Shown here: piece after piece, positions 1 to 64,000 of the stretch
How the letters are laid out: each line of letters opens with the position of its first letter
Numbering within the stretch: position 1 is the stretch's first letter
Source of the DNA: Flavobacterium sp. 5
Lineage (GTDB): Bacteria; Bacteroidota; Bacteroidia; Flavobacteriales; Flavobacteriaceae
Reading direction: 5' to 3'
DNA length: 64,000 nucleotides
Assembly (NCBI RefSeq): GCF_002813295.1
Contig: NZ_PHUE01000001.1
Coordinates: 186,001 to 250,000, forward strand
The notes under the pieces: generated by a model
Seen by the model: only the letters and a program-made list of their open reading frames with translations
The model's database searches: none
Told to the model about the DNA's origin: nothing
Made by a program: the position numbers and the translations under genes

Positions 1-81
1 TACAATAAGGGGTTCACGTTTTGAACATCTTGTTTCAAGTGATTTTAAAGGATAATTTTATAAACCTAAAGTCACCACATT

Positions 82-1332
82 ATGAACAAAACATTCAACT
101 TACTTTTCTTTGTTAAGAAAGGAAAAATCAAAGCTGATGGCACAGCTCCAATCTATTTAAGAATTACAATAGATGGAGTTCCAAAAGAAATTTCTGCAAA
201 AAGAACAATCCAACCAGAGCGATGGGATAACAAACTTCAAAAAGTAATTGGTTCTAGTATAGAAATAAAATCATTAAATGCGTATCTTAAGACATTAGAG
301 CAACAAGTTTACGAAGCACATCATCAAGTTTTAAAAGACAAAGAACAAGCAACCTCATCTATATTAAAAGCAAAACTACAAGGAACAGATGAAAAACAAA
401 GAATGCTCGTTCCTATCTTCCAGGACCATAACAATAAAATAAAAGAACTTATTGGTAAAGAATACGCTGCAGGAACATTAGAGCGTTACACCACTTCTTT
501 AAATCACACTATTGAGTTTATGCAATGGAAGTACAATATTTCTGATATTGATATTACCAAAATAGATCACGCATTTATTACTGATTATGAATTTTGGTTG
601 AGAAGTGTTCGTAATTGTGCCAATAACACAGCCGTAAAATATATCAAGAACTTTAATAAAATAATTAAAATCTGTCTGGCCAATGATTGGATTGAAAGAA
701 ACCCTTTTGGAAACTACAAATCAAAAGTAAAAGAAGTCGAAAGAGTATATTTAAGTGAAACTGAAATTCAAACTATCATAGAGAAAGATTTTAAAACGGA
801 AAGACTATCACTAGTTCGTGATATATTCCTTTTTAGCTGTTTTACAGGCTTGGCATACATAGATGTCAAAAACTTGACAAAGTCCCATATAAGCTTTGGT
901 ATTGATGGTGAACAATGGATATTCACACATAGACAGAAAACAGAAAGTGCTTCTAAAATTCCAATTCTCCCAGTTACTCAAATGATAATTGATAAATATT
1001 CAGATCATCCGCAAAGTAATAATGAAGATAAGCTACTCCCTATTCTGTCAAATCAAAAAATGAATGCCTATTTAAAAGAAATAGCTGGAGTTTGTAGAAT
1101 AGAAAAAGAACTAACCTTCCACATTGCCCGACATACATTTGCAACGACAGTAACATTAACTAATGGAGTTCCAATTGAAAGTGTAAGTAAAATGTTAGGA
1201 CATAAAAATTTGAGAACAACACAACACTATGCAAAAGTTTTGGATAGAAAAGTTGGTGAGGATATGAAAATTTTAAAAAATAAATTTTACTCTAATAATC
1301 AAATTATAGCAACTGAAAGCAAAATAATTTAA
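82..1332 (+). CDS. Tyrosine recombinase (integrase) of a Bacteroidota mobile element
   Basis: 416 aa, the usual length for Bacteroidota site-specific recombinases. The N-terminal ~90 residues fit the arm-DNA-binding domain (LLFFVKKGKIKADGTAPIYL), residues ~110-210 the SAM-like core-binding domain, and the rest the catalytic domain. Visible catalytic residues are H347 and R350 (HIARHTF), H374 (MLGHKNL) and the tyrosine nucleophile Y383 (QHYAKV). The first catalytic Arg, expected in TGLRYxD, is replaced by Ala (CFTGLAYIDV). The same kind of loss is known in CTnDOT-type integrases, so the enzyme need not be dead. It should excise and integrate the element to its right. A related C-terminal fragment lies at 47054-47203, next to a tRNA-Ser-like 3' end, so the natural target is probably tRNA-Ser. 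Confidence 0.93.
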   Translation: MNKTFNLLFFVKKGKIKADGTAPIYLRITIDGVPKEISAKRTIQPERWDNKLQKVIGSSIEIKSLNAYLKTLEQQVYEAHHQVLKDKEQATSSILKAKLQGTDEKQRMLVPIFQDHNNKIKELIGKEYAAGTLERYTTSLNHTIEFMQWKYNISDIDITKIDHAFITDYEFWLRSVRNCANNTAVKYIKNFNKIIKICLANDWIERNPFGNYKSKVKEVERVYLSETEIQTIIEKDFKTERLSLVRDIFLFSCFTGLAYIDVKNLTKSHISFGIDGEQWIFTHRQKTESASKIPILPVTQMIIDKYSDHPQSNNEDKLLPILSNQKMNAYLKEIAGVCRIEKELTFHIARHTFATTVTLTNGVPIESVSKMLGHKNLRTTQHYAKVLDRKVGEDMKILKNKFYSNNQIIATESKII

Positions 1333-1338
1333 AAATAA

Positions 1339-1352
1339 ATACCAATTGGTAT
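1339..1352. promoter_or_regulatory. Palindromic operator in front of the TetR gene
   Basis: ATACCAATTGGTAT is a perfect 14-bp palindrome. It lies just before a TATATTTG box (1361-1368) that fits the Bacteroidota -7 consensus TAnnTTTG, about 37 bp before the tetR start codon. A one-base variant stands at 2001-2014 in front of the next gene, which makes this pair the likely TetR binding sites. Binding here would give autorepression. Confidence 0.7.
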
Positions 1353-1388
1353 ATTTTGATTATATTTGTTTGAAATTAACCGTATTTG

Positions 1389-1982
1389 ATGATGTCTAAA
1401 GCAGAACGTACCAAACAATTCATAATTGAGAAAACAGCTCCTATATTCAATGCCAAAGGATATATTGGAACTTCGATGAATGATATAATGGAAGCTACAG
1501 GACTAACTAAAGGCAGTATCTATGGTAATTTTGAAAATAAAGATGAAGTAGCTTTAGAAGCTTTTGACTATAACTATAATCAAATAGTTGCCTATTTAAG
1601 AAAGCAAATTGAAGTCCGCCCCAAAATGATTGACAGACTTTTGGTATACCCTGAAACTTATAGAATATTTTTAGAACTACCTATCTTAAAAGCTGGATGT
1701 CCAATATTAAATACTTCTACAGAAGCTGATGATACACATCCTTTGTTGAGAAAAAAAGCCATCACGGCACTTAATTTCTGGAAAAAGGCAATTGAAAAAT
1801 CAATCCAAACAGGCATTGAAAGAAATGAAATTAAAGCCTCTACAAATGCAAATGAATTTTCATTCATTTTAATGTCGCTAATAGAAGGTGCAGTAATGCA
1901 AGCCAAAGTTACTGGTAGTTCAGAAGTACTTGAAGTTACAATGGATTTTTTAGCAAAAATGATCACTGATTTAAAGACTTAA
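1389..1982 (+). CDS. TetR/AcrR-family transcriptional regulator
   Basis: 197 aa from the first ATG; an in-frame TTG directly before it is less likely as a start. The N-terminal helix-turn-helix is clear: AERTKQFIIEKTAPIFNAKG, then TSMNDIMEATGLTKGSIYGNF at about residues 27-47, the classic TetR recognition segment. The C-terminal part resembles the TetR ligand-binding region (LPILKAGCPILNTSTEADDTHP). It is flanked by two near-identical operators (1339-1352, 2001-2014) and precedes a ten-gene same-strand cluster, so it probably represses itself and that cluster until a small molecule binds. The ligand cannot be told from sequence. Confidence 0.93.
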   Translation: MMSKAERTKQFIIEKTAPIFNAKGYIGTSMNDIMEATGLTKGSIYGNFENKDEVALEAFDYNYNQIVAYLRKQIEVRPKMIDRLLVYPETYRIFLELPILKAGCPILNTSTEADDTHPLLRKKAITALNFWKKAIEKSIQTGIERNEIKASTNANEFSFILMSLIEGAVMQAKVTGSSEVLEVTMDFLAKMITDLKT

Positions 1983-1987
1983 AAAAA

Positions 1988-2019
1988 TTTGATTAAAAAA
2001 ATACCAATCGGTATATTTA
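1988..2019 (+). promoter_or_regulatory. Promoter and TetR operator of the 2048-8755 gene cluster
   Basis: TTTG at 1988-1991 and TATATTTA at 2012-2019 are 20 bp apart, matching the Bacteroidota -33/-7 arrangement. ATACCAATCGGTAT at 2001-2014 differs by one base from the palindrome in front of tetR and covers the spacer and the start of the -7 box, so a bound repressor would block RNA polymerase. The first start codon follows at 2048. Confidence 0.68.
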
Positions 2020-2047
2020 TTATAAAAAACACTTAAAACTGCACTAT

Positions 2048-2329
2048 ATGAAATACGTACTTATTATACACGAAGTCGAAAACTATGATACTTGGAAAAA
2101 AATATTTGATAATGCTTCTGGAATTAGAAAAGAAGCAGGAGAAATATCATACCAAGTTCTTAAATACGAAAACGAGCCAAACAAGATTGTACATTTTTCA
2201 GTTTGGTCTTCACTTGATAAAGCAAAAGATTTCTTCCAATCTCCAAAGCTTGTCAAAATTAGAGACGAAGCTGGTGTAAAAGCTCCTGATTTTATTTATT
2301 TAGAACAACTTGAAACTGGAATATTGTAA
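2048..2329 (+). CDS. Small ABM-type (dimeric alpha/beta barrel) protein
   Basis: 93 aa. The layout YVLIIHEVENYDTWKKIFD, then a middle strand, then HFSVWSSLDKAKDFFQSPKL resembles antibiotic-biosynthesis-monooxygenase-like and related dimeric ferredoxin-fold proteins, which often act on small aromatic or oxidised substrates or serve as binding proteins. No cofactor motif is visible. It is the first gene behind the operator-bearing promoter and is followed 33 bp later by a DinB-type gene. The fold assignment is fairly likely; the activity is unknown. Confidence 0.7.
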   Translation: MKYVLIIHEVENYDTWKKIFDNASGIRKEAGEISYQVLKYENEPNKIVHFSVWSSLDKAKDFFQSPKLVKIRDEAGVKAPDFIYLEQLETGIL

Positions 2330-2362
2330 TCAGTAATAAATCAACATAAAAATTCAAATACT

Positions 2363-2938
2363 ATGAACACAGATTATTTAGAAAGTGCAAAAAAACAATT
2401 TGAATACTACAAAATGTTAGGTGATAAAACCATTGCACAATTGCCTGATGATAAATTATTTTGGCAATACAACGAAGAAAGTAATAGCATAGCAATTATT
2501 ATAAACCATTTATCAGGAAATATGCTTTCTCGATGGACAGATTTCTTGACTTCTGATGGAGAAAAAGAATGGAGAAATCGTGATAAAGAATTTGAGAATA
2601 ATATTAAAACCAAAACCGAACTTATACAAAAATGGAATGACGGCTGGAATTGTCTTTTTAATACCTTGAATTCTTTGCAAGAAGATGATTTTTCAAAAAC
2701 AATCTATATCCGAAATCAAGGTCATTCTATAACAGAAGCGATTAATAGACAATTGGCACATTATCCCTACCATATTGGTCAAATAGTTTTTATTGGAAAA
2801 ATGATTTGCAATGAAAATTGGACATCTCTTTCTATTCCAAAAGGAAATTCAAAAACCTACAATGCTGAAAAATTTTCTAAAGAAAAACACAAAGAACACT
2901 TTACGGAAGAGTTTTTAAAAAACGATAAAGATGAATAA
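2363..2938 (+). CDS. DUF1572 / DinB-like four-helix protein
   Basis: 191 aa. Family signs are an N-terminal helix, SIAIIINHLSGNMLSRWTDF (first metal-site His) and a C-terminal RQLAHYPYHIGQIVFIGK with two more His. These residues fit the three-His metal site of DinB/YfiT-like hydrolases or thiol transferases. The end of the gene overlaps the next start by 8 bp, which suggests translational coupling. It is one of three DinB-type proteins in this cluster (with 2931-3890 and 5799-6323). The substrate is unknown; a role in thiol-dependent detoxification is only an inference from the family. Confidence 0.8.
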   Translation: MNTDYLESAKKQFEYYKMLGDKTIAQLPDDKLFWQYNEESNSIAIIINHLSGNMLSRWTDFLTSDGEKEWRNRDKEFENNIKTKTELIQKWNDGWNCLFNTLNSLQEDDFSKTIYIRNQGHSITEAINRQLAHYPYHIGQIVFIGKMICNENWTSLSIPKGNSKTYNAEKFSKEKHKEHFTEEFLKNDKDE

Positions 2939-3890
2939 GAGCAAAATTATAGACAATCTGAATACATTCCATTCAGTATTTTGGGAAACCGCAATTCAGT
3001 TACCAAACCCAGCAATTTCTATAAACGGCAAATGGTCTGTTTGTCAAAATGTGCAACATATAACAATTGGATTGTTACGATTAAGTAACTATTTAGCACT
3101 TCCAAAAGCAAGTATCAAATCCAATTTCGGATTGTCTGAAAGAGTCTCTGCTAACTATGAAATTAGCATTAAAATGTTTAGAAATGCTTTAGAAAATGGT
3201 GTAAAAACAACGGACGCTTTTAAACCAGAAATAAATCTAGAAACCAAAATAGAGGAATTGGTCAGCCAAGGAAAAGATTCACTTGCTGTGTTTATTACAA
3301 ACTTGCAAAATTGGTCAGAAGAAGAATTGGAGATGTACAGTTGCCCACATCCAATTTTCGGAAAAATTACAGTCAGGGAAATACTTTATTTCACTATTTA
3401 TCACGTGCAACATCACAATGAAACAATAAAAAAAATGAAAAACAAATCTAATAATTCATTCTCTAGAACCCCCGAAAAACTTGTTTTAGAATTTTTCGAC
3501 AGAGTTTGGCATAATCCACACGAATTGGGTGCAATTGACGAATTAATGACCGAAGATTATAGTATCACAACAGCTGGAAAAGTAGTAACAGGAAGAAATG
3601 AATTTAAAAATTGGGTAGGTGAATTTCAAAAACAACTTCTAGATGCAAAAACAGAAAGTGTAGATATTTTCTATAATGAAAAAGAAAATAAAGTTGTTTC
3701 AAGATGGATTTGTTCTGGAAGAAATAATGGTCTTTTCGGGTTAGAACCTGATAATCGACATATATCATTCTCGGGAATTGCAATTTGGACTGTAGCGAAC
3801 AATAGACTTTCCGAATGTTGGATTGAAAGAAGTGCCTATGAATTATATCAAAATTTAATTTCAGGTGAAAAAAACAACGATTTTGTTTAA
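2931..3890 (+). CDS. Fusion of a DinB-like domain and a SnoaL-like (NTF2-fold) domain
   Basis: 319 aa in two parts. Residues ~1-165 form a DinB/DUF1569-type helical domain (CQNVQHITIGLLRL, then YFTIYHVQHHNETIKK carrying the metal-site His). Residues ~178-315 form a SnoaL-like cone (KLVLEFFDRVWHNPHELGAI, VVTGRNEFKNWVGEFQ, CWIERSAYELYQNL), the fold of polyketide cyclase-like and ester-cyclase-like enzymes. The joined architecture is unusual to me. The start overlaps the end of the preceding DinB-like gene. A small-molecule-modifying role is likely but the substrate is not visible. Confidence 0.75.
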   Translation: MNKSKIIDNLNTFHSVFWETAIQLPNPAISINGKWSVCQNVQHITIGLLRLSNYLALPKASIKSNFGLSERVSANYEISIKMFRNALENGVKTTDAFKPEINLETKIEELVSQGKDSLAVFITNLQNWSEEELEMYSCPHPIFGKITVREILYFTIYHVQHHNETIKKMKNKSNNSFSRTPEKLVLEFFDRVWHNPHELGAIDELMTEDYSITTAGKVVTGRNEFKNWVGEFQKQLLDAKTESVDIFYNEKENKVVSRWICSGRNNGLFGLEPDNRHISFSGIAIWTVANNRLSECWIERSAYELYQNLISGEKNNDFV

Positions 3891-3952
3891 TCCTAAACGA
3901 ATAAAACTTTCAAACACCTGCCATTGTTCATTAATAGAAAAAAAACATAGCT

Positions 3953-4834
3953 ATGAAAAATATCCTAAAAAGCAACCTTTTATTTTACCTGCTAATGGTA
4001 ATAAATATGAATGCTCAAAAGACCATTACTGGTTTTAATCACGTAGAAAGTGTCGCAACGGATGGAAAATGCTTGTATCTAGCTGATATTGGTAAAGAAC
4101 TAAATCCAACTACAAAAGATGGTGATGGACACATAATTAAACTAGATAAAAACGGAAAAATATTAGATGCTAATTTCGTAAAAGAAATATTAAATGCACC
4201 AAAAGGATTAGCAATTGACAAAGGAATTTTATATATCAATGATATTAATAGTTTAGTAGCCATTGATATAAAAACAGGAAATAAATTATATGAAATTGAT
4301 TTTAGCAAAGACACGTCATTCTTAAATGATATAGCTATTTGGGACAACAACACTCTATACGTTTCGGCTACTGATATAAGTAAACTTTTCAAAGTTAATT
4401 TAACTGATAAATCCTATTCAGAAATTAAAACCGATAAAATAATTGATGGTATTAACGGATTATTCTGTTACCAAAAAGAAAACAGTATATACGTAAATGG
4501 TTTTGGAAGTGACAACAAACCTAATGGAATTGTAGGTTATATAAATCTTATAAACAATCAATTTACTCAAATAACTAAAACAGAAGGGTACTATGATGGA
4601 ATCTTCATTTATGATGATGTACTCTACTTCAGTAATTGGGTATCTTTTGAAAAAAAAGGAATTATAATTTCAATGCAATTATCAAATGGCAAAATTTCTG
4701 TTGTAAAAATGAAAGAGCCAATTAGTGGTCCAGCTGATTTTACAATTTTCAAAAACCAATTAATTATTCCTGGAATGATGGATGGTACATTATTATTTGC
4801 ACCAATAAAAAAAGACGTATTATTTATCAATTGA
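3953..4834 (+). CDS. Exported SMP-30/gluconolactonase-like beta-propeller
   Basis: 293 aa. It starts with a short hydrophobic signal segment ending near NMNAQ, so the product is probably in the periplasm. Repeated strand patterns such as GKCLYLADIGKELN, NAPKGLAIDKGILYINDINS, LNDIAIWDNNTLYVSAT and GPADFTIFKNQLIIPGMMDG fit a six-bladed propeller of the SMP-30/strictosidine-synthase-like type. These bind metal and hydrolyse lactones or esters in known members, but active-site residues cannot be fixed here. It is the only exported member of the cluster and lies 62 bp after the preceding gene. Confidence 0.7.
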   Translation: MKNILKSNLLFYLLMVINMNAQKTITGFNHVESVATDGKCLYLADIGKELNPTTKDGDGHIIKLDKNGKILDANFVKEILNAPKGLAIDKGILYINDINSLVAIDIKTGNKLYEIDFSKDTSFLNDIAIWDNNTLYVSATDISKLFKVNLTDKSYSEIKTDKIIDGINGLFCYQKENSIYVNGFGSDNKPNGIVGYINLINNQFTQITKTEGYYDGIFIYDDVLYFSNWVSFEKKGIIISMQLSNGKISVVKMKEPISGPADFTIFKNQLIIPGMMDGTLLFAPIKKDVLFIN

Positions 4835-4845
4835 AATCTTAAAGT

Positions 4846-5790
4846 ATGAAAAAATCAATAACAGTAATAGGACTTGGAGGTGTTGGAGGATACTTCGGTT
4901 TCAAATTAGCTCAAACTTATAGTGTTTCTTTAGATATAGCAATCACTTTTGTTGCAAGAAACGAAACATATGAAATCATCAAAAACAATGGATTAACATT
5001 GCTTTCACCCGAACATTCAAATAGTAAAGCGTACCCAAATTACTTAATTGACAACCTTAATGATTTACCAGTTTCAGATTTACTTTTAATCTGTGTAAAA
5101 GAATACGATCTGGAAGCCGTTTGTTTAACTATTAAGGAGAAAATAAAGAATGATACTATTATTTTACCTTTAATGAATGGAGCCGATATCTATGAAAGAA
5201 TACGTGGAATTATTCCTAATGGTATTGTACTTCCAGCTTGTGTATATGTAGCTTCACACATCAAAGAAAAAGCCTGTATAGAACACAAGGGTAAGGCTGG
5301 AAAAATCATACTTGGTAAAGACCCTTTACATCAACAATTTTCACCTGATGAAATAGTATCAACACTTAAAAATGCAGGAATTGATATGGAATTTAAAGAG
5401 AATTCATTACCAGAAATTTGGACTAAATTTTTCTTCATTGCAAGTTTCGGATTAGTTACAGCAAGATATAACAAGTCAATAGGTCAAGTCAACGAAGAAG
5501 ATAATTTAAAAATGGAAGCATTAGCCATAATGGCCGAAATAAAGAAAATTACAAATCTAAAAGGCATAAAACTATCAGACACAATTATTGCAGATACTTT
5601 TGAAAAAGCAGCAACTTTTCCTTACCATACACCAACTTCATTACAATTAGATGTCCAGTCCAAAAAAAGCCAAAATGAGTTAGAATTATTTGCAGTAACA
5701 ATCATAAAATATGGTAAAGAATTAAAGCTAAAAGTTCCAGCTACAATTAAAATTTATGAAGAAATAAAACAGTTGAACACAGTCTTATAA
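4846..5790 (+). CDS. Ketopantoate reductase-family NAD(P)-dependent oxidoreductase
   Basis: 314 aa, normal length for the PanE/ApbA family. The N-terminus has the Rossmann nucleotide-binding motif GLGGVGGYFG (residues ~9-18). The NGADIYERIRGIIPNG stretch and the C-terminal helical domain with PYHTPTSLQLDVQSKKSQNE (the conserved serine and substrate-binding region) follow the family. True PanE makes pantoate for CoA. In this TetR-controlled cluster an accessory role on another 2-keto acid or aldehyde is more likely. It is spaced 11 bp from the previous gene and 8 bp from the next. Confidence 0.85.
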   Translation: MKKSITVIGLGGVGGYFGFKLAQTYSVSLDIAITFVARNETYEIIKNNGLTLLSPEHSNSKAYPNYLIDNLNDLPVSDLLLICVKEYDLEAVCLTIKEKIKNDTIILPLMNGADIYERIRGIIPNGIVLPACVYVASHIKEKACIEHKGKAGKIILGKDPLHQQFSPDEIVSTLKNAGIDMEFKENSLPEIWTKFFFIASFGLVTARYNKSIGQVNEEDNLKMEALAIMAEIKKITNLKGIKLSDTIIADTFEKAATFPYHTPTSLQLDVQSKKSQNELELFAVTIIKYGKELKLKVPATIKIYEEIKQLNTVL

Positions 5791-5798
5791 AAACGTAT

Positions 5799-6323
5799 AT
5801 GAAATTCACAATAGATAAATCAATAGAAATTCTTACTTCAACTCCTTTTGTTTTAAAAGCCAATCTAAATCAATTAAGTAGTGAGTGGCTTCACAATAAC
5901 GAAGGAGAAAACACCTGGAGCCCATTTGAAATAGTAATACATCTTATTAATGGAGAAAAAACAAATTGGCTTCCTAGAATCCATATAATCCTTTCCGAAA
6001 ACAAAGAAAAAAGCTTGGAAAGTTTTATAAGAATGGATGATATAGATTACTATAAAGAAAGAAGTATCTCTGAACTTTTAAATGAATTTAAAGAAAGACG
6101 AAATCAGAACATCAATGATTTAAAAGCAATGCAAATTGATGATGATGATTTAAATAAAACTGCAATACATCCAGTTTTTGGAACTGTAAAATTATCCCAA
6201 CTTATAGCAACTTGGACATTACACGACCTAAATCATTTATCTCAAATATCACGTGTATTAGCAAAACAATACAAAGAAGAAGTTGGTCCTTGGAAAGAAT
6301 ATTTGCCAATACTAGGGAAATAA
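5799..6323 (+). CDS. DinB-family protein
   Basis: 174 aa with the complete DinB_2 layout: ENTWSPFEIVIHLINGEKTN (first His), a long middle helix with YYKERSISELLNEFKERR, and WTLHDLNHLSQISRVLAKQY holding the remaining metal-ligand His. It ends with the GPWKEY(LP)ILG tail typical of the family. Members are metal-binding four-helix bundles, some of them thiol-dependent. It is the third DinB-type protein in the cluster, which suggests a family of related substrates or thiol conjugates; that is an inference. Confidence 0.85.
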   Translation: MKFTIDKSIEILTSTPFVLKANLNQLSSEWLHNNEGENTWSPFEIVIHLINGEKTNWLPRIHIILSENKEKSLESFIRMDDIDYYKERSISELLNEFKERRNQNINDLKAMQIDDDDLNKTAIHPVFGTVKLSQLIATWTLHDLNHLSQISRVLAKQYKEEVGPWKEYLPILGK

Positions 6324-6360
6324 AATATTGCTAATCAATCCTAAATCCAATCGATTTAAA

Positions 6361-6906
6361 ATGGAATCAAAATACCACATTGTAAACACTTCTCCAAATG
6401 ATTTAGAAATGATTTGCTGGATGTTTGAAGAAGCAATAGCTTATCAAAAAAGAAATAATTATAAAGGTTGGGACAGTTATGACAAAGCCTTTCTTGAGAA
6501 TGAAATCAGTAAACTGCTTCAATTTAAAATTGTAGAAAATAAAAAGATATTGTGCATTTTCAGTGTTTGCTTCAATGATCCATTAATATGGCGAGAAAAA
6601 GATACAGGAACCTCTATTTATTTACATCGAATAACAGTAAACCCAAAATTCAAAGGACAAAAGCAATTTAAAAAAGTATTGAATTGGGCGATAGAATATG
6701 CTTATAAAAATAAATTAGATACAATACGAATGGATACTTGGGCTGAAAATACCACAATAATAGATTATTATAAAAGTTATGGCTTTCAATTTTTAGAAAA
6801 CTACAAAACAGCCAATACAAAAGAACTTCCCATCCAACATCGAAATTTAAATGTAGCATTATTAGAATATAAAGTAAAACCAATAGCAAAAACCAATGAT
6901 ATTTGA
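6361..6906 (+). CDS. GNAT-family N-acetyltransferase
   Basis: 181 aa from the ATG at 6361; an upstream in-frame TTG at 6328 would add eleven poorly conserved residues. The acetyl-CoA-binding core is visible as IYLHRITVNPKFKGQKQFKKV (the V-hydrophobic-P..R/K-G type loop), followed by DTIRMDTWAENTTIIDYYKS and YGFQFLENYK. The product should acetylate a small amine; the target is unknown. The 3' end overlaps the next acetyltransferase gene by 11 bp, so the two are probably co-translated. Confidence 0.85.
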   Translation: MESKYHIVNTSPNDLEMICWMFEEAIAYQKRNNYKGWDSYDKAFLENEISKLLQFKIVENKKILCIFSVCFNDPLIWREKDTGTSIYLHRITVNPKFKGQKQFKKVLNWAIEYAYKNKLDTIRMDTWAENTTIIDYYKSYGFQFLENYKTANTKELPIQHRNLNVALLEYKVKPIAKTNDI

Positions 6907-7426
6907 TAACTACGAACTCCGTTTACTGCAAAGAGATGATAAGAAGTGTTTTTTTCAACTAATAAAAAATAACATTGGTCGTCTTGAAGATTTTGTAGTA
7001 GGTATTGTTGCACAAACAAAAACAGAAGACGATGTTGAAAATTTCATTAATAACTCGATAATTAAAATTTTAAACAAGAGCTACTACCCTTATTTAGTGA
7101 TTGATTTGAAAACCAAAAAGCCAATTGGATTTGTTGATATAAAAAATATCGATTGGAACATTCCCAAAGCAGAATTAGGTTTTTTTATAGATGAAAATTA
7201 TACCGGAAAAGGTATTTCGACAAAAGCAATAATTCATCTTTCAGAATATTTATTCGATGAATTAAAATTCAATAAGTTATTATTACGAATACATCAGTCA
7301 AATAAATCATCAATAGGTGTTGCAGAAAAATGTGGTTTTGAATTTGAAGGGATTATCAAAAATGATTACAAAACTACAAAAGGGAAAATTGTAGATTTTA
7401 GGTATTATGGAAAAGTAAAATCTTAA
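6896..7426 (+). CDS. RimJ/RimL-type GNAT N-acetyltransferase
   Basis: 176 aa. It begins with the LRLLQRDD motif of the RimJ/RimL branch and has ELGFFIDENYTGKGISTKA (acetyl-CoA loop) and NKSSIGVAEKCGFEFEGIIK, the canonical C-terminal motif. Known relatives acetylate ribosomal-protein N-termini or small amines, including some antibiotics. Here it is one of two acetyltransferases in a TetR-controlled cluster, so a resistance-like role is possible but unproven. Confidence 0.88.
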   Translation: MIFDNYELRLLQRDDKKCFFQLIKNNIGRLEDFVVGIVAQTKTEDDVENFINNSIIKILNKSYYPYLVIDLKTKKPIGFVDIKNIDWNIPKAELGFFIDENYTGKGISTKAIIHLSEYLFDELKFNKLLLRIHQSNKSSIGVAEKCGFEFEGIIKNDYKTTKGKIVDFRYYGKVKS

Positions 7427-7438
7427 AAAAATTACTAT

Positions 7439-8248
7439 ATGGCTACTCAATTTGAAAAAGGATTACTGTTTGAGAAACTTCATCATTTGAATAATGAAAC
7501 TTTCATAATTCCAAATCCTTGGGATATTGCTTCTGCAAAAATTTTAGCCCATTTTGGTTTTAAAGCTTTGGCTACTTCTAGTGCCGCATTAGCCTTATCG
7601 GAAGGAGTTTCTGATAATGAATTGCCTTTAGAAAAAGTATTAATTCATTTGAAAAAGATTACATCGGCTACTAATTTACCAGTTACCGCAGATCTTGGTA
7701 ACGGTTTTTTTGATAAACCAGAAATGATTTATGATACTATAATAAAAGCAGCTGAAACTGGAATAGTTGGAGCTTCAATCGAAGACACGAACTCTAATAA
7801 AAATTATCCTTTAGAATTGGCTGTAGAAAGAATTAAAGCTGCTTCAGAAGCTGCTAAAAGTTTGAATTTCCCTTTTATGTTAACAGCTCGTGCTGACAAT
7901 TATTTCATTGGAAATCCAAATTTAAAAGATACAATAAAACGATTACAAGCTTACCAAATGGCTGGTGCCGATGTTCTCTTTGCTCCTGGAATAATTTTAA
8001 AAGAAGAAATACAATCTATTGTAACTTCAATAGATAAACCTTTGAATGTATTAATGGGTATCAAGGGTTCTAACTCAAATTTTGAAGAATTATCGAAAAT
8101 CGGAGTAAAAAGGATAAGTCTTGGAGCTTCACTTTATCGAAATACTATGACCCGTTTTATTGAATCAATAGAAAGTATTAAACAAACAGGTCAATTTGAT
8201 TTTGCAGATGAATCTTTAAGCTTTCAAGAAATTAAAAATTTGCAATAA
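7439..8248 (+). CDS. Isocitrate lyase/PEP mutase-superfamily protein
   Basis: 269 aa. It keeps the family layout: IIPNPWDIASAKILAHFGFKALATSSAA, TADLGNGF, GASIEDTN (metal/substrate loop), FMLTARADNYF and YQMAGADVLFAPG. The KKCGH-like lyase loop of true isocitrate lyase is absent, pointing to the PEP-mutase/oxaloacetate-decarboxylase-like branch that acts on 2-keto or phosphono acids. It is 12 bp from the preceding gene. The substrate is unknown. Confidence 0.85.
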   Translation: MATQFEKGLLFEKLHHLNNETFIIPNPWDIASAKILAHFGFKALATSSAALALSEGVSDNELPLEKVLIHLKKITSATNLPVTADLGNGFFDKPEMIYDTIIKAAETGIVGASIEDTNSNKNYPLELAVERIKAASEAAKSLNFPFMLTARADNYFIGNPNLKDTIKRLQAYQMAGADVLFAPGIILKEEIQSIVTSIDKPLNVLMGIKGSNSNFEELSKIGVKRISLGASLYRNTMTRFIESIESIKQTGQFDFADESLSFQEIKNLQ

Positions 8249-8269
8249 AACACCTCAAAAATTAGAATT

Positions 8270-8755
8270 ATGAACAAAAATCCAAATTCAAAGTATAAAA
8301 TTCGATTTCCAGATTGTGATATGTTTGGACATTTAAACAATTCAAGATACCTAGATTATTTAATCAATGCACGTGAAGATCATTTAAAAGACTTTTACAA
8401 TTTTGACTTTAATGAGTATTATAAAAATGATTTAGCTTGGGTAATTAACAGTCACGAAATTACATATTTACGACCAGCCGTTTTTAATGAAATCGTTACG
8501 ATTCAATCCACATTATTGAATTTAGACATTGAATCACTTCATTTAGAAACAATTATGATGAATGAAGAGCAAAATCAAATAAAAGCTATTATGAGATCAA
8601 TACTTATTCCAATAAATTTAAAAACGGGTCGAAAAGCACCTCACAATTCTGAATTTATGGAATGGGCAAAAACTATTGAAAATAAAGAAGTTGGAAATCA
8701 AGGAGATTTGAAAGAAAGAATTAAACAACTACTTTCTGATTTCAAATCCAAATAA
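8270..8755 (+). CDS. Acyl-CoA thioesterase-like (4HBT hot-dog) protein
   Basis: 161 aa. The start YKIRFPDCDMFGHLNNSRYLDYL carries the hot-dog thioesterase signature (D-x-x-GHLNN-x-xY-x-x-Y) with the catalytic Asp/His region. INSHEITYLRPAVFNEIVTIQ forms the following strands. Members hydrolyse acyl-CoA or aryl-CoA thioesters. It is the last gene of the TetR-linked cluster, 44 bp before the RteC-family gene. Confidence 0.85.
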   Translation: MNKNPNSKYKIRFPDCDMFGHLNNSRYLDYLINAREDHLKDFYNFDFNEYYKNDLAWVINSHEITYLRPAVFNEIVTIQSTLLNLDIESLHLETIMMNEEQNQIKAIMRSILIPINLKTGRKAPHNSEFMEWAKTIENKEVGNQGDLKERIKQLLSDFKSK

Positions 8756-8799
8756 AACCAAAAAAACTAGACACGAAGATTAAGCACATAAAACAAAGT

Positions 8800-10287
8800 A
8801 TGAAGCCAAAATACATTCTAGAAAACTACGATAGAATCCTAAAAGAAATCAAAAACCCAAAGATTATTTTTAGCAACGATCTAACACCTTTTGTAGAAAA
8901 TTTTACTTCTGAAAGTTTTCTTATTTCTCAAGTAGATTTCATCAAACAAAATGGAAAAACAAAATACATTATCAAAAAACCAATTCACAATCTACATCCA
9001 AAAGTAACAAAACTAAACTTCAAGGAGTCTGAAATTGTTGAAGAATTTGAGCCTTTTATTCCACAAATACTTGATGAATTAAACATTCCGGAGAACCAAA
9101 GTAGTTTACGTTGGTGTACTAAAAATGAGAATACTTTATACGTTTTACAAGAGTGTGAAATCGAGGATCTATTACAAGAAAAACGATTCTTTCTCTATTG
9201 CTATCATTCATTAAAAAATGAAAATTCAAAAATCAAGAAAATAAATAAAGAACGAGTATTTAAGTTCAAAATAAAAGAACGAATTGAACAATACATTCAT
9301 AGAAAACAGTACGCCCTAGAGAATTTAGCACATCGCCTAATCAAGGAAATCAATCCAAAAAACTCATCAGATCTTTATCAATTTTCTAATAATTATGATA
9401 AAATTGATTGTCTAAAAATCACCTATATCTACCTTGAAAAATTACTTCGTTTTATTGAAAAAGAATATAGAAACTATCTCAATGTAAATATTCAAATCCC
9501 CTATCGTTCCACTTTAGTCAAAGACTTTGAAATTACAAACAAACTTAAAAAAGTCAAATCACGATTATTAGAAAGTAACATAAATGACCAATTATTAAAA
9601 TTGGCTTATGAACCATTGTTAAAAATTGCAACAATAAACATTCAAGAAAAATTGACCTATTATGAATTTAATTATTGTTCAGAATTCATAATAGCTCTTT
9701 ACAAACAAATACATTTCGAAAATATTTCTGAAGAAATAATCAAAGAATGTCTTTTCGATTTAAACTTTAATTCTACACAGTTTTTTGATAATTTGACTGA
9801 TGGTATTTTAATGGAATTATCCGTACAAGAAAACAATATCCAAAAGATTGATATTCTTTACAGATTACTCAAAAATTACAATCAAAAACAAACTCGAACG
9901 TTCATAAAGTATAATGAAAATTTACCTTCAATAAAAGAGCAGATCATAAGTTGGATTGAAGAAGAAATTGAATATTTATCTAAAAAAATGAAATTGGATG
10001 CCAATCAATTTACTAATGTATGTACCAATGAAGCTAAAATCAAATTTCTTACCGGATTATCAGTAGCACAGTTGAGTTATTTTTTCGCATTATTAATCGA
10101 AACAGGGGTAATAAAACATAAAAATCAAGCAGATATATTTCGTTTTATTTCAGAAAATTTCAAAACAGCAAACACCGATAAAATATCGACAGATAGCATA
10201 AAATCAAAATACTACAATATTGAAACGTCTACAAAAAATGTTATCCGTGAAAAAATAATTGAACTACTCGGATTGACGAAGTTTTAA
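8800..10287 (+). CDS. RteC-family regulator
   Basis: 495 aa. The C-terminal third (FLTGLSVAQLSYFFALLIETGVIKHKNQADIFRFISENF) matches the pattern of RteC proteins of Bacteroidota conjugative and mobilisable elements. In CTnDOT, RteC activates excision genes. The N-terminal half is lysine-rich and mainly helical, with no motif I recognise. It is transcribed away from the integrase towards the replication-type genes. Its 3' end overlaps the opposite-strand small gene at 10264-10431 by 24 bp. Confidence 0.8.
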   Translation: MKPKYILENYDRILKEIKNPKIIFSNDLTPFVENFTSESFLISQVDFIKQNGKTKYIIKKPIHNLHPKVTKLNFKESEIVEEFEPFIPQILDELNIPENQSSLRWCTKNENTLYVLQECEIEDLLQEKRFFLYCYHSLKNENSKIKKINKERVFKFKIKERIEQYIHRKQYALENLAHRLIKEINPKNSSDLYQFSNNYDKIDCLKITYIYLEKLLRFIEKEYRNYLNVNIQIPYRSTLVKDFEITNKLKKVKSRLLESNINDQLLKLAYEPLLKIATINIQEKLTYYEFNYCSEFIIALYKQIHFENISEEIIKECLFDLNFNSTQFFDNLTDGILMELSVQENNIQKIDILYRLLKNYNQKQTRTFIKYNENLPSIKEQIISWIEEEIEYLSKKMKLDANQFTNVCTNEAKIKFLTGLSVAQLSYFFALLIETGVIKHKNQADIFRFISENFKTANTDKISTDSIKSKYYNIETSTKNVIREKIIELLGLTKF

Positions 10288-10431
10288 AACCTCCTTCAAC
10301 ATTCTCCATCCAAAACTATTCATTGTAAGTAAAGTTTCATCACTAATTAGTAACAATTCTGAAATATTTGGGATTTTATGTAAATTCATAAATCCTTGCA
10401 ATTCGGGACTAATTGTTGTTGCTTCTTTCAT
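10264..10431 (-). CDS. 55-aa protein resembling the RNA polymerase alpha C-terminal domain
   Basis: Short open frame on the minus strand, from ATG at 10431 to TAG at 10264. Its core (ISELLLISDETLLTMNSFGW, then RMLKEVLKLRQ) looks like the helix-hairpin-helix of the RNA polymerase alpha C-terminal domain, where the corresponding part reads I-G-D-L-V...ELL-x-x-x-N-x-G-x-x-S-L-x-EI. The protein would be little more than that DNA- and activator-binding fold. The stop codon lies inside the RteC gene (24-bp antiparallel overlap). Similar small proteins in mobile elements could bind promoters or RNA polymerase; this is an inference. Confidence 0.6.
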   Translation of the reverse strand: MKEATTISPELQGFMNLHKIPNISELLLISDETLLTMNSFGWRMLKEVLKLRQSE

Positions 10432-10509
10432 AACTAAATCTTTTTAAGATATACGAAAAAATCCCATTTTGGTATTGGTACAAACAACAGCGTGGGACAT
10501 CGATCATCA

Positions 10510-10622
10510 GCATCAGAGGTACGACCAAGCACCTACAGCCACGATAAACCGAGCCCACGCATAGCGTAGGCGAACAGTTTATTCGTAGGCTGATTATAAG
10601 AAGTTTGGTCGTTTTCTGATGC
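10510..10622. repeat. Long nested imperfect palindrome (possible structured RNA or transfer/replication site)
   Basis: Four stems nest around one centre: GCATCAGA/TCTGATGC (10510-10517 with 10615-10622), ACGACCAA/TTGGTCGT (10521-10528 with 10605-10612), CCTAC/GTAGG (10532-10536 with 10585-10589) and GATAAAC/GTTTATT (10543-10549 with 10577-10583). It lies in the 422-bp gap between the small minus-strand gene and the HTH gene. It could be a noncoding RNA, an oriT-like site or a replication origin. No coding potential is seen here. Confidence 0.55.
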
Positions 10623-10648
10623 CCTAAATAACTTTCGCAATATATTTT

Positions 10649-10670
10649 ATAGAGGCAATACCTCTATTTT
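10649..10670 (+). terminator. Short hairpin with following T-run
   Basis: ATAGAGG (10649-10655) and CCTCTAT (10661-10667) form a 7-bp stem with a 5-nt loop, followed by three more T. It could end a transcript from the palindromic region just upstream. No gene lies directly before it, so its role is uncertain. Confidence 0.4.
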
Positions 10671-10774
10671 GTATTCATTAGGCAAATCTAGTCAAAATGG
10701 AACAAATAAGAGATTAATAGTCGTATTAATAAAACTTTTTTCTGTTGAATGGCTGATTTTGTTATACTTTGTTG

Positions 10775-10790
10775 GGGGTTGCGCAACCCC
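10775..10790. promoter_or_regulatory. Perfect 16-bp GC-rich palindrome before the HTH gene
   Basis: GGGGTTGCGCAACCCC is its own reverse complement and stands out in AT-rich surroundings 64 bp before the HTH gene start. It is a likely binding site for a dimeric regulator or replication protein of the element, such as the HTH protein at 10854-11159. No direct evidence beyond symmetry and position. Confidence 0.5.
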
Positions 10791-10853
10791 AGTAACTGTT
10801 TTGGTATTCGTTTAATATTTCTCTTTGTCTGAAATATTTAAAACCACAATAGT

Positions 10854-11159
10854 ATGGCAATCGAAGTTATCACTCGCGAAGACTTAAACGAATTCAGAAG
10901 TCTTCTTTTGAATGATTTAAAAGAAATCATTCAATCCAAACCGCAACAGCAAAAACAATGGCTCAAATCTAATGAAGTACGTAAAATGCTAAACATTTCT
11001 CCAGGTACTTTACAAAACCTCCGTATCAATGGAACATTATCTTATACCAAAATTGGAGGAATTATTTATTACGCCTATAGTGATTTAATGAAAGTATTAG
11101 AAGAAAATAAAGTGGACGCTACAGTTACTTTATTCAATCCAAAATGGTTAGTTCGATGA
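10854..11159 (+). CDS. Excisionase/MerR-like helix-turn-helix protein
   Basis: 101 aa. Residues ~38-85 (WLKSNEVRKMLNISPGTLQN, then LRINGTLSYTKIGGIIYY) form the winged HTH seen in excisionase-like proteins that are standard in Bacteroidota mobile elements. It probably helps the integrase or regulates the genes behind it. The stop overlaps the next start as ATGA, so translation is coupled to the following gene. Confidence 0.85.
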   Translation: MAIEVITREDLNEFRSLLLNDLKEIIQSKPQQQKQWLKSNEVRKMLNISPGTLQNLRINGTLSYTKIGGIIYYAYSDLMKVLEENKVDATVTLFNPKWLVR

Positions 11160-11992
11160 ATTACATAAAACATCTAACAGGTTTTTTCGATAGAATAGTT
11201 CAAGACAGAAGTCTTAACCCTACCCATATTAGTCTTTACATTGCACTTTTTCAATTTTGGAATGTAAACCGTTTTCAAAATCCAATCAGTATCACTCGTG
11301 ATGAAGTAATGCGAATAAGCAAAATTTGCTCCAAGGCAACGTATCATAAATGTATGCGAGAACTAAACGAAAAAGGATATATCAAATATGAGCCGTCATT
11401 TAATCCATTCAAAGGCAGTATGGTCATTCTTTTTAATTTTTCAGAAGACTTAAAGCCAGTTCAGAAAAGAGTTAGCACAACCGAAAAAAATTTACCAGTT
11501 ACTGAACAGCTTGTGAACAAGCAAAGAACTAGTTCTGAAACAAGCACTGAACAAGCGCTAGTACCTTCTATAAACTATATAAACAATACAAACATTTCAA
11601 ACGATTTAAACTTGCAAACGCCAGCAGAAAATTTTGAAATTAAAGATAATTTTTTAGAAAAGGAAAATATAAAAAAAGAAAAAAGTTCCGCCAAAAAAGA
11701 AAAAGAGTTTGCTTTCACTTCGGGCGCAACCGAGAAACCAACTATTCAAATTATCAAAGCGTATTTCCTCGAACAAAACTTTCTAGAACTCGAAGCTCAA
11801 AAGTTTTTTAATTATTTCTCAAGTATCGGTTGGTTAGTTGGAGGAAAAACGCCAATGGTCGATTGGCAAGCTTCAGCACAAAATTGGATGATAAACGCAA
11901 CTAAATTCAAAAGCAATGGACAAAACAACCAACCTAATAGAGCAACCCATCTCAACACCACAAGTGACAAAGACTATTCAGAGCCATTATAA
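11156..11992 (+). CDS. Winged-helix replication/regulatory protein of the mobile element
   Basis: 278 aa from the ATG at 11156, chosen because it overlaps the previous stop (ATGA); an ATG four codons earlier is also in frame. The N-terminal ~110 residues (LNPTHISLYIALFQFWNVNR, ISKICSKATYHKCMRELNEKGY) look like a winged-helix primosome/initiator-type domain. A low-complexity Lys/Asn-rich linker follows, then a short conserved C-terminal part (KFFNYFSSIGWLVGGKTPMV, DWQASAQNWM). This resembles DnaD-like or initiator proteins paired with DnaC-like loaders. Its 3' end overlaps the ATPase gene by 77 bp. Confidence 0.7.
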   Translation: MNYIKHLTGFFDRIVQDRSLNPTHISLYIALFQFWNVNRFQNPISITRDEVMRISKICSKATYHKCMRELNEKGYIKYEPSFNPFKGSMVILFNFSEDLKPVQKRVSTTEKNLPVTEQLVNKQRTSSETSTEQALVPSINYINNTNISNDLNLQTPAENFEIKDNFLEKENIKKEKSSAKKEKEFAFTSGATEKPTIQIIKAYFLEQNFLELEAQKFFNYFSSIGWLVGGKTPMVDWQASAQNWMINATKFKSNGQNNQPNRATHLNTTSDKDYSEPL

Positions 11993-12590
11993 CTACGAGG
12001 AAGTTATCATTTGGCTCGAAAAAAAAGGTGTAGAATTGTATGGAAATCATTTCAAAATTTCAGAAAGTGATTATCCAATAGTTTACAAACTCATCGCCTA
12101 TTTTCTAAAAGATGATCAAACCTGTTTTCAATTCAATATAAACCTCAACAAAGGAATTATGCTTTCAGTACCAGTTGGCTGTGGCAAAACATCACTAATG
12201 AATTTGATGAAATACCTAACTCCAATCGAACGTAAATTTTCAGTAAAACCCTGCCGAGACATAAGTTTTGAATTTATCCAAGACGGCTACGAAGTAATCC
12301 ATAGATACTCCAAAGGCAAACTCTACCAATCCGAAGCCAAAGCAATTTGCTTCGACGATTTAGGAACTGAAAACAACCTAAAATATTTTGGAAACGAATG
12401 TAACGTAATGGCAGAAATTCTATTATCTCGATACGATTTATTCACTTCCAAAAAACTACAAACACATATAACCACAAACCTTTCAGCTTCTGAAATTGAG
12501 AATGTATATGGTAATCGGGTAAGGAGTAGGTTGAGAGAGATGATTAATTTGATAGCTTTTGATAGCAATATAAATGATAAGAGAAAGTAA
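11916..12590 (+). CDS. DnaC-like P-loop ATPase (helicase-loader type)
   Basis: 224 aa. Walker A is SVPVGCGKTSLMNL and Walker B ICFDDLGTE; the sensor region THITTNLS and the C-terminal YGNRVRSRLREMIN fit the DnaC/IstB-like AAA+ family. With the preceding protein it probably loads a helicase on the excised element. Its 3' end is the left border of the defence cargo, and a decayed second copy of the last ~28 codons lies at 21905-21990, before the kinase operon. Confidence 0.85.
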   Translation: MDKTTNLIEQPISTPQVTKTIQSHYNYEEVIIWLEKKGVELYGNHFKISESDYPIVYKLIAYFLKDDQTCFQFNINLNKGIMLSVPVGCGKTSLMNLMKYLTPIERKFSVKPCRDISFEFIQDGYEVIHRYSKGKLYQSEAKAICFDDLGTENNLKYFGNECNVMAEILLSRYDLFTSKKLQTHITTNLSASEIENVYGNRVRSRLREMINLIAFDSNINDKRK

Positions 12591-12626
12591 AATTTTATAG
12601 TTATTTTTATAATCTAAACAATTACA

Positions 12627-15600
12627 ATGATAACAAGTATTGAACAAGCGCTTTTAAGTTGCAATCCTGATAAGTTTGCTAATATTTGTAGATTATATTT
12701 AGGCTACAGGTATTCAATTGTGAATCCAACTGGTTTAGTTGTAGGAAAAGAAAAATCAAAGAAAGGAACTCCAGATAATTTTATTTCAGATAATGATTCT
12801 TATATTTTTAGTGAGATAACAACTATTGACAAAAACCAATTAGTTCCAAAACTAAAAAAAGATATTGAACATTGTTTTAATCAAAGTGATATTTCTTCAG
12901 ATAAAATAGTTAGAATTATTTTAATATGTAATCAAGAAATTACGACAAAAATTCAAGAAGAACTAAATGATCACAAAAACTTAATAAATAAATTTACTAA
13001 ACTAGAAGTAATTGGTTTAGATGCTTTTGCTACGATTATTTTTAGAGATTATCCTTCATTAGCAAAAGAACTGGGATTAAGTATTGATACAGGTCAGATT
13101 TTAGAAATGAGTGAATTTGTAATTCAGTATGAAAAATCAAAATTTGCTACCCCCTTGTCAAATGCCTTTTTTAACAGAGAAACGGAATTAGAGAAAAGTG
13201 TAGAATTACTAAAGCAATATGATTTTTTACTTATTACTGGGCAAGCTGGTGTTGGTAAAACCAAATTTTCAATTCAGTTAGTTACAAATTATCTGAAAAG
13301 TAATCCAGGATATATTGTGAAGTATATTAGAAACAATAATCAACTAATTTGGGATGATTTAAAAATACAAATAACAAAAAACAACAAGTACATCATTGTT
13401 ATTGATGATGCTAATAAACTCAAAAGTAATCTAGCATCAATTATACATTTTAAAAACGAATTCAGTTCTGGTAACATTAAAATTATAATGACTGTTAGAA
13501 ATTATCTGAAACGAGAAATTGAATATCAACTTAAAGAAAATGGTTTAATAGAATTGGCAAATTTTGAGAAATCAGAATTAGCAAAAATCTTGCAATCTCC
13601 CGAATTTAACATTACTGATTATTATACAGATAAAATATATTCAATTTCAAAAGGAAATCCAAGAATTGCCCTAATGGGAGCTATTGCTGGGATAAATAAC
13701 GAAATCGAAAAACTCACTAATGCATCATCAATATTGGAAGAGTATTTTTCATCAGCAAATAATAGTCTAAAAGATGATTTAGTTTTACTAAAGACCGCTG
13801 GAATATTAACACTTTTTAGATCTATTGATATTTCTAATTCAGGTGTAACCGATGAAATTTCAAAGTATTTTGACATTAACAAAAATGAATTAGTAGAAAA
13901 ATTAAGCTTACTGGTAAAAAATGAAATTGCCGACGAATACAAAAATACCTATAAAATTGCGGACCAAATTCTTGGAGAATATGTTTTCTATTTGGTTTTC
14001 ATTAAAGAACAACATATTCCATTTAAACAACTATTGAATTTACACTTTGACGAACATAAAATTTCATTGATGACACTTTTAAATCCAATAATTAGTAATT
14101 ATGGTTTTTATGAAATAAAAGATTTGATATTGTATGATGTTAATCAAAAATGGAATTCTATTAAAGATGACCAAGATAAATCAATAAAATTTTTAGAAAG
14201 TTTTTGGTTTTATTTAGAAACGGAAACAATTGTATTCATCAATAAAATTATAAGTTTAAAAACTGAATTTGAATTAGATAATCTTAAGTTTGAAATTTAC
14301 AAAGACAACCATACTGAATCGTATGACGATAAGATAATCGCTCTTTTAGTGAATTTTCAAAACCTTCCAAATAAATTTGAAGTTGCTTTGGCATTATTAT
14401 TAAAGTATGGTTTATCAAACGAAATCCTATTTACTAAAACATTAAAAGTTCTCACACAATCATTTACATACAAAAGATTTAGCTATGAATATGGTTATAA
14501 AATTCAAATAAAACTCTTTGATTTTTTATATTCAAAAGTTAATGAAAATAATATTTTTTATTCCAAGATCATTCTATTCATTGCTAATAAATATCTAATT
14601 GATAGTTACGAGTGCCACTATGGCGGTAACGGAAGGCAGTTTTACTTTAATCAGGAATATATTGTGCTAACCGAAGAACACAAAAGTTTTAGAACTAAAC
14701 TTTTTGAGTTCATTTTTGACTGTTATAAAAACACAGAATTAAAAGACTGTGTATATGATTTCTTCGATAAACATAGGTATTCGCATCTCAATCGTGGTGA
14801 AATAAGAGTAATCAATTTTGATAAAAAACTAATAATTCCTTTTTTTGAAAACAACTTTAATAATGGCGAATTTAGAGAATCTTCAATTGTGCACAATTAC
14901 TTAAGAACACTTGGTTTTTCAAAAATAACATTCAAAAAAGAGGTTAGAAATCTTATTAGCTCAAAAGAGTTTAAGTTATGGCTATTTTTAGATGAAAAAT
15001 TTGAAAGAGATGAAAAAATAATTACTGCTTTTTCAAGCTATACTTATGAAGAGTATATAGATTTTATTCAGTCTTTAGACGCAATATACAAACAACATAC
15101 AGAACATTTTTCAGGATATTCATCAATTATTAGTTCCGTTTCAGATATATTGGAGAATCTTTCTAAAAAAGATTTCAATTTGTTTATCAAAGTGTTAGAA
15201 TGTATTTTTAAGTACGAATATTCAAAAAACATATTAATTGGTAAAATAGTATCTAGCATAGATTTTAATAAAGAAAAAGTTGAAACCTTAAAATTAGTTT
15301 TCATAAAAACTACAAATAGTGATATAAATTTATTGGAACTTTTTACAAGAATTCCAAATAAGTATATAGAAATCGAAGACTATAATTATCTTGTTGAAAT
15401 AATACAAAAAGATGATTTTAAAAATATTTGGTTTATAGATCATCTTATAAAAAAGATTTCTGATTTAGAATTAAATATTGAAGTTGAAATTGATAAATTA
15501 CTTGATATAATAATTCTAAAAACTGAATTATACGACAATCTATTTATGTATGGTGACTTTTTCAAAATCATTAATAACCAACATCAATCCTCTTTCGCAA

Positions 15601-16289
15601 AAAACTTAAAAAAGCTTGAAAAAATTTACTTGTATTTAGATAATTCGGGAAGACATTTTGATTATGATTTGGAAGTATTAAAAATAATTTTATCACAAAA
15701 CCCCAATTTTATAATTGATTTATTGAAATATAATTTTGACGATAAAGACTATTTATCGAGAAGAGATTTTAATGAAAATGATTTCAAAAAACTTTGGGAT
15801 TTGGATAACTACGAAATTGTCTTTGAAAATATGATTAATTATTTAGTAAGATTTAAAAGTGTTTTTCTTCATCGTGCTTCAGAATTTTCAAGTGCATTTA
15901 GAGGAGATAGTCAAAAAGAAATTGATTTTTTACAGAATAAATTACTGAATACTGAAAACAAAAAAATGATTGAGTTGATATTCAATATCATTTCAAGTAT
16001 GTACAGAGATAAAATGTTAGATTTTCTTAAAATAATTTTAGATAAAGATTGCGATATAGAACTTTTCAAAAGACTTGATTTTTATACTTCTGCTGGGGTT
16101 ACAGTAAATAGTAGACTACCAAATATGCAATTTGAATTATCCCAATACGAAAAAGTAAGAGACTTTCTAGTAGAACAAAGTAATATAAACTATTATGAAT
16201 TTATAGAAATTATCAATCGAAGTATTATGTATTCAAAAATGAGTATTGAAAGAGAAAGGAAAGAAGAATTTGTTAGTGAGTGGGATTAA
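12627..16289 (+). CDS. Large STAND-type NTPase with an N-terminal nuclease-like domain, candidate antiphage protein
   Basis: 1220 aa. Residues ~1-150 look like a PD-(D/E)xK-fold remnant or nuclease: GTPDNFISDNDSYIFSEITT gives D50 and E63, but the usual Lys two residues after the Glu is replaced by Thr. A P-loop NTPase follows: FFNRETELEKSVELL, Walker A TGQAGVGKTK (K211), Walker B YIIVIDDAN (D260/D261). The ~900 C-terminal residues are helical and repeat-like, as in STAND proteins, where such arrays sense the trigger. Avs-type defence proteins share this effector-NTPase-sensor order. It is 37 bp after the element ATPase and 108 bp before the sacsin-like gene. Defence function is inferred. Confidence 0.7.
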   Translation: MITSIEQALLSCNPDKFANICRLYLGYRYSIVNPTGLVVGKEKSKKGTPDNFISDNDSYIFSEITTIDKNQLVPKLKKDIEHCFNQSDISSDKIVRIILICNQEITTKIQEELNDHKNLINKFTKLEVIGLDAFATIIFRDYPSLAKELGLSIDTGQILEMSEFVIQYEKSKFATPLSNAFFNRETELEKSVELLKQYDFLLITGQAGVGKTKFSIQLVTNYLKSNPGYIVKYIRNNNQLIWDDLKIQITKNNKYIIVIDDANKLKSNLASIIHFKNEFSSGNIKIIMTVRNYLKREIEYQLKENGLIELANFEKSELAKILQSPEFNITDYYTDKIYSISKGNPRIALMGAIAGINNEIEKLTNASSILEEYFSSANNSLKDDLVLLKTAGILTLFRSIDISNSGVTDEISKYFDINKNELVEKLSLLVKNEIADEYKNTYKIADQILGEYVFYLVFIKEQHIPFKQLLNLHFDEHKISLMTLLNPIISNYGFYEIKDLILYDVNQKWNSIKDDQDKSIKFLESFWFYLETETIVFINKIISLKTEFELDNLKFEIYKDNHTESYDDKIIALLVNFQNLPNKFEVALALLLKYGLSNEILFTKTLKVLTQSFTYKRFSYEYGYKIQIKLFDFLYSKVNENNIFYSKIILFIANKYLIDSYECHYGGNGRQFYFNQEYIVLTEEHKSFRTKLFEFIFDCYKNTELKDCVYDFFDKHRYSHLNRGEIRVINFDKKLIIPFFENNFNNGEFRESSIVHNYLRTLGFSKITFKKEVRNLISSKEFKLWLFLDEKFERDEKIITAFSSYTYEEYIDFIQSLDAIYKQHTEHFSGYSSIISSVSDILENLSKKDFNLFIKVLECIFKYEYSKNILIGKIVSSIDFNKEKVETLKLVFIKTTNSDINLLELFTRIPNKYIEIEDYNYLVEIIQKDDFKNIWFIDHLIKKISDLELNIEVEIDKLLDIIILKTELYDNLFMYGDFFKIINNQHQSSFAKNLKKLEKIYLYLDNSGRHFDYDLEVLKIILSQNPNFIIDLLKYNFDDKDYLSRRDFNENDFKKLWDLDNYEIVFENMINYLVRFKSVFLHRASEFSSAFRGDSQKEIDFLQNKLLNTENKKMIELIFNIISSMYRDKMLDFLKIILDKDCDIELFKRLDFYTSAGVTVNSRLPNMQFELSQYEKVRDFLVEQSNINYYEFIEIINRSIMYSKMSIERERKEEFVSEWD

Positions 16290-16397
16290 ATATAATACAC
16301 TATAAATCAATTAAACCCAAGAGGAATAATTCTAAATGTTATTCCAAATAATTAAAGACAAAATAAGTTCAACATATAAAAAATAGAATTCGAAAAA

Positions 16398-19300
16398 ATG
16401 GAAGTATCAAATAGTCTTACTATAGCAAATCAGGATATTTTAGATTTAATTGGTAAAAGACGTGATATTTATATCAAAGACCCTTTACTTATTGTAGAAC
16501 ATTTCAACAATGAAAACAAAATAATTGATGAATATAATGGTCGTCAATTACTTGAAATGATTCAAAATGCTAACGATGAAAGTGATACTACCAAACCTAA
16601 AAAGGTTAAAATTACTTTAGAAAACAACACTCTAATAATAGCTAATAATGGTAATCCATTTTCTATTGGTGGTGTAGAATCACTTATTTATAGTGATTTA
16701 AGTCCAAAAGTAATGGAAGAAAATAAAGTAGGTCAAAAAGGACTCGGATTTCGTTCGGTACTCAACTGGTCAGAAGAAATTTACATTGCTAGTTATGACC
16801 TGCACTTAAAATTTTCTAAACAACACGCGAGAACTTTCCTTGAGGGATTAATAGAAGAAAATCCTGAAATTCAAACGGTTTTAAAACGAAAAACAAATAA
16901 GTCTTTCTCAATTTCAGTATTGCGCTGTCCATATTTGGAAGAAGACACAAATCATAAAAAAGAAATTGATTATGATACTGTAATAGAATTAAGTCTAAAA
17001 CAAGACATAAATCAAGACATAAAAGATCAGATTAATAAAGATATTATTCCGGAAATATTAATCTTTTTAAACAAACTCGAAGAAATTGAAGTACAAACAG
17101 ATGAGCATCATTTTCTATTAAAAAAAGAAACTACAGATAATGGAATTCTTATTACCAAAACAGACTTTTTAGACGAGAAAAAAAATGACAGTTGCCTGTG
17201 GTTTACTTCGGAAGAAAAAGGGAATCTAACTAACAATGATGTTACTAAAAACTATGAATTAAAAATTGCATACAATCCCAATACGAAACCATCTATACAA
17301 AAACTATTTTCTTATTTCAGAACAGATGTTGATTTCCCTTATCCAGTATTGGCACACGGTTCATTTGAATTAACTGGAAATCGTAATCAATTAATTGAAG
17401 ACGAAAACGGTTTTAATAAAATGCTATTGGATAAATTAGCTAAATTGTTAGTGGCTTGTTCAATAGATCTTACCAAAGAAAAAAAATGCAATTATGATGC
17501 TTTAAAACTCATTATACCGTCGGTTACAAATAATAGTAGCCTGAATAACGCACCTTGGAATTTTAATAAAGCCATCGAAATTTCCATTGCGGACACCCCA
17601 ATTTTTCCATCTATAAACAACAAATATTTAAAGCTTTCAGAAAACATCAAGTTTTATGAAGTGCCTATTCAAGATAGTATTCCTAAAAAAGCTTATTCAA
17701 TATTTAATTCGCTTTTACAAGCAACTTCGGATAGAGAAATTATCTATTATTTCTCAACTTTGAAAGTTAATTTAAAATACCAAGACAGCGATTTTACCAA
17801 TAAAATCAATCAAATTATTGACAATGATTATTTAAATGAAAAACAGCGTGTCGATTGGATTTTTTTAGTTTGTGAAAAAACAAAAGATATTTATAATGGC
17901 AAAAATCCAGCTTTACCATTTTTACTTATAAATTCCGATGATAAAAAAATCAAAAGTTTTGACACTGTTATTGTACCGCCTAAAGAGATAACTTATAAAC
18001 TCCCTAAAGGCATTAAATTGCAATTCTTAAATCAAGATTTGTACAGAAGAATTAGATCTCGATTTGGTAATATTCTTCCACGTCAAGTAATTGATAAATT
18101 GAGTCTATACAATGTAGCAGAATATGCTATGAATGTCGTGGTTCAAAAAATTATTTCAAGCACTAACGAAATTATTAGAGTAGGTAAAAAAGATAAAGCC
18201 AATACAATTGCCGAAATGCACAAGGCTTTATATGGTATTTACAATTCATTAGATGACAATACAGATGCTAAAAATAGCTTTCCCTCAACATTGACTTCTC
18301 CTTATTTATTTACAAGAAATAATGAATTAAAAGAAGCCAATAAATTATATTTCGGTAAAGAATATGTGCTAGGTTATTTAATGGAAGATTTACTAAAAGA
18401 AGTCAAAGAAGATGTTTTTGTGGGATCTTTAAAGCAAAATGGTTTAGTTGAAGAACTACCAGAATTAGCAGTTTTAGAGACAAATCATTCTGTAGAAAAA
18501 TATTTGAAATGGCTTGGTATTGCTGATTTTCCTAAAAGAGAGAATAACGAAATTAAAGACTGGTCCCTTGGTAGTAATGATTTTATAAAATTTACATTCC
18601 AATCTATAAAATATCCCTTTAATACTGTTGGATATAATGAAATAATAGGCAGTTTTTCAGATATTAGAAAATGTTGGGATTTTAGATGTAATGTTTTGTG
18701 GTATGAACATTTTGATACCATTCTTACTGGTGCATCATTTGAGTATTTGTTAACTTGGTTTTTAATGGACAATGAATTGTATAATACACTTACAACAAAT
18801 CAAGAATTTCATAGAAGTGAATTAAGATTTGCATCTCCTCACAAAGTACATCATAGAAATTTGCCTAGAAACAATATAAAATCATACATTAACTTTATAC
18901 TTCAAAAAACAGCTTTTATACCTGTTGAAAATGGAGAAAAATCAAAACCTAATAATTGTTTGTTGGACAGCAACAATTTGAGTCCATTAGTCAAAACACC
19001 TAAAATAAATTATACAGCAACACCTTTCATTTACAATAATATTGATGAAGAACGAATTAATTATTTTTTAAAAAGAATAGGATTAAAAGATAGTTTGAAA
19101 GATTTGACAATTCAATCACTATATAAATTACTAAACCAACACAATACCCATTTTTCAGAAGCAACAAGCAATATTCAAAGTTTTTATACAGCTATTATTG
19201 AAGCTACTAAAAACAGAGAAGTTATTGAAGAAAGCCTCGAAAGAAAAAAATATATTGAAACAGGTCAAATTTATGCCAATTTTGAAGGGAAAAATAGTTT

Positions 19301-21260
19301 TACTCCCATAAGTGAAGTAACCTATGTTGACAATCCAAATTTCAGCCAAGAGCTATTAAAGAAACTAAAAATTGCCAAGTTGCCACATCGTGCAGGTAAT
19401 CAAAGAATTTATAGTTTGTTTGGTGTACAACCATTAGATTATATCAAGTTTAATGTTCAGAAAAATGTCGAATCCAATCACAAGCTTAATGAGGCTTTCG
19501 TAGGAGAACTAAATGAAATGAAACCTCATTTATTTGCATACCGTTTTCAAAAAGGATTAAAGAAAACACAATTAGATTTAGAATTATCAGCAATAAAAAA
19601 CATTAAGATTATTATAGCATTTAATATTGATGTAATATACCAATTAAATGGAGTTGATAATGATTTATCCTTAAATAAATACGAGTATATACAAGATGAT
19701 ATTTCAAAAATATTTTATATCAAATTAGATCGTGAGAATTCTAATTATCAAGAATTAAAAAAGGATTATAGATTTAAAGAAACTGTAGCAGACATCATTT
19801 GTGGTGCTTTAAAAGTAACCGAAAACAGAAAAGACTTTATTTTATTATTAGGCGAAAGCCCATCTAATTGGGTTCATCTTCTAAAAAGAGAGTTTGAAGA
19901 TTATGAAACTATTGAAAAACAAATCATCGGAAAATTTGAAGGCGTTTTATCATCAGAACAAAGATTTTGGAAAATAATATTGGATTTAAAAGGAATAAAA
20001 TTCAAATCTGAAATAGATTTAAATAGTGATTTTATTCACAGTAAATTATTTGTAAAATTAGATAAAGATGAGTTTTTTGATACATTCAGAAAGTTAGATT
20101 ACAACAATCTTTCAGATCGTAAAAACTTCTTATACATTCAAAAAATATTTCAATACATAAAAATTGATTTAGTAGATTTTAATGCTTTGGGATATAAAAT
20201 TTTAAATTTTGAAAGCCATTTTGAAAATCAATTATACACCTATCATAAAGTTTTTTCAGAAAAATACGCATCCTTTTTATTCAGCAAAAAGCAATCAAAT
20301 AGCTTTATAGAACAATGTGAGCAGGTATCTAAATTCAATTCCTTTAAAGTAAGTAACTCAATTAATTTTGTTGTTAAAAATGCGCATAAATTAGCTATTT
20401 CCAAAAGTTATTCAAATATTAATTATGGAGCTGTTGAAGTTACTAGCAAAATAGATTTAGAAACAATCTACAGCAAAAACTTCAGAGCATTAGAATCTGA
20501 TTTGAGATTAATATCAAATTTTGATGATACCATTTTCAATGATAATAAATATGATATTGAATTTAGGAATGCAGTTTATTTTAATGAGGTAGAAAATATA
20601 AAAACAGATTTAATTCAAAAATTCAATAGTTTAACCAAGGATAATGGTGAGTTGCAAATAAATATTGCCAATAATTCAGTTGCTTTTTCAAACGATAATG
20701 TTAATGATTTATTAGATTTTATTAATGAGCAAGTAAAGAATAATGATTTTCAAATAGAACATTATACTCCTACTAAAGTTCCGGAGCCAGTAAAAACTGG
20801 TAGTGAAAATAGCTCATATGGACAATCTTTCTATGGAAAATCAAAAAAATATAAAAATGAGGATATTGGTTTTATTGGGGAAAAATTTGCTTTTGAAGTA
20901 TTGAAAAAAGAATTCGAAAGTGTTGAATGGGTTTCGGAATATGCAATTAAGGCTGGTTTTCCAAAAGGTAAAGATGGTTTGGGATATGATTTTGAATGTA
21001 AAAAAGGTGATGAAACACGATTTGTTGAAGTAAAAAGTTCAGTAACAAAAAATTATTCATTCAATATTAGTCCAACTGAAGTAAAAATTGGACATTCAAA
21101 AGAAAAATCATTTGACATTCTTTTAATTACTAATCTTTTATCCGAAGATATTAATTTTAAATATTTAAGAAATATATTTGACTATACTAACAACGAAAGC
21201 TTTTTGGAAAACACAAAGTTTCTTGTTGAAAATGACAGTTATAAAATTAAGTTTAAATAA
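16398..21260 (+). CDS. Giant sacsin-like ATPase with C-terminal DUF3883 nuclease-like domain
   Basis: 1620 aa. The N-terminus is a GHKL/HSP90-type ATPase of the sacsin or NO-VEIN kind: GRQLLEMIQNANDE (N57, D60), LIIANNGNPFS and VGQKGLGFRSVLNW. The middle ~1200 residues show no familiar domain. The C-terminal 130 residues (GFIGEKFAFEVLKKEF, then GLGYDFECKKGDETRFVEVK) are DUF3883, which has a PD-(D/E)xK-like core with D1531, E1544 and K1546. Such proteins recur in bacterial defence islands, but their mechanism is poorly known. The HEPN-like gene follows after 10 bp, so the two are probably one unit. Confidence 0.8.
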   Translation: MEVSNSLTIANQDILDLIGKRRDIYIKDPLLIVEHFNNENKIIDEYNGRQLLEMIQNANDESDTTKPKKVKITLENNTLIIANNGNPFSIGGVESLIYSDLSPKVMEENKVGQKGLGFRSVLNWSEEIYIASYDLHLKFSKQHARTFLEGLIEENPEIQTVLKRKTNKSFSISVLRCPYLEEDTNHKKEIDYDTVIELSLKQDINQDIKDQINKDIIPEILIFLNKLEEIEVQTDEHHFLLKKETTDNGILITKTDFLDEKKNDSCLWFTSEEKGNLTNNDVTKNYELKIAYNPNTKPSIQKLFSYFRTDVDFPYPVLAHGSFELTGNRNQLIEDENGFNKMLLDKLAKLLVACSIDLTKEKKCNYDALKLIIPSVTNNSSLNNAPWNFNKAIEISIADTPIFPSINNKYLKLSENIKFYEVPIQDSIPKKAYSIFNSLLQATSDREIIYYFSTLKVNLKYQDSDFTNKINQIIDNDYLNEKQRVDWIFLVCEKTKDIYNGKNPALPFLLINSDDKKIKSFDTVIVPPKEITYKLPKGIKLQFLNQDLYRRIRSRFGNILPRQVIDKLSLYNVAEYAMNVVVQKIISSTNEIIRVGKKDKANTIAEMHKALYGIYNSLDDNTDAKNSFPSTLTSPYLFTRNNELKEANKLYFGKEYVLGYLMEDLLKEVKEDVFVGSLKQNGLVEELPELAVLETNHSVEKYLKWLGIADFPKRENNEIKDWSLGSNDFIKFTFQSIKYPFNTVGYNEIIGSFSDIRKCWDFRCNVLWYEHFDTILTGASFEYLLTWFLMDNELYNTLTTNQEFHRSELRFASPHKVHHRNLPRNNIKSYINFILQKTAFIPVENGEKSKPNNCLLDSNNLSPLVKTPKINYTATPFIYNNIDEERINYFLKRIGLKDSLKDLTIQSLYKLLNQHNTHFSEATSNIQSFYTAIIEATKNREVIEESLERKKYIETGQIYANFEGKNSFTPISEVTYVDNPNFSQELLKKLKIAKLPHRAGNQRIYSLFGVQPLDYIKFNVQKNVESNHKLNEAFVGELNEMKPHLFAYRFQKGLKKTQLDLELSAIKNIKIIIAFNIDVIYQLNGVDNDLSLNKYEYIQDDISKIFYIKLDRENSNYQELKKDYRFKETVADIICGALKVTENRKDFILLLGESPSNWVHLLKREFEDYETIEKQIIGKFEGVLSSEQRFWKIILDLKGIKFKSEIDLNSDFIHSKLFVKLDKDEFFDTFRKLDYNNLSDRKNFLYIQKIFQYIKIDLVDFNALGYKILNFESHFENQLYTYHKVFSEKYASFLFSKKQSNSFIEQCEQVSKFNSFKVSNSINFVVKNAHKLAISKSYSNINYGAVEVTSKIDLETIYSKNFRALESDLRLISNFDDTIFNDNKYDIEFRNAVYFNEVENIKTDLIQKFNSLTKDNGELQINIANNSVAFSNDNVNDLLDFINEQVKNNDFQIEHYTPTKVPEPVKTGSENSSYGQSFYGKSKKYKNEDIGFIGEKFAFEVLKKEFESVEWVSEYAIKAGFPKGKDGLGYDFECKKGDETRFVEVKSSVTKNYSFNISPTEVKIGHSKEKSFDILLITNLLSEDINFKYLRNIFDYTNNESFLENTKFLVENDSYKIKFK

Positions 21261-21270
21261 AGCTTTATAG

Positions 21271-21804
21271 ATGAATAAAAAAACTGTAGATGTCAATTTA
21301 GTTTTTTCAAAGATTGGCAGATGTTTAGTTGCTGCACAAAGAATAGAATTAGCTAGTGGAGAAATTTTAAAATTTCTTGCAGAATATGATAAAGATTTAT
21401 ATAATTTAACTTCCGAAGAATTTTTAAAACTAGCTGGAAAAACACAAAAAACAAAAATGACTTTAGGAAACATTTTCAAGTTACTTAAACTCAATCCCAA
21501 TTTAGTAATAGAAGAAGAACTAAATAGTTATTTACAAAAAAGGAATATGTTAGTTCACAATTTTCTCACTGATTATCTTCACACTGTTAATGTAAAACAA
21601 GCGAAAAAAGCTGAATATTTTTGTGATGATTTTCTAAAACACTCTGCATTAATGGAAAGCTTTTTTAAAGGTTTCTTAAACTTTATATTGCTACCGCCAA
21701 TTCCAGAAGACGAAGAGCCATATGTAGAAGAAAGTCTAATGACCGAAGATTTTTATTATTTCATTTCACATTTTATTAAATATCATCCAGGCGAAGAGAT
21801 CTGA
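21271..21804 (+). CDS. HEPN-like protein, possible RNase or partner of the sacsin-like ATPase
   Basis: 177 aa, mainly helical. KRNMLVHNFL contains R91-N-x-x-x-H96, an Rx4H motif with Asn after Arg, as in HEPN-fold RNases and toxins. I saw no other conserved domain. It starts 10 bp after the sacsin-like gene, in the same orientation, so it may be the toxic or RNA-cleaving arm of a two-gene system. It could also be a non-catalytic HEPN protein that only binds. Confidence 0.6.
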   Translation: MNKKTVDVNLVFSKIGRCLVAAQRIELASGEILKFLAEYDKDLYNLTSEEFLKLAGKTQKTKMTLGNIFKLLKLNPNLVIEEELNSYLQKRNMLVHNFLTDYLHTVNVKQAKKAEYFCDDFLKHSALMESFFKGFLNFILLPPIPEDEEPYVEESLMTEDFYYFISHFIKYHPGEEI

Positions 21805-21904
21805 AATCTATTACTAAAATTCTATTATGTAGTTACGATTTAGACACTGTAAAAAACCGCTAACCCTTATTAATATTAATCTTTTTACTTTAGAAATTTA
21901 ACAT

Positions 21905-21990
21905 ATATGGTAATAGAGTTCGAATGCAGATTAAGGGAAACGATTAACTTGATTGGGCTTGAAAGTAATATTGAGGATAAGAGGAAATAG
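21905..21990 (+). pseudogene. Decayed second copy of the DnaC-like ATPase 3' end
   Basis: TATGGTAAT opens a stretch that, with a single-base frameshift, reads YGNRVRM then LRETINLIGLESNIEDKRK and a stop. The intact ATPase at 11916-12590 ends YGNRVRSR then LREMINLIAFDSNINDKRK and a stop. Nothing further upstream matches. It lies about 60 bp before the kinase operon, the same kind of position the true ATPase end holds before the STAND gene. This is best read as the scar of a recombination that stacked two cargo modules behind one gene. Confidence 0.8.
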
Positions 21991-22025
21991 TATTCTGCTT
22001 ATCATCATAAAAAAAATTAAAACAA

Positions 22026-22033
22026 TATATTTG
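22026..22033 (+). promoter_or_regulatory. -7 promoter box of the kinase operon
   Basis: TATATTTG fits the Bacteroidota TAnnTTTG box exactly and stands 18 bp before the start codon of the kinase gene. I could not find a convincing -33 TTG at the proper distance. Confidence 0.45.
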
Positions 22034-22050
22034 TTAAAAATAAAAATAAA

Positions 22051-24489
22051 ATGACTGAAATACCTTTTATCGTTTCTGCAAGAGCTGGAAAACTATTAGG
22101 AAGAGAAAATTTTTCTAATCCTGAAGGAGCTATAATTGAATTGGTAAAAAATTCATATGATGCTGATGCTAAAAGTTGCCTAGTCGTTTTTGATATTGTA
22201 TTTAAAATTGAAAAGGACGAACAAGGAAACGATAAAAAAACATTAAACAATGATTCAAGCAGTATTTTCATAATTGACAATGGGGAAGGAATGTCAAAAG
22301 ATGTTATTGAAAATCAATGGATGAAAATTGGTACAGGCAATAAAGAAACTGAATTTATTTCAAAGAATAAAAGAGTTAAAACTGGAGCAAAGGGTATTGG
22401 TAGATTCGCACTTGATAGATTAGGTTTCAATGCTGAAATGTGGACTGTATCTAACGAAAGTAATGGTTTCAATTGGAAAATGGATTGGAAACAGTTCGAT
22501 AATTCCGATAAATCAATTTCTGAAATCACTGCTGAATTGAGTGATAACAATGTTAATATTTCAGAATTCATAAAAACAAATTTTAATCATATCAAATTAG
22601 AAAAAATATTTAATGTAGCAAGTTTTAATACAGGAACAATTCTCAAAATATCCAATTTAAAAGATGAATGGTATGAAAATGATATTGCTGGGGTATTTAA
22701 AAGTTTAGAGGCATTAATTCCTCCTAAAGAATTAAATATGTCATTTGAAGTAAATTTTCAACATATCCAAAAACCAAAAGAATTTGGAAAAGTTGAAACA
22801 GCTTTTTTTAATGATTATGATTATAAATTAATTGCAAAATTTAATGCTGAAAAACTGTCTGTTGATTTTGAAATAACCAGAAACGAAATGGATATTGATC
22901 TCATAAAGAAAAACTATTCTGATTTATATAAGAATGCTAAAACTCCATATGATTTAAAAACTTTAGAGAATAAAACTTTTAAATATTCAAAAGGCATTGA
23001 TGAATTGCTTGAATGGGAGTTTGATGAAAATAACACTAAATTATTAAAGAATCTCGGCTCATTTAATTTGACTTTTTATTACTTGAAATATAATGTTTCA
23101 TTAAAAGAAGGCTATCCATTTAAATCAATTAATCAAAAGGAAAGAAGAAGTGTTTTACATAAATTTGGAGGTGTTAAAATCTATAGAGATTCTTTCCGTG
23201 TAAGACCATATGGTGATCCTGATAATGATTGGCTAAAACTAGGTGCAAGAGTTGCTCAAAGTCCTGCTGGTTCTGGACAAAGAATAGGTGATTGGAGAGT
23301 TAGACCTGAACAAACTGCGGGTATTATTACAATATCAAGAAAAAACAATCCAAATTTGATTGATAAATCAGATCGTGGTGCTTTGCAAGAAAATGATTCT
23401 TATGAGACTTTTAAAAGTATAATTATCAAAGTAATAAATGAATTTGAAGTCGATAGAACAAAAATTCTTAATGTACTTTTCAAACATTTTAAAATACTCA
23501 AAGAAAAAGAAAGAGAAAATGAAATCCAAAGAAGAGCTGAAAGTTTAGCTGATATAATTGTAGCTGAAAGAAAAGTCGTTGAAGAAAAACTTTACGGTAA
23601 AAAATATAATGATGTAGATTTATTTCAACAAAAAAGAGAAGAGGAAGAAAGAAGAAAGTATGAAGAAGCATTCAAAGATACTTTCAAAGCTATTGATGAC
23701 GAAAAAATAGAAAAAGACAATGAAGAAATAGTCCAAGTACGTGGTCTAGCGAGTCTTGGTTTAATTGTTTCGTCTTTTGCTCACGAGCTTAAAGAAGTGA
23801 AAAACAACGTAGAAGATATTAATGATTTAGAAAATATTTACAAAGATTTAGTTTCAGATGAAGCAAAGAAAAAAATAGAGTTTAATGATGGGGTCAATAT
23901 AATTAAATCACTAAAATTAGATACTGAAAAAATCATTCATTGGGTAGATTATTCTTTAACTGCTGTTAAAAAAGATAAACGTAAAAGAGGTAATCTAGAT
24001 TTTATTAAATACTTTGACTCTCTTTCCAAGGAATGGAAAAATGTACTTAAAAATAGAAATATTGAGTTAGTAATTAAAAAAGATACTAAAGCAAAATATT
24101 TATTTAGAGCTTTTGAAATGGATATGAACACTATTTTTAGTAATTTAATTTCAAATTCAATCGATTCATTTCAAAACCTAAAAGTAATGAGAGATCGAAA
24201 GATTCTTATTATTATGAATTTAGAAAATGAAAATTTGATTATTGATTATAGTGATAATGGTACAGGGCTATCCAAAGCATTTGATAATAATAAAGAGAAC
24301 ATATTCCTTCCTTTTACTACTTCAAAAAAGGATAGAAATGGAAATGATATTGGTACAGGTTTAGGAATGTATTTAGTTAAGAACGTTATTGATGATTATA
24401 ATGGAGATATAATGATTTCAAATACAGATATAGGATTCAAAATAAGAATAGAATTTCCAATAAGAAAAAATGAAAAAAATGAAATATAA
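22051..24489 (+). CDS. Cytosolic histidine kinase with two GHKL ATPase domains
   Basis: 812 aa, no membrane segment. Residues ~1-200 are an HSP90/MutL/MORC-like ATPase: GAIIELVKNSYDADAK (E30, N34), FIIDNGEGMS (D76), KTGAKGIGRFALDRLG. Residues ~480-560 are a charged coiled coil. A standard kinase transmitter follows: H-box SSFAHELK (H578), N-box IFSNLISNSIDSF (N698), DNGTG (D735) and GTGLGMYLV (768-776). The first ATPase thus replaces the usual sensor. The gene overlaps the receiver gene by 20 bp. With the HNH and methyltransferase genes it suggests phospho-relay control of a DNA-directed system; function is inferred. Confidence 0.82.
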   Translation: MTEIPFIVSARAGKLLGRENFSNPEGAIIELVKNSYDADAKSCLVVFDIVFKIEKDEQGNDKKTLNNDSSSIFIIDNGEGMSKDVIENQWMKIGTGNKETEFISKNKRVKTGAKGIGRFALDRLGFNAEMWTVSNESNGFNWKMDWKQFDNSDKSISEITAELSDNNVNISEFIKTNFNHIKLEKIFNVASFNTGTILKISNLKDEWYENDIAGVFKSLEALIPPKELNMSFEVNFQHIQKPKEFGKVETAFFNDYDYKLIAKFNAEKLSVDFEITRNEMDIDLIKKNYSDLYKNAKTPYDLKTLENKTFKYSKGIDELLEWEFDENNTKLLKNLGSFNLTFYYLKYNVSLKEGYPFKSINQKERRSVLHKFGGVKIYRDSFRVRPYGDPDNDWLKLGARVAQSPAGSGQRIGDWRVRPEQTAGIITISRKNNPNLIDKSDRGALQENDSYETFKSIIIKVINEFEVDRTKILNVLFKHFKILKEKERENEIQRRAESLADIIVAERKVVEEKLYGKKYNDVDLFQQKREEEERRKYEEAFKDTFKAIDDEKIEKDNEEIVQVRGLASLGLIVSSFAHELKEVKNNVEDINDLENIYKDLVSDEAKKKIEFNDGVNIIKSLKLDTEKIIHWVDYSLTAVKKDKRKRGNLDFIKYFDSLSKEWKNVLKNRNIELVIKKDTKAKYLFRAFEMDMNTIFSNLISNSIDSFQNLKVMRDRKILIIMNLENENLIIDYSDNGTGLSKAFDNNKENIFLPFTTSKKDRNGNDIGTGLGMYLVKNVIDDYNGDIMISNTDIGFKIRIEFPIRKNEKNEI

Positions 24490-25111
24490 AATTGGGTATA
24501 TAGACGAAGATTCTACACAGGTGGTGAAAATAGAAATGAAATTAAGAGCATATTTTGATGTAATTGGTTTTGATATCACTCCTGGTTTAGAATTAAATAA
24601 TTTATTAAAACAAGTTTATGATTCAGATATTGATTTATTAATGGTCGATTATTTAATGGTTGATAAAGGCATATTAACTTTTAATGGTGATGAAGTTATA
24701 AGAGCATTTGAAGAAATTAAACCTCGATTCCCAATGATTATTTTTACGAATGAAGAATCTCAAGCTTTTCCACAAGTAGATAATCCTAATATAATCTATG
24801 ATAAATCATTGATCAATTCAGATATACTTCATTTTGTTGAGATACTTAAAAAAAACATTCTCGCTCATAAAAATTATATTGAAAAAAGAAAAAACATTAT
24901 AAGTGATTTACTTTTGAAAGGTGAAAATGAAGGTTTGTCTTCGGAGGAAAAACATATTTTATTGCAAACCCAATCAGAACTAATAAATCTTGATAAATGG
25001 TCAAATGAAGTTCCTTTTCAATTGTTAGATGATAAACGATTAGAAAATCTTTCTAAAACAACTAAAGAAGCAGAGGAATTTTTGGAATCAATATTAAAGA
25101 AAAAAGATTAG
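24470..25111 (+). CDS. Stand-alone response-regulator receiver protein
   Basis: 213 aa; ATG at 24470 or three codons later at 24479 (both in the kinase overlap). The receiver residues are all present: acidic pocket D12/D14 (YIDEDS), phospho-acceptor D60 (LLMVDYLM), T93 (IIFTNEE) and K112 (IYDKSL). No DNA-binding output domain follows, only ~85 helical residues (SSEEKHILLQTQSELINLDK). It is the obvious partner of the kinase encoded before it, and its C-terminus may contact the HNH nuclease, whose gene starts one base after this stop. Confidence 0.82.
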   Translation: MKKMKYKIGYIDEDSTQVVKIEMKLRAYFDVIGFDITPGLELNNLLKQVYDSDIDLLMVDYLMVDKGILTFNGDEVIRAFEEIKPRFPMIIFTNEESQAFPQVDNPNIIYDKSLINSDILHFVEILKKNILAHKNYIEKRKNIISDLLLKGENEGLSSEEKHILLQTQSELINLDKWSNEVPFQLLDDKRLENLSKTTKEAEEFLESILKKKD

Positions 25112-25112
25112 T

Positions 25113-25739
25113 ATGCTTCCATTTAGAGAAAAAACGCCAAAAAGGCGTGTCAATCCTACCAATAGTCCTACTGGCAATGGATGGGCTACTCACAAACCTG
25201 ACTTAAGAGAAGATTTCTATTCAAAATGTGGATATTGTGATTCCTTTGATGGATATAGACATACTTATTTTGAGGTCGACCACTTTATTCCTAAAGATTT
25301 TTTTAAAGATTTAGGTAATATATCTCTAACTGAATATAGAAATTTAGTTTATTCTTGCAAATTTTGTAACAATAGTAAAAGAGCAAAATGGCCAAGTCAA
25401 AGAGAAGATATTTTTCATATTAATAATGAAGGCTTTGAAGATCCTGCAACAGAAATATATGAAACACACTTCTATAGAACACAAGATGGTGGTATAATGT
25501 GGAAAACTGAACTTGGTAAATGGATGTTTAGAGAAGCATTTAAATTTGATGAAAGACAAGAATCAATAAAAGTGTTGTGGAATCTAAATAAATTAAGATT
25601 GATAATAGAATCATTAGCATTAATTTTACAAAATCATTCCGAAGGAACAGCTGAATACCAAATTTTAAAAGGAAAAATAGGTGATTATAGTTATCAATAT
25701 TTTTTGTACCATAAGGAGCTTATAAATTATTATGGATAA
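25113..25739 (+). CDS. HNH endonuclease
   Basis: 208 aa. The nuclease core is complete: zinc pair C39-x-x-C42 (KCGYCDS), EVDHF (D56, H57), NLVYSC (N77) and C82-x-x-C85-N86 (SCKFCNNSKR). The layout resembles HNH proteins of the PtuB kind known from the Septu defence system, but the partner genes are different. It begins one base after the receiver gene's stop and overlaps the methyltransferase by 8 bp, so it is tightly coupled in the operon. It probably cuts DNA when released by the signalling pair. Confidence 0.85.
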   Translation: MLPFREKTPKRRVNPTNSPTGNGWATHKPDLREDFYSKCGYCDSFDGYRHTYFEVDHFIPKDFFKDLGNISLTEYRNLVYSCKFCNNSKRAKWPSQREDIFHINNEGFEDPATEIYETHFYRTQDGGIMWKTELGKWMFREAFKFDERQESIKVLWNLNKLRLIIESLALILQNHSEGTAEYQILKGKIGDYSYQYFLYHKELINYYG

Positions 25740-27327
25740 AAAAAAATCAGGCTCATATTACACTCCTACAAGATTAGCAGATTTTGTAGCGAATTATTGT
25801 TTGTCTAAAATTAAAAGAAAAACTATTTCAGTTTTAGAGCCAAGTGTTGGCGACGGTTCTTTTGTTAAAGCAATCTCAAAAAGTGAAAATTTAAATTATT
25901 TTACAAAGGTTAATTTAACAATTGTAGAAAAAGATGAATTAGAATTAGCAAAAGCCAAAATAATTGATAAAAACATAAAATTAAAAATTTCATCTCATAA
26001 TTCGGACTATTTAGATTTCCATTTTGAACATAATGAAGAGTATTCATTAATTATTGGAAATCCCCCTTATGTAAAGAAAAACTTATTAGACGACAATCAA
26101 AAAGAATTAGCTAAAACTATCCATTGCGAAAGCGAATTATCTAATAGAAGTATTAATAATATTTGGACTTCCTTTTTGATAAGTGGTATTTCTAAATTAA
26201 AAAAAGATGGTGTTCTTGCATTTATATTGCCATTAGAATTATTACAAGTTAAGTTTACTGAAGAGATTAGAACATTATTAAAAAAAGAATTTGAAAGGAT
26301 AGAGGTTTTTACATTCAATGAATTACAGTTTCAAGAATGTAAAGGTCAAGATACAGTTTTATTTATTGGATACAAAAAACATATCCAAAAAGGAACATTC
26401 TATACAAATATTGCTTCATTAGAGGATTTAGAAAATAATAATTATGAATTTTATGAAAATCAATCGCTATCTGATTCTGACAAGAAATGGACACATCATT
26501 TTATAACTCCTGATGAATATGAATTTTTAGAAAATTTAAAAAGCAGATTAAATAATGTCTCCTATTATCTTAATAATAAAGCTGGTATTGTAACAGCTGC
26601 AAATAGTTATTTCATTGTAAATAAAGACACTATAAGTAATTACGACCTTGAAAAATTTTCTAAACCAATAGTACAAAAAGGTTTCTTTGTAAATGGTTCT
26701 ATAACTTTCACTAATAATGATTTCAAAAAATTAGTTGATGATAATAAACCTGCATATTTATTAGATTTCAATAATTTAACTGAAAAAAAAATCACAAAAA
26801 AAATAGCTGAATATTTAGCTGTAGGAGTTGATGAAAAATTACCTCTTCGTTTTAAATGTAAACAAAGAAATAAATGGTATCAAATACCAAATATTGCAAC
26901 TGTTCCTGAAGCATTTTTCTTTAAAAGATCTCACGAATATCCAAAAATGATTAAAAATGAAGCTGATATTCTTGTAACGGACAGTGCATACAAGGTAGAA
27001 ATGAAAACAGAATATAATTTGGATAATTTTATTTTTTCTTTTTATAATTCATTAACTCTGACTTTTGCAGAATTAGAAGGTAGATATTATGGTGGTGGTG
27101 TCCTAGAATTAACTCCAAATGAATTCAGAGTTCTGCCAATTCCTTACACAATATGTAATAATTTTGAAGCTTATAAAAATGAATTCAAGAACAAATCGTC
27201 TATTCAAGATGTCTTGAATAATAATAATTATGAAATATTAAATAGAACACTCGGACTTACAAGAGATGAAATAGAAAGAATTGAATTAATTAGGCAAAAA
27301 TTAGTAGACAAAAGACATAGAAAATAA
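25732..27327 (+). CDS. N6-adenine DNA methyltransferase with TaqI-type recognition domain
   Basis: 531 aa. SGSYYTPTRLADFVANY and motif I LEPSVGDGSF bind AdoMet; motif IV IIGNPPYVKK (N110-P-P-Y113) is the catalytic tetrad of gamma-type N6-adenine enzymes. The C-terminal ~280 residues, ending with ELEGRYYGGGVLELTPNEF and RVLPIPY, match the TaqI/Eco57I-like target-recognition part. No nuclease domain is fused, so cutting would fall to the HNH protein. It is the last gene of the operon and its start overlaps the HNH gene. Methylation may mark self DNA. Confidence 0.88.
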   Translation: MDKKKSGSYYTPTRLADFVANYCLSKIKRKTISVLEPSVGDGSFVKAISKSENLNYFTKVNLTIVEKDELELAKAKIIDKNIKLKISSHNSDYLDFHFEHNEEYSLIIGNPPYVKKNLLDDNQKELAKTIHCESELSNRSINNIWTSFLISGISKLKKDGVLAFILPLELLQVKFTEEIRTLLKKEFERIEVFTFNELQFQECKGQDTVLFIGYKKHIQKGTFYTNIASLEDLENNNYEFYENQSLSDSDKKWTHHFITPDEYEFLENLKSRLNNVSYYLNNKAGIVTAANSYFIVNKDTISNYDLEKFSKPIVQKGFFVNGSITFTNNDFKKLVDDNKPAYLLDFNNLTEKKITKKIAEYLAVGVDEKLPLRFKCKQRNKWYQIPNIATVPEAFFFKRSHEYPKMIKNEADILVTDSAYKVEMKTEYNLDNFIFSFYNSLTLTFAELEGRYYGGGVLELTPNEFRVLPIPYTICNNFEAYKNEFKNKSSIQDVLNNNNYEILNRTLGLTRDEIERIELIRQKLVDKRHRK

Positions 27328-27335
27328 TATAAAAA

Positions 27336-28328
27336 CTAATATTCAACATTCCACTCAATTCCTTCAATCCGTTTAGAAAGAAACAACAAAGTTTCAAAAA
27401 CGTCCTTTTCATCAGGGGGCAAAGCTTCTCCAATAATTAATTCGGTAAATTTTGAACCAGTATAAGTCTTTTTTATAGTATCCCAAACATTAGTAGTTTC
27501 ACTAAAAATTAGTGCTTCTTTCGGGTGTTTGTATAGCCAATTTTTGTCGTTAGGAATTGCCTTATCATCATCTTTAGCAACTTGCAATAACATAGCATCA
27601 AATGAAATTGAATTTACAAAGTCTTTTATAGTATCAAGCTTCATTAATAGATGCAAATCATAAGTATGACGTACTTTGTTAGACAAATCTTCCAATGGAT
27701 TTTCAGTGTAAGAAAAACGAACCATGCTAATTATCTTTTCACAAAAGGTGCGCTCAACAGACAAGGCTTGAACCTCAAAATCTTCTAATCCAAATTGAGT
27801 AATTAATTCAATATTAGATGTGGTTTTAATATAATCCGCAATCATAGTACGAATGGGTTGTACAACATTAGGCTCTGTGTTACCCAAATGAGATACTTCT
27901 AAAGCAATGTTTTCTCTCACTTCACCATAAACTCCCTTTACACCAACTTTAGGATAGGAATAAATAATTTTTCTAATACTGCCTTTTTTATTAGTATTCG
28001 GATCATTGGGTACAATTTCAAGAATAGACTTATCGACCACGTTGGTAATATCTTTTAATCGATTTCTCAAAGCATTTCCGCTATCAGCATTATTCTTTAC
28101 AACAACTATATCAATATCCTCTGAAAATCGCTTGATAACACCATAGCATTTTGATAAAGAAGTACCACCTTTAAAAACAATCAAATCTTTTACATCAGAG
28201 TGAAATAATTGATACAAAGCATAAGTTACCCAATAATCTTTCTCAATAAAAATCTCTGGAATTTCAAAATGTTCAGCGGTAGCAACAATAGCACCTTCAA
28301 AATTGTCTTTGTCTAAATGTAAATTCAT
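27336..28328 (-). CDS. AbiEii-type nucleotidyltransferase toxin
   Basis: 330 aa from ATG at 28328, chosen because it overlaps the stop of the upstream antitoxin gene (TAATG). The nucleotidyltransferase signature is intact: FKGGTSLSKCYG (G54-K60) and RFSEDIDIVV (D71, D73). AbiEii proteins add nucleotides to tRNA or otherwise block growth after phage infection; with AbiEi they form a type IV toxin-antitoxin pair. The pair is convergent with the methyltransferase, only 8 bp apart. Confidence 0.9.
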   Translation of the reverse strand: MNLHLDKDNFEGAIVATAEHFEIPEIFIEKDYWVTYALYQLFHSDVKDLIVFKGGTSLSKCYGVIKRFSEDIDIVVVKNNADSGNALRNRLKDITNVVDKSILEIVPNDPNTNKKGSIRKIIYSYPKVGVKGVYGEVRENIALEVSHLGNTEPNVVQPIRTMIADYIKTTSNIELITQFGLEDFEVQALSVERTFCEKIISMVRFSYTENPLEDLSNKVRHTYDLHLLMKLDTIKDFVNSISFDAMLLQVAKDDDKAIPNDKNWLYKHPKEALIFSETTNVWDTIKKTYTGSKFTELIIGEALPPDEKDVFETLLFLSKRIEGIEWNVEY

Positions 28329-29056
28329 TATACTATATTCCAAGTGTTGGCAGTCGAAAGCATTTTAGTAGTAATACCATATTCATAGCTACTAGAAGGA
28401 TTTATTGATTTTTTTAGAACCGAAAAAACTACAGGTTCTATTCGCAAAGCTTCCAAAAGCGCACCAAGTAATGCTCTTACTTTAGGAGGATAAGCAGCTC
28501 CATAAGTAACCAGTTTTTTTATTTCGGCAGTGTCAAAATTATAAATCACTTTTTTCAAATAAACAAGTCCATCACTTTTTTGCAAGTCAGGTATGGTATT
28601 CAAGTCTTTAATAACGTCCAATAGCTCTAAATATTTAATCGTATCAGCCGTAACTTTTACATAACTCTTTGCCGGTTTAATTATAACATTACCTACTTTT
28701 CCTTTAACTTGTTTATCCAAGGAAGCAATACGAATAGAAGTCGGAACTTGTGTTGTTAAACCCAGTCTATTATACAATCTAGTTCCCGTAATATATGCAA
28801 CTTGCTTATTTTTATCAAACAAATAAAGAGAAAGTAAAACATCTTCTCTCGGTTTTTGCTCTCCAAACACAGAAACTTTTGGCTTATAATAATAACCTTT
28901 TCGGGCTCTTTTAATAACTCCTTTATAAACTAATCTACTTAATGCTTTAGATCCAGCAATAATTTCATCCGAAGTTAATCCAAGAGTATCATACCCGAAT
29001 ACATCTCCTGTATCTATTCGATTTATTTTAGCTACTATTTTGTCTGTTACTTTCAT
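28328..29056 (-). CDS. AbiEi-type antitoxin/transcriptional regulator (DUF6088-like)
   Basis: 242 aa from ATG at 29056; a TTG at 29068 is also in frame but would run into the inverted repeat. The N-terminus is a winged helix (GLTSDEIIAGSKALSRLVYK, GVIKRARKGYYYKP), followed by a domain with YITGTRLYNRLGLTTQVP, as in AbiEi/DUF6088 antitoxins. It should silence the toxin gene by binding the operator at 29067-29085. The stop overlaps the toxin start by one base, giving coupled translation. Confidence 0.87.
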   Translation of the reverse strand: MKVTDKIVAKINRIDTGDVFGYDTLGLTSDEIIAGSKALSRLVYKGVIKRARKGYYYKPKVSVFGEQKPREDVLLSLYLFDKNKQVAYITGTRLYNRLGLTTQVPTSIRIASLDKQVKGKVGNVIIKPAKSYVKVTADTIKYLELLDVIKDLNTIPDLQKSDGLVYLKKVIYNFDTAEIKKLVTYGAAYPPKVRALLGALLEALRIEPVVFSVLKKSINPSSSYEYGITTKMLSTANTWNIV

Positions 29057-29066
29057 AATAAGTAAC

Positions 29067-29085
29067 AAAGATAACTATTATCTTT
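29067..29085. promoter_or_regulatory. Inverted repeat, likely AbiEi operator
   Basis: AAAGATAA and TTATCTTT are perfect 8-bp arms separated by three bases, 11 bp before the antitoxin start codon. AbiEi proteins are known to autoregulate by binding inverted repeats in their own promoter, and this is the only such repeat next to the gene. Confidence 0.6.
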
Positions 29086-29170
29086 TAAATGTCAAGTTTA
29101 TTCTATTTTTTACCTGACATATCATCTATGTAATCATCATTAAATAGATCATTATAATCTTATACATATC

Positions 29171-29265
29171 CATTATCTCATTCGGCTCTACAAAACTTTC
29201 ATTTAGCCCAAGTATTATTAAAGTCGATTATTGTTTGCATCATTTTACTAATTTTGTCTAAAATT
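29171..29265. repeat. Left copy of a diverged direct repeat flanking the primase-helicase gene
   Basis: It begins CATTATCTCATTC and also contains CCAAGTATT and GTTTGC. The same order of blocks occurs at 32295-32390, at roughly 75% identity by eye, so the pair brackets exactly the gene at 29272-32271. This copy also holds the TAATTTTG box (29249-29256) that probably serves as the gene's promoter. It looks like a cassette border or recombination scar. Confidence 0.65.
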
Positions 29266-29271
29266 TAAATA

Positions 29272-32271
29272 ATGCCTTTACCAACATCATTAGATACTAT
29301 TCAACTATTCAAATCTATTTTTATAGGTCGAGAAGATGTGTTTGCTGTTCGGTGGGAAAAGGGAAATAAAAGTGGATATATGCCAGCCTACTTCTATGAC
29401 CCATATCGATATCGAGCACATAAAATGAAAGGAGGTACTTTTCAAAATTATGCAGATAAAGAATATTTGCCTTTTACCGATAAAGAAATTGAAAAGCATC
29501 TAAACGGCGACCAATTGATTGGTATTTATCCACTACTAAAAGACAATACTTCGTGGTTTATTGTCGCAGACTTTGACAAAGTGGATTGGATTGAGGACTG
29601 CAAAAAATTCATAAATACTTGTAAAGAAAAAGAAATCCCTGCTTATTTAGAACGTTCGCGTTCAGGTAAAGGTGGACACGTTTGGATTTTTTTTGAACAA
29701 CCTTATCCAGCAATCAAAAGTCGAAAGATTTTTATTTCGATTTTAGAAAACTCGGGGATTTTTTCTTTGTTTGATAAAAGTTCAAGTTTTGACCGATTAT
29801 TTCCCAATCAAGATTTCCTTTCTGGAAAAGGATTCGGTAATTTAATTGCACTGCCTCTGTACAAAAAAACTTTAGAACAAGGGAATAGTTGCTTTGTGGA
29901 AATTGATAATTTGAAACCATTTGAAAATCAATGGAATTTCATTCAAAATATTCAAAAAATAACAATAGCCAAACTAGATAATCTTTACGAATCTTACACC
30001 CCTATAGAAAATAGCACTGGTCCATATTTACCACAAATTATCCCTGCAAAATTGACTATTACATTAAGCAATGTATTAAAAATCAATCGCAACGCAATAC
30101 CAACTTCTTTAATCAATTTTCTAAAAGAAGAATTGAATTTTCTTAATACGGAATTCATAATAAAAAAGAAATCAAATAAAAACACTTTTGGAACTGAACG
30201 TTACTTCAGATTTATAGAAGAAACTGAAAACACTATAATCATTCCAAAAGGTTTTGTTGGGAAAACAATTCGATTTTGTAGGGAAAACAAAATAGATTAT
30301 GATTTTATTGATGAAAGAAAAAAACTAAATCCCGTTTCGTTTTCGTTTAATGCGCAACTAAAAGAACATCAACAATTAGTAATAAATAGCATATCAAAAA
30401 AAGATTTAGGAGTAATTGTTGCTCCACCAGGATCAGGAAAAACGGTTGTTGGACTAAAAATTATTGCTGATAAAAAGCAACCTTCTTTAATTATTACTCA
30501 TCGCAAACAAATAGCAGAACAATGGATAGAAAGAATCGAAGCATTTTTGGGAATATCAAAAAATGACATTGGAAAAATTGGTCAAGGTAAAACCAAGATT
30601 GGAAAACATATAACTATTGCAATGATTCAGAGTTTGTCGAAAGAAATTGAGAAACCTGATTCGAAAGATTTTTTAAATGCTTTTGGCGCTATCATTATTG
30701 ACGAATGCCATCATATTCCTGCGGAAACATTCCGAAATACAATTGCAAAATTACAAACGTTCTATTTGTATGGTTTAACAGCAACTCCTTTTAGAAAATA
30801 TAATGACGACAAACTTATTTTTATCCATTTAGGAGAAATAATAGCAGAGATAAAATCTAATGAAATTAGCACATCAAAAACTCCAAAAATAATCATTAGA
30901 AATACAGAACTTGACGTTCCTTTTAATTCAAAGACGGACAAATTTGAGACATTATCGAAAATCTTAATCCACGATTCTACAAGAAATAAAAGGATACTTC
31001 AGGACGTAATCAATGAATTAAAAACAGGCAAAAAAGTCATTATTATTACGGAGCGCAAGGAACATATTGATTCGCTTAATCAGTATTTAAAACAATCATA
31101 CGAAACTATTACATTAAGCGGAGAAGATTCTGAAAGTGCTAAAAACTCAAAATGGAAATTATTAAAGGAGGAAAATTATCAAGTTTTAATTACAACTGGG
31201 CAATTCTTTGGAGAAGGAACAGATTTACAAAATGCCAATTGCCTATTCCTTGTTTATCCTTTTTCTTTTGAAGGTAAATTAATTCAATGCATTGGGCGAG
31301 TTCAACGTTCGGAAATACCCCCTACTATTTACGATTATCGGGACATTAAGATTGATTATTTGAATAAAATGTTTCTAAAAAGGAATGTTTATTATCGAAA
31401 AATTGACAAGCAAGCAACCTTATTTGATGAACCCGAAGAAATTTCTATTCCAAGAAGCACATTTATTCTTGACCAAAAAATCAAAGTTCCTTTTGAGAAA
31501 TTACAATTTCATTATGGAAGTATTTCTTTTAAATACAGTGTCTCTGAAATGAATACAGAACTTGAATTTGATATTGAAAATTTCGAAATTAGACCAGAGT
31601 TTGAAGTTTTAAAAGAATATTTTTCTAAATCACTCCAAATAAAAAATATTGAAATTGCAATTTATGCAGAATTTGAAAATGGAAAACTAATTTCACAATT
31701 AGCATTATCCAATGATATCAAAAAGATAACTAAAGAACTGATTGAAAGTGTAAAATTTAAATTTATAACCAAGACTTTCTTGGGCAAATTAAATACAATT
31801 AGCAACGAAAACCTACTCGATATAAATCAATTACAGAATCAAAATAATATCAAATTATATGATTCAGGAGATGAATTATTAAATGATTTTTTACAGAATC
31901 AAAATTACAAACATCAAAAACATTTACAATATTTAGCCAATCATCACGAAAGGACTATTCTTAAAATTCGTTTTGTACTCAATCCTTTTTCATTTGTTTT
32001 TCTTTTAGCAGGAAAAACAGAATTTCATATTGTTTTAGAAACCTTAAACACAGAAGAAGCAACCTATATTTGGCATTTTGACAATGATAAAAAATCACTT
32101 CCTTATAACTTAAAACAAGTTGACAACTACTTAAGTAGCATTCGAAATAACGGAAGACAATCTTTTATTGAAAACCCACCTAATAATTTCAGTAGAATAC
32201 TTCACGATTATTCAAACGATAAAAAAGGGTTTGTAATTTGGAAAGATTTGATTGAAGAAAGACTTACTTAA
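29272..32271 (+). CDS. Primase-helicase fusion (TOTE-type archaeo-eukaryotic primase plus SF2 helicase)
   Basis: 999 aa. The N-terminal ~230 residues show the primase-like core: WFIVADFDKVDW (D100, D102) and RSRSGKGGHVWIFFEQP (H136). An SF2 helicase follows at ~360-700: Walker A APPGSGKTVV (K390), IIIDECHH (D477-E478), GLTATPF and IQCIGRVQRS. The last ~300 residues show no domain I know. This primase-helicase pairing is described for TOTE conflict systems, but the usual partner genes are absent. Diverged direct repeats flank the gene, which suggests it moved as a single-gene cassette. A nucleic-acid-directed defence role is inferred. Confidence 0.8.
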   Translation: MPLPTSLDTIQLFKSIFIGREDVFAVRWEKGNKSGYMPAYFYDPYRYRAHKMKGGTFQNYADKEYLPFTDKEIEKHLNGDQLIGIYPLLKDNTSWFIVADFDKVDWIEDCKKFINTCKEKEIPAYLERSRSGKGGHVWIFFEQPYPAIKSRKIFISILENSGIFSLFDKSSSFDRLFPNQDFLSGKGFGNLIALPLYKKTLEQGNSCFVEIDNLKPFENQWNFIQNIQKITIAKLDNLYESYTPIENSTGPYLPQIIPAKLTITLSNVLKINRNAIPTSLINFLKEELNFLNTEFIIKKKSNKNTFGTERYFRFIEETENTIIIPKGFVGKTIRFCRENKIDYDFIDERKKLNPVSFSFNAQLKEHQQLVINSISKKDLGVIVAPPGSGKTVVGLKIIADKKQPSLIITHRKQIAEQWIERIEAFLGISKNDIGKIGQGKTKIGKHITIAMIQSLSKEIEKPDSKDFLNAFGAIIIDECHHIPAETFRNTIAKLQTFYLYGLTATPFRKYNDDKLIFIHLGEIIAEIKSNEISTSKTPKIIIRNTELDVPFNSKTDKFETLSKILIHDSTRNKRILQDVINELKTGKKVIIITERKEHIDSLNQYLKQSYETITLSGEDSESAKNSKWKLLKEENYQVLITTGQFFGEGTDLQNANCLFLVYPFSFEGKLIQCIGRVQRSEIPPTIYDYRDIKIDYLNKMFLKRNVYYRKIDKQATLFDEPEEISIPRSTFILDQKIKVPFEKLQFHYGSISFKYSVSEMNTELEFDIENFEIRPEFEVLKEYFSKSLQIKNIEIAIYAEFENGKLISQLALSNDIKKITKELIESVKFKFITKTFLGKLNTISNENLLDINQLQNQNNIKLYDSGDELLNDFLQNQNYKHQKHLQYLANHHERTILKIRFVLNPFSFVFLLAGKTEFHIVLETLNTEEATYIWHFDNDKKSLPYNLKQVDNYLSSIRNNGRQSFIENPPNNFSRILHDYSNDKKGFVIWKDLIEERLT

Positions 32272-32294
32272 TGGAAAATAAATATCGCATAACC

Positions 32295-32390
32295 CATTAT
32301 CTCATTCAGCTGCACAAAAATTGCTCCTAGTCCAAGTATTCCTAGCATCAATTCTTTGTTTGCTTCATTTCGCTAATTCCATTTCCAAAT
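32295..32390. repeat. Right copy of the direct repeat flanking the primase-helicase gene
   Basis: It begins CATTATCTCATTC 23 bp after the stop codon and aligns over about 95 bp with 29171-29265. Read on the minus strand, both copies contain similar short peptides (LGLNESFVEPNEIM in one, LGLGAIFVQLNEIM in the other), so the repeat may be the remnant of an older coding end. That last point is tentative. Confidence 0.65.
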
Positions 32391-32466
32391 AACAAGAACA
32401 TTCCTTTTCTTTGGGTGGTAAAAGAATGTTTTACGTTTCATAAGGCACTTCTTTGCCAACCCTCCA

Positions 32467-32535
32467 AAAGTTTTTGTACGCCCTACAACGTTTACGGTTT
32501 AAAAGAAAATTATCGGAAGGGCAACAAAAACTTTC
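32467..32535. repeat. Imperfect palindrome 1 of the noncoding stretch
   Basis: AAAGTTTTTGT plus GCCCT on the left pairs with AGGGC plus ACAAAAACTTT on the right, with a two-base mismatch between the two blocks. Confidence 0.55.
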
Positions 32536-32540
32536 CCCAA

Positions 32541-32634
32541 GCTGTGTTACATAACGTGGCATTATAGTGCATAAAGAACGATTCTGCTTCTATTCAAATT
32601 CTCGGATGCACTATAATAACGTTATGTAAAACAG
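32541..32634. repeat. Imperfect palindrome 2 of the noncoding stretch
   Basis: The left arm (32541-32572) contains TTACATAACGT and ATTATAGTGCAT; the right arm (32606-32634) contains ATGCACTATAAT and ACGTTATGTAA, so about 28 bp can pair around a ~33-nt loop. The ends of the stem (GCTGT/ACAGC) also pair. It resembles an attC-like fold but lacks a clear attC core. Confidence 0.6.
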
Positions 32635-32654
32635 CCGCCACACCCAACGCGCAA

Positions 32655-32734
32655 GGGGTTTGCTCCAGGACAACTTTTTGAGCAGCTCCCATCGCATCAC
32701 CCAGCAGCTCAAAAAACCGTCCTTCACAAACCCC
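32655..32734. repeat. Nested palindrome 3 of the noncoding stretch
   Basis: Three stems nest: GGGGTTTG/CAAACCCC (32655-32662 with 32727-32734), AGGAC/GTCCT (32667-32671 with 32719-32723) and TTTTTGAGC/GCTCAAAAA (32675-32683 with 32707-32715). Small bulges separate them, and the loop is 23 nt. The regular stem-bulge-stem order suggests selection for a folded strand. Confidence 0.6.
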
Positions 32735-32840
32735 AATCACAGCTTCGATTCAATTCTATTTTAAATGATAAATTTTATCTTCATAAGAACTATAGGATGG
32801 TTTTAGCAACTTTATGCTTAAATCGGTAGTATTTGCATTG

Positions 32841-32916
32841 CTTTTGTGAGTAAAAAAATGGCTTTAACTTGTAGTTGAATTGCCTATGGATAAAGCCATT
32901 TTTCTACACACAAAAC
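32841..32916. repeat. Imperfect palindrome 4 of the noncoding stretch
   Basis: About 26 bp of each arm can pair with three mismatches (core AAAAATGGCTTTA with TAAAGCCATTTTT). The bases before it (CATTGCTTTTGTGAGTA) resemble those before palindrome 5 (CATTGTTTTTGTAAGTA), so the two are probably copies of one unit with different stems. Confidence 0.6.
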
Positions 32917-33161
32917 CAAAAGTCCAGCAAGAGTGTGATTTTTTATTTGCCAGAACATCTGCATAAATTGTTTTCACGATGGCCAAGATGCCATAGCGGT
33001 TTCAGAACATATTTTCTTTTAAACTTTCGACTTTCCAACTTTCAACTACATCAGGGCATCAAGCCATCATAAAAACAATCAGAAATTCCAGCAAGCAAAT
33101 AAAAAACCACACACTTGCCTGCGCTACTACCTCATCGCACTAGGAATTATATTTTCATTGT

Positions 33162-33241
33162 TTTTGTAAGTATTGAAAATCACTTGAACGTTTGTCGTAA
33201 AATTTAAAAAATCCTGAAAGTGATTTTCAATACCCACAAAA
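33162..33241. repeat. Imperfect palindrome 5 of the noncoding stretch
   Basis: GTATTGAAAATCACTT (33170-33185) pairs perfectly with AAGTGATTTTCAATAC (33218-33233). The stem continues outwards as TTTTGT/ACAAAA after a two-base mismatch. It shares its left flank with palindrome 4. Confidence 0.65.
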
Positions 33242-33250
33242 TCAACCGCA

Positions 33251-33337
33251 GGAAAGAGTATGAAATTTTAAAGCAGAAAAATAAGCGGAATGGATTTTAT
33301 ATTTCTTTTTCCTGCTTTAAAATTTCACACCCTTTCT
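33251..33337. repeat. Imperfect palindrome 6 of the noncoding stretch
   Basis: Arms 33251-33281 and 33306-33337 pair over about 31 bp with a few mismatches; the core TGAAATTTTAAAGCAG pairs with CTGCTTTAAAATTTCA. It follows palindrome 5 by only 9 bp, so together they would form two large adjacent hairpins. Confidence 0.65.
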
Positions 33338-33718
33338 GAAGAACTTCCATCTTTCAAAACAACTTTTTTGGATCCCGTTTCATAAGAAATCTATCGGTCA
33401 CGAGAAAAATAAAAAATAAATAAAAAGAAAGTAAAGGTAAGCTCCTGTTTTTTATCATTCAAGTTTAAGCCCTACGGGTTTTTGATAAAATCTCCACCCT
33501 TTATTTTGTGCTTTTAAGAACGTAAATGGTTTGATTAAAATTCGTTTTCATAATGACCCTTTCGGTAAAAAGTCGGGTAGTATTTTTTCAAAAAAACCTG
33601 CCTGCTAAAAAACCTCCACTTGAGAGATGACTTTCTTTTTTTTTCTTTTTTTTCTTTTAAAAAATTATGATAAAAGGAAAAGCCTTTTCAAAAGAACATT
33701 CATTTTAAACGAGGAGCT

Positions 33719-34141
33719 ATGCCAAATTTTATCATCAAAACACATCAGAAAAATGTCAATTACACACAACCACATTTTTTTATTTTAAATAAAGGAATGA
33801 ACAGCGGTAAACCACAAAAAGAGGCATTTACGAACAGTTTTGTAGTTGTTTTTCAAAATGAGGAAGATTGCGAGAACATTTATTTTGTGGCTTACAGTTT
33901 GTGGAAAATTAAATTTTGGCATCCGTTTTTGGTTGGTTCTGTAATTCCGTTTTTGCGCATTAACGATTTCAAATCTGCATTTTTTCCAAAATCTAAAGTA
34001 ATGATACAAGAACACGAAGCTCACGTGAAGCACGTTGCTGCACTCAAACTTTTAGAACAAAAAGAAAAACAATTCCACGAGAATATCAATCTAATAAATG
34101 ACTTACGTAGAACCATTTTATACAGGTACTGCAGAAAATAA
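33719..34141 (+). CDS. DUF6943-like conserved protein of Bacteroidota mobile elements
   Basis: 140 aa. The start PNFIIKTHQ, then PHFFILNKGMNSGKP and WHPFLVGSVIPFLRINDF, are what I recall of the DUF6943 family, which has no known function. GAGGAGCT just before the ATG is an unusually purine-rich ribosome site for this group. It lies behind the palindrome-rich stretch and is followed 22 bp later by a 59-aa gene. Confidence 0.65.
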   Translation: MPNFIIKTHQKNVNYTQPHFFILNKGMNSGKPQKEAFTNSFVVVFQNEEDCENIYFVAYSLWKIKFWHPFLVGSVIPFLRINDFKSAFFPKSKVMIQEHEAHVKHVAALKLLEQKEKQFHENINLINDLRRTILYRYCRK

Positions 34142-34163
34142 TTATGAACTTAAATCAACGCGA

Positions 34164-34343
34164 ATGAAACTATTTATTTTGTACCAAACCGACAATTGGA
34201 AGTCCAAAGCATCAAGAGTATGTTTTGGAGTTTTCGACACTAGAGCCAAAGCCATTGACAGCGCAAAATGGCAAGAATTATACAACCACAATTCAGAAGT
34301 GGTGGTTTTAGAAATAACACTTAATCTATTTGAGGAAGTTTAA
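34164..34343 (+). CDS. Small hypothetical protein
   Basis: 59 aa from the ATG at 34164 (MKLFILYQTDNWKSKASRVC). An upstream start at 34098 in the same frame would overlap the preceding gene and adds residues that look non-coding. The sequence is compact, mixed alpha/beta, without a known motif. It is probably co-transcribed with the DUF6943-like gene and ends before a clear terminator. Confidence 0.5.
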   Translation: MKLFILYQTDNWKSKASRVCFGVFDTRAKAIDSAKWQELYNHNSEVVVLEITLNLFEEV

Positions 34344-34356
34344 CTTTTAACAAAAA

Positions 34357-34388
34357 AAAATGCCCAATCCAATCGGAAAGGGCATTTT
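34357..34388. terminator. Bidirectional terminator between converging genes
   Basis: AAAATGCCC and GGGCATTTT form a stem around a 14-nt loop, with an A-run on the left and T-run on the right, so it can end transcripts from both the plus-strand pair and the minus-strand cluster. Confidence 0.75.
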
Positions 34389-34425
34389 GAAGTTTAACCC
34401 AAAGGTCACCACAACAAGAGTTAAA

Positions 34426-34602
34426 CTATTTTTTGTGCTTTCGAATCAAAATTTTGAGCAGTAATGATATTGTAAAACTGACAATCGCACCAATACTAGC
34501 CAAAATGATTGTTTTTAAAATATCTACCGAATCAATATTGGGTAGAATACTCAAAAATGTACCCCCAGCGGTACACACTAAAGACGAATTACTCGACTGC
34601 AT
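34426..34602 (-). CDS. 58-aa single-span membrane protein
   Basis: ATG at 34602, stop at 34426. Residues ~29-52 (ILKTIILASIGAIVSFTISL) form one hydrophobic segment, followed by a basic tail KILIRKHKK. It overlaps the end of the preceding 71-aa gene by 14 bp and so belongs to the minus-strand cluster 34426-35988. No family recognised. Confidence 0.6.
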   Translation of the reverse strand: MQSSNSSLVCTAGGTFLSILPNIDSVDILKTIILASIGAIVSFTISLLLKILIRKHKK

Positions 34603-34804
34603 CTTGGGTTGAGGTTAATTGACTTACAGCAGAAATAACACCGCCAGCAATAGCAATATAGCCTCCAATTGAAACAACTATAACAGGCAACGCCACAGGC
34701 GCAGCCAAAATAGTTCCGCCAATGGCGGCCAAACTCAATCCAATATTTCGAAGCACTTTAAAAAATTTTGGAGTGGGAGCTTTCGCTCTTTTTATTACAT
34801 TCAT
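34589..34804 (-). CDS. 71-aa holin-like membrane protein
   Basis: A basic amphipathic start (MNVIKRAKAPTPKFFKVLRN) is followed by two hydrophobic stretches rich in Ala, Gly and Val (GLSLAAIGGTILAAPVALPV, VVSIGGYIAIAGGVISAVSQ). That is the look of small holins or pore-forming proteins. It is 3 bp after the DUF5675 gene and overlaps the 58-aa gene. Function is inferred from shape and context only. Confidence 0.6.
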   Translation of the reverse strand: MNVIKRAKAPTPKFFKVLRNIGLSLAAIGGTILAAPVALPVIVVSIGGYIAIAGGVISAVSQLTSTQDAVE

Positions 34805-34807
34805 AAT

Positions 34808-35230
34808 TTATTTATTTATCATTCCCGAAAGGGAATCAGATTGAATAATTAAACTCACTTCTTCGTCACGATCTAAAACTTTATAAATCAAATCTTTTAG
34901 TTTGTAAAATGCTTTTCTCGATTGAAGTCCTAAACCTGGTCCAGAAATTTGAGTTACTGGAGCAATACAGCCTTTCAATTCTAAAAGAGCATTGTTGGCG
35001 GGATAAATCAGAATAAATTTTCTGTTTTCGACATCCATAACCTCCAAATGCCACTTGAACTTATTGCTATATCTTTTTCTAATAAAATATTTCCCCTCCG
35101 GAATACAAGAAACCTTCGTTTCGTCCATCTTCCAAGGCAATTCAATTGTGTTACAAATGAATTTACCATCGCATTCGAGTTTACCGTTAGTTCCATCGGG
35201 GAAATAAGTTCTAGTTATCGAGATAACCAT
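34808..35230 (-). CDS. DUF5675-family protein
   Basis: 140 aa. The pattern LECDGKFICNTIELPWKMDE, SCIPEGKYFIRKRYSNKFKW, HLEVMDVENRKFILIYPANN, ELKGCIAPV fits DUF5675, a family found near phage lysis genes and possibly working on the cell wall. Its start and the stop of the 252-aa gene share a base, and a holin-like gene follows. The DUF5675-plus-holin order suggests a lysis-type pair. Confidence 0.75.
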   Translation of the reverse strand: MVISITRTYFPDGTNGKLECDGKFICNTIELPWKMDETKVSCIPEGKYFIRKRYSNKFKWHLEVMDVENRKFILIYPANNALLELKGCIAPVTQISGPGLGLQSRKAFYKLKDLIYKVLDRDEEVSLIIQSDSLSGMINK

Positions 35231-35988
35231 TATACACCGCTATCCACTTTCACAATCGATAAAGGGTTATAAGAGCCATTTTTCAAGGCATACATTTGTC
35301 CATTTACCTCTTGGTAAAATTCAACACCCAAAGCCAAAAACAAAGGTTTTGTACTAGCTGGAGTTACAGAATTAATTTGGGAAATCACCGCTGTTGGAAC
35401 TGCATCCCAAGGCAAAATTGCCGTTTCTGAATGCGCTTCTACGAAGCTTTCAGCTTCAAAATCAATTTCTGCACCTGCAGAAATGATTTTATAATGAGTA
35501 GTTCCACTTGGAGCAGCAATCATATTCCCTGGAATAAATTCTGCCAAATCAACCGTAATAGATCCTGTGGCTCTATCGATTGCACCAACAAAAGGCGCAA
35601 ATAAAGTAGTCCCCAATTTTCCTCCAATATTGAATTCAAACCCAGCTAACAACTCTGCTTCACCATGAATAACGTTACGTAATCCACGTACACTTACCGT
35701 GTCCGCTTGAATCACTTTAACCATTTGTTGCGTTAAACGACTCACCATTCTGCTATCCGCAGAATTCAATAGCAAAGATCTAAAAGCGGTTCTCAAAATT
35801 TTTCCAGCCTTTCCGGCTCTTCCAAATTCAGACCCATTCTCACGCGTTCTTTGAAAGGCAGGATCACTGGCGATTCTACTTGCGTCAATTCCGCCTTTTT
35901 CTCTCGCCAAGTGTCCGTCCTTTGTTTTGTAAAAAGTAATATCTCCGATAGTACCTTTTAATTTAATTATGCCTTTCTGTCTTGCCAT
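35230..35988 (-). CDS. Conserved Bacteroidota hypothetical protein, possibly structural
   Basis: 252 aa. The start MARQKGIIKLKGTIGDITFY and KTKDGHLAREKGGIDASRI are striking and, as far as I recall, recur in Flavobacteriia next to DUF5675 genes. RMVSRLTQQMVKVIQAD and a beta-rich second half follow. No enzyme motif or signal peptide is visible. It heads the four-gene minus-strand cluster; a particle- or surface-related role is possible but not shown. The 299 bp before it hold no gene, only the divergent upstream regions of this cluster and the gene at 36288. Confidence 0.65.
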   Translation of the reverse strand: MARQKGIIKLKGTIGDITFYKTKDGHLAREKGGIDASRIASDPAFQRTRENGSEFGRAGKAGKILRTAFRSLLLNSADSRMVSRLTQQMVKVIQADTVSVRGLRNVIHGEAELLAGFEFNIGGKLGTTLFAPFVGAIDRATGSITVDLAEFIPGNMIAAPSGTTHYKIISAGAEIDFEAESFVEAHSETAILPWDAVPTAVISQINSVTPASTKPLFLALGVEFYQEVNGQMYALKNGSYNPLSIVKVDSGV

Positions 35989-36287
35989 AATTCCTAAAAT
36001 TTAAGTTCCTTTTCATTTGGAATGTTGAGGTACATTCCTTCAAACCTCATAAACTAAATTTCGATGCATCAAAAATCCGATTTACAAGTACAAAGTTTTA
36101 ATTTTTAAACATTACATCAAAACAACCAGTTCCTAAAACGACCAAAAAGGACTAACAAGACCTTTTTTGACTATTTTTACCAAGGATAAAAGAAAAGGAT
36201 AAATTATCTTTGGAAGTGCTTTTATTTCACTTGCCTTTGATTTACAAATAATGTATGGCAAATGCATACCAAAGCTATAGATAGTGT

Positions 36288-36491
36288 ATGAAATTGGAAC
36301 AAAAAAGAGTTTGCATATACCCGAAGGACATTCAAAGAATTACTGGCAAAAGTTATCGTTACGCACGATTACTTCTAATTGAGATAAAAGAGCGACTAAA
36401 TAAAGAAGAACATCAATTTGTAAGCATTGAAGAGTTTTGTCTTTATACAGGGCTTAAATTAGATCAGGTCAATCCTTTGATTGTAGGTTAA
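36288..36491 (+). CDS. 67-aa helical protein, probably DNA-binding
   Basis: The sequence RVCIYPKDIQRITGKSYRYA and RLLLIEIKERLNKEEHQFVS, IEEFCLYTGL resembles small Bacteroidota proteins with a helix-turn-helix-like core, common near integration sites. No domain is certain. It lies alone, 235 bp before the tRNA-Ser-like 3' end at 36726. Confidence 0.6.
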   Translation: MKLEQKRVCIYPKDIQRITGKSYRYARLLLIEIKERLNKEEHQFVSIEEFCLYTGLKLDQVNPLIVG

Positions 36492-36725
36492 AATGTTGAG
36501 GTTATAAATTCCTTAACCAAACTTTTATAATATATAAAAACTTGTTCATTAAGTAGTTTAAATAATAGTCTTAACCATTGATTGCATTATCAAGGAATAA
36601 TGACTATTTTTACATCATACAATTTGACGTTCTTTATTGTTATTTCATAGTGACCTATTTAATGACCTATCAAAACATAACACAGCGCAAAGCTTATAGA
36701 TACTGGCTTGAAGAGTGGAAAACAA

Positions 36726-36847
36726 ATCCCTCTTTCTCCGCGAGCTGAAAAGCAAATGGTTACAAAACCCACTAAATTCAACAATTTAGTGGGTTTTTTC
36801 TTTTAAGGCTATATCAAATTATTCATTACATCTCAAAGTTTGGGTGT
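36726..36847 (+). repeat. First tRNA-Ser 3'-end copy, candidate attachment site, with terminator
   Basis: ATCCCTCTTTCTCCGC (36726-36741) matches the 3' part of a serine tRNA: end of the T arm, acceptor strand TTTCTCC and discriminator G. No tRNA body precedes it. About 119 bp from 36729 recur at 46925-47043 with around ten differences. This fits the right-hand attachment site of element 1 and left border of element 2. Confidence 0.75.
36765..36800 (+). terminator. Terminator hairpin behind the first tRNA-Ser end
   Basis: AAACCCACTAAATT and AATTTAGTGGGTTT form a perfect 14-bp stem with a 4-nt loop, followed by TTTC. It is repeated at 46961-47000. It was probably the terminator of the tRNA gene from which the repeat came. 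Confidence 0.8.
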
Positions 36848-36880
36848 CCAGATAAAGAAAGTAGAAAGATTTAAGATAGT

Positions 36881-37180
36881 TATGAACGTAAACAGTCGAT
36901 TAATATCTGTCGTGAGCTTGAAAAAAAGTATGGATTAATCTCCACTATAGAGAAATAGCAAAATCAAAATAAGAAAGTATTTAGTAGTGTAGATTATAAA
37001 ACCAATGATCTTAAAAGTCAGGTTGCTTCAGTTGTGCGGTATCTGCCTAAAGCATATAAGTTTCAAAGTTTGGGCGAATACAATGCCTTGTTATCTCTGT
37101 TCAATATTACGGCAGAAGAAATAAACGGCGAACTAAATAGACAGCCCAAACAAGGACTTATTTATTCGGCAAGACCGTAG
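36881..37180 (+). pseudogene. Fragment of a Bacteroidota relaxase (mobilisation nuclease) gene
   Basis: Reading from 36881 gives YERKQSINICRELEKKYGLI and an in-frame stop, then DLKSQVASVVRYLPKAYKFQ, SLGEYNALLSLFNITAEE and RQPKQGLIYSARP before a second stop. This is the middle part of the MobB/BmgA-type relaxase family. The catalytic N-terminus with the Tyr and His triad is missing. It shows that element 2 was once mobilisable. Confidence 0.8.
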
Positions 37181-37773
37181 TTTTTGGCATTGATAAAAAT
37201 AAGGAAAGATTAGTTGGAATAAACTTTTAGTCACACTAAAAATGTTAAATATTGAAGTTCAATTTATGAGCTCTATCAATAAATAATCATGAGATAAGCA
37301 ATAATATTTGTCCATAACTCTTCGAGGTCTCATGCCTTAGAACTATTACTGCTCTTAGGAAGTATTGGTTTCTAGGCTACATTACTTTGCATTTTTTTAA
37401 AGGTCTTGAAAACTAAAAAATACGATAAAACTCACGTTATTTTTGGCACGTAATCTAATATTTAGTTTTGACTATAATAGTTACTTTTTAAAGACCTGAT
37501 AATAAACAGGTTGTGTTTTTAAAATATTTTCAAGTGTTTATTTTGTAGGTATAAAATTACTTTTATTTTTTAATCGTTTTAACATAACTAACTGTAATAC
37601 AGTTTAATATATTTTTCTTTAGATTAAAAATATTAAAAAAAAACATATCTCGAGTTTCAAATTGTAAAATAAAGTGTACATTTAATAATGTATAACGTTT
37701 TTTGTATTTTTTCGTTAAGATATAGAATCTGAAAGACAAGACCTACATTGTGTATAATTCATTCGAATTTATT
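37181..37773. other. Intergenic stretch without recognisable gene
   Basis: About 590 bp of AT-rich DNA between the relaxase fragment and the broken secreted-protein gene. I see no coding sequence, tRNA or clear hairpin. It probably holds decayed element sequence and the promoter of the gene that follows. Confidence 0.5.
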
Positions 37774-38534
37774 ATGAAAATCACTATGCTCCTATTGAAC
37801 AAAAGAAATGCTGTCTTTTCCTTTTTTAAAATTAAAATTCACATTCTTTTTTATCCCATTGTAATAACTTTTTTATTGGTTATTACTACAGCACATACGA
37901 TGCAAAAAACAACTGAATCGAAAATTTCTTTTTCGTCAGGTAAAAATAAGGCATTGTCTGTTTTAACCGCGGGCTCTGGCGGAAATTACAGTACTCTTAA
38001 GACAGCTTTTGCTGCTATTAATATTGGGACTATTACTGGAGTTCTCACACTTCAGGTCATTAGTAATACAACAGAAACACCTACTACCTCTTTGAATGAC
38101 AGTGGGTCTGGACTAGCCAATTATAGTTCTGTTTTGATTTACGGTAAAGGTGCAGGATTATCCATAAGTGGTAATATAGCCAATCCATTAGTAAATTTTA
38201 ATGATGTCGATAATGTAGTGATTGACAGAAGAGTTAATGCTATGGGAACTACTGCAGGTTTTACTTTTACCAACACTAATACTGGAATTAATTCTAATAC
38301 ATTGAAGTTAGTTAATTCTGCCTAAAATAATACAATTAGATACGCAACTCTTACTGAATCAGGATTAAGTATTGGTACAGCGGTTGTTAATTTTCAACTT
38401 GTGCATCAGGAAATGGAAACGATACCAACATCATTGAATATTGCAATCTGACCAATGCAAGTGGAAACCGACCTTTTAATGGGATTTTGAGTTCAGGTAC
38501 CACAGAGAGAAAAAATAGTGACAAATCCTTATAA
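37774..38534 (+). pseudogene. Broken N-terminal part of a secreted beta-helix/adhesin-type protein
   Basis: From the ATG at 37774 the frame has a signal-like hydrophobic segment (PIVITFLLVITTAHTM) and then Ser/Gly/Thr-rich strands such as VLTAGSGGNYSTLKTAFAAI, typical of flavobacterial surface proteins. It stops at 38325. The reading continues (NNTIRYATLTESGLSIGTAV), shifts frame around 38395 (SGNGNDTNIIEYCNLTNASG) and ends near 38534, directly before the intact giant gene. The rest of the gene is gone, perhaps replaced by the gene at 38552. Confidence 0.75.
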
Positions 38535-38551
38535 TTTTAAATTTTGCAACC

Positions 38552-41500
38552 ATGATTAAATCGCTACCTAAGTTTATCTGCCAGATACTTGCTGGCTTTG
38601 TGACATTGTTATTTGCTGTTTCTGCAAATTCACAATCCACTGCAACGGTCTTCAGTGATGATTTTACAGCTTCTACGGGAACAGGTTATACATCTGCAAC
38701 GGGCTTTGTTGGTACAAGTACCGTTTGGAGCCATTCCAAAAGCGGAACTGATTTTGGTGCGCGCATCAACGGCGGAATTGCATCGCTCTCAAACGATGCT
38801 TCGGCGGCTGCAAATGCCAATGGCTGGAATATGATTTCTACCAACACTGCAAGTTTTACAACACCTTACAGTACAACGTTAAGTTCAAATCCGGGCACGG
38901 TCACCTGGACATTTAACATGAGACAACAACAGGCCAATCCTAGTGGTTTTGCTTCCGGGAATTATGGAGCTGCTTTTATTTTAGCTGGAACCTCGGGAAC
39001 TACTAATTCAATCGGAACAGGCTATGCAGTTATACTTGGTAATTCTGGAAAAACCGATCCTTTGAAATTGGTAAGGTATTCAGCCGGTCTTCAAACAACA
39101 ACACAGATATTGGCATCGAATACTTCAGGACTAACTGATTTTGGAAATACTTATTTGAGTGTAAAAGTAACCTACACTCCAAGTACAAATACCTGGCAAC
39201 TATTTGTCAGAAATGATGGCACCGCTTTTTTAGACCCCAATAGCGGAAGTTTGACTTCACAAGGAACTGCCGTAAACAACACCTATACCTCAAGTGTTTT
39301 ACCTATAATGGGCGCTTTTTGGAATTCAAGTACAAAATCCAATCAAACGGCGGTCTTTGATAATGTAAAGGTGACAGTAGTAGTTCCAACAATTACAAGC
39401 ATATCGCCACCTTCTAAAGTAGCTGGAACCGGAGCTTTTACACTGACGGTTAACGGGACCGGTTTTGTCAGCGGTACTAGTATAGTTCGCTGGAACGGCA
39501 GTAACCGAACAACTACTTTTATCTCGGCTACACAACTTACTGTTGCTGTATTGGCAACCGATATTACTTCTGCAGGAACAGCTGCCATAACTGTGGCTAA
39601 TGGCGTTGCCGTTTCTAATGGACAAACATTTACTATTGACCCTCCAGGAGTGCCAACCATAAGTCTTTCCAATAGTGGTTTAAATGCAATGACCACAATA
39701 ACTGGGACTGTTTCTTCAGCACAAACCTATACCGTAAGCGGTAGTAATTTAACAGCTGACGTTATTGTTACAGCTCCCACTAATTTTGAAGTGTCAACAA
39801 ATGGCATCACTTATTCAGGGTCTGTAACGCTTACTCGAACTGGAAATGTGCTTGTGGGTCAGCCAGTAACGGTTTATGCCCGAGTTAAAGCTTCAGCACC
39901 ATCAGGATTATATTCGGCTACTATCGATCATACTACTACTGGTGGAACTACAAAATCTATCGCAGTTTCAGCCACGGTTATTGCCTCGAAACCAACAACA
40001 CAAGCCACAGCAGTTACTTTTACAACAGTAACTTCAACCACTTTTACTGTCAATTGGACTAATGGTAATGGTGCTAATCATTTGGTTTTAATCAAAAATG
40101 GCAGTGCTGTTAATTCCAATCCGGTAGATGGTATTGTATATACTGCCATAAACTCTTTTGGAGCCGGTTCTGAAATAGGTACAGGGAATTATGCAATCTA
40201 TTCAGGAAGCAGTACTACCGTTAGTATAGACGGATTGCAGCCTAACACCACTTATTATGTTGCCGTATATGATTATAACGGTTCAGGAGGAACCGAGAGT
40301 TATTTAACTACAAGCCCGGCAACCGGAAACAAAACAACACTTAATGCACCAGTGGGTTGGCAGATATACAATACTAATGTCACTAATACAATTACATTTG
40401 ACACCACGGTTGATGGTGTTAATGAAGGAACCTATCAGGCGGCAGGATTGTCACCAACATTAACTAGTGGCGAGTTAGACTCCAATGCATGGGCAATCAC
40501 AGGATTTAGTGATGGTGCGATTGCTTTTGGAGGAACCAGCACCGATGGTCAGGATTATGACAGAGGAACGTCAACAGGAGGAGTTACGTTGGGAGGAGTC
40601 TATGCTTTTGATACTGCAACTAATAATTTTGCTTTGGGAATACAACCAGCAATCGGGGATTTTGTACCGGGTTCGGCAACACTTCGCTTTCAGAATCAAA
40701 CAGGAGCAGCGATAACTTCGGTAAGTATAGGATATAAAGTATATATCTATAATGATCAGGCAGCATCGAGTAGTTTTAATTTCAGTCATTCGGCAGACAA
40801 TTCCACTTATACCAGTGTTTCCGGATTAAATGTAACCTCACCGACGACAGCAGATGCTTCTCCGGGATGGAAAGCGTATTACCGTGTAGTAACTTTAACA
40901 GGTTTGAATATTGCTAATAACAATTATTACTATTTCCGATGGACAGGAGCCACCGTTTCAGGCACTACAGATTTTGATGCATTTGGATTGGATGATATCG
41001 TTATGGTCGCTAATCCTTCAACCAATTATGCTTCATTTAACGGAACAGCGGAAAACTTTGCAGTTTTGGGAAATACCACTTTATACGGAAGTACAACTAT
41101 TACCAGTGATTTGACTCTTAATGGAGGTAAAGTTGATATTAATGGTAATACATTAACCCTCAATGGAACTGTAACAAACACTACTTCGGGAGGATTAAAA
41201 GGCAGTGCTTCCAGTAACCTGACTATAAGTGGTGCAGTTAGCCCTTCATTGAGTTTTGACCAAACTACTTTGGGAACCACCAATGTAATAAATAATTTAA
41301 GCATCAATACGACTGCTTCTAATACCGTGACAATTTTAAATCCTGTGGTGGTCAATGGTACATTGACAACCGCTTTGGGTCAAACATTGAATATGGGAAC
41401 CAATGCCTTAACAGGGACTTTATCTGCTATTGCCAATAATGGAACTATAGCTACTCAAAATACCACAAGTATCCCGATACCAACAGGAAAAACATGGGGC

Positions 41501-44500
41501 GGAACAATCAATTACAATGCTGCGTCGGCACAACAGACCGCAGTTATTGGCACCTACAATAATTTTACTGTTTCAACTACAGGGGGGACCATTGCGGCAG
41601 GTTCGCTTACAGTGAACGGTGTATTAAACCTTTCACAGCCCAATCCGACCGCTACCATCGGAAGTTTCTCAACCGGAACATATACAATGACTATGGGGGG
41701 AAGCGCAACAAATGCAGGTATTGGAGATGTGACCGGTATTATTACCAGAAATGCCATCTCGTTCCAGACACTTTACACTTTCGGACATCCGAATACTTCA
41801 ATAATATTCCCGATTGCAGGAACATTGCCAACTACAATGAGTCTCAAAATCGTAATTGGTACTGCGCCAAGCTGGCATCCAGGCGCAATCAATAGACATT
41901 TTGATTTCATCCAATCTGGTGCTGCCAATACAACCGCGGTATTGCAAGCCCATTATTTGGATTCTGAACTTAATGGAAATATGGAAAATAAACTTGTTGA
42001 CTGGGCACATATCAATTCGTCAAATACTACATTAGAGCAAGGGCGCTCCAGTTATAATACGACTGAAAATTGGGTTGAGTTGACAAACGTCAATATTGGG
42101 CTTTACTTTGCGCCAATATTTGATCTAGTAAATATCTCGCTGGATGAATCGGAAGTAGGATCTCTGACGTGGAATGGCTCTGTGAGTACTTCATGGACAA
42201 CCGCAGCTAACTGGACACCGAATGCCACCCCATCCGATTATTCGATTGTATATATTCCTGACGCGGGGAGCACGCCAAATGATCCTACCTTGAATCCAAC
42301 AGTTTTGCTTGGCTCACTTAATATTGATGCAGGCGGCATCTTAAATGCGGGTACAAATACTTCATTCACCATCAACAATGGCCCTGGTGCCTGGATAAAT
42401 TATGGAACGTTCAACCCTGATTCGAGCACCGTAATTTTTACCAATGCGGATGCTACAATGGCAGGTTCGACCACTTTCAATAATGTCACAATAAATTCAG
42501 GTGCAGGCTTAAGGCCTTTAACAGGTAATGTTATGAGTATTGCAGGAGCTTTCGTCAATAACGGAACCCTTACCGCTGGCATCATCGAGAATACCATTAT
42601 TTTTACAGGAACCAATCAAACATTGCCGTTACCTAACGGCGCATTAACGGCTTATCATCATGTGGTTATCAGCGGAACAGGCGCGGTGGTTCCAACTTCA
42701 TTTAATATGCTGGGTAATTTGACCCTGAATCAAGCGGTTGATTTTACAGGAAAAACAGTTTCATTGATTGGCACACAATTGCAGGTAATCGGTGGAACTT
42801 ATGTATCAACATTCAATAACCTGACGATAAATAACACATTCGGGCAAATTGATTTGTCCAACAATGCCACTATAAACGGAATACTGACCTTGACTACCGG
42901 AAACCTAAACATAGCTAATAACACTTTGACACTGGGCGTACCCGCAGTTGCCGGAACATTCAATTCGACACATATGATCATCGCCAGCGGAACCGGCGAA
43001 CTGAGAAGATCGTTTACAACAACAGGCGCATATACCTTTCCTATTGGAGACAATACAGGAATAACTGAATATTCTCCTATTACCATTAGTGTGGATTCAG
43101 GCTCGTTTTCGAGTGCTTATATTGGCGTGTCGGTTACTGATGCAATCCATCCGAATAATTATAGTTTAAACAACAACATCAGTCGTTACTGGAAAGTCAA
43201 CCAATCAGGGATTACAACAGCCCTTGCAACAATTACGGCAACCTATGCAGCGTCCGATATTTTAGGCACCGAAAGCGACATAGCCGCCGCCCAGCTCAAA
43301 GGAATATTTAACCAGCAGACCAATCCATGGATCAAGTATTCGGCTTTGGGAAGCAATACACTATCAGTTGCTGCCACCAGCCTTACAGCTGGTCAAACTT
43401 CTGCATTCACAGGAATCAAGGGAGGTTCGTTTTCGGTTGTACTTTCAGGATTCGGTTCATTCTGCCTTAATGATTCTGCCACATTAAGCGCTGAAATAAC
43501 GGGTGGCGACGCGCCTTATACTTATTTGTGGTCTGCGGGTCTTGGAACCTTGCAAACTGCAACACCCCCGACTTCAGCTGCTGGAACGATAAATTATACG
43601 GCTACTGTAAAAGATGCCAATGGGATTACCGCCTCAGATAATAATAATGTCACTGTCCTTCAGAATTCTCTTGGAGGAACAGTTTCATCAAATCAAACTA
43701 TTTGTTCTGCAAGCGCTCCTGCAGACCTTACCTTGACTGGTCAAACGGGAAGTGTAATTTATTGGCAAAGCGCAAGCGATTCGGGTTTTACCACACCGGT
43801 AAATATTGCAAATACCACAACTACGCTTCCCGGAGCTTCAATAGGGCTATTGACAACAACTACTTATTTCCGTGCTGTTGTTCTAAATGGAACCTGTGCA
43901 AATGTCTATTCCTCTGTTGCGACAATTACAATTAATTCAACCACCTGGACAGGAATCTGGAGCAACGGTTTGCCGAGCAGTACTACCGCCGTCATTATTT
44001 CAGCCAATTATACACCAGCAGTTTCTTTTGAGTGTTGTTCTTTAACGGTTAACAATAATGCAGCTGTTTTGATTCCATCGGGGATTAATGTGACTTTAAA
44101 CGGAATACTTACTGTGGTCTCAGGCAGCAGTTTTACATTGCAGAGTAATGCCAATTTTATACAGAATACTGATGCAGCCAATTCCGGAAACATCACTGTT
44201 TTACGAAATTCTGCACCCATTAAACGTTTGGATCATACCTTATGGAGCAGTCCTGTAACGAGTACACAGACCTTGCAGCAGTTTTCTCCCAATACGCTTT
44301 CCAATCGTTTTTATGTCTATAATATTTTGAACAATACCTATACGGCAACACCAGCAACAGGCTATTTTCCATTGGCAAAAGCTATAGCTGTACGCGCACC
44401 AAATAATTGGCCTACTGCAGAATCGGCATGGGAAGGAAGTTTTACGGGTATTCCCAACAACGGGAATATTACAACACCATTGGAAATGACTGGTGCAGCC

Positions 44501-45553
44501 TACAACGGAATTGGTAATCCCTATCCATCAACAATCAGCGGAACTGAGCTGGTAAGTGCCAACAGTACGAGGATTACTGGCACACTGTACTTTTATGCGC
44601 ACACTTTAGCAATAGATGCGACAACGGGTTTATTCCCGCCCGGGACTAATTACGCCGTTTGGAATCCCGGCACAGGAGGAACGCCTGCAACAGCTGGCGG
44701 CGGCGGTACTGGCAGCAGTCCAATAACCCCAAATGGAATAATACAAACTGGTCAGGGATTTTTGGTAAAAGCTAAAGCTCAGGGCAATATGATTTTTACC
44801 AACAGTATGAGAAAAACAAATACAGCTAATCCTTTTTTTAAGCAAAGTGCCTTAAAATCCAATACTGCAGAACCTGATATTGAGAGACACCGTATCTGGC
44901 TCAGCCTTGGTAGCAGCAATGGCGCTTTAAATACCATATTAGTGGGTTATGCAGCAGGAGCAACTAGCGGAATTGACTATGGCTATGACGGATTAAAGTT
45001 TGGAGGCTCAGGAAGTGAGCTGTATTCTGTTATAGCGGGCGATGCATACAGTATTCAGGGTAGAGCTTTGCCTTTTATAGCTGATGACAATGTTCCATTA
45101 GGTTTCAAAGCTGCAGAATCGGGTACTTTCACTATTGCAATTTATAAAACGGACGGATTATTTTCCGGAAATCAGGATATACTGATCAAAGATAATCTCA
45201 CAGGAACAACAAACAGCATCAAAACTGCACCTTATAATTTCACCAGTGCCATTGGAACTTTTGACGGACGTTTTGAAATAGTTTACACAAAAAGCAGCTT
45301 AGGCCTTGACCCGCAGACGGCACTTGAAAACAGCGTAATAGTATACACAAAAAACAGTACACTATTTGTTCAAAGCAGCAGTGTTATAACTTCTGTTCGA
45401 ATTTTTGATATACTCGGAAGATTACTTTCCGAAAATAAAAATATAAATGATACCCGCTTCCAGAGTGGCAAATTAAGTTTAACCAGACAGGTTGTTCTTG
45501 TTGAGGTCACAGATAACGAAAATAAAAAAGTTCTCAAAAAAATAATCCTTTAA
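38552..45553 (+). CDS. Giant T9SS-secreted surface protein with type C sorting signal
   Basis: 2333 aa. Signal peptide to about residue 28 ([13 protein letters not shown]). An IPT/TIG-like domain lies at ~280-365 ([20 protein letters not shown]), a cadherin-like/DUF-type strand region next, and an FN3-like domain at ~475-600 ([12 protein letters not shown]). Long Thr/Asn/Gly-rich strand repeats follow ([29 protein letters not shown]), then a [20 protein letters not shown]g/PKD-like module. The last ~75 residues ([39 protein letters not shown]) fit the T9SS type C sorting domain. It is probably an adhesin on the outer surface. The gene is visibly GC-richer than its neighbours, suggesting transfer. 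Confidence 0.87.
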
Positions 45554-45612
45554 AATATCCATAGGTTTTCTAAAGCCTAGGATTTAATGTTTGATGCCAA
45601 TATACTTGATGT

Positions 45613-45828
45613 ATGAAAAAGATGCCCCTTGTTATTATACTGTTTTTTTTAAGCAATACTGCATTTTGCCAGGATCCTCCAGATTTTGGCGATCCAAATG
45701 ACGATAATCCTACAGATGCACCTATAGACACCCAATTACCTGTATTGTTAATAGGAGCCATTTTTTTTGGAATATATGTGATTACGAGAAAAAAAGACAG
45801 TCCGCTTAAACGGTTTACAAATTACTAG
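45613..45828 (+). CDS. Small exported, membrane-anchored protein paired with the giant surface protein
   Basis: 71 aa. Signal peptide MKKMPLVIILFFLSNTAFCQ, an acidic Pro/Asp stretch (DPPDFGDPNDDNPTD), then APIDTQLPVLLIGAIFFGIY and a basic end RKKDSPLKR. A proline-rich motif, a hydrophobic span and a basic tail resemble sorting tags of the PEP-CTERM kind, though no exosortase is in the window. I recall similar small genes near T9SS surface proteins in flavobacteria. It is 59 bp after the giant gene. Confidence 0.65.
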   Translation: MKKMPLVIILFFLSNTAFCQDPPDFGDPNDDNPTDAPIDTQLPVLLIGAIFFGIYVITRKKDSPLKRFTNY

Positions 45829-45925
45829 AAATGTTCCTGCAGTCATTAAGAGCGGAAAGGTTTTGTATATTTGACTAGCTGAATAATATGGGTTTTGTCG
45901 CATCTACAAATAACTTTTGCCTTTA

Positions 45926-46283
45926 AAGATTTAAATCTGATCCAATAAATACTAAAGGTCACTGTTATCCTAAGTCTATTATTCTTCAAACGGTTTATTT
46001 TAAATTAAGATTTACATTGAGTTATAGAGATGTCGAGGAAATAATGAAAATGCGTGGAATACAAGTGGATCATTCGACAATTCAGCGCTGGGTAATGTAA
46101 ATATCTCAACAATATAGTCGAACAGGACCATCGCTTTATTAAGTGGAGAATACAAAATAGTTTAAGTTTCAAAAGTTTTGAATCTGCCAAAACAATCTTG
46201 GGAGGAATTGAAGTTGTACACATGTTGAGGAAAAATCAGATGCTTAAGCCAGGTACAACTATGTTTAAATCATTTGTAAATTG
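45926..46283 (+). pseudogene. IS6-family transposase remnant with the catalytic middle deleted
   Basis: KGHCYPKSIILQTVYFKLRF then LSYRDVEEIMKMRGIQVDHS and TIQRWVM match the N-terminal part of IS6/IS26-type transposases. After a stop, another frame reads NNIVEQDHRFIKWRIQNSLS, FKSFESAKTILGGIEVVHM and RKNQ, the C-terminal part. The DDE-bearing middle (two catalytic Asp) is missing, so the copy is dead. Terminal inverted repeats could not be placed. Confidence 0.8.
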
Positions 46284-46401
46284 ACGGCATAGTTTTCTGC
46301 TTTACAATTTCTTTCTGTTTTTAAATGGCAGATACAACAGAAACTTTAAAAAAGGTCAAAACAGGTATAAGGTGTTCAAATTTAAACCCTTACTGACAGT
46401 G

Positions 46402-46456
46402 CACAAAAAGACAAACAACGCCATTAGAACACAATGGCGTTGTTTGTCTTTTTGTG
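46402..46456. terminator. Perfect 24-bp hairpin
   Basis: CACAAAAAGACAAACAACGC plus CATT (46402-46425) and its exact reverse complement (46433-46456) enclose a 7-nt loop. Flanks of A and T runs allow termination in both directions. A shorter hairpin with the same AAAAAGACAA start follows at 46690-46732. The 640 bp between the IS6 remnant and the att copy at 46925 otherwise show no gene. Confidence 0.7.
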
Positions 46457-46689
46457 GGCGATAAGGGGATCAAACTTGTAAGTTTAAATTTCGTTCACAA
46501 TCTTTAAATCTTGCAATAGATGGTTCGAATTTTGTACCGTCATAGCCACTATTGTATATAATCTTTTATTTAACGAAATGAAATCTGAACCAAATTAATT
46601 TAGTTTTTTTTTTAAATATATAACATGTACAACGCGTTAAAAAATTAGATCATTTTAGACTATCAAGAAAGTTTAAAAATACTATAAAT

Positions 46690-46732
46690 AAAAAAGACAA
46701 CGCTATTGGATGAAAATGACATTGTCTTTTTT
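46690..46732. terminator. Second, shorter hairpin
   Basis: AAAAAAGACAA (46690-46700) pairs with TTGTCTTTTTT (46722-46732), followed by more T. It looks like a partial relative of the hairpin at 46402-46456. Confidence 0.55.
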
Positions 46733-46924
46733 TATTTTTTAGAAATGAGGGGGCGAAACCTTTTCAATTACCTTATCTTGACTAAAGTATAACTTTTCTC
46801 ATGAAAATTTGTATCGTTTACAACGATATAATGAAATACTTTGTAAATTACCCTATTGGTATATTTGTTCAAAAATAATATTGTAAAACTCTATTTTACT
46901 GGTATTTTCAAAAGGTTTACGGAG

Positions 46925-47043
46925 CCTCTTTCTCTGCGAGCTGAAAAGCAAATGGTTACAAAACCCACTAAATTCAACAATTTAGTGGGTTTTTCTTTTT
47001 AGGACTATATCAAATTATTCATAAAATATCAAAATTTAGGTGT
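46925..47043 (+). repeat. Second tRNA-Ser 3'-end copy, candidate attachment site
   Basis: CCTCTTTCTCTGC followed by GAGCTGAAAAGCAAATGG repeats 36729-36847 with around ten differences over 119 bp; the acceptor part carries one change (CTCTGC for CTCCGC). An integrase C-terminal fragment follows directly, as expected for the left end of a further element. Confidence 0.75.
46961..47000 (+). terminator. Terminator hairpin behind the second tRNA-Ser end
   Basis: The same perfect 14-bp stem as at 36765-36800 (AAACCCACTAAATT with AATTTAGTGGGTTT, loop CAAC), followed by TTTCTTTTT. Confidence 0.8.
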
Positions 47044-47053
47044 ATTTCGAGGT

Positions 47054-47203
47054 GTCTGTAAAATGCTTGGACACAAAAGCCTTATAACTACACAACATTA
47101 TGCTAAAGTTTTGGATAAAAAAGTAAGTGATGATATGATAATTTTGAGAGATAAATTTAAATCAAAAAATATAACTATTGAATCGGTTAATTCTAATTAT
47201 TAA
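47054..47203 (+). pseudogene. C-terminal fragment of a tyrosine integrase
   Basis: The frame reads VCKMLGHKSLITTQHYAKVL then DKKVSDDMIILRDKFKSKN and a stop. It keeps the second catalytic His and the nucleophile Tyr, and closely resembles the end of the integrase at 82-1332 (SKMLGHKNLRTTQHYAKVL). Everything upstream is lost. It is the relic of element 3's own integrase, next to attachment-site copy 2. Confidence 0.85.
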
Positions 47204-47223
47204 ACGATTCAGCAAAAATTTTT

Positions 47224-50200
47224 TCACCTCTTCAATGCAAAATGCCCTTTAAAACTCCGTCCATCTTCCAATTGAATCGAATACCAGTAATCTGTTGCGG
47301 GCATTTGTTGACCAATATAAGTTCCATCCCATCCTTCACCTGCTGGATTGATTTCTTTTATCAATTTTCCATAACGATCAAAAATTCGAACAGTTGTTTT
47401 TGCATTGAAAACAGTATTGATTCCTTTTAAGTTCCAAGTATCGTTATATCCATCTTGATTGGGCGTAAAATAATTTGGAATCCCCAAAAGAGCTATCTCT
47501 TTTGAAACTAATCCACAGCCATTCATATCTTTTACAAATACTGTATGAATTCCAGCTGGAACATTAACAAATACATTGTTTCCTTGATAATCTCCAAATT
47601 CATTATCTAAAGAGTAAACATAATCACCTGCACCCTTTGCCAAAACGGTTATACTATTTTCTGTAGATAAATCAACAATATCAATCTGTACTGTTGCCTT
47701 ATCAGAAGCGTTTACTGTAATCGTTCTTACTCTGGAACAGCCTTGACTATTGGTGGTTTCTACCTTATAAATTCCTTTTTTATTGACTGTCAAATCATAC
47801 TGATTTTCGTCTATAATAAGGTTTCCATCTAATGTCCAAGTATATGCATAATTTGCCTTTTGAGTTTCATCTACTAAGCCTGCGTTGATAACTTTGGTGA
47901 AAGTTGGCAAATCACTACACACCAATTCATCTCCTGACAGTTGAATATTCGGAACTGGGTTTACTTTAAAAGGAATAGTTATAGTTGCCTCGCAATTAGG
48001 ATTTACAGCATTGACAACCTCAACTTTTATATCTTGCGTGGCACTTACGAATGGATTAGGCAAAGGGCTAGCTAAAGCATTACCATTAGCATCAAAATAA
48101 TTGACAATCATTCCTGTTTGATTGCCTAAAATAGTATTTTCAAAAGTCGAAGTATCAAAAGGAAATTTTCCATCCTGTTCTGCTGGATTAATTTCATCAT
48201 CACAAACCGTTGTAAACGAAATAGGAATAGAAAAAACTTCAGGCAAATCATCTACTACAAATGCAATTGTAGCGTCGTATGAGCAAGCGGTTGGCCTATT
48301 GTTTGTTACTTTTACTTTTACAGTTTGAGTTGCTGTCACAAAAGGATTGGGCAACGGACTAGACAGTGGATTATTATTTTCGTCCAAATAAGAAATCGTA
48401 ACATTTGTTAATCCTCCTAGAATTTGGGATTGAATTGTTGATGTATCGAATGCGAATAAACCATCCTGATTGTCGTCGCAATTTTTTTCCACAAGGGATT
48501 TTGCAATAGGAATTGATTCTACATTTAAAGTGATATAGCCCCCTAATCCCAAACAATCATTATTGAGTCTACTATCAACACGAACGTATATTTTTTGAGA
48601 ATTGGCATAGCCAATATTACTGTAATTTGAAATATCTGTTATGTTGCTTTTTTCAGATAAAGCATCATTCAAGTTTTTATAATAGGTAATATCCAAAAGT
48701 TGTCCAGAAGGAAAAATAGCTTGAACCTGACTTGTAACACTACTAAAATCAAATGTTGCAATTCCATCCGTGTTGCTTCCATAAGCAACATCATCACACT
48801 GAGTGAAGGTTTTAGAAAAAGTCAGTGGAATTTGAGTTGTCGAAATAATCAGGTTTAATTTGGCAATTCTAAAGCAGGAATTAGCATTGCTGACTCTCAC
48901 ATAAACAACATCGTTACTCACTATGTTATTGGTATAACTTGTTGGATTGGCTATTGGATTGCTATTGTTTTGAGCATCGGTTATCGTCTTAAAGAAACTG
49001 ATTGTTTCGTTTGAAGCATTTGCAGTTATTTTAGCAATGGCTTCTTCCAGATTAAAAACACTAAAACCGTCAATATCGTCATCACATTGTTTTAAATCAA
49101 CTACTGCAGTAATCACAGGTAAAGCCAAAACTGTAATTTTAAATGAGGTTGTTGCTACACAGGCAGGATTATCCTTATTAGCTACTTTTACAAAAATAGT
49201 TTCGTTAGCTGCTATATTTTGATAGACAGTTGGCACTGCAATACCTTGTGTAAAACCTGCATCTTTATAATACGAAATCAAAAATTGAGAAGCTGATTGT
49301 CCATTTAAAATTGCAGTAGCTCTTTGTGTTAAATCGAAACTAATACGACCATCACTATCGGTTCCTACACTAGTATTATCACAATCAGATAAATCTGGAA
49401 TGACTGTTGCTAAACCTGGTAATGGACTGTCAAATACATCAATTACAAAAGTTGTGGTGCTTTTGCAATCAGCGTTGGCAGTACTAGAAACTTCGGCAGT
49501 AATAGTTTCCTGTTGGTACGCAATAGTATTGGTATAAGTGCTCGGTGATGGAATAACAACTGTATTTGCAAAATAATTCACGGTATACAAATTGGGATCT
49601 TGTCCGTTTAAAATGGTTGCATTTTGAGTCGTTAAATCAAATGTATGAAAACCATCATTATTGTCATCGCAAACCAACATATTCTGAGGTTGCGTTGCAG
49701 TAGGAACTTTGGATATAACAATATCTCTGGTTTTGGTACTACTTCCACTTGGACCATTAGCAGTAACTGAGACTGTAAAAGTTCCAGCTGTCAGATAAGT
49801 ATGTGTCGGATTGATATCCGTTGAAGTTGTTCCATCTCCAAAATCCCATGTTGCCGTACTGACAAGCTCATTACCGCTTAAAGAAAAAGAACTAATATCT
49901 CCAAAACAATTATCTTGAATAATTATTCCAATATTAAAATAGGATTGAATAAATTGTGGAAGACCTATTTCTCCTTTTCCATTTCCGAGAGAAACCGCAT
50001 TTAAGACAAAATTACATCCTGTTCCTATAATATCTGGATTATTAATTGAACAAAGATAATGCTGGTCCATAACAGTTCCATATATTTTACCGTTTGTAGC
50101 CAATTGTAAAGCATCCAAAATAAGATTACTATTTACTGGAGCTGAAAATACTACTTTTTTTGTACTCGGAATATCTATGGATTTCAAATCAAATTGATAT

Positions 50201-51012
50201 ATATAACCTGAATTGGCAATATATAAAACGTTTCCTGATGGTGAAAATTCAGCACCATAACTAGTTTCCCTATTCAATAATATTTTAATCGGGTTTTTAA
50301 TAATTCCCGTTGATGAATCAAAATCGAAAAGTTCAGTATCTGACCAACCACTACAATTTATTATTTTTTTACCATCTGGCGAAATTTTTAAATAACCAGT
50401 AAAATCAAAATCTGTGTCATCTCCTATATTACTAACGATTGGTACTAGATTTATTCCTGAAGATGTAACACTATATGCAAAGAAAGTATTATTACCAAAT
50501 TCATGAGTTAAAACCCAGTAATCATTACCATTAGCATTTTTTACCGAAGTAAGTTTTTCACATGTGGGGGTAATTAATACACTATTTTTATTTGAATTTA
50601 TATCACCCAGTCCATTATCTAAAGACATATCCACTTCTGAATAAGAAAGCCCTCCTTGGCCAAATGCTGCAACGGTAAAAAGATAGTAGATAGTAGAAGA
50701 ACCTGGCTTAGGTACAATAATTGCAGACTGAGTACTTGATGAATCCCCTAATAATCCTGCTCCATTTGGCATAATCTGGTGATTCTTGTTCCAAACGCTA
50801 GATCCATCTGTATAAAATAATAACCTACCGGAAGAATTTGAAATAGTCGCACAACCTTCATGAGTTGACATTTGACTATCATTTAGAGCAACTGGAATCC
50901 CGCTATTAAAGTCTACTCCAGCATTTTCACCAAAATACCAAACATTAGCTTCGCCTTGTGCTAAGGACACTATTGAATAAAAACAGAATAAGAAGAGTAA
51001 TTTTACTTTCAA
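47224..51012 (-). CDS. Secreted repeat protein with type B T9SS (gliding-motility-associated) C-terminus
   Basis: 1262 aa. The start is a TTG at 51012, because a stop lies directly before it and the signal peptide KVKLLFLFCFYSIVSLAQ begins there. A propeller-like N-terminal half (NVWYFGENAGVDFN) leads to a PKD domain at ~385-430 (ATWDFGDGTTSTDINPTHTY). About six repeats of ~85-95 aa follow, each with a CDD...DG...FD core (CDDNNDGFHTFDL, CDDDIDGFSVFNL, CDDNQDGLFAFDT). The end (IPNYFTPNQDGYNDTWNLKG, RIFDRYGKLI, WDGTYIGQQMPATDYWY) is the type B sorting domain. It is probably a surface or released protein. Confidence 0.88.
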   Translation of the reverse strand: MKVKLLFLFCFYSIVSLAQGEANVWYFGENAGVDFNSGIPVALNDSQMSTHEGCATISNSSGRLLFYTDGSSVWNKNHQIMPNGAGLLGDSSSTQSAIIVPKPGSSTIYYLFTVAAFGQGGLSYSEVDMSLDNGLGDINSNKNSVLITPTCEKLTSVKNANGNDYWVLTHEFGNNTFFAYSVTSSGINLVPIVSNIGDDTDFDFTGYLKISPDGKKIINCSGWSDTELFDFDSSTGIIKNPIKILLNRETSYGAEFSPSGNVLYIANSGYIYQFDLKSIDIPSTKKVVFSAPVNSNLILDALQLATNGKIYGTVMDQHYLCSINNPDIIGTGCNFVLNAVSLGNGKGEIGLPQFIQSYFNIGIIIQDNCFGDISSFSLSGNELVSTATWDFGDGTTSTDINPTHTYLTAGTFTVSVTANGPSGSSTKTRDIVISKVPTATQPQNMLVCDDNNDGFHTFDLTTQNATILNGQDPNLYTVNYFANTVVIPSPSTYTNTIAYQQETITAEVSSTANADCKSTTTFVIDVFDSPLPGLATVIPDLSDCDNTSVGTDSDGRISFDLTQRATAILNGQSASQFLISYYKDAGFTQGIAVPTVYQNIAANETIFVKVANKDNPACVATTSFKITVLALPVITAVVDLKQCDDDIDGFSVFNLEEAIAKITANASNETISFFKTITDAQNNSNPIANPTSYTNNIVSNDVVYVRVSNANSCFRIAKLNLIISTTQIPLTFSKTFTQCDDVAYGSNTDGIATFDFSSVTSQVQAIFPSGQLLDITYYKNLNDALSEKSNITDISNYSNIGYANSQKIYVRVDSRLNNDCLGLGGYITLNVESIPIAKSLVEKNCDDNQDGLFAFDTSTIQSQILGGLTNVTISYLDENNNPLSSPLPNPFVTATQTVKVKVTNNRPTACSYDATIAFVVDDLPEVFSIPISFTTVCDDEINPAEQDGKFPFDTSTFENTILGNQTGMIVNYFDANGNALASPLPNPFVSATQDIKVEVVNAVNPNCEATITIPFKVNPVPNIQLSGDELVCSDLPTFTKVINAGLVDETQKANYAYTWTLDGNLIIDENQYDLTVNKKGIYKVETTNSQGCSRVRTITVNASDKATVQIDIVDLSTENSITVLAKGAGDYVYSLDNEFGDYQGNNVFVNVPAGIHTVFVKDMNGCGLVSKEIALLGIPNYFTPNQDGYNDTWNLKGINTVFNAKTTVRIFDRYGKLIKEINPAGEGWDGTYIGQQMPATDYWYSIQLEDGRSFKGHFALKR

Positions 51013-51156
51013 TTAATGTATTTTTAGATTTGTTATTTTGAATATGCCTACAAAATAAGCTCCTTCTTTTTCGTGGCCCGAGCTATAGCGAATAGGCGAA
51101 GCAAATTTATCTTTCCTATTCATTTGTTTTTTTGGTAAATATAAATATTCATAAAG

Positions 51157-51193
51157 AACCAAACTACAACTTTTTTAGGGTTGCAGTTTGGTT
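51157..51193. terminator. Hairpin behind the lipocalin-like gene
   Basis: AACCAAACTACAAC pairs with GTTGCAGTTTGGTT (one mismatch) around a 9-nt loop, followed on the plus strand by TTTTTC. It lies between the repeat copy at 51203 and the 1262-aa gene; a weaker relative stands near 51877-51910. Confidence 0.6.
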
Positions 51194-51202
51194 TTTCTCA
51201 AC

Positions 51203-51265
51203 TTGTGGGCACGAGCCAGAGGCATCGCGCTAGCCTTTGATATTACTTCTGCTCGGACCAGCTGG
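51203..51265. repeat. 63-bp repeat, copy 1
   Basis: It begins TTGTGGGCACGAGCCAGAGG and ends CTCGGACCAGCTGG, clearly GC-richer than its surroundings. It differs at only two positions from 51992-52054. The ~70 bp before both copies are also related at lower identity. The two copies bracket the lipocalin-like gene. Confidence 0.85.
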
Positions 51266-51307
51266 GATACATCTAGTGATTCAACCCACTAATTACAAGG
51301 GAAATTA

Positions 51308-51724
51308 CTATTCTTCTATTTTATAATCAAAGAAAGTATATTTTGAGTTTTTGTCACCCATGACTTCAACAGCAGTAAACTTTATCCCATCATCTGTAAG
51401 TTGGTAATCATAAATATCAGTGACACCATCATAATTATGAAGTTCATAATATTTCCCATTTTCAACCCACCATTTTCCATTCTCTGTATTTTGCGTTACT
51501 TTTCCTTTTTTATCTATTGCTATAAACAACAAAGTACTCGTGCCATTTTCAAATCTACAAGAAACCCAATATTTAGTCACCCCATTTTGTTGCTGGTCCA
51601 TTTCTGAACCTTTCCAACAACCCACTAATTTAGTATCAAATGTTTTTGCCTCTACTTTTTCAATTTTTTGACCGAAAACTGTTTTTGTAAATAGCAACAG
51701 CAAAACAAGTATTATTTTTCTCAT
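51308..51724 (-). CDS. Exported lipocalin-like protein
   Basis: 138 aa. Signal peptide MRKIILVLLLLFTKTVFGQ, then LVGCWKGSEMDQQQNG, GKWWVENGKYYELHNYDGVT and YDYQLTDDGIKFTAVEV, the strand pattern of lipocalin-like domains that bind small hydrophobic ligands. It lies between two copies of a 63-bp repeat in the region downstream of the Rhs toxin, where spare immunity or cargo genes often collect. An immunity role is possible but unsupported by sequence. Confidence 0.7.
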   Translation of the reverse strand: MRKIILVLLLLFTKTVFGQKIEKVEAKTFDTKLVGCWKGSEMDQQQNGVTKYWVSCRFENGTSTLLFIAIDKKGKVTQNTENGKWWVENGKYYELHNYDGVTDIYDYQLTDDGIKFTAVEVMGDKNSKYTFFDYKIEE

Positions 51725-51991
51725 GTTTTAAATTATTTAATCTTTATTAATCTCTATAAATCACGAACTACATCTGTCCAATCAACTGTAGCACAACACA
51801 CAAATAAGCAACTCTTTTTGTGAAATTTATATTTTCTACTTATTTGTCTTTTGCTAAATATAAATTTTCATAAAAACAACAAACTATAACTTTTTAGGGA
51901 CACAGTTTGTTTTGCTCACTTAACTTTTAAGCTACGAGTGTGACACTTGCACTTGTACTTGCCCAATGGTCTTATCGTCGTCATCTCTAGT

Positions 51992-52054
51992 TTGTGGGCA
52001 CGAGCCAGAGGCATCGCGCTAGCCTTTGACATTAATTCTGCTCGGACCAGCTGG
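51992..52054. repeat. 63-bp repeat, copy 2
   Basis: Same orientation as copy 1 (51203-51265) with two base differences. It lies between the lipocalin-like gene and the putative immunity gene, 18 bp past the end of the latter. Such repeats can drive exchange of toxin-immunity modules; that use is an inference. Confidence 0.85.
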
Positions 52055-52072
52055 AGTATTATTTTTGGTAAA

Positions 52073-52669
52073 TTAATTATTAATATCAATCTTTTTCCCA
52101 CTATCATTTACAAAATAAGTAAACCTTTTACTAACTGAATATTTTACAGATATTTTACAAGTTTTGTCGAATAACTTACTATAAAAACCACTACTGTAAT
52201 CTATCGATTCATTCGGCATTAAAACAACACAATCCCTGATTATATTTTCTATAATAAAATCTTTGTCGTTTTTGTATAAAGTATTTGAAGCAAAGTTTTT
52301 ATCATAAAGGTTATTGGCAAATTTGAGTTTTAAAGAATTTATTTTTTCATGATTCTCTTTTTGTTCTTTGCAAAATATCGTATTTCTAATAATTGGTTTC
52401 ACAAATGGCGTCCCAATTGTTTGCGGTTTTCCCTCTTTGATAATAGACTTTCCTTTTATCACTGTTATAACAATATTTTGCTTCGATAAATATATTGTAT
52501 CTTGACTATTATTTGTTATTTCAAATTCCAAAGTAGGAAAATCAGAACGGTACACATCGCTTCTAAAGCCTAAATATGTTATTTTTATTTTATTATCCAA
52601 TTGTTTATCAATAAATGTATTACTCAATAAAAGCAAGCTAAAAACGCAAACATAAAAAACTTTTTTCAT
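52073..52669 (-). CDS. Exported protein, putative immunity partner of the Rhs toxin
   Basis: 198 aa. A signal peptide is likely (KKVFYVCVFSLLLLSNTF). The body is beta-rich (YLGFRSDVYRSDFPTLEFEI, TIYLSKQNIVITVIKGK), possibly Ig-like, with no motif I recognise. It starts 11 bp after the Rhs gene on the same strand, the usual place for the cognate immunity protein. An exported inhibitor fits a toxin whose metalloprotease tip acts outside the cytoplasm. Confidence 0.6.
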   Translation of the reverse strand: MKKVFYVCVFSLLLLSNTFIDKQLDNKIKITYLGFRSDVYRSDFPTLEFEITNNSQDTIYLSKQNIVITVIKGKSIIKEGKPQTIGTPFVKPIIRNTIFCKEQKENHEKINSLKLKFANNLYDKNFASNTLYKNDKDFIIENIIRDCVVLMPNESIDYSSGFYSKLFDKTCKISVKYSVSKRFTYFVNDSGKKIDINN

Positions 52670-52680
52670 AATATTTTGTT

Positions 52681-55600
52681 TTAAAATCCTGGTATATTTT
52701 GATAATTATAACTTTTTGGACCTTTTGTATAACCAGATTGATAACTTCTATATTGCTGAGTCATACTGCTGTCAAACTTGTTTTTTAATGAAAAATCAAT
52801 TGAATATTGATATGCGGAAAATTCCGAATAAGAAGAATTATAATTACTTCCGAATTTCATTTGTTGATATGAATGTACAAATTCGTGTCCAATTGTACTT
52901 TCCAAAAACATTGATGGATAACTTGCAAAAGTATCTGAAATATAAATACTATTTCCTCCTATTGTTACACCACCTACTGCTTGTTTTCCAACATATATTA
53001 ATTCGTCTTTAGAATTGTATTTAGCAAGTCCGCCATCTGTTGCTATTCCTTTTTTAGGCATTTGACTGCCCCATTTAAGAGATTTTACATTATATTTAGT
53101 TTTATAATCTGCTCCAAATTTCTCTTTAGCATATGCGTCAAGATCTTGTTTTTCCTGTATTCTATGCATGGCATGATTGAGTCCACTAACCATCAGTCCA
53201 GTCGCTGCTCCTTGCCAAAAATTACCCCCAGTTAAGGCAGCACCGGTACCACCTGCAACTGTACCAAAGGCAATCATACCTACATCTGAACTTGCAAATT
53301 TACCAGCACCATGATAATTGCTGTTATTTCCACCACCACTCCATGCACTACTAGCAATACTGCTCAATGCACCCGCTGCAAAACCACTCCAAAATTTACC
53401 TCCAGAAATTGCCGTCATCGCCCCTTGAAAAGTTCCATGTGCTGCAGCTTGAAATGCAGCTTGCGAATAAAAATTCGTAAACATATTTCCTGCAGCGGTC
53501 CCTATCCCAAACGTAACAGCTGCACTAGCTGCTCCAATAAAAGTGGCTTTTGCTAAACCGCCTACACTAAACGGAACATCAGCTAATAATGCTGTTAGGG
53601 TATAGGTTGCCGCAGCAATTACTGCTCCTATAATTACAGCTACACCTAATGTTATAAGCTCTTCCCCACTCGGATCTGTGTACTTCAATGGGTTATTCCA
53701 ACAATACCCATATTTATTGTAGTTTTGGGTATTTTCAGGCTCTTGCACATAATTATCCGGTTGTAAAAAACGGTGCAATTTTGGATCATACAAACGACCA
53801 TTCATGTGTATAATCCCTACTCTCTGTAAATGCTCGTGACCTGTATATCCACGATCCAGAACCGTTAATCCTGCAAGTATATTCCCTGCACCATCTTGTA
53901 CTTTTACAATATTTCCCCAGGCATCAAACAAACGTTTTTCTACAACTGCTCCACTTTCATCACTTATTGCGACAATTGTACCTTGATAATCTCGATGCAA
54001 ATATAAATAATTTTGTGTTGTACCATCACTTTTTAAAACTATTGGTGCACTGTATCCATCACCACCAATATAAGTAACAAACTCTACTGCTTTTGTTACT
54101 GTATTGTATTTAACTTCCATTGTGCCATCAGCAGAGTAGTGTTTTTGATACGTTCTTAAAAGTTTATCTGTCTCAATTTGCAAACCACCATAAAACATAC
54201 TGCTACGATCGTTACCATCATTGTAGGTAAAACTTATTTTATCTACTCCTATTTCTTCAATCTGCACAGGACTTTTAAAGGTATTATAAGTAATATTCAA
54301 CTCTCTAGATGTTCCTGTACCTATATCACTTGTTTTGCGTATTTGTACATCATCAAACCAAATATTTCCAAGTCCATTATTATCTAAACGAATATTAAGT
54401 TTTTTAATATTTGCTGGGACCAGAACAGTTTTTATAAGTTGATACCATTGATTTTTCATGGTAGCTTTTACAGTACTTAGCTGGGTGTAATAATTGGTCT
54501 CCGTTGCCGTTTTCATAAATAAATGCAATTCCGCTTCAGGATTATCTGTATATACCCATGCTGAAAAAGTATATTCTGTAGCTACTGCATTATCAATACT
54601 AATCCATTTATCGGAGTGAGTATATTGTTGTGTTGTTGTTGTATTTGCAAATTTTATTGAATTATTTCCAGTATGAGAGTTTGTGGTATCATAACTGTAA
54701 AAGTTTGTAGCAGGAGATTTGACTGCTCCCCAACCAGTACGATCTTCCATACTATCATTAAAGATTCCTTCTCTTAGTCCATAATAACCTGAAGCTTCTG
54801 GATTTAGTGTTATTGCTTTGTTCTGATACGTTTTAGATGTATCATATTCATAGGTACCTATACTATTTTGTGTGATTCTTCCCTTATCATCATAATTTTG
54901 AGCTTCCTGAATTCCAAGTCCATTAGTATATGCAGTTAATCGGTCTAATCCATCGTATTGAAAAGTTTCATTTCGGCTAAACAAACTATTGCTACGGCTG
55001 TTTAAATTCCCTCTTTTAATTTCAAACGACGTACCAAGGGTCATAATATTAGTATTTGTTGCGGTTTTATCGTGTTTAATTTGTGTAGTATAACCATAAG
55101 TATCATAACTATTGGTTATTCCAATTCCGTTACCCAAAGCAGCCGTTAACAATTGTCCTCTCTCATTTACTGAATTGGTTTGCCATAAAACTTGTTGCGT
55201 TGTGTTATCTAAAATTTGCCAAGGAAAACCATTTTGATACGTGTTTTTTACTGTTTTGGCACTCGTTTTTCCAAAGGCAGTCGCAGTCGATGTTTCGGTA
55301 TCTATCCTACCCAAACTATCAAAAGTAATTGCCTTGATAAACGTAGCATAAGGAGTCGTTTCTATTGTTTTGATAATTCTTTTTAAACTATCATATTCAA
55401 ATGCAGTTGTAGTTGTTTTTGACTCCAAATTATCTACATAAGTACTAATTGTAATTTGATTAAAAGCATTGTAAGCATAAGTCGTTTTACTATTGGTATT
55501 TGTACCATTTATAGTTTTCTCAGTGGTTTTTCCAGCATCATCATATGTAAAAGCGGTTGTGCCGTTTGGGGTAGTTTCGGTTTTTAACTGACCAAAAGCA

Positions 55601-58600
55601 TCATAACTATAGAGGTAAGTACCTGCACTTGGATCTACCATTTTTTCTTTATTGCCCCAGCCATTTATATCAATAGTCACTTTGTTTCCTTGATAATCGG
55701 ATTCTTTAAGTTGACCGCTGGCATAATACTTAAAGTTAATTGTTCCTCCAGGATCAGTAGTCTGAACTTTATTACCCAATGCGTCTACAGTTGCTGTAGT
55801 GGTTTTGCCATCATCATTACTAGTGGTAGTTAATACTGAATAGGTTAATGTTTGTATTTTGCCCGTTGGAGCCGTTATTGTTGTTGGTCGCATCAAATAA
55901 TCATACTGATACGTAGTCCATAAACTAGGTGATGAAGAATAAGGCTCACTCTCTTTTTGTTTTCTTCCTAATCCATCATATACAACTTGCTTAGATATAA
56001 GCGAATTAGTAGCAAAACCATTGGTTGAACTAATTACAGCCCGTCCTAAAACATCATATTGCGTAATTGTTTTAGCTCCCAAGTTATTAGTAGTCGTAGT
56101 AGTATACCCACCAGTTCCTAATTTTGCATAAACTGTTGTTGTTGAAATTGGTGTTATTGAAGTATTGCTAACAGTTGTATTTGTTAATTTTCCCCAATTA
56201 TCATAGGTAAAACTACTGATAACCCCCATATAATCTTTAGAAGTCCCTACCTGCCCTAGTCTATTATAGGTAAACTCAGTTACAAAATTCTGATGATCCG
56301 TTTTTTTAACAACAAAACGTTTCGTGACATCATATTCATCTGCAATAGTTCTAGCAACAGGAGGTGTTGTAGCAGTAGGAGCCGAAATGGTTTTTGTTAA
56401 CAGATTTCCTACTGCATCATAGGTCATGTCCTCAACAATAGCATAGGTATTATGCCCCTTTTTTTCTGTTTTTGTTAGATTATTTCCTGTATATGTATAT
56501 ACTTCTTCTGAGGTTCGCGTATCGTTTGAAGCTACATTATTAGCGGACGTATTTATTTTTTTTGGTCTTCCAATATAGTAAGTGCTTCCTGTACCTCCTT
56601 CATTACTGTCATACTGTGTATCTACTGTAGTAGATCCTTGTAAAGTAGCCCCACTATATTGTTTAGTCACATTTTTCTTTTCTAGACCAAAATAACCAGT
56701 CGCATTAACAAGACCATCATAGGTATATGTCTTTTCGGATTTTATACCAGATAATGCATCCAAAGTGGTTTGTGAATTCAGCAATACATTATACACTTTT
56801 GAAGTAGGATTGGTGTAAGTCGCAAAAACATTAGTTTTGGTACTAATTAAATTTGTTGGAGTTGTAGCAAAAACGGACGACCCAAGTGTACTAGTCCAGA
56901 TAATAGTGTTTGCTCCTCTAAGAGCAACATCATTATATTGCGTTGTCCATATTTTTGTATCAGAAGGGGATAAATACCAACTACTCCTAGCTGTTCTAGT
57001 AAAACCAACCGTTCCGTAATTGTAATTCGACACATAGCCTCTATACCTAAAATCTTGATATTTAGAAACATTATTAATGGTAGCCGTTAATTTGGATACC
57101 AAATAACTTCCTGAATTCCTTATTATCTCAATATTAGGATAAGTTACAGCGTTGGCTGAGGAATAAAAATCGGTCGAAGCATTTCCTACACTACCTCCAA
57201 CGGCTTCCATTGGTAAATAATCAATGGTTTGTTTAATATTACCACTAGACTCTGTTACCGATTTTAATCTATTATCGGTATCAAAATTTTTATTGAATTG
57301 GTAATATTCAATTTTATTGTAATGTCCTCTTACTATGACCAGATCTGTATTGGCTCCATTATATCTATAATTGGATGTAACCGGTATAGGTATATCCGGA
57401 GATCTTGAAGAGAAAACACCTGAATCATACGTCAAGGGAAAACCTGAAGCACCAACTTTACCAATATTATTGGTAAAAGCAGTTACCTGCCATTCCGTAT
57501 CATGATCATTTATAGTCCAATTAGGTTTTAGATAAACACGTCTAACCCTAACCATATCCGATTTTCCATCCCCATTGATATCCATTGCATAATAACTACT
57601 CCAATGCCTATGGGTTTCATAATCCCCACCTGTGTCGGGTCTGTATTCAACAATATTCTGACTCTCTTTTACAAAGAATTCTCCTCCACCAGGTTTTGGA
57701 TTGCTATAATAGGTATGCCATAAAGTATGTCCTTCACCTCCTTCGGTATCGGGTAGCATAATATCGGTTTTTCCATCTCCATTATAATCACCAAAAAGCA
57801 TTTGTTTGGTAGCTGAATATTTGTCTAAAGCACCCGAACCTATAACTTCTAACTCAACCCAAGGAGAAACTGTTAATTGTTTAAAATTTACAATAGTATA
57901 TGTTCCATTCTCCGCGATTACCATCACATCTGATTTGCCATCGCTATTAAAATCAGAAACATAAGTTGTAGTGTTATAATAATTCAAATAAATTCCTGAA
58001 TTATTAGCAACTTTACTAAAGCCTATCGAACCTAAAGTAGTAGATGCATTAGGATTTAAATCAGCTAAATAAATATCTTCTCCATTGGGTTCGATAATTA
58101 TATCACACCGGTAACCCCCATTTCCTCCATTAGTATTAGTGTAAATTTTGCGTTCTCGATGCCATTTTTCTTTTCTATTAATGATTAGCATTTCGCTAAG
58201 TCCATCACCATTAAAATCACCTTCCAAGATCTTACTTCTCAAACTAGGAGTCATAGGTTCGTTACAATAATCATGAGATCCGAGATCACTAGTGACATTT
58301 GGAAAAGTCATTACGTCAGCAGTTTGTACAAAATTATTCATAGTATCAGTTGTTATGGCTTTTGAATAACTCACTTTCAAACTATTATTTACCAAATTAT
58401 ATACCTCAAACACTTTTGAATTTGTGTATTGGTTTACGAGAACTATCGATTTAAATTGATTTACTGTATTATTAGAAAGTGTAGTTGCTAAAAATTTTAA
58501 TTTCGTTGGATCAAAGCTGAAAGAAATTGGTGCATTTCCACTATCATTTTTAAACAAATTTGTGAAAATCTGATTATTTGCTACAAAATCTAATGTGCCG

Positions 58601-59592
58601 TCACCATCAAAATCACCAGCTAAATTTACTTCACTAAAATTAAGATTATTACTATAGTCTTTTTCTATTCTTGTAGTGATTGTATTAGTCGTGTTATACT
58701 CAAAAACAACAGGATTAGATTCTTCATCCTGAGCATTTACTTCATTTACTTTCTGTACCCTTTCATATCCAGAATCATCAACTATATGAGTTAATTTATA
58801 GGTCCTAAAAATTGAATTGTTGGCATATACCTGAATGTTTTGTAAAATTTGTGATGCATAAATAGGTACACCTTTAAAATAATCACGTTCTACTCGTTGA
58901 GCAGCTCTATAATTAAAAACAATTTTATCCTGAGCGGTAACACCTGCGGTAGTATTCCCACTAAAAACAATGGTGTCAATATACAATTGATTAGTACTAT
59001 TGTACGTTACTGTTTTAAAGTTGTAATTAATAAAATTTCCATATACATCTTCATAACGAACAATATACCAAGAATTCACAGAAACTGCATTTTGATAAGT
59101 ACCCGAACCTGTACTACCATACCAGCTACGAGAACCATCTGGAGCAGTAACTATAAAGAAAGCCATATTTCCTTGAATAACATACTCAATTTTAGTATTA
59201 CTCTTATACTCCGTTTCATAAGTAGACCCTGTAGCCCAATACGTACCTGTTTTAAGTAATAATCGCTGACCATCTAAAGCTAACTTATCATCGGCATCAA
59301 AATCAACTCCATCTACAAAACCGTCAATATCTCGACGAGTACTTATACGGCTAATAGCTGAAATACTGTTAATGTTCCAGCCCTGGCCAGCAATCCCTCC
59401 TCTGACTCCACTGCTGTAGGTAAGATTTATTGTTGGCGCAACACTTTTTATACTAGGAGGAATTGCAATGGGTAAGTTATAGGTTGTAGTACCCGATGCG
59501 GAAATTTGTAATTCTCCTTTTGTATCAGTAAAATTTTGTGAAAAGGCAAAAGAAGTAACTAAAACTAAAATAAAAATGTATAATTGTTTCAT
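52681..59592 (-). CDS. SpvB/Rhs-type polymorphic toxin with C-terminal HExxH metalloprotease-like domain
   Basis: 2303 aa. Signal peptide (YIFILVLVTSFAFSQ), then an SpvB-type N-terminal domain (KSVAPTINLTYSSGVRGGIA). FG-GAP/VCBS motifs follow (DFDGDGTLDFVAN, DFNGDGLSEML, DYNGDGKTDIMLPD, DINGDGKSDMVRV), then long YD-repeat stretches (YDALGN-like) and the Rhs core NGRLYDPKLHRFLQPDNYVQ. After DPSGEE comes a Gly/Ala-rich linker with hydrophobic parts and the variable tip, which holds STIGHEFVHSYQQM (H2236-E-x-x-H2240), a zincin motif. No T9SS signal is present, unlike the small upstream protein. It is a shell-like carrier with a likely protease payload. Confidence 0.87.
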   Translation of the reverse strand: MKQLYIFILVLVTSFAFSQNFTDTKGELQISASGTTTYNLPIAIPPSIKSVAPTINLTYSSGVRGGIAGQGWNINSISAISRISTRRDIDGFVDGVDFDADDKLALDGQRLLLKTGTYWATGSTYETEYKSNTKIEYVIQGNMAFFIVTAPDGSRSWYGSTGSGTYQNAVSVNSWYIVRYEDVYGNFINYNFKTVTYNSTNQLYIDTIVFSGNTTAGVTAQDKIVFNYRAAQRVERDYFKGVPIYASQILQNIQVYANNSIFRTYKLTHIVDDSGYERVQKVNEVNAQDEESNPVVFEYNTTNTITTRIEKDYSNNLNFSEVNLAGDFDGDGTLDFVANNQIFTNLFKNDSGNAPISFSFDPTKLKFLATTLSNNTVNQFKSIVLVNQYTNSKVFEVYNLVNNSLKVSYSKAITTDTMNNFVQTADVMTFPNVTSDLGSHDYCNEPMTPSLRSKILEGDFNGDGLSEMLIINRKEKWHRERKIYTNTNGGNGGYRCDIIIEPNGEDIYLADLNPNASTTLGSIGFSKVANNSGIYLNYYNTTTYVSDFNSDGKSDVMVIAENGTYTIVNFKQLTVSPWVELEVIGSGALDKYSATKQMLFGDYNGDGKTDIMLPDTEGGEGHTLWHTYYSNPKPGGGEFFVKESQNIVEYRPDTGGDYETHRHWSSYYAMDINGDGKSDMVRVRRVYLKPNWTINDHDTEWQVTAFTNNIGKVGASGFPLTYDSGVFSSRSPDIPIPVTSNYRYNGANTDLVIVRGHYNKIEYYQFNKNFDTDNRLKSVTESSGNIKQTIDYLPMEAVGGSVGNASTDFYSSANAVTYPNIEIIRNSGSYLVSKLTATINNVSKYQDFRYRGYVSNYNYGTVGFTRTARSSWYLSPSDTKIWTTQYNDVALRGANTIIWTSTLGSSVFATTPTNLISTKTNVFATYTNPTSKVYNVLLNSQTTLDALSGIKSEKTYTYDGLVNATGYFGLEKKNVTKQYSGATLQGSTTVDTQYDSNEGGTGSTYYIGRPKKINTSANNVASNDTRTSEEVYTYTGNNLTKTEKKGHNTYAIVEDMTYDAVGNLLTKTISAPTATTPPVARTIADEYDVTKRFVVKKTDHQNFVTEFTYNRLGQVGTSKDYMGVISSFTYDNWGKLTNTTVSNTSITPISTTTVYAKLGTGGYTTTTTNNLGAKTITQYDVLGRAVISSTNGFATNSLISKQVVYDGLGRKQKESEPYSSSPSLWTTYQYDYLMRPTTITAPTGKIQTLTYSVLTTTSNDDGKTTTATVDALGNKVQTTDPGGTINFKYYASGQLKESDYQGNKVTIDINGWGNKEKMVDPSAGTYLYSYDAFGQLKTETTPNGTTAFTYDDAGKTTEKTINGTNTNSKTTYAYNAFNQITISTYVDNLESKTTTTAFEYDSLKRIIKTIETTPYATFIKAITFDSLGRIDTETSTATAFGKTSAKTVKNTYQNGFPWQILDNTTQQVLWQTNSVNERGQLLTAALGNGIGITNSYDTYGYTTQIKHDKTATNTNIMTLGTSFEIKRGNLNSRSNSLFSRNETFQYDGLDRLTAYTNGLGIQEAQNYDDKGRITQNSIGTYEYDTSKTYQNKAITLNPEASGYYGLREGIFNDSMEDRTGWGAVKSPATNFYSYDTTNSHTGNNSIKFANTTTTQQYTHSDKWISIDNAVATEYTFSAWVYTDNPEAELHLFMKTATETNYYTQLSTVKATMKNQWYQLIKTVLVPANIKKLNIRLDNNGLGNIWFDDVQIRKTSDIGTGTSRELNITYNTFKSPVQIEEIGVDKISFTYNDGNDRSSMFYGGLQIETDKLLRTYQKHYSADGTMEVKYNTVTKAVEFVTYIGGDGYSAPIVLKSDGTTQNYLYLHRDYQGTIVAISDESGAVVEKRLFDAWGNIVKVQDGAGNILAGLTVLDRGYTGHEHLQRVGIIHMNGRLYDPKLHRFLQPDNYVQEPENTQNYNKYGYCWNNPLKYTDPSGEELITLGVAVIIGAVIAAATYTLTALLADVPFSVGGLAKATFIGAASAAVTFGIGTAAGNMFTNFYSQAAFQAAAHGTFQGAMTAISGGKFWSGFAAGALSSIASSAWSGGGNNSNYHGAGKFASSDVGMIAFGTVAGGTGAALTGGNFWQGAATGLMVSGLNHAMHRIQEKQDLDAYAKEKFGADYKTKYNVKSLKWGSQMPKKGIATDGGLAKYNSKDELIYVGKQAVGGVTIGGNSIYISDTFASYPSMFLESTIGHEFVHSYQQMKFGSNYNSSYSEFSAYQYSIDFSLKNKFDSSMTQQYRSYQSGYTKGPKSYNYQNIPGF

Positions 59593-59601
59593 AAGCGAAT
59601 C

Positions 59602-60066
59602 TTATTGTTTAATAATTTTGATAGTTTTTTGATCTCCATTAGCGTATATTAAAGCGACCACATAAATTCCATTTGGGTAATTTTGAAAGGAAATATTTTG
59701 AGTATTTATATTTTCAGTTTTAGAATATGTTTTTAATACCTTCCCATTTACCTCATAAATTACAATTGATGAAACGTAATTTTCTGGAGCTTGTAACCAT
59801 TTAAGGTATAACTCTTCTTTTACAGGATTTGGATAATAGGATATCACATCTTCTGATGAGAATTTTTTCAAATCTTTATCCGTAATCGCTTCAATGTCTT
59901 TCGGAATTTCTTTTGACAATCCAGAAGGTTTAGACGTACATCCTGAGAGACACAACGTTCTATTTGTTTGATTACCCGCTAAATCATAACTAAAAGTCAT
60001 TTTATTACTTTGTGCGCTAGAAACTACACTAAATAAAAACAATAATATAACAAGAAATTTATTCAT
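59602..60066 (-). CDS. Small exported protein joining one YD-like motif to a type A T9SS signal
   Basis: 154 aa from the ATG at 60066; an upstream TTG would give a weaker signal peptide. Signal peptide MNKFLVILLFLFSVVSSAQ, then MTFSYDLAGNQTNRTLCLSG, which has the FxYDxxGNxxxR pattern of a single Rhs/YD repeat. A short linker leads to the type A sorting domain: ISYYPNPVKEELYLKW, VYEVNGKV-like IYEVNGKVLKTY, YPNGIYVVALIYANG. It ends 9 bp before the Rhs toxin gene on the same strand, so both are made together. It may tether or guide the toxin through T9SS. Confidence 0.8.
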   Translation of the reverse strand: MNKFLVILLFLFSVVSSAQSNKMTFSYDLAGNQTNRTLCLSGCTSKPSGLSKEIPKDIEAITDKDLKKFSSEDVISYYPNPVKEELYLKWLQAPENYVSSIVIYEVNGKVLKTYSKTENINTQNISFQNYPNGIYVVALIYANGDQKTIKIIKQ

Positions 60067-60375
60067 ATTTAAAATTTTTCGCAAAGAAACTTTTAAATTA
60101 ATTATTATACAATACCCACTTTTAGTGATATTTTATCACAAATTATTATATTAAAATTCTTGCAAAAATCATATATAAAAAAAAAGACACCATCACTAGC
60201 ATCTTTCCTATTTCTTCCTCCTCCTTCTTCTCCAACTCCCATTATATTGCCAAACCCTCAACCCCTCATAAAACTTCCCTCTCAGATAAAGCCCTATAAA
60301 CCAAACCACAATTATTTTATACTATTCCATATCTCAAATATAGAATGTCTGGTAAGTTATGTTTTCATCATTAAG

Positions 60376-60434
60376 TCTCTTTCTCCGCCAGTATAAAACA
60401 AAAACCCTTTAAATTATAAGATTTAAAGGGTTTT
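60376..60434 (+). other. Third tRNA-Ser 3'-end copy with its own terminator
   Basis: TCTCTTTCTCCGCCA (60376-60390) reads as a serine-tRNA acceptor end with encoded CCA. A perfect 14-bp hairpin follows (AAAACCCTTTAAAT, 60401-60414, with ATTTAAAGGGTTTT, 60421-60434). Its stem sequence differs from the hairpins at 36.8 and 46.96 kb, so this is probably the original chromosomal flank. No tRNA body precedes it. The rest of 60067-60770 holds no gene. Confidence 0.7.
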
Positions 60435-60587
60435 CTCTTTTAACTAATAGCCCATTTATTCTAATTATACCAATCATTAATTAAAAAAAAGAACAAATAT
60501 TGCCTCTCATTGTGGATTAATAAGATTTATTCTATTTTCAATAAGTTCCATTTGATGAAAATTTAAAGGGTTAAATTTTTTAAAAGC

Positions 60588-60628
60588 AAAAACCGACCAA
60601 ATACATAGTATATACTTGATCGGTTTTG
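60588..60628 (-). terminator. Terminator of the GH31 gene
   Basis: AAAACCGA (60589-60596) pairs with TCGGTTTT (60620-60627), about 140 bp past the stop codon. On the minus strand the stem is followed by a T-rich run. Confidence 0.6.
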
Positions 60629-60770
60629 CCAACTTAAATATGCAAAATTCAAATCTTTTATTAGAAGATTTAAAATTTTTAAGTGATTTAGTGTGTATTG
60701 TTTTTTAAATTTAAAAAAATTGATTTTTACTCTTCACAAAATTTATAAAGTTAAGTTAACACATCCACAC

Positions 60771-63700
60771 TTAAAAAGATGGAAAAAGACTGGTTTTAGT
60801 AATTTTATCTGATGCAAAATCAACTGAAAGTCCATCTCCATAATTTTCTTGAAAATATTCTACACGAATTGGCTGAAGTCCTTTCTTCAATATTATTTCA
60901 GCTCTTTTTTCGTTAAAACCATGTAATCCATCATTATCAATTAGTAGTTCATTATTGATATAAAATTTACTACCATCATCAGAACCAATATAAAAAGTGT
61001 ATTTTCCATCGGCTGGAATGTTTATCAATCCATTATACACTACACCATAACTAGCGGCATCATGTTTAATTTTGCTCAAATCAAAATTAGGAACGTACCC
61101 TTTATCAACTGGAGTAAGTTTATTAAAATCTGGCATTTTAGCCCAAGTTCCTTTATACAAACTATAATTTAAGCCTGTTTTTTTGTTATAAAATATTTTT
61201 GAAACAGCAGAGCTACAAACACCATTTCCTTCTGGGCATGCAACAGCATTTACACGTGCTGGAACTGCAACTTCAAACGCTTTTGTGCAAAGCTGTGAAT
61301 TGCGGGTTGGAACAGAGCCATCCGTTGTATAATATATTTTATCACTTCCATTTGTTATAAACTCAACCTTTGCTTTCGTTTCAGAATCTACCTCACTTGC
61401 TGTTTTAAATTCAGGTCTTCCAGCAATGTTTCCGTATTTTTTAAGTAACTCATAATAAGGTCTGAAAGCTTTGTTAGTCTCGCAAGCAGATTGAATCACC
61501 AAAAGAGCATTATTCCAACGATCAGAAAATTTATCAACACCTGCTTTTACATCCCCCAGATTGTATTCTAAATTTTGACCAAATTCAGAAAGTGATATAA
61601 TTCCAGAAGCGTTATACAATCCGTTATTCCAATTATTTGTTACACGAAACGTTTCGAATTTTTTCAAGTATTTAAGCTGTCCTTTTTTACCTGAAAGAAG
61701 TTGTTGATCGTAATCAGGGAATTGCACCTGAACTGAAACTGATTTATTAGTTGCGAATTCTGGTAAATAAACTTTAGTCTCAAAATCGTTTCCGACATAA
61801 AACCAACTACCCACTTTGGGGTCAGCACTGTATGGAATATTTTTTCCATTAACAGTTACACTTGTTGGTGGAAAAGAACATGGAAAACGAAGTTCATAAC
61901 CTCTAGAAGTCAACATTCCTGGAAACGAGCCTTCAACTGGTGCTATAGTAATATTCATTGTATTACCTGAACGTTCCGATGTTATTGGAGTATAAGTGTA
62001 AGCGTTTTTCTTGAAATTATTATTGTTACCCTCATCTTCATATAGCCTCAACGCTCCTTTTTTACCAGGATAAAAAGAAAGAATTAAAGGATTAAGTGGT
62101 GCTTCATCGGTTCTTGAAACTTTTGGCTGCATAGGAATAATAGCTCCTTCTTTTACAAAAACCGGAATATCTCCTAAAGTAAAAGGCATTGTGATTTTTT
62201 TGCTTCCTTCCAGAATGCTTCCTGTGCTGCATTCGTACCATTTACCCTCAGGTAACCATGTTTCATGCGAAAGAAAAATACTGCCATTATCGATAGGCTT
62301 AGTAATAGGGTGTACTATCATATCACGACCAAACATATATTGGTTAGGTATAGAATAGGCGTTTTCGTCCTTTGGATAATCATAATACATTGGATGAACA
62401 GTAGAAACACCTGTATCATAAGTATTACGAGCTTCGTTATATAGATAGGGTACTAAAGAATATCTTAACAAATAAGCATCTCGCATAATTTGAAAATTCT
62501 CAAGCGGATATGCCCAAATACGACGTTCATGCTGCGGTTCAGAAGTAGCGTGAGTTCTAAATATTGGACTAAAAACCCCCCATTGAATCCATCTTGTATA
62601 AAGTTCAGGAGAACCCGCATCACCTTGGTGCCCACCAATATCATGACTCCAGTAACCAAATCCTACATTGGCTGCTGTAGATGTAAAATAAGGCTGATAA
62701 TCCAATGATTTCCAAGTTACGTGAGTATCTCCAGAAAATCCGATTTGGTACCTGTGATTTCCTAATCCTCCCCAACGGTGAAATATAAGTGGACGTACCT
62801 TGTTTTGGCGTTCCATATCACTATAATGAACATAATTCAAGTAGAAAGTAGGGTTTACACCAGGAATATTGGTATTCCCCCATTGTTGCCAGTCAAGCCA
62901 CCAAAAATCAACACCAGCCTTTTCAATTGGATGTAATACGAGATTCATATAATTGGTAGCAAATTTTTTATCCGTGATATCAAAAGGCACAAACTTTTTT
63001 GTAGCAGGATCAATTCCCATAGCTTTGGCCATTTCTGGATACGCTTCCTCAAAAGGCTGGATTCCTGAGGCTGGATGAAGATTCAAACAAGTTTTAAGAT
63101 GTTGTTCATCTGTCCATTTTAAAAACTTTTCCGGAGAAGGGAAAAAATCCTTATTCCAAGTAAACCCTGTCCATCCAGCATCTTCTCCAGCCTGATCTCG
63201 TTGTCGTTGTCCGTTTTTGAAAAATTCAGGCAATGATTTTATATGCCAGTCAATATCAATTACAAATACATCAAGTGGAACATCGTGAGTCTTGAACTCA
63301 TCAACAAGTTCACGAAATTCAGTATCAGTATATTCTCTATAACGTGACCACCATGCACCAAATGAAAATCGAGGAGGCATGGCAATTTTACCTGCAATAT
63401 CCGTGTAGTCTTTTAGAACAATTTTATAATTTGAATCATAAGCAAAAAGATATAAATCCTGAGGTTTATCTCCTGGACGTGCCATTACCCAAGCCCATTC
63501 TGTATTGTCAAAAAGCGGGCGCTCACTATCATCTATCAAATACCATCCATCACGTGAAATGATACCTTGCTCAAGTTCCTTGGCAGCACCGTCAACTCCA
63601 TCTAGAGTACGGGTTGTACCCAAAAGGTTTCCATTATTTGGCATTCCTGGTTTCCAAGTAGTATTTTTACCATTAACAATAAAATCAATACTCAAATTGT

Positions 63701-64000
63701 TTTCTGTGAACTTACCTGAACCTATTTTATATTTAAGTTTTACCACATCCGTAGTAATTTGGAGGACACCATTAGTCTCTTTTTTTGTAAAAGAGGGTAC
63801 TGGAAGGTTACGATTAACAAAAGTTAAAGAAGCATTGTCTATAAACTTTGCATCTGCACTCCATTCCATGCGTATTACCCGTGGCGAAAGTACCGTAAAT
63901 CTGGCATTCCCAGATACTACGGTTGCCAATGGGTTGGCTTCAGGTTTTAATTCCTGAGCAAATAACGTTGCCGAAGCAAAGCAAAAAATTGTAACTAAAA
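60771..64000 (-). CDS. GH31-family glycosidase with PA14 domain, 5' end outside the window
   Basis: At least 1075 aa; the frame stays open to the right edge and begins in a signal peptide (LVTIFCFASATLFA then QELKPEANPLATVV), so the internal TTG at 63929 is not the start. GH31 residues are visible: VDFWWLDWQQWG (nucleophile Asp) and HRYQIGFSGDTHVTW (acid/base Asp), preceded by the GH31 N-domain and followed by DUF5110-like strands. A chitobiase-like C-terminal module (YYTTDGSVPTRNSQ) and a PA14 domain (GKYTFYIGSDDGSKFYINNE) end it. It is an exported alpha-glucosidase or alpha-xylosidase-type enzyme for glycan breakdown, probably core chromosome. Confidence 0.9.
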   Translation of the reverse strand, partial: LVTIFCFASATLFAQELKPEANPLATVVSGNARFTVLSPRVIRMEWSADAKFIDNASLTFVNRNLPVPSFTKKETNGVLQITTDVVKLKYKIGSGKFTENNLSIDFIVNGKNTTWKPGMPNNGNLLGTTRTLDGVDGAAKELEQGIISRDGWYLIDDSERPLFDNTEWAWVMARPGDKPQDLYLFAYDSNYKIVLKDYTDIAGKIAMPPRFSFGAWWSRYREYTDTEFRELVDEFKTHDVPLDVFVIDIDWHIKSLPEFFKNGQRQRDQAGEDAGWTGFTWNKDFFPSPEKFLKWTDEQHLKTCLNLHPASGIQPFEEAYPEMAKAMGIDPATKKFVPFDITDKKFATNYMNLVLHPIEKAGVDFWWLDWQQWGNTNIPGVNPTFYLNYVHYSDMERQNKVRPLIFHRWGGLGNHRYQIGFSGDTHVTWKSLDYQPYFTSTAANVGFGYWSHDIGGHQGDAGSPELYTRWIQWGVFSPIFRTHATSEPQHERRIWAYPLENFQIMRDAYLLRYSLVPYLYNEARNTYDTGVSTVHPMYYDYPKDENAYSIPNQYMFGRDMIVHPITKPIDNGSIFLSHETWLPEGKWYECSTGSILEGSKKITMPFTLGDIPVFVKEGAIIPMQPKVSRTDEAPLNPLILSFYPGKKGALRLYEDEGNNNNFKKNAYTYTPITSERSGNTMNITIAPVEGSFPGMLTSRGYELRFPCSFPPTSVTVNGKNIPYSADPKVGSWFYVGNDFETKVYLPEFATNKSVSVQVQFPDYDQQLLSGKKGQLKYLKKFETFRVTNNWNNGLYNASGIISLSEFGQNLEYNLGDVKAGVDKFSDRWNNALLVIQSACETNKAFRPYYELLKKYGNIAGRPEFKTASEVDSETKAKVEFITNGSDKIYYTTDGSVPTRNSQLCTKAFEVAVPARVNAVACPEGNGVCSSAVSKIFYNKKTGLNYSLYKGTWAKMPDFNKLTPVDKGYVPNFDLSKIKHDAASYGVVYNGLINIPADGKYTFYIGSDDGSKFYINNELLIDNDGLHGFNEKRAEIILKKGLQPIRVEYFQENYGDGLSVDFASDKITKTSLFPSF

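What the first reader, a model, noticed from the sequence alone, without database searches (positions are those of the whole stretch)
22051..27327. Four-gene operon: double-GHKL histidine kinase, receiver, HNH nuclease, N6-adenine methyltransferase
The sequence shows a kinase whose sensor is itself an HSP90/MutL-type ATPase (E30/N34, D76, GAKGIG) fused to a full transmitter (H578, N698, DNGTG, GTGLG). A receiver with all key residues (D60, T93, K112) and no output domain, an HNH nuclease (C39/C42, D56-H57, N77) and an NPPY methyltransferase follow. Gene overlaps of 20 and 8 bp and a one-base gap show that they form one unit. Two-component signalling joined to a modification-plus-HNH pair matches no defence system I know by composition. 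I infer that the GHKL sensor detects foreign DNA or stress, phosphorylates the receiver, and the receiver frees the HNH nuclease while the methylase marks host DNA.
Basis: partly seen in the sequence, partly recalled or inferred. Interest (0 to 1): 0.87.

Follow-up and report, generated by a model that had tools for sequence, protein, structure and literature searches.

The report
Kinase-relay gene set with DNA cutter
Four neighbouring bacterial genes (a MORC-like sensor kinase, its relay protein, a DNA-cutting enzyme and a DNA-marking enzyme) form a mobile unit found in many bacteria, probably a DNA-defence system in which a phosphate relay tells the cutter when to act.

Summary

New here: kinase, receiver and HNH co-vary (r 0.81-0.90), but the methylase hardly does (r 0.21-0.33). 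Two methylase classes, about 20% identical, switched at least 11 times on the kinase tree. Relay and nuclease look like a core, the methylase like an exchangeable cassette, so the HNH is probably steered by the relay rather than by its own sequence specificity.

Prior art: a homologous kinase plus receiver beside restriction-modification genes was published in 2021 (HEF_HK/Response_reg_2). Neither Pfam model matches our proteins, and PADLOC v2.0.0 has no hit for our kinase or receiver. New variant of a known kind; mechanism untested.

The parts
22051..24489 (+). Kinase, 812 aa: MORC-type GHKL ATPase and second domain (about residues 9-475), long helices, histidine kinase part (about 560-807)
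   Evidence: ORF; HATPase_c_3 and HATPase_c; model and fold matches
22120..22545 (+). N-terminal GHKL ATPase domain (residues 24-165; E30, N34, D76, GAKGIG)
   Evidence: HATPase_c_3 E 1.6e-16; residue counts
23782..23784 (+). Codon of H578, the predicted phospho-donor histidine
   Evidence: H in 82 of 83 aligned kinases, 1 gap; this stretch of the model is of low confidence (565-583)
24121..24465 (+). Kinase catalytic ATPase domain (residues 691-805)
   Evidence: HATPase_c E 1.7e-16
24470..25111 (+). Receiver, 213 aa, with helical C-terminal extension and no known output domain
   Evidence: ORF; fold; Pfam Response_reg only E 0.085
24647..24649 (+). Codon of D60, the predicted phospho-acceptor aspartate
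   Evidence: D in 82 of 82 aligned receivers
25113..25739 (+). HNH nuclease, 208 aa; HNH motif at residues 39-91 (25227-25385)
   Evidence: ORF; HNH E 3.2e-7; H57 and N77 in 79 of 79
25732..27327 (+). N6-adenine DNA methylase of M.Eco57I type, 531 aa (Eco57I 55-197, NPPY at 26059-26070, M_Eco57I_C 287-520)
   Evidence: ORF; Pfam; M.BseCI is the nearest solved relative

Best explanation
A mobile restriction-modification-like defence unit whose nuclease is controlled by a phosphate relay. Shown: the four genes travel as one unit; kinase, receiver, HNH and methylase keep their catalytic residues; the kinase has a MORC-type ATPase in the sensor position; kinase, receiver and HNH co-vary while the methylase is exchanged. 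Inferred: the methylase marks host adenines. The MORC clamp, alone or with the methylase, engages DNA that lacks the marks (or another sign of infection), and its ATP-driven closure switches on autophosphorylation of H578. The phosphate passes to receiver D60, and the phosphorylated receiver licenses the HNH to cut. The HNH shows no recognition domain by Pfam, so specificity would come from the methylase or the clamp and not from the nuclease.
Against: No function tested by anyone I could find. The methylase is not wholly decoupled: within the short class HNH-methylase r is 0.41, in 237 close pairs 0.32, Mantel p 0.001. Exchange could be limited to methylases of the same site. Direction of the signal (activation or restraint) is a guess. 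The DHp stretch of the model is of low confidence. Two of 7 viral copies (L196, L198) show no methylase over my threshold though sequence continues.
Confidence: 0.5

Rival explanations
1. An ordinary type II restriction-modification pair (HNH and methylase sharing one site) in which kinase and receiver only time the nuclease, for example holding it back while the operon enters a new host. Methylases were exchanged only between systems with the same site.
For: HNH and methylase genes overlap; copies lie on plasmids and viral contigs, which enter new hosts; C-terminal parts of the methylases vary about as much as the catalytic parts (r 0.965 between them) and no clear block swap was seen in 13 close pairs, so sites may be conserved within a class.
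Against: HNH and methylase identities hardly correlate (0.21-0.23); methylases about 20% identical change places on similar cores (L030/L034: HNH 62%, methylase 22%).
Confidence: 0.25
2. An abortive-infection system: the kinase senses a phage-made signal unrelated to DNA marks, the HNH destroys DNA and kills the cell, and the methylase only reduces self-damage.
For: The kinase has no classical sensor domain by Pfam; the HNH is nearest to PtuB effectors in PADLOC (E 4e-13); the window lies in a cluster of defence-like genes.
Against: A methylase is kept in 75 of the 79 named loci over threshold (the others: four cut by contig ends), even where it lies upstream (L036) or is of another family (L007), which suggests that marking DNA is essential.
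Confidence: 0.2
3. A regulatory or housekeeping two-component system that happens to lie beside DNA enzymes.
For: The kinase half and the receiver are ordinary in fold.
Against: Gene order is kept in 73 of 79 loci; the set is sporadic (13 of 398 genomes of the genus; 5 of 395 of the phylum), as for mobile defence genes; no output domain.
Confidence: 0.05

Closest known systems
HEF_HK (PF19191) / Response_reg_2 (PF19192) two-component-like pair, Bellieny-Rabelo et al. 2021, PMC8011034 (parts 1-5 of 7 read)
   Same: Kinase with N-terminal HATPase_c_3 and C-terminal HATPase_c, adjacent divergent receiver, restriction-modification genes nearby; HNH and N6/N4 methylase domains are among the neighbours the paper lists. 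Full-length profile match of the kinases, E 3.9e-42.
   Different: Neither Pfam model matches our proteins. The PF19192 proteins found are 528-575 aa and not 213 aa, and the methylase beside them is a C5 enzyme upstream in the four loci I fetched. Receiver profiles give no significant match (only 4 sequences on one side).
paraMORC/MORC GHKL ATPases of restriction-modification operons, Iyer et al. 2008, PMC2292703 (abstract and passages)
   Same: GHKL ATPase of MORC type in operons with methylases and nucleases, HNH among them.
   Different: The passages seen name no fused histidine kinase and no receiver ('receiver' and 'two-component' do not occur).
MORC-kinase with C5 methylase and longer receiver (Campylobacter armoricus plasmid L006 and loci such as L162-L164)
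   Same: Kinase domains and a receiver that matches ours (E 1.1e-8).
   Different: Receiver of about 340-379 aa with a further C-terminal part, C5 methylase, no HNH profile hit.
Septu PtuB and related HNH proteins
   Same: HNH similar to PtuB models, E 4e-13.
   Different: No PtuA-type ATPase beside it; partners are kinase, receiver and methylase.
PorX response regulator
   Same: Foldseek's first chain for receiver plus helical extension, E 1.5e-5.
   Different: PorX carries an enzyme domain in the same chain (PglZ homology mentioned in PMC12839542, passage); VIA-align ranks other receivers higher.
Detocs (recalled; not in any call)
   Same: Two-component signalling used for phage defence.
   Different: As recalled, its effector carries its own receiver; here the HNH protein shows only an HNH domain.

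Membership tests
HEF_HK/Response_reg_2 pair | Kinase matches PF19191 | tested here: not met
   No PF19191 match at E up to 10; a PF19192 locus used as control (L128) gives PF19191 100.2 bits
HEF_HK/Response_reg_2 pair | Receiver matches PF19192 | tested here: not met
   No match at E up to 10; own genome has none; control L128 94.9 bits
HEF_HK/Response_reg_2 pair | Homologous kinase architecture with adjacent receiver near restriction-modification genes | tested here: met
   hhalign E 3.9e-42 over 713 columns; gene order
MORC/paraMORC ATPases | GHKL ATPase followed by the second MORC domain | tested here: met
MORC/paraMORC ATPases | ATP-dependent closing on DNA | not testable with these tools
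   Needs biochemistry
Two-component system | Phospho-donor His, kinase N/G boxes, receiver Asp/Thr/Lys | tested here: met
   Residue counts; folds
Type II restriction-modification | Nuclease and DNA methylase genes side by side with catalytic residues kept | tested here: met
Type II restriction-modification | Nuclease and methylase share one recognition site | tested here: inconclusive
   Only indirect: HNH-methylase r 0.21-0.23, 0.22 and 0.41 within classes; sites unknown
Septu | PtuB-like HNH with a PtuA ATPase beside it | tested here: not met
   HNH hits PtuB models, but kinase, receiver and methylase beside it hit no PtuA model
Detocs | Effector with its own receiver domain (recalled) | tested here: not met
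   HNH protein has only the HNH family in Pfam at E up to 0.1

The most novel reading that the evidence does not exclude
A new class of restriction-modification in which the nuclease is sequence-blind: an exchangeable methylase writes self marks (and possibly reads their absence), a MORC-type DNA clamp with a built-in histidine kinase turns unmarked DNA into a phosphate signal, and a free receiver carries it to the HNH.
Probability: 0.33. Interest if true: 0.87.

Novelty: new variant of a known kind. Interest (0 to 1): 0.66.

Why it matters
If true, a signalling relay stands between recognition and cutting in a restriction-like system, which would explain how a nuclease without a visible recognition domain can be paired with exchangeable methylases. 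It also gives a bacterial MORC-type ATPase with a measurable read-out (phosphorylation), so that what MORC clamps sense on DNA could be tested directly. The operon is compact (5.3 kb) and could be moved to a laboratory strain.

Tried and rejected
Chance neighbourhood: rejected, 74 of 79 loci hold all four genes. Member of a PADLOC v2.0.0 system: no hit for kinase or receiver at E up to 0.1; HNH hits PtuB-like models best, methylase MTase_II models best. A fifth component: among 418 neighbour ORFs the largest cluster has 8 members in 8 loci, on both sides; its one tested member is an integrase. Phage carriage: the receiver has no match in 50,697 phage records and its alignment found no relative in viral contigs; the kinase alone found none there, its alignment 7. 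Recognition-domain block swaps: looked for in 13 pairs with HNH at 74% or more, no clear block; L012/L016 (HNH 92%) has one 25-residue bin at 0.32. Receiver against solved sequences: only weak matches, the best to an unrelated co-chaperone. A report of the four-gene set: not found in the literature searches (open-licence PMC only, no preprints). DefensePredictor (PMC13092281, passages) names HATPase and REC domains in the legend of a figure of predicted systems; I could not see whether one of them is this one.

Not done: co-folding of receiver with HNH or kinase (single chains only here), prediction of the methylase site, supplements of papers, the sixth long plasmid hit (H2), and neighbourhoods of 39 of the 59 lower-scoring kinase genomes.
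Full report
What is there. Four + strand ORFs at 22051-27327 encode a kinase (812 aa), a receiver (213 aa), an HNH protein (208 aa) and a methylase (531 aa); they overlap by 20 bp, lie 1 base apart, and overlap by 8 bp. Pfam gives HATPase_c_3 and HATPase_c for the kinase, a sub-threshold Response_reg (E 0.085) for the receiver, HNH (E 3.2e-7), and Eco57I plus M_Eco57I_C for the methylase. The methylase's only solved relative by sequence at E 1e-3 is M.BseCI (E 1.1e-15); the HNH has none at E 0.1.

How common and how constant. The one scan of genome contigs found 435 relatives of the kinase and kept the best 80, 79 distinct loci. With profiles built from the window proteins, 74 of these 79 hold all four genes over my thresholds, 73 in the order of the window. 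In L036 the methylase is upstream. Of the five others, L011, L029, L060 and L062 end at a contig end and L041 has a short HNH piece. This sample is chosen by similarity to the kinase, so I also took unselected genomes. Of 395 genomes of the phylum 31 had a receiver match at E 1e-3 or better; 5 (own included) score 107 bits or more and 26 under 28 bits; all 5 have the other three genes next to it, partly cut by the short stretches. In the genus 13 of 398 genomes match at E 1e-15 or better. Record titles of the 79 are mostly Bacteroidota, with Pseudomonadota, Campylobacterales, Desulfobacterales, Paenibacillus, Verrucomicrobia, Kiritimatiellae, Cloacimonadota and Sericytochromatia, and two MAGs labelled archaeal (L043, L070), which I did not check for binning errors. 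Of 89 plasmid records with a kinase match I fetched five: L004 (Bacteroides finegoldii) and L005 (Salipiger profundus) have the same annotated order, L008 (Ensifer, unannotated) has it by my scan, L006 (Campylobacter) has kinase, 340-aa receiver and a C5 methylase, and L007 (Klebsiella) a kinase in three pieces, receiver, HNH and an upstream N6 methylase. Of 7 viral contigs, 7 have HNH, 6 the receiver and 4 the methylase over threshold; L195 ends at the HNH, but L196 and L198 go on without a methylase hit.

Residues. Across the aligned set kinase H578 is kept in 82 of 83 (1 gap), E30 and N34 in 79 of 83 (3 gaps, 1 change), receiver D60 in 82 of 82, T93 and K112 in 81 of 82, HNH H57 and N77 in 79 of 79, methylase N110 in 78 of 79. 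The ATPase halves, the relay and both DNA enzymes therefore seem to be kept working.

Which parts belong together. On 84 complete, non-redundant loci (the window plus 83 of 103 candidates; 20 dropped as incomplete, short or duplicate), pairwise identity correlates between kinase and receiver (0.90), receiver and HNH (0.84) and kinase and HNH (0.81), but hardly between methylase and the rest: catalytic part 0.33 with the kinase, 0.29 with the receiver, 0.23 with the HNH; C-terminal part 0.30, 0.27, 0.21. Given the kinase, receiver-HNH remains 0.42 and HNH-methylase is -0.07. A bootstrap over loci puts r(receiver,HNH) minus r(HNH,methylase) at 0.50-0.70. Adjacency does not explain this, as HNH and methylase genes touch or overlap like the others (median gap -4). 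The methylases fall into two classes (45 mostly of 521-583 aa, 39 mostly of 580-629 aa), 16-23% identical in the cross-class pairs listed. All 6 tested of the first class have M_Eco57I_C and neither of the 2 tested of the second. The class changes at least 11 times on the kinase tree, 12 on the receiver tree and 16 on the HNH tree, against 18-34, 22-34 and 21-34 in 200 shuffles each (quick trees, 27 of 81 inner branches of the HNH tree open). So class is inherited but has often been exchanged. L019 and L066 share a methylase at 96% (catalytic) and 95% (C-terminal part) with HNH at 30%, receiver at 23% and kinase at 35%; L030 and L034 have HNH at 62% and methylases at 22%. Results against a full decoupling: within the first (short) class HNH-methylase is 0.41, within the long class 0.22; among 237 close pairs it is 0.32, and kinase-methylase there 0.62; Mantel p is 0.001. 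In L014 and L016 the kinases are 96% and the methylases 88% identical but receivers 61% and HNHs 49%, so receiver and HNH seem to have been replaced together.

How it works, inferred. A kinase whose sensor is a MORC-type ATPase, a receiver without known output domain and an adjacent, co-varying HNH suggest that the phosphorylated receiver acts on the HNH protein. Coupling of the HNH with the receiver, and not with the methylase, suggests that the HNH does not carry the recognition. MORC-1 of C. elegans is said to entrap DNA (abstract in the listing, PMC8277788; not read further), so a DNA-closed clamp that turns on the kinase is a natural but unproven trigger. Exchange between methylases of the same site, establishment control and abortive infection remain open.

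What is known. PMC8011034 (2021; parts 1-5 of 7 read) described HEF_HK (PF19191) kinases and Response_reg_2 (PF19192) receivers as a two-component-like pair, 91.6% linked in 644 regions, beside restriction-modification genes, most conspicuously C5 methylases, and lists HNH and N6/N4 methylase domains among the neighbours. It suggests that the pair may be in signalling cascades that control restriction-modification. Our proteins match neither model. PF19192 is over its cut-off in 4 of 198 phylum genomes, not ours; for one of these loci (L128) I confirmed both models. The kinase profile of those four loci matches ours over nearly the whole length (E 3.9e-42); the receiver profiles do not match (weak test with 4 sequences). 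Receivers of a third, C5-methylase branch do match ours (E 1.1e-8). Among 395 phylum genomes the kinase profile hits 64 at E 1e-20; 5 score 705 bits or more and the next 182. I fetched 20 of the lower ones (97-182 bits): my C5 profile hits within about 5 kb in 13 and my HNH profile in none; three show N4/N6 methylases by Pfam, one of them also among the 13. So the kinase belongs to a broad superfamily of MORC-kinases beside DNA methylases, and the four-gene HNH form is a distinct, uniform branch. Literature searches gave no report of this four-gene set or of a tested function. PMC12839542, PMC12137116, PMC7159879, PMC3710099 and PMC7824862 were seen as passages only.

Setting. Around the operon lie a PADLOC TmtA-like protein (1303 bits), AbiEii and AbiEi, a sub-threshold HEPN-like gene, a TOTE-type primase-helicase and an nSTAND3 protein, with an integrase gene at 82-1332. 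The genome has one full-length copy of the kinase. Of 8 neighbours of other copies scanned, one is an integrase, one a TraG conjugation protein, one has weak nSTAND matches, and others are unrelated or unknown.

Noticed in passing
window 16398-21260 (+): 1620-aa protein with sacsin-type ATP-binding domain and NOV_C, PADLOC TmtA at 1303 bits: a second GHKL-type defence candidate just upstream.
   Followed up: no
window 21271-21804 (+): 177-aa protein between TmtA-like gene and the operon with a sub-threshold HEPN match (E 0.0011); could be a toxin-like partner of the upstream gene.
   Followed up: no
window 27336-29068 (-): AbiEii and AbiEi pair directly downstream, convergent with the operon.
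   Followed up: no
window 29272-32271 (+): TOTE-type archaeo-eukaryotic primase fused to a ResIII/DEAD helicase.
   Followed up: no
window 11144-16289 (+): An nSTAND3 NTPase of 1220 aa (12627-16289) preceded by two ORFs without Pfam or PADLOC match at E 1e-3, which overlap each other.
   Followed up: no
window 52681-59592 (-): 2303-aa RHS-repeat/FG-GAP protein with an SpvB-type N-terminal match; described only.
   Followed up: no
L126-L129 and L160-L179: Other MORC-kinase branches have long second proteins (about 220-600 aa) of which many show no Pfam family beyond a receiver, or none at all; their C-terminal parts could be the missing effectors.
   Followed up: partly
L014 and L016: Kinases 96% identical but receivers 61% and HNHs 49%: receiver and HNH appear replaced as a pair inside the operon.
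   Followed up: partly
L007 7974-11548: Klebsiella variicola plasmid copy with the kinase in three pieces, a receiver and HNH, and an N6 methylase upstream; described only, nothing joined.
   Followed up: no
L198 6396-7073: Viral-contig copy with kinase and HNH but no receiver or methylase over my thresholds; the gap could hold a very divergent receiver.
   Followed up: no
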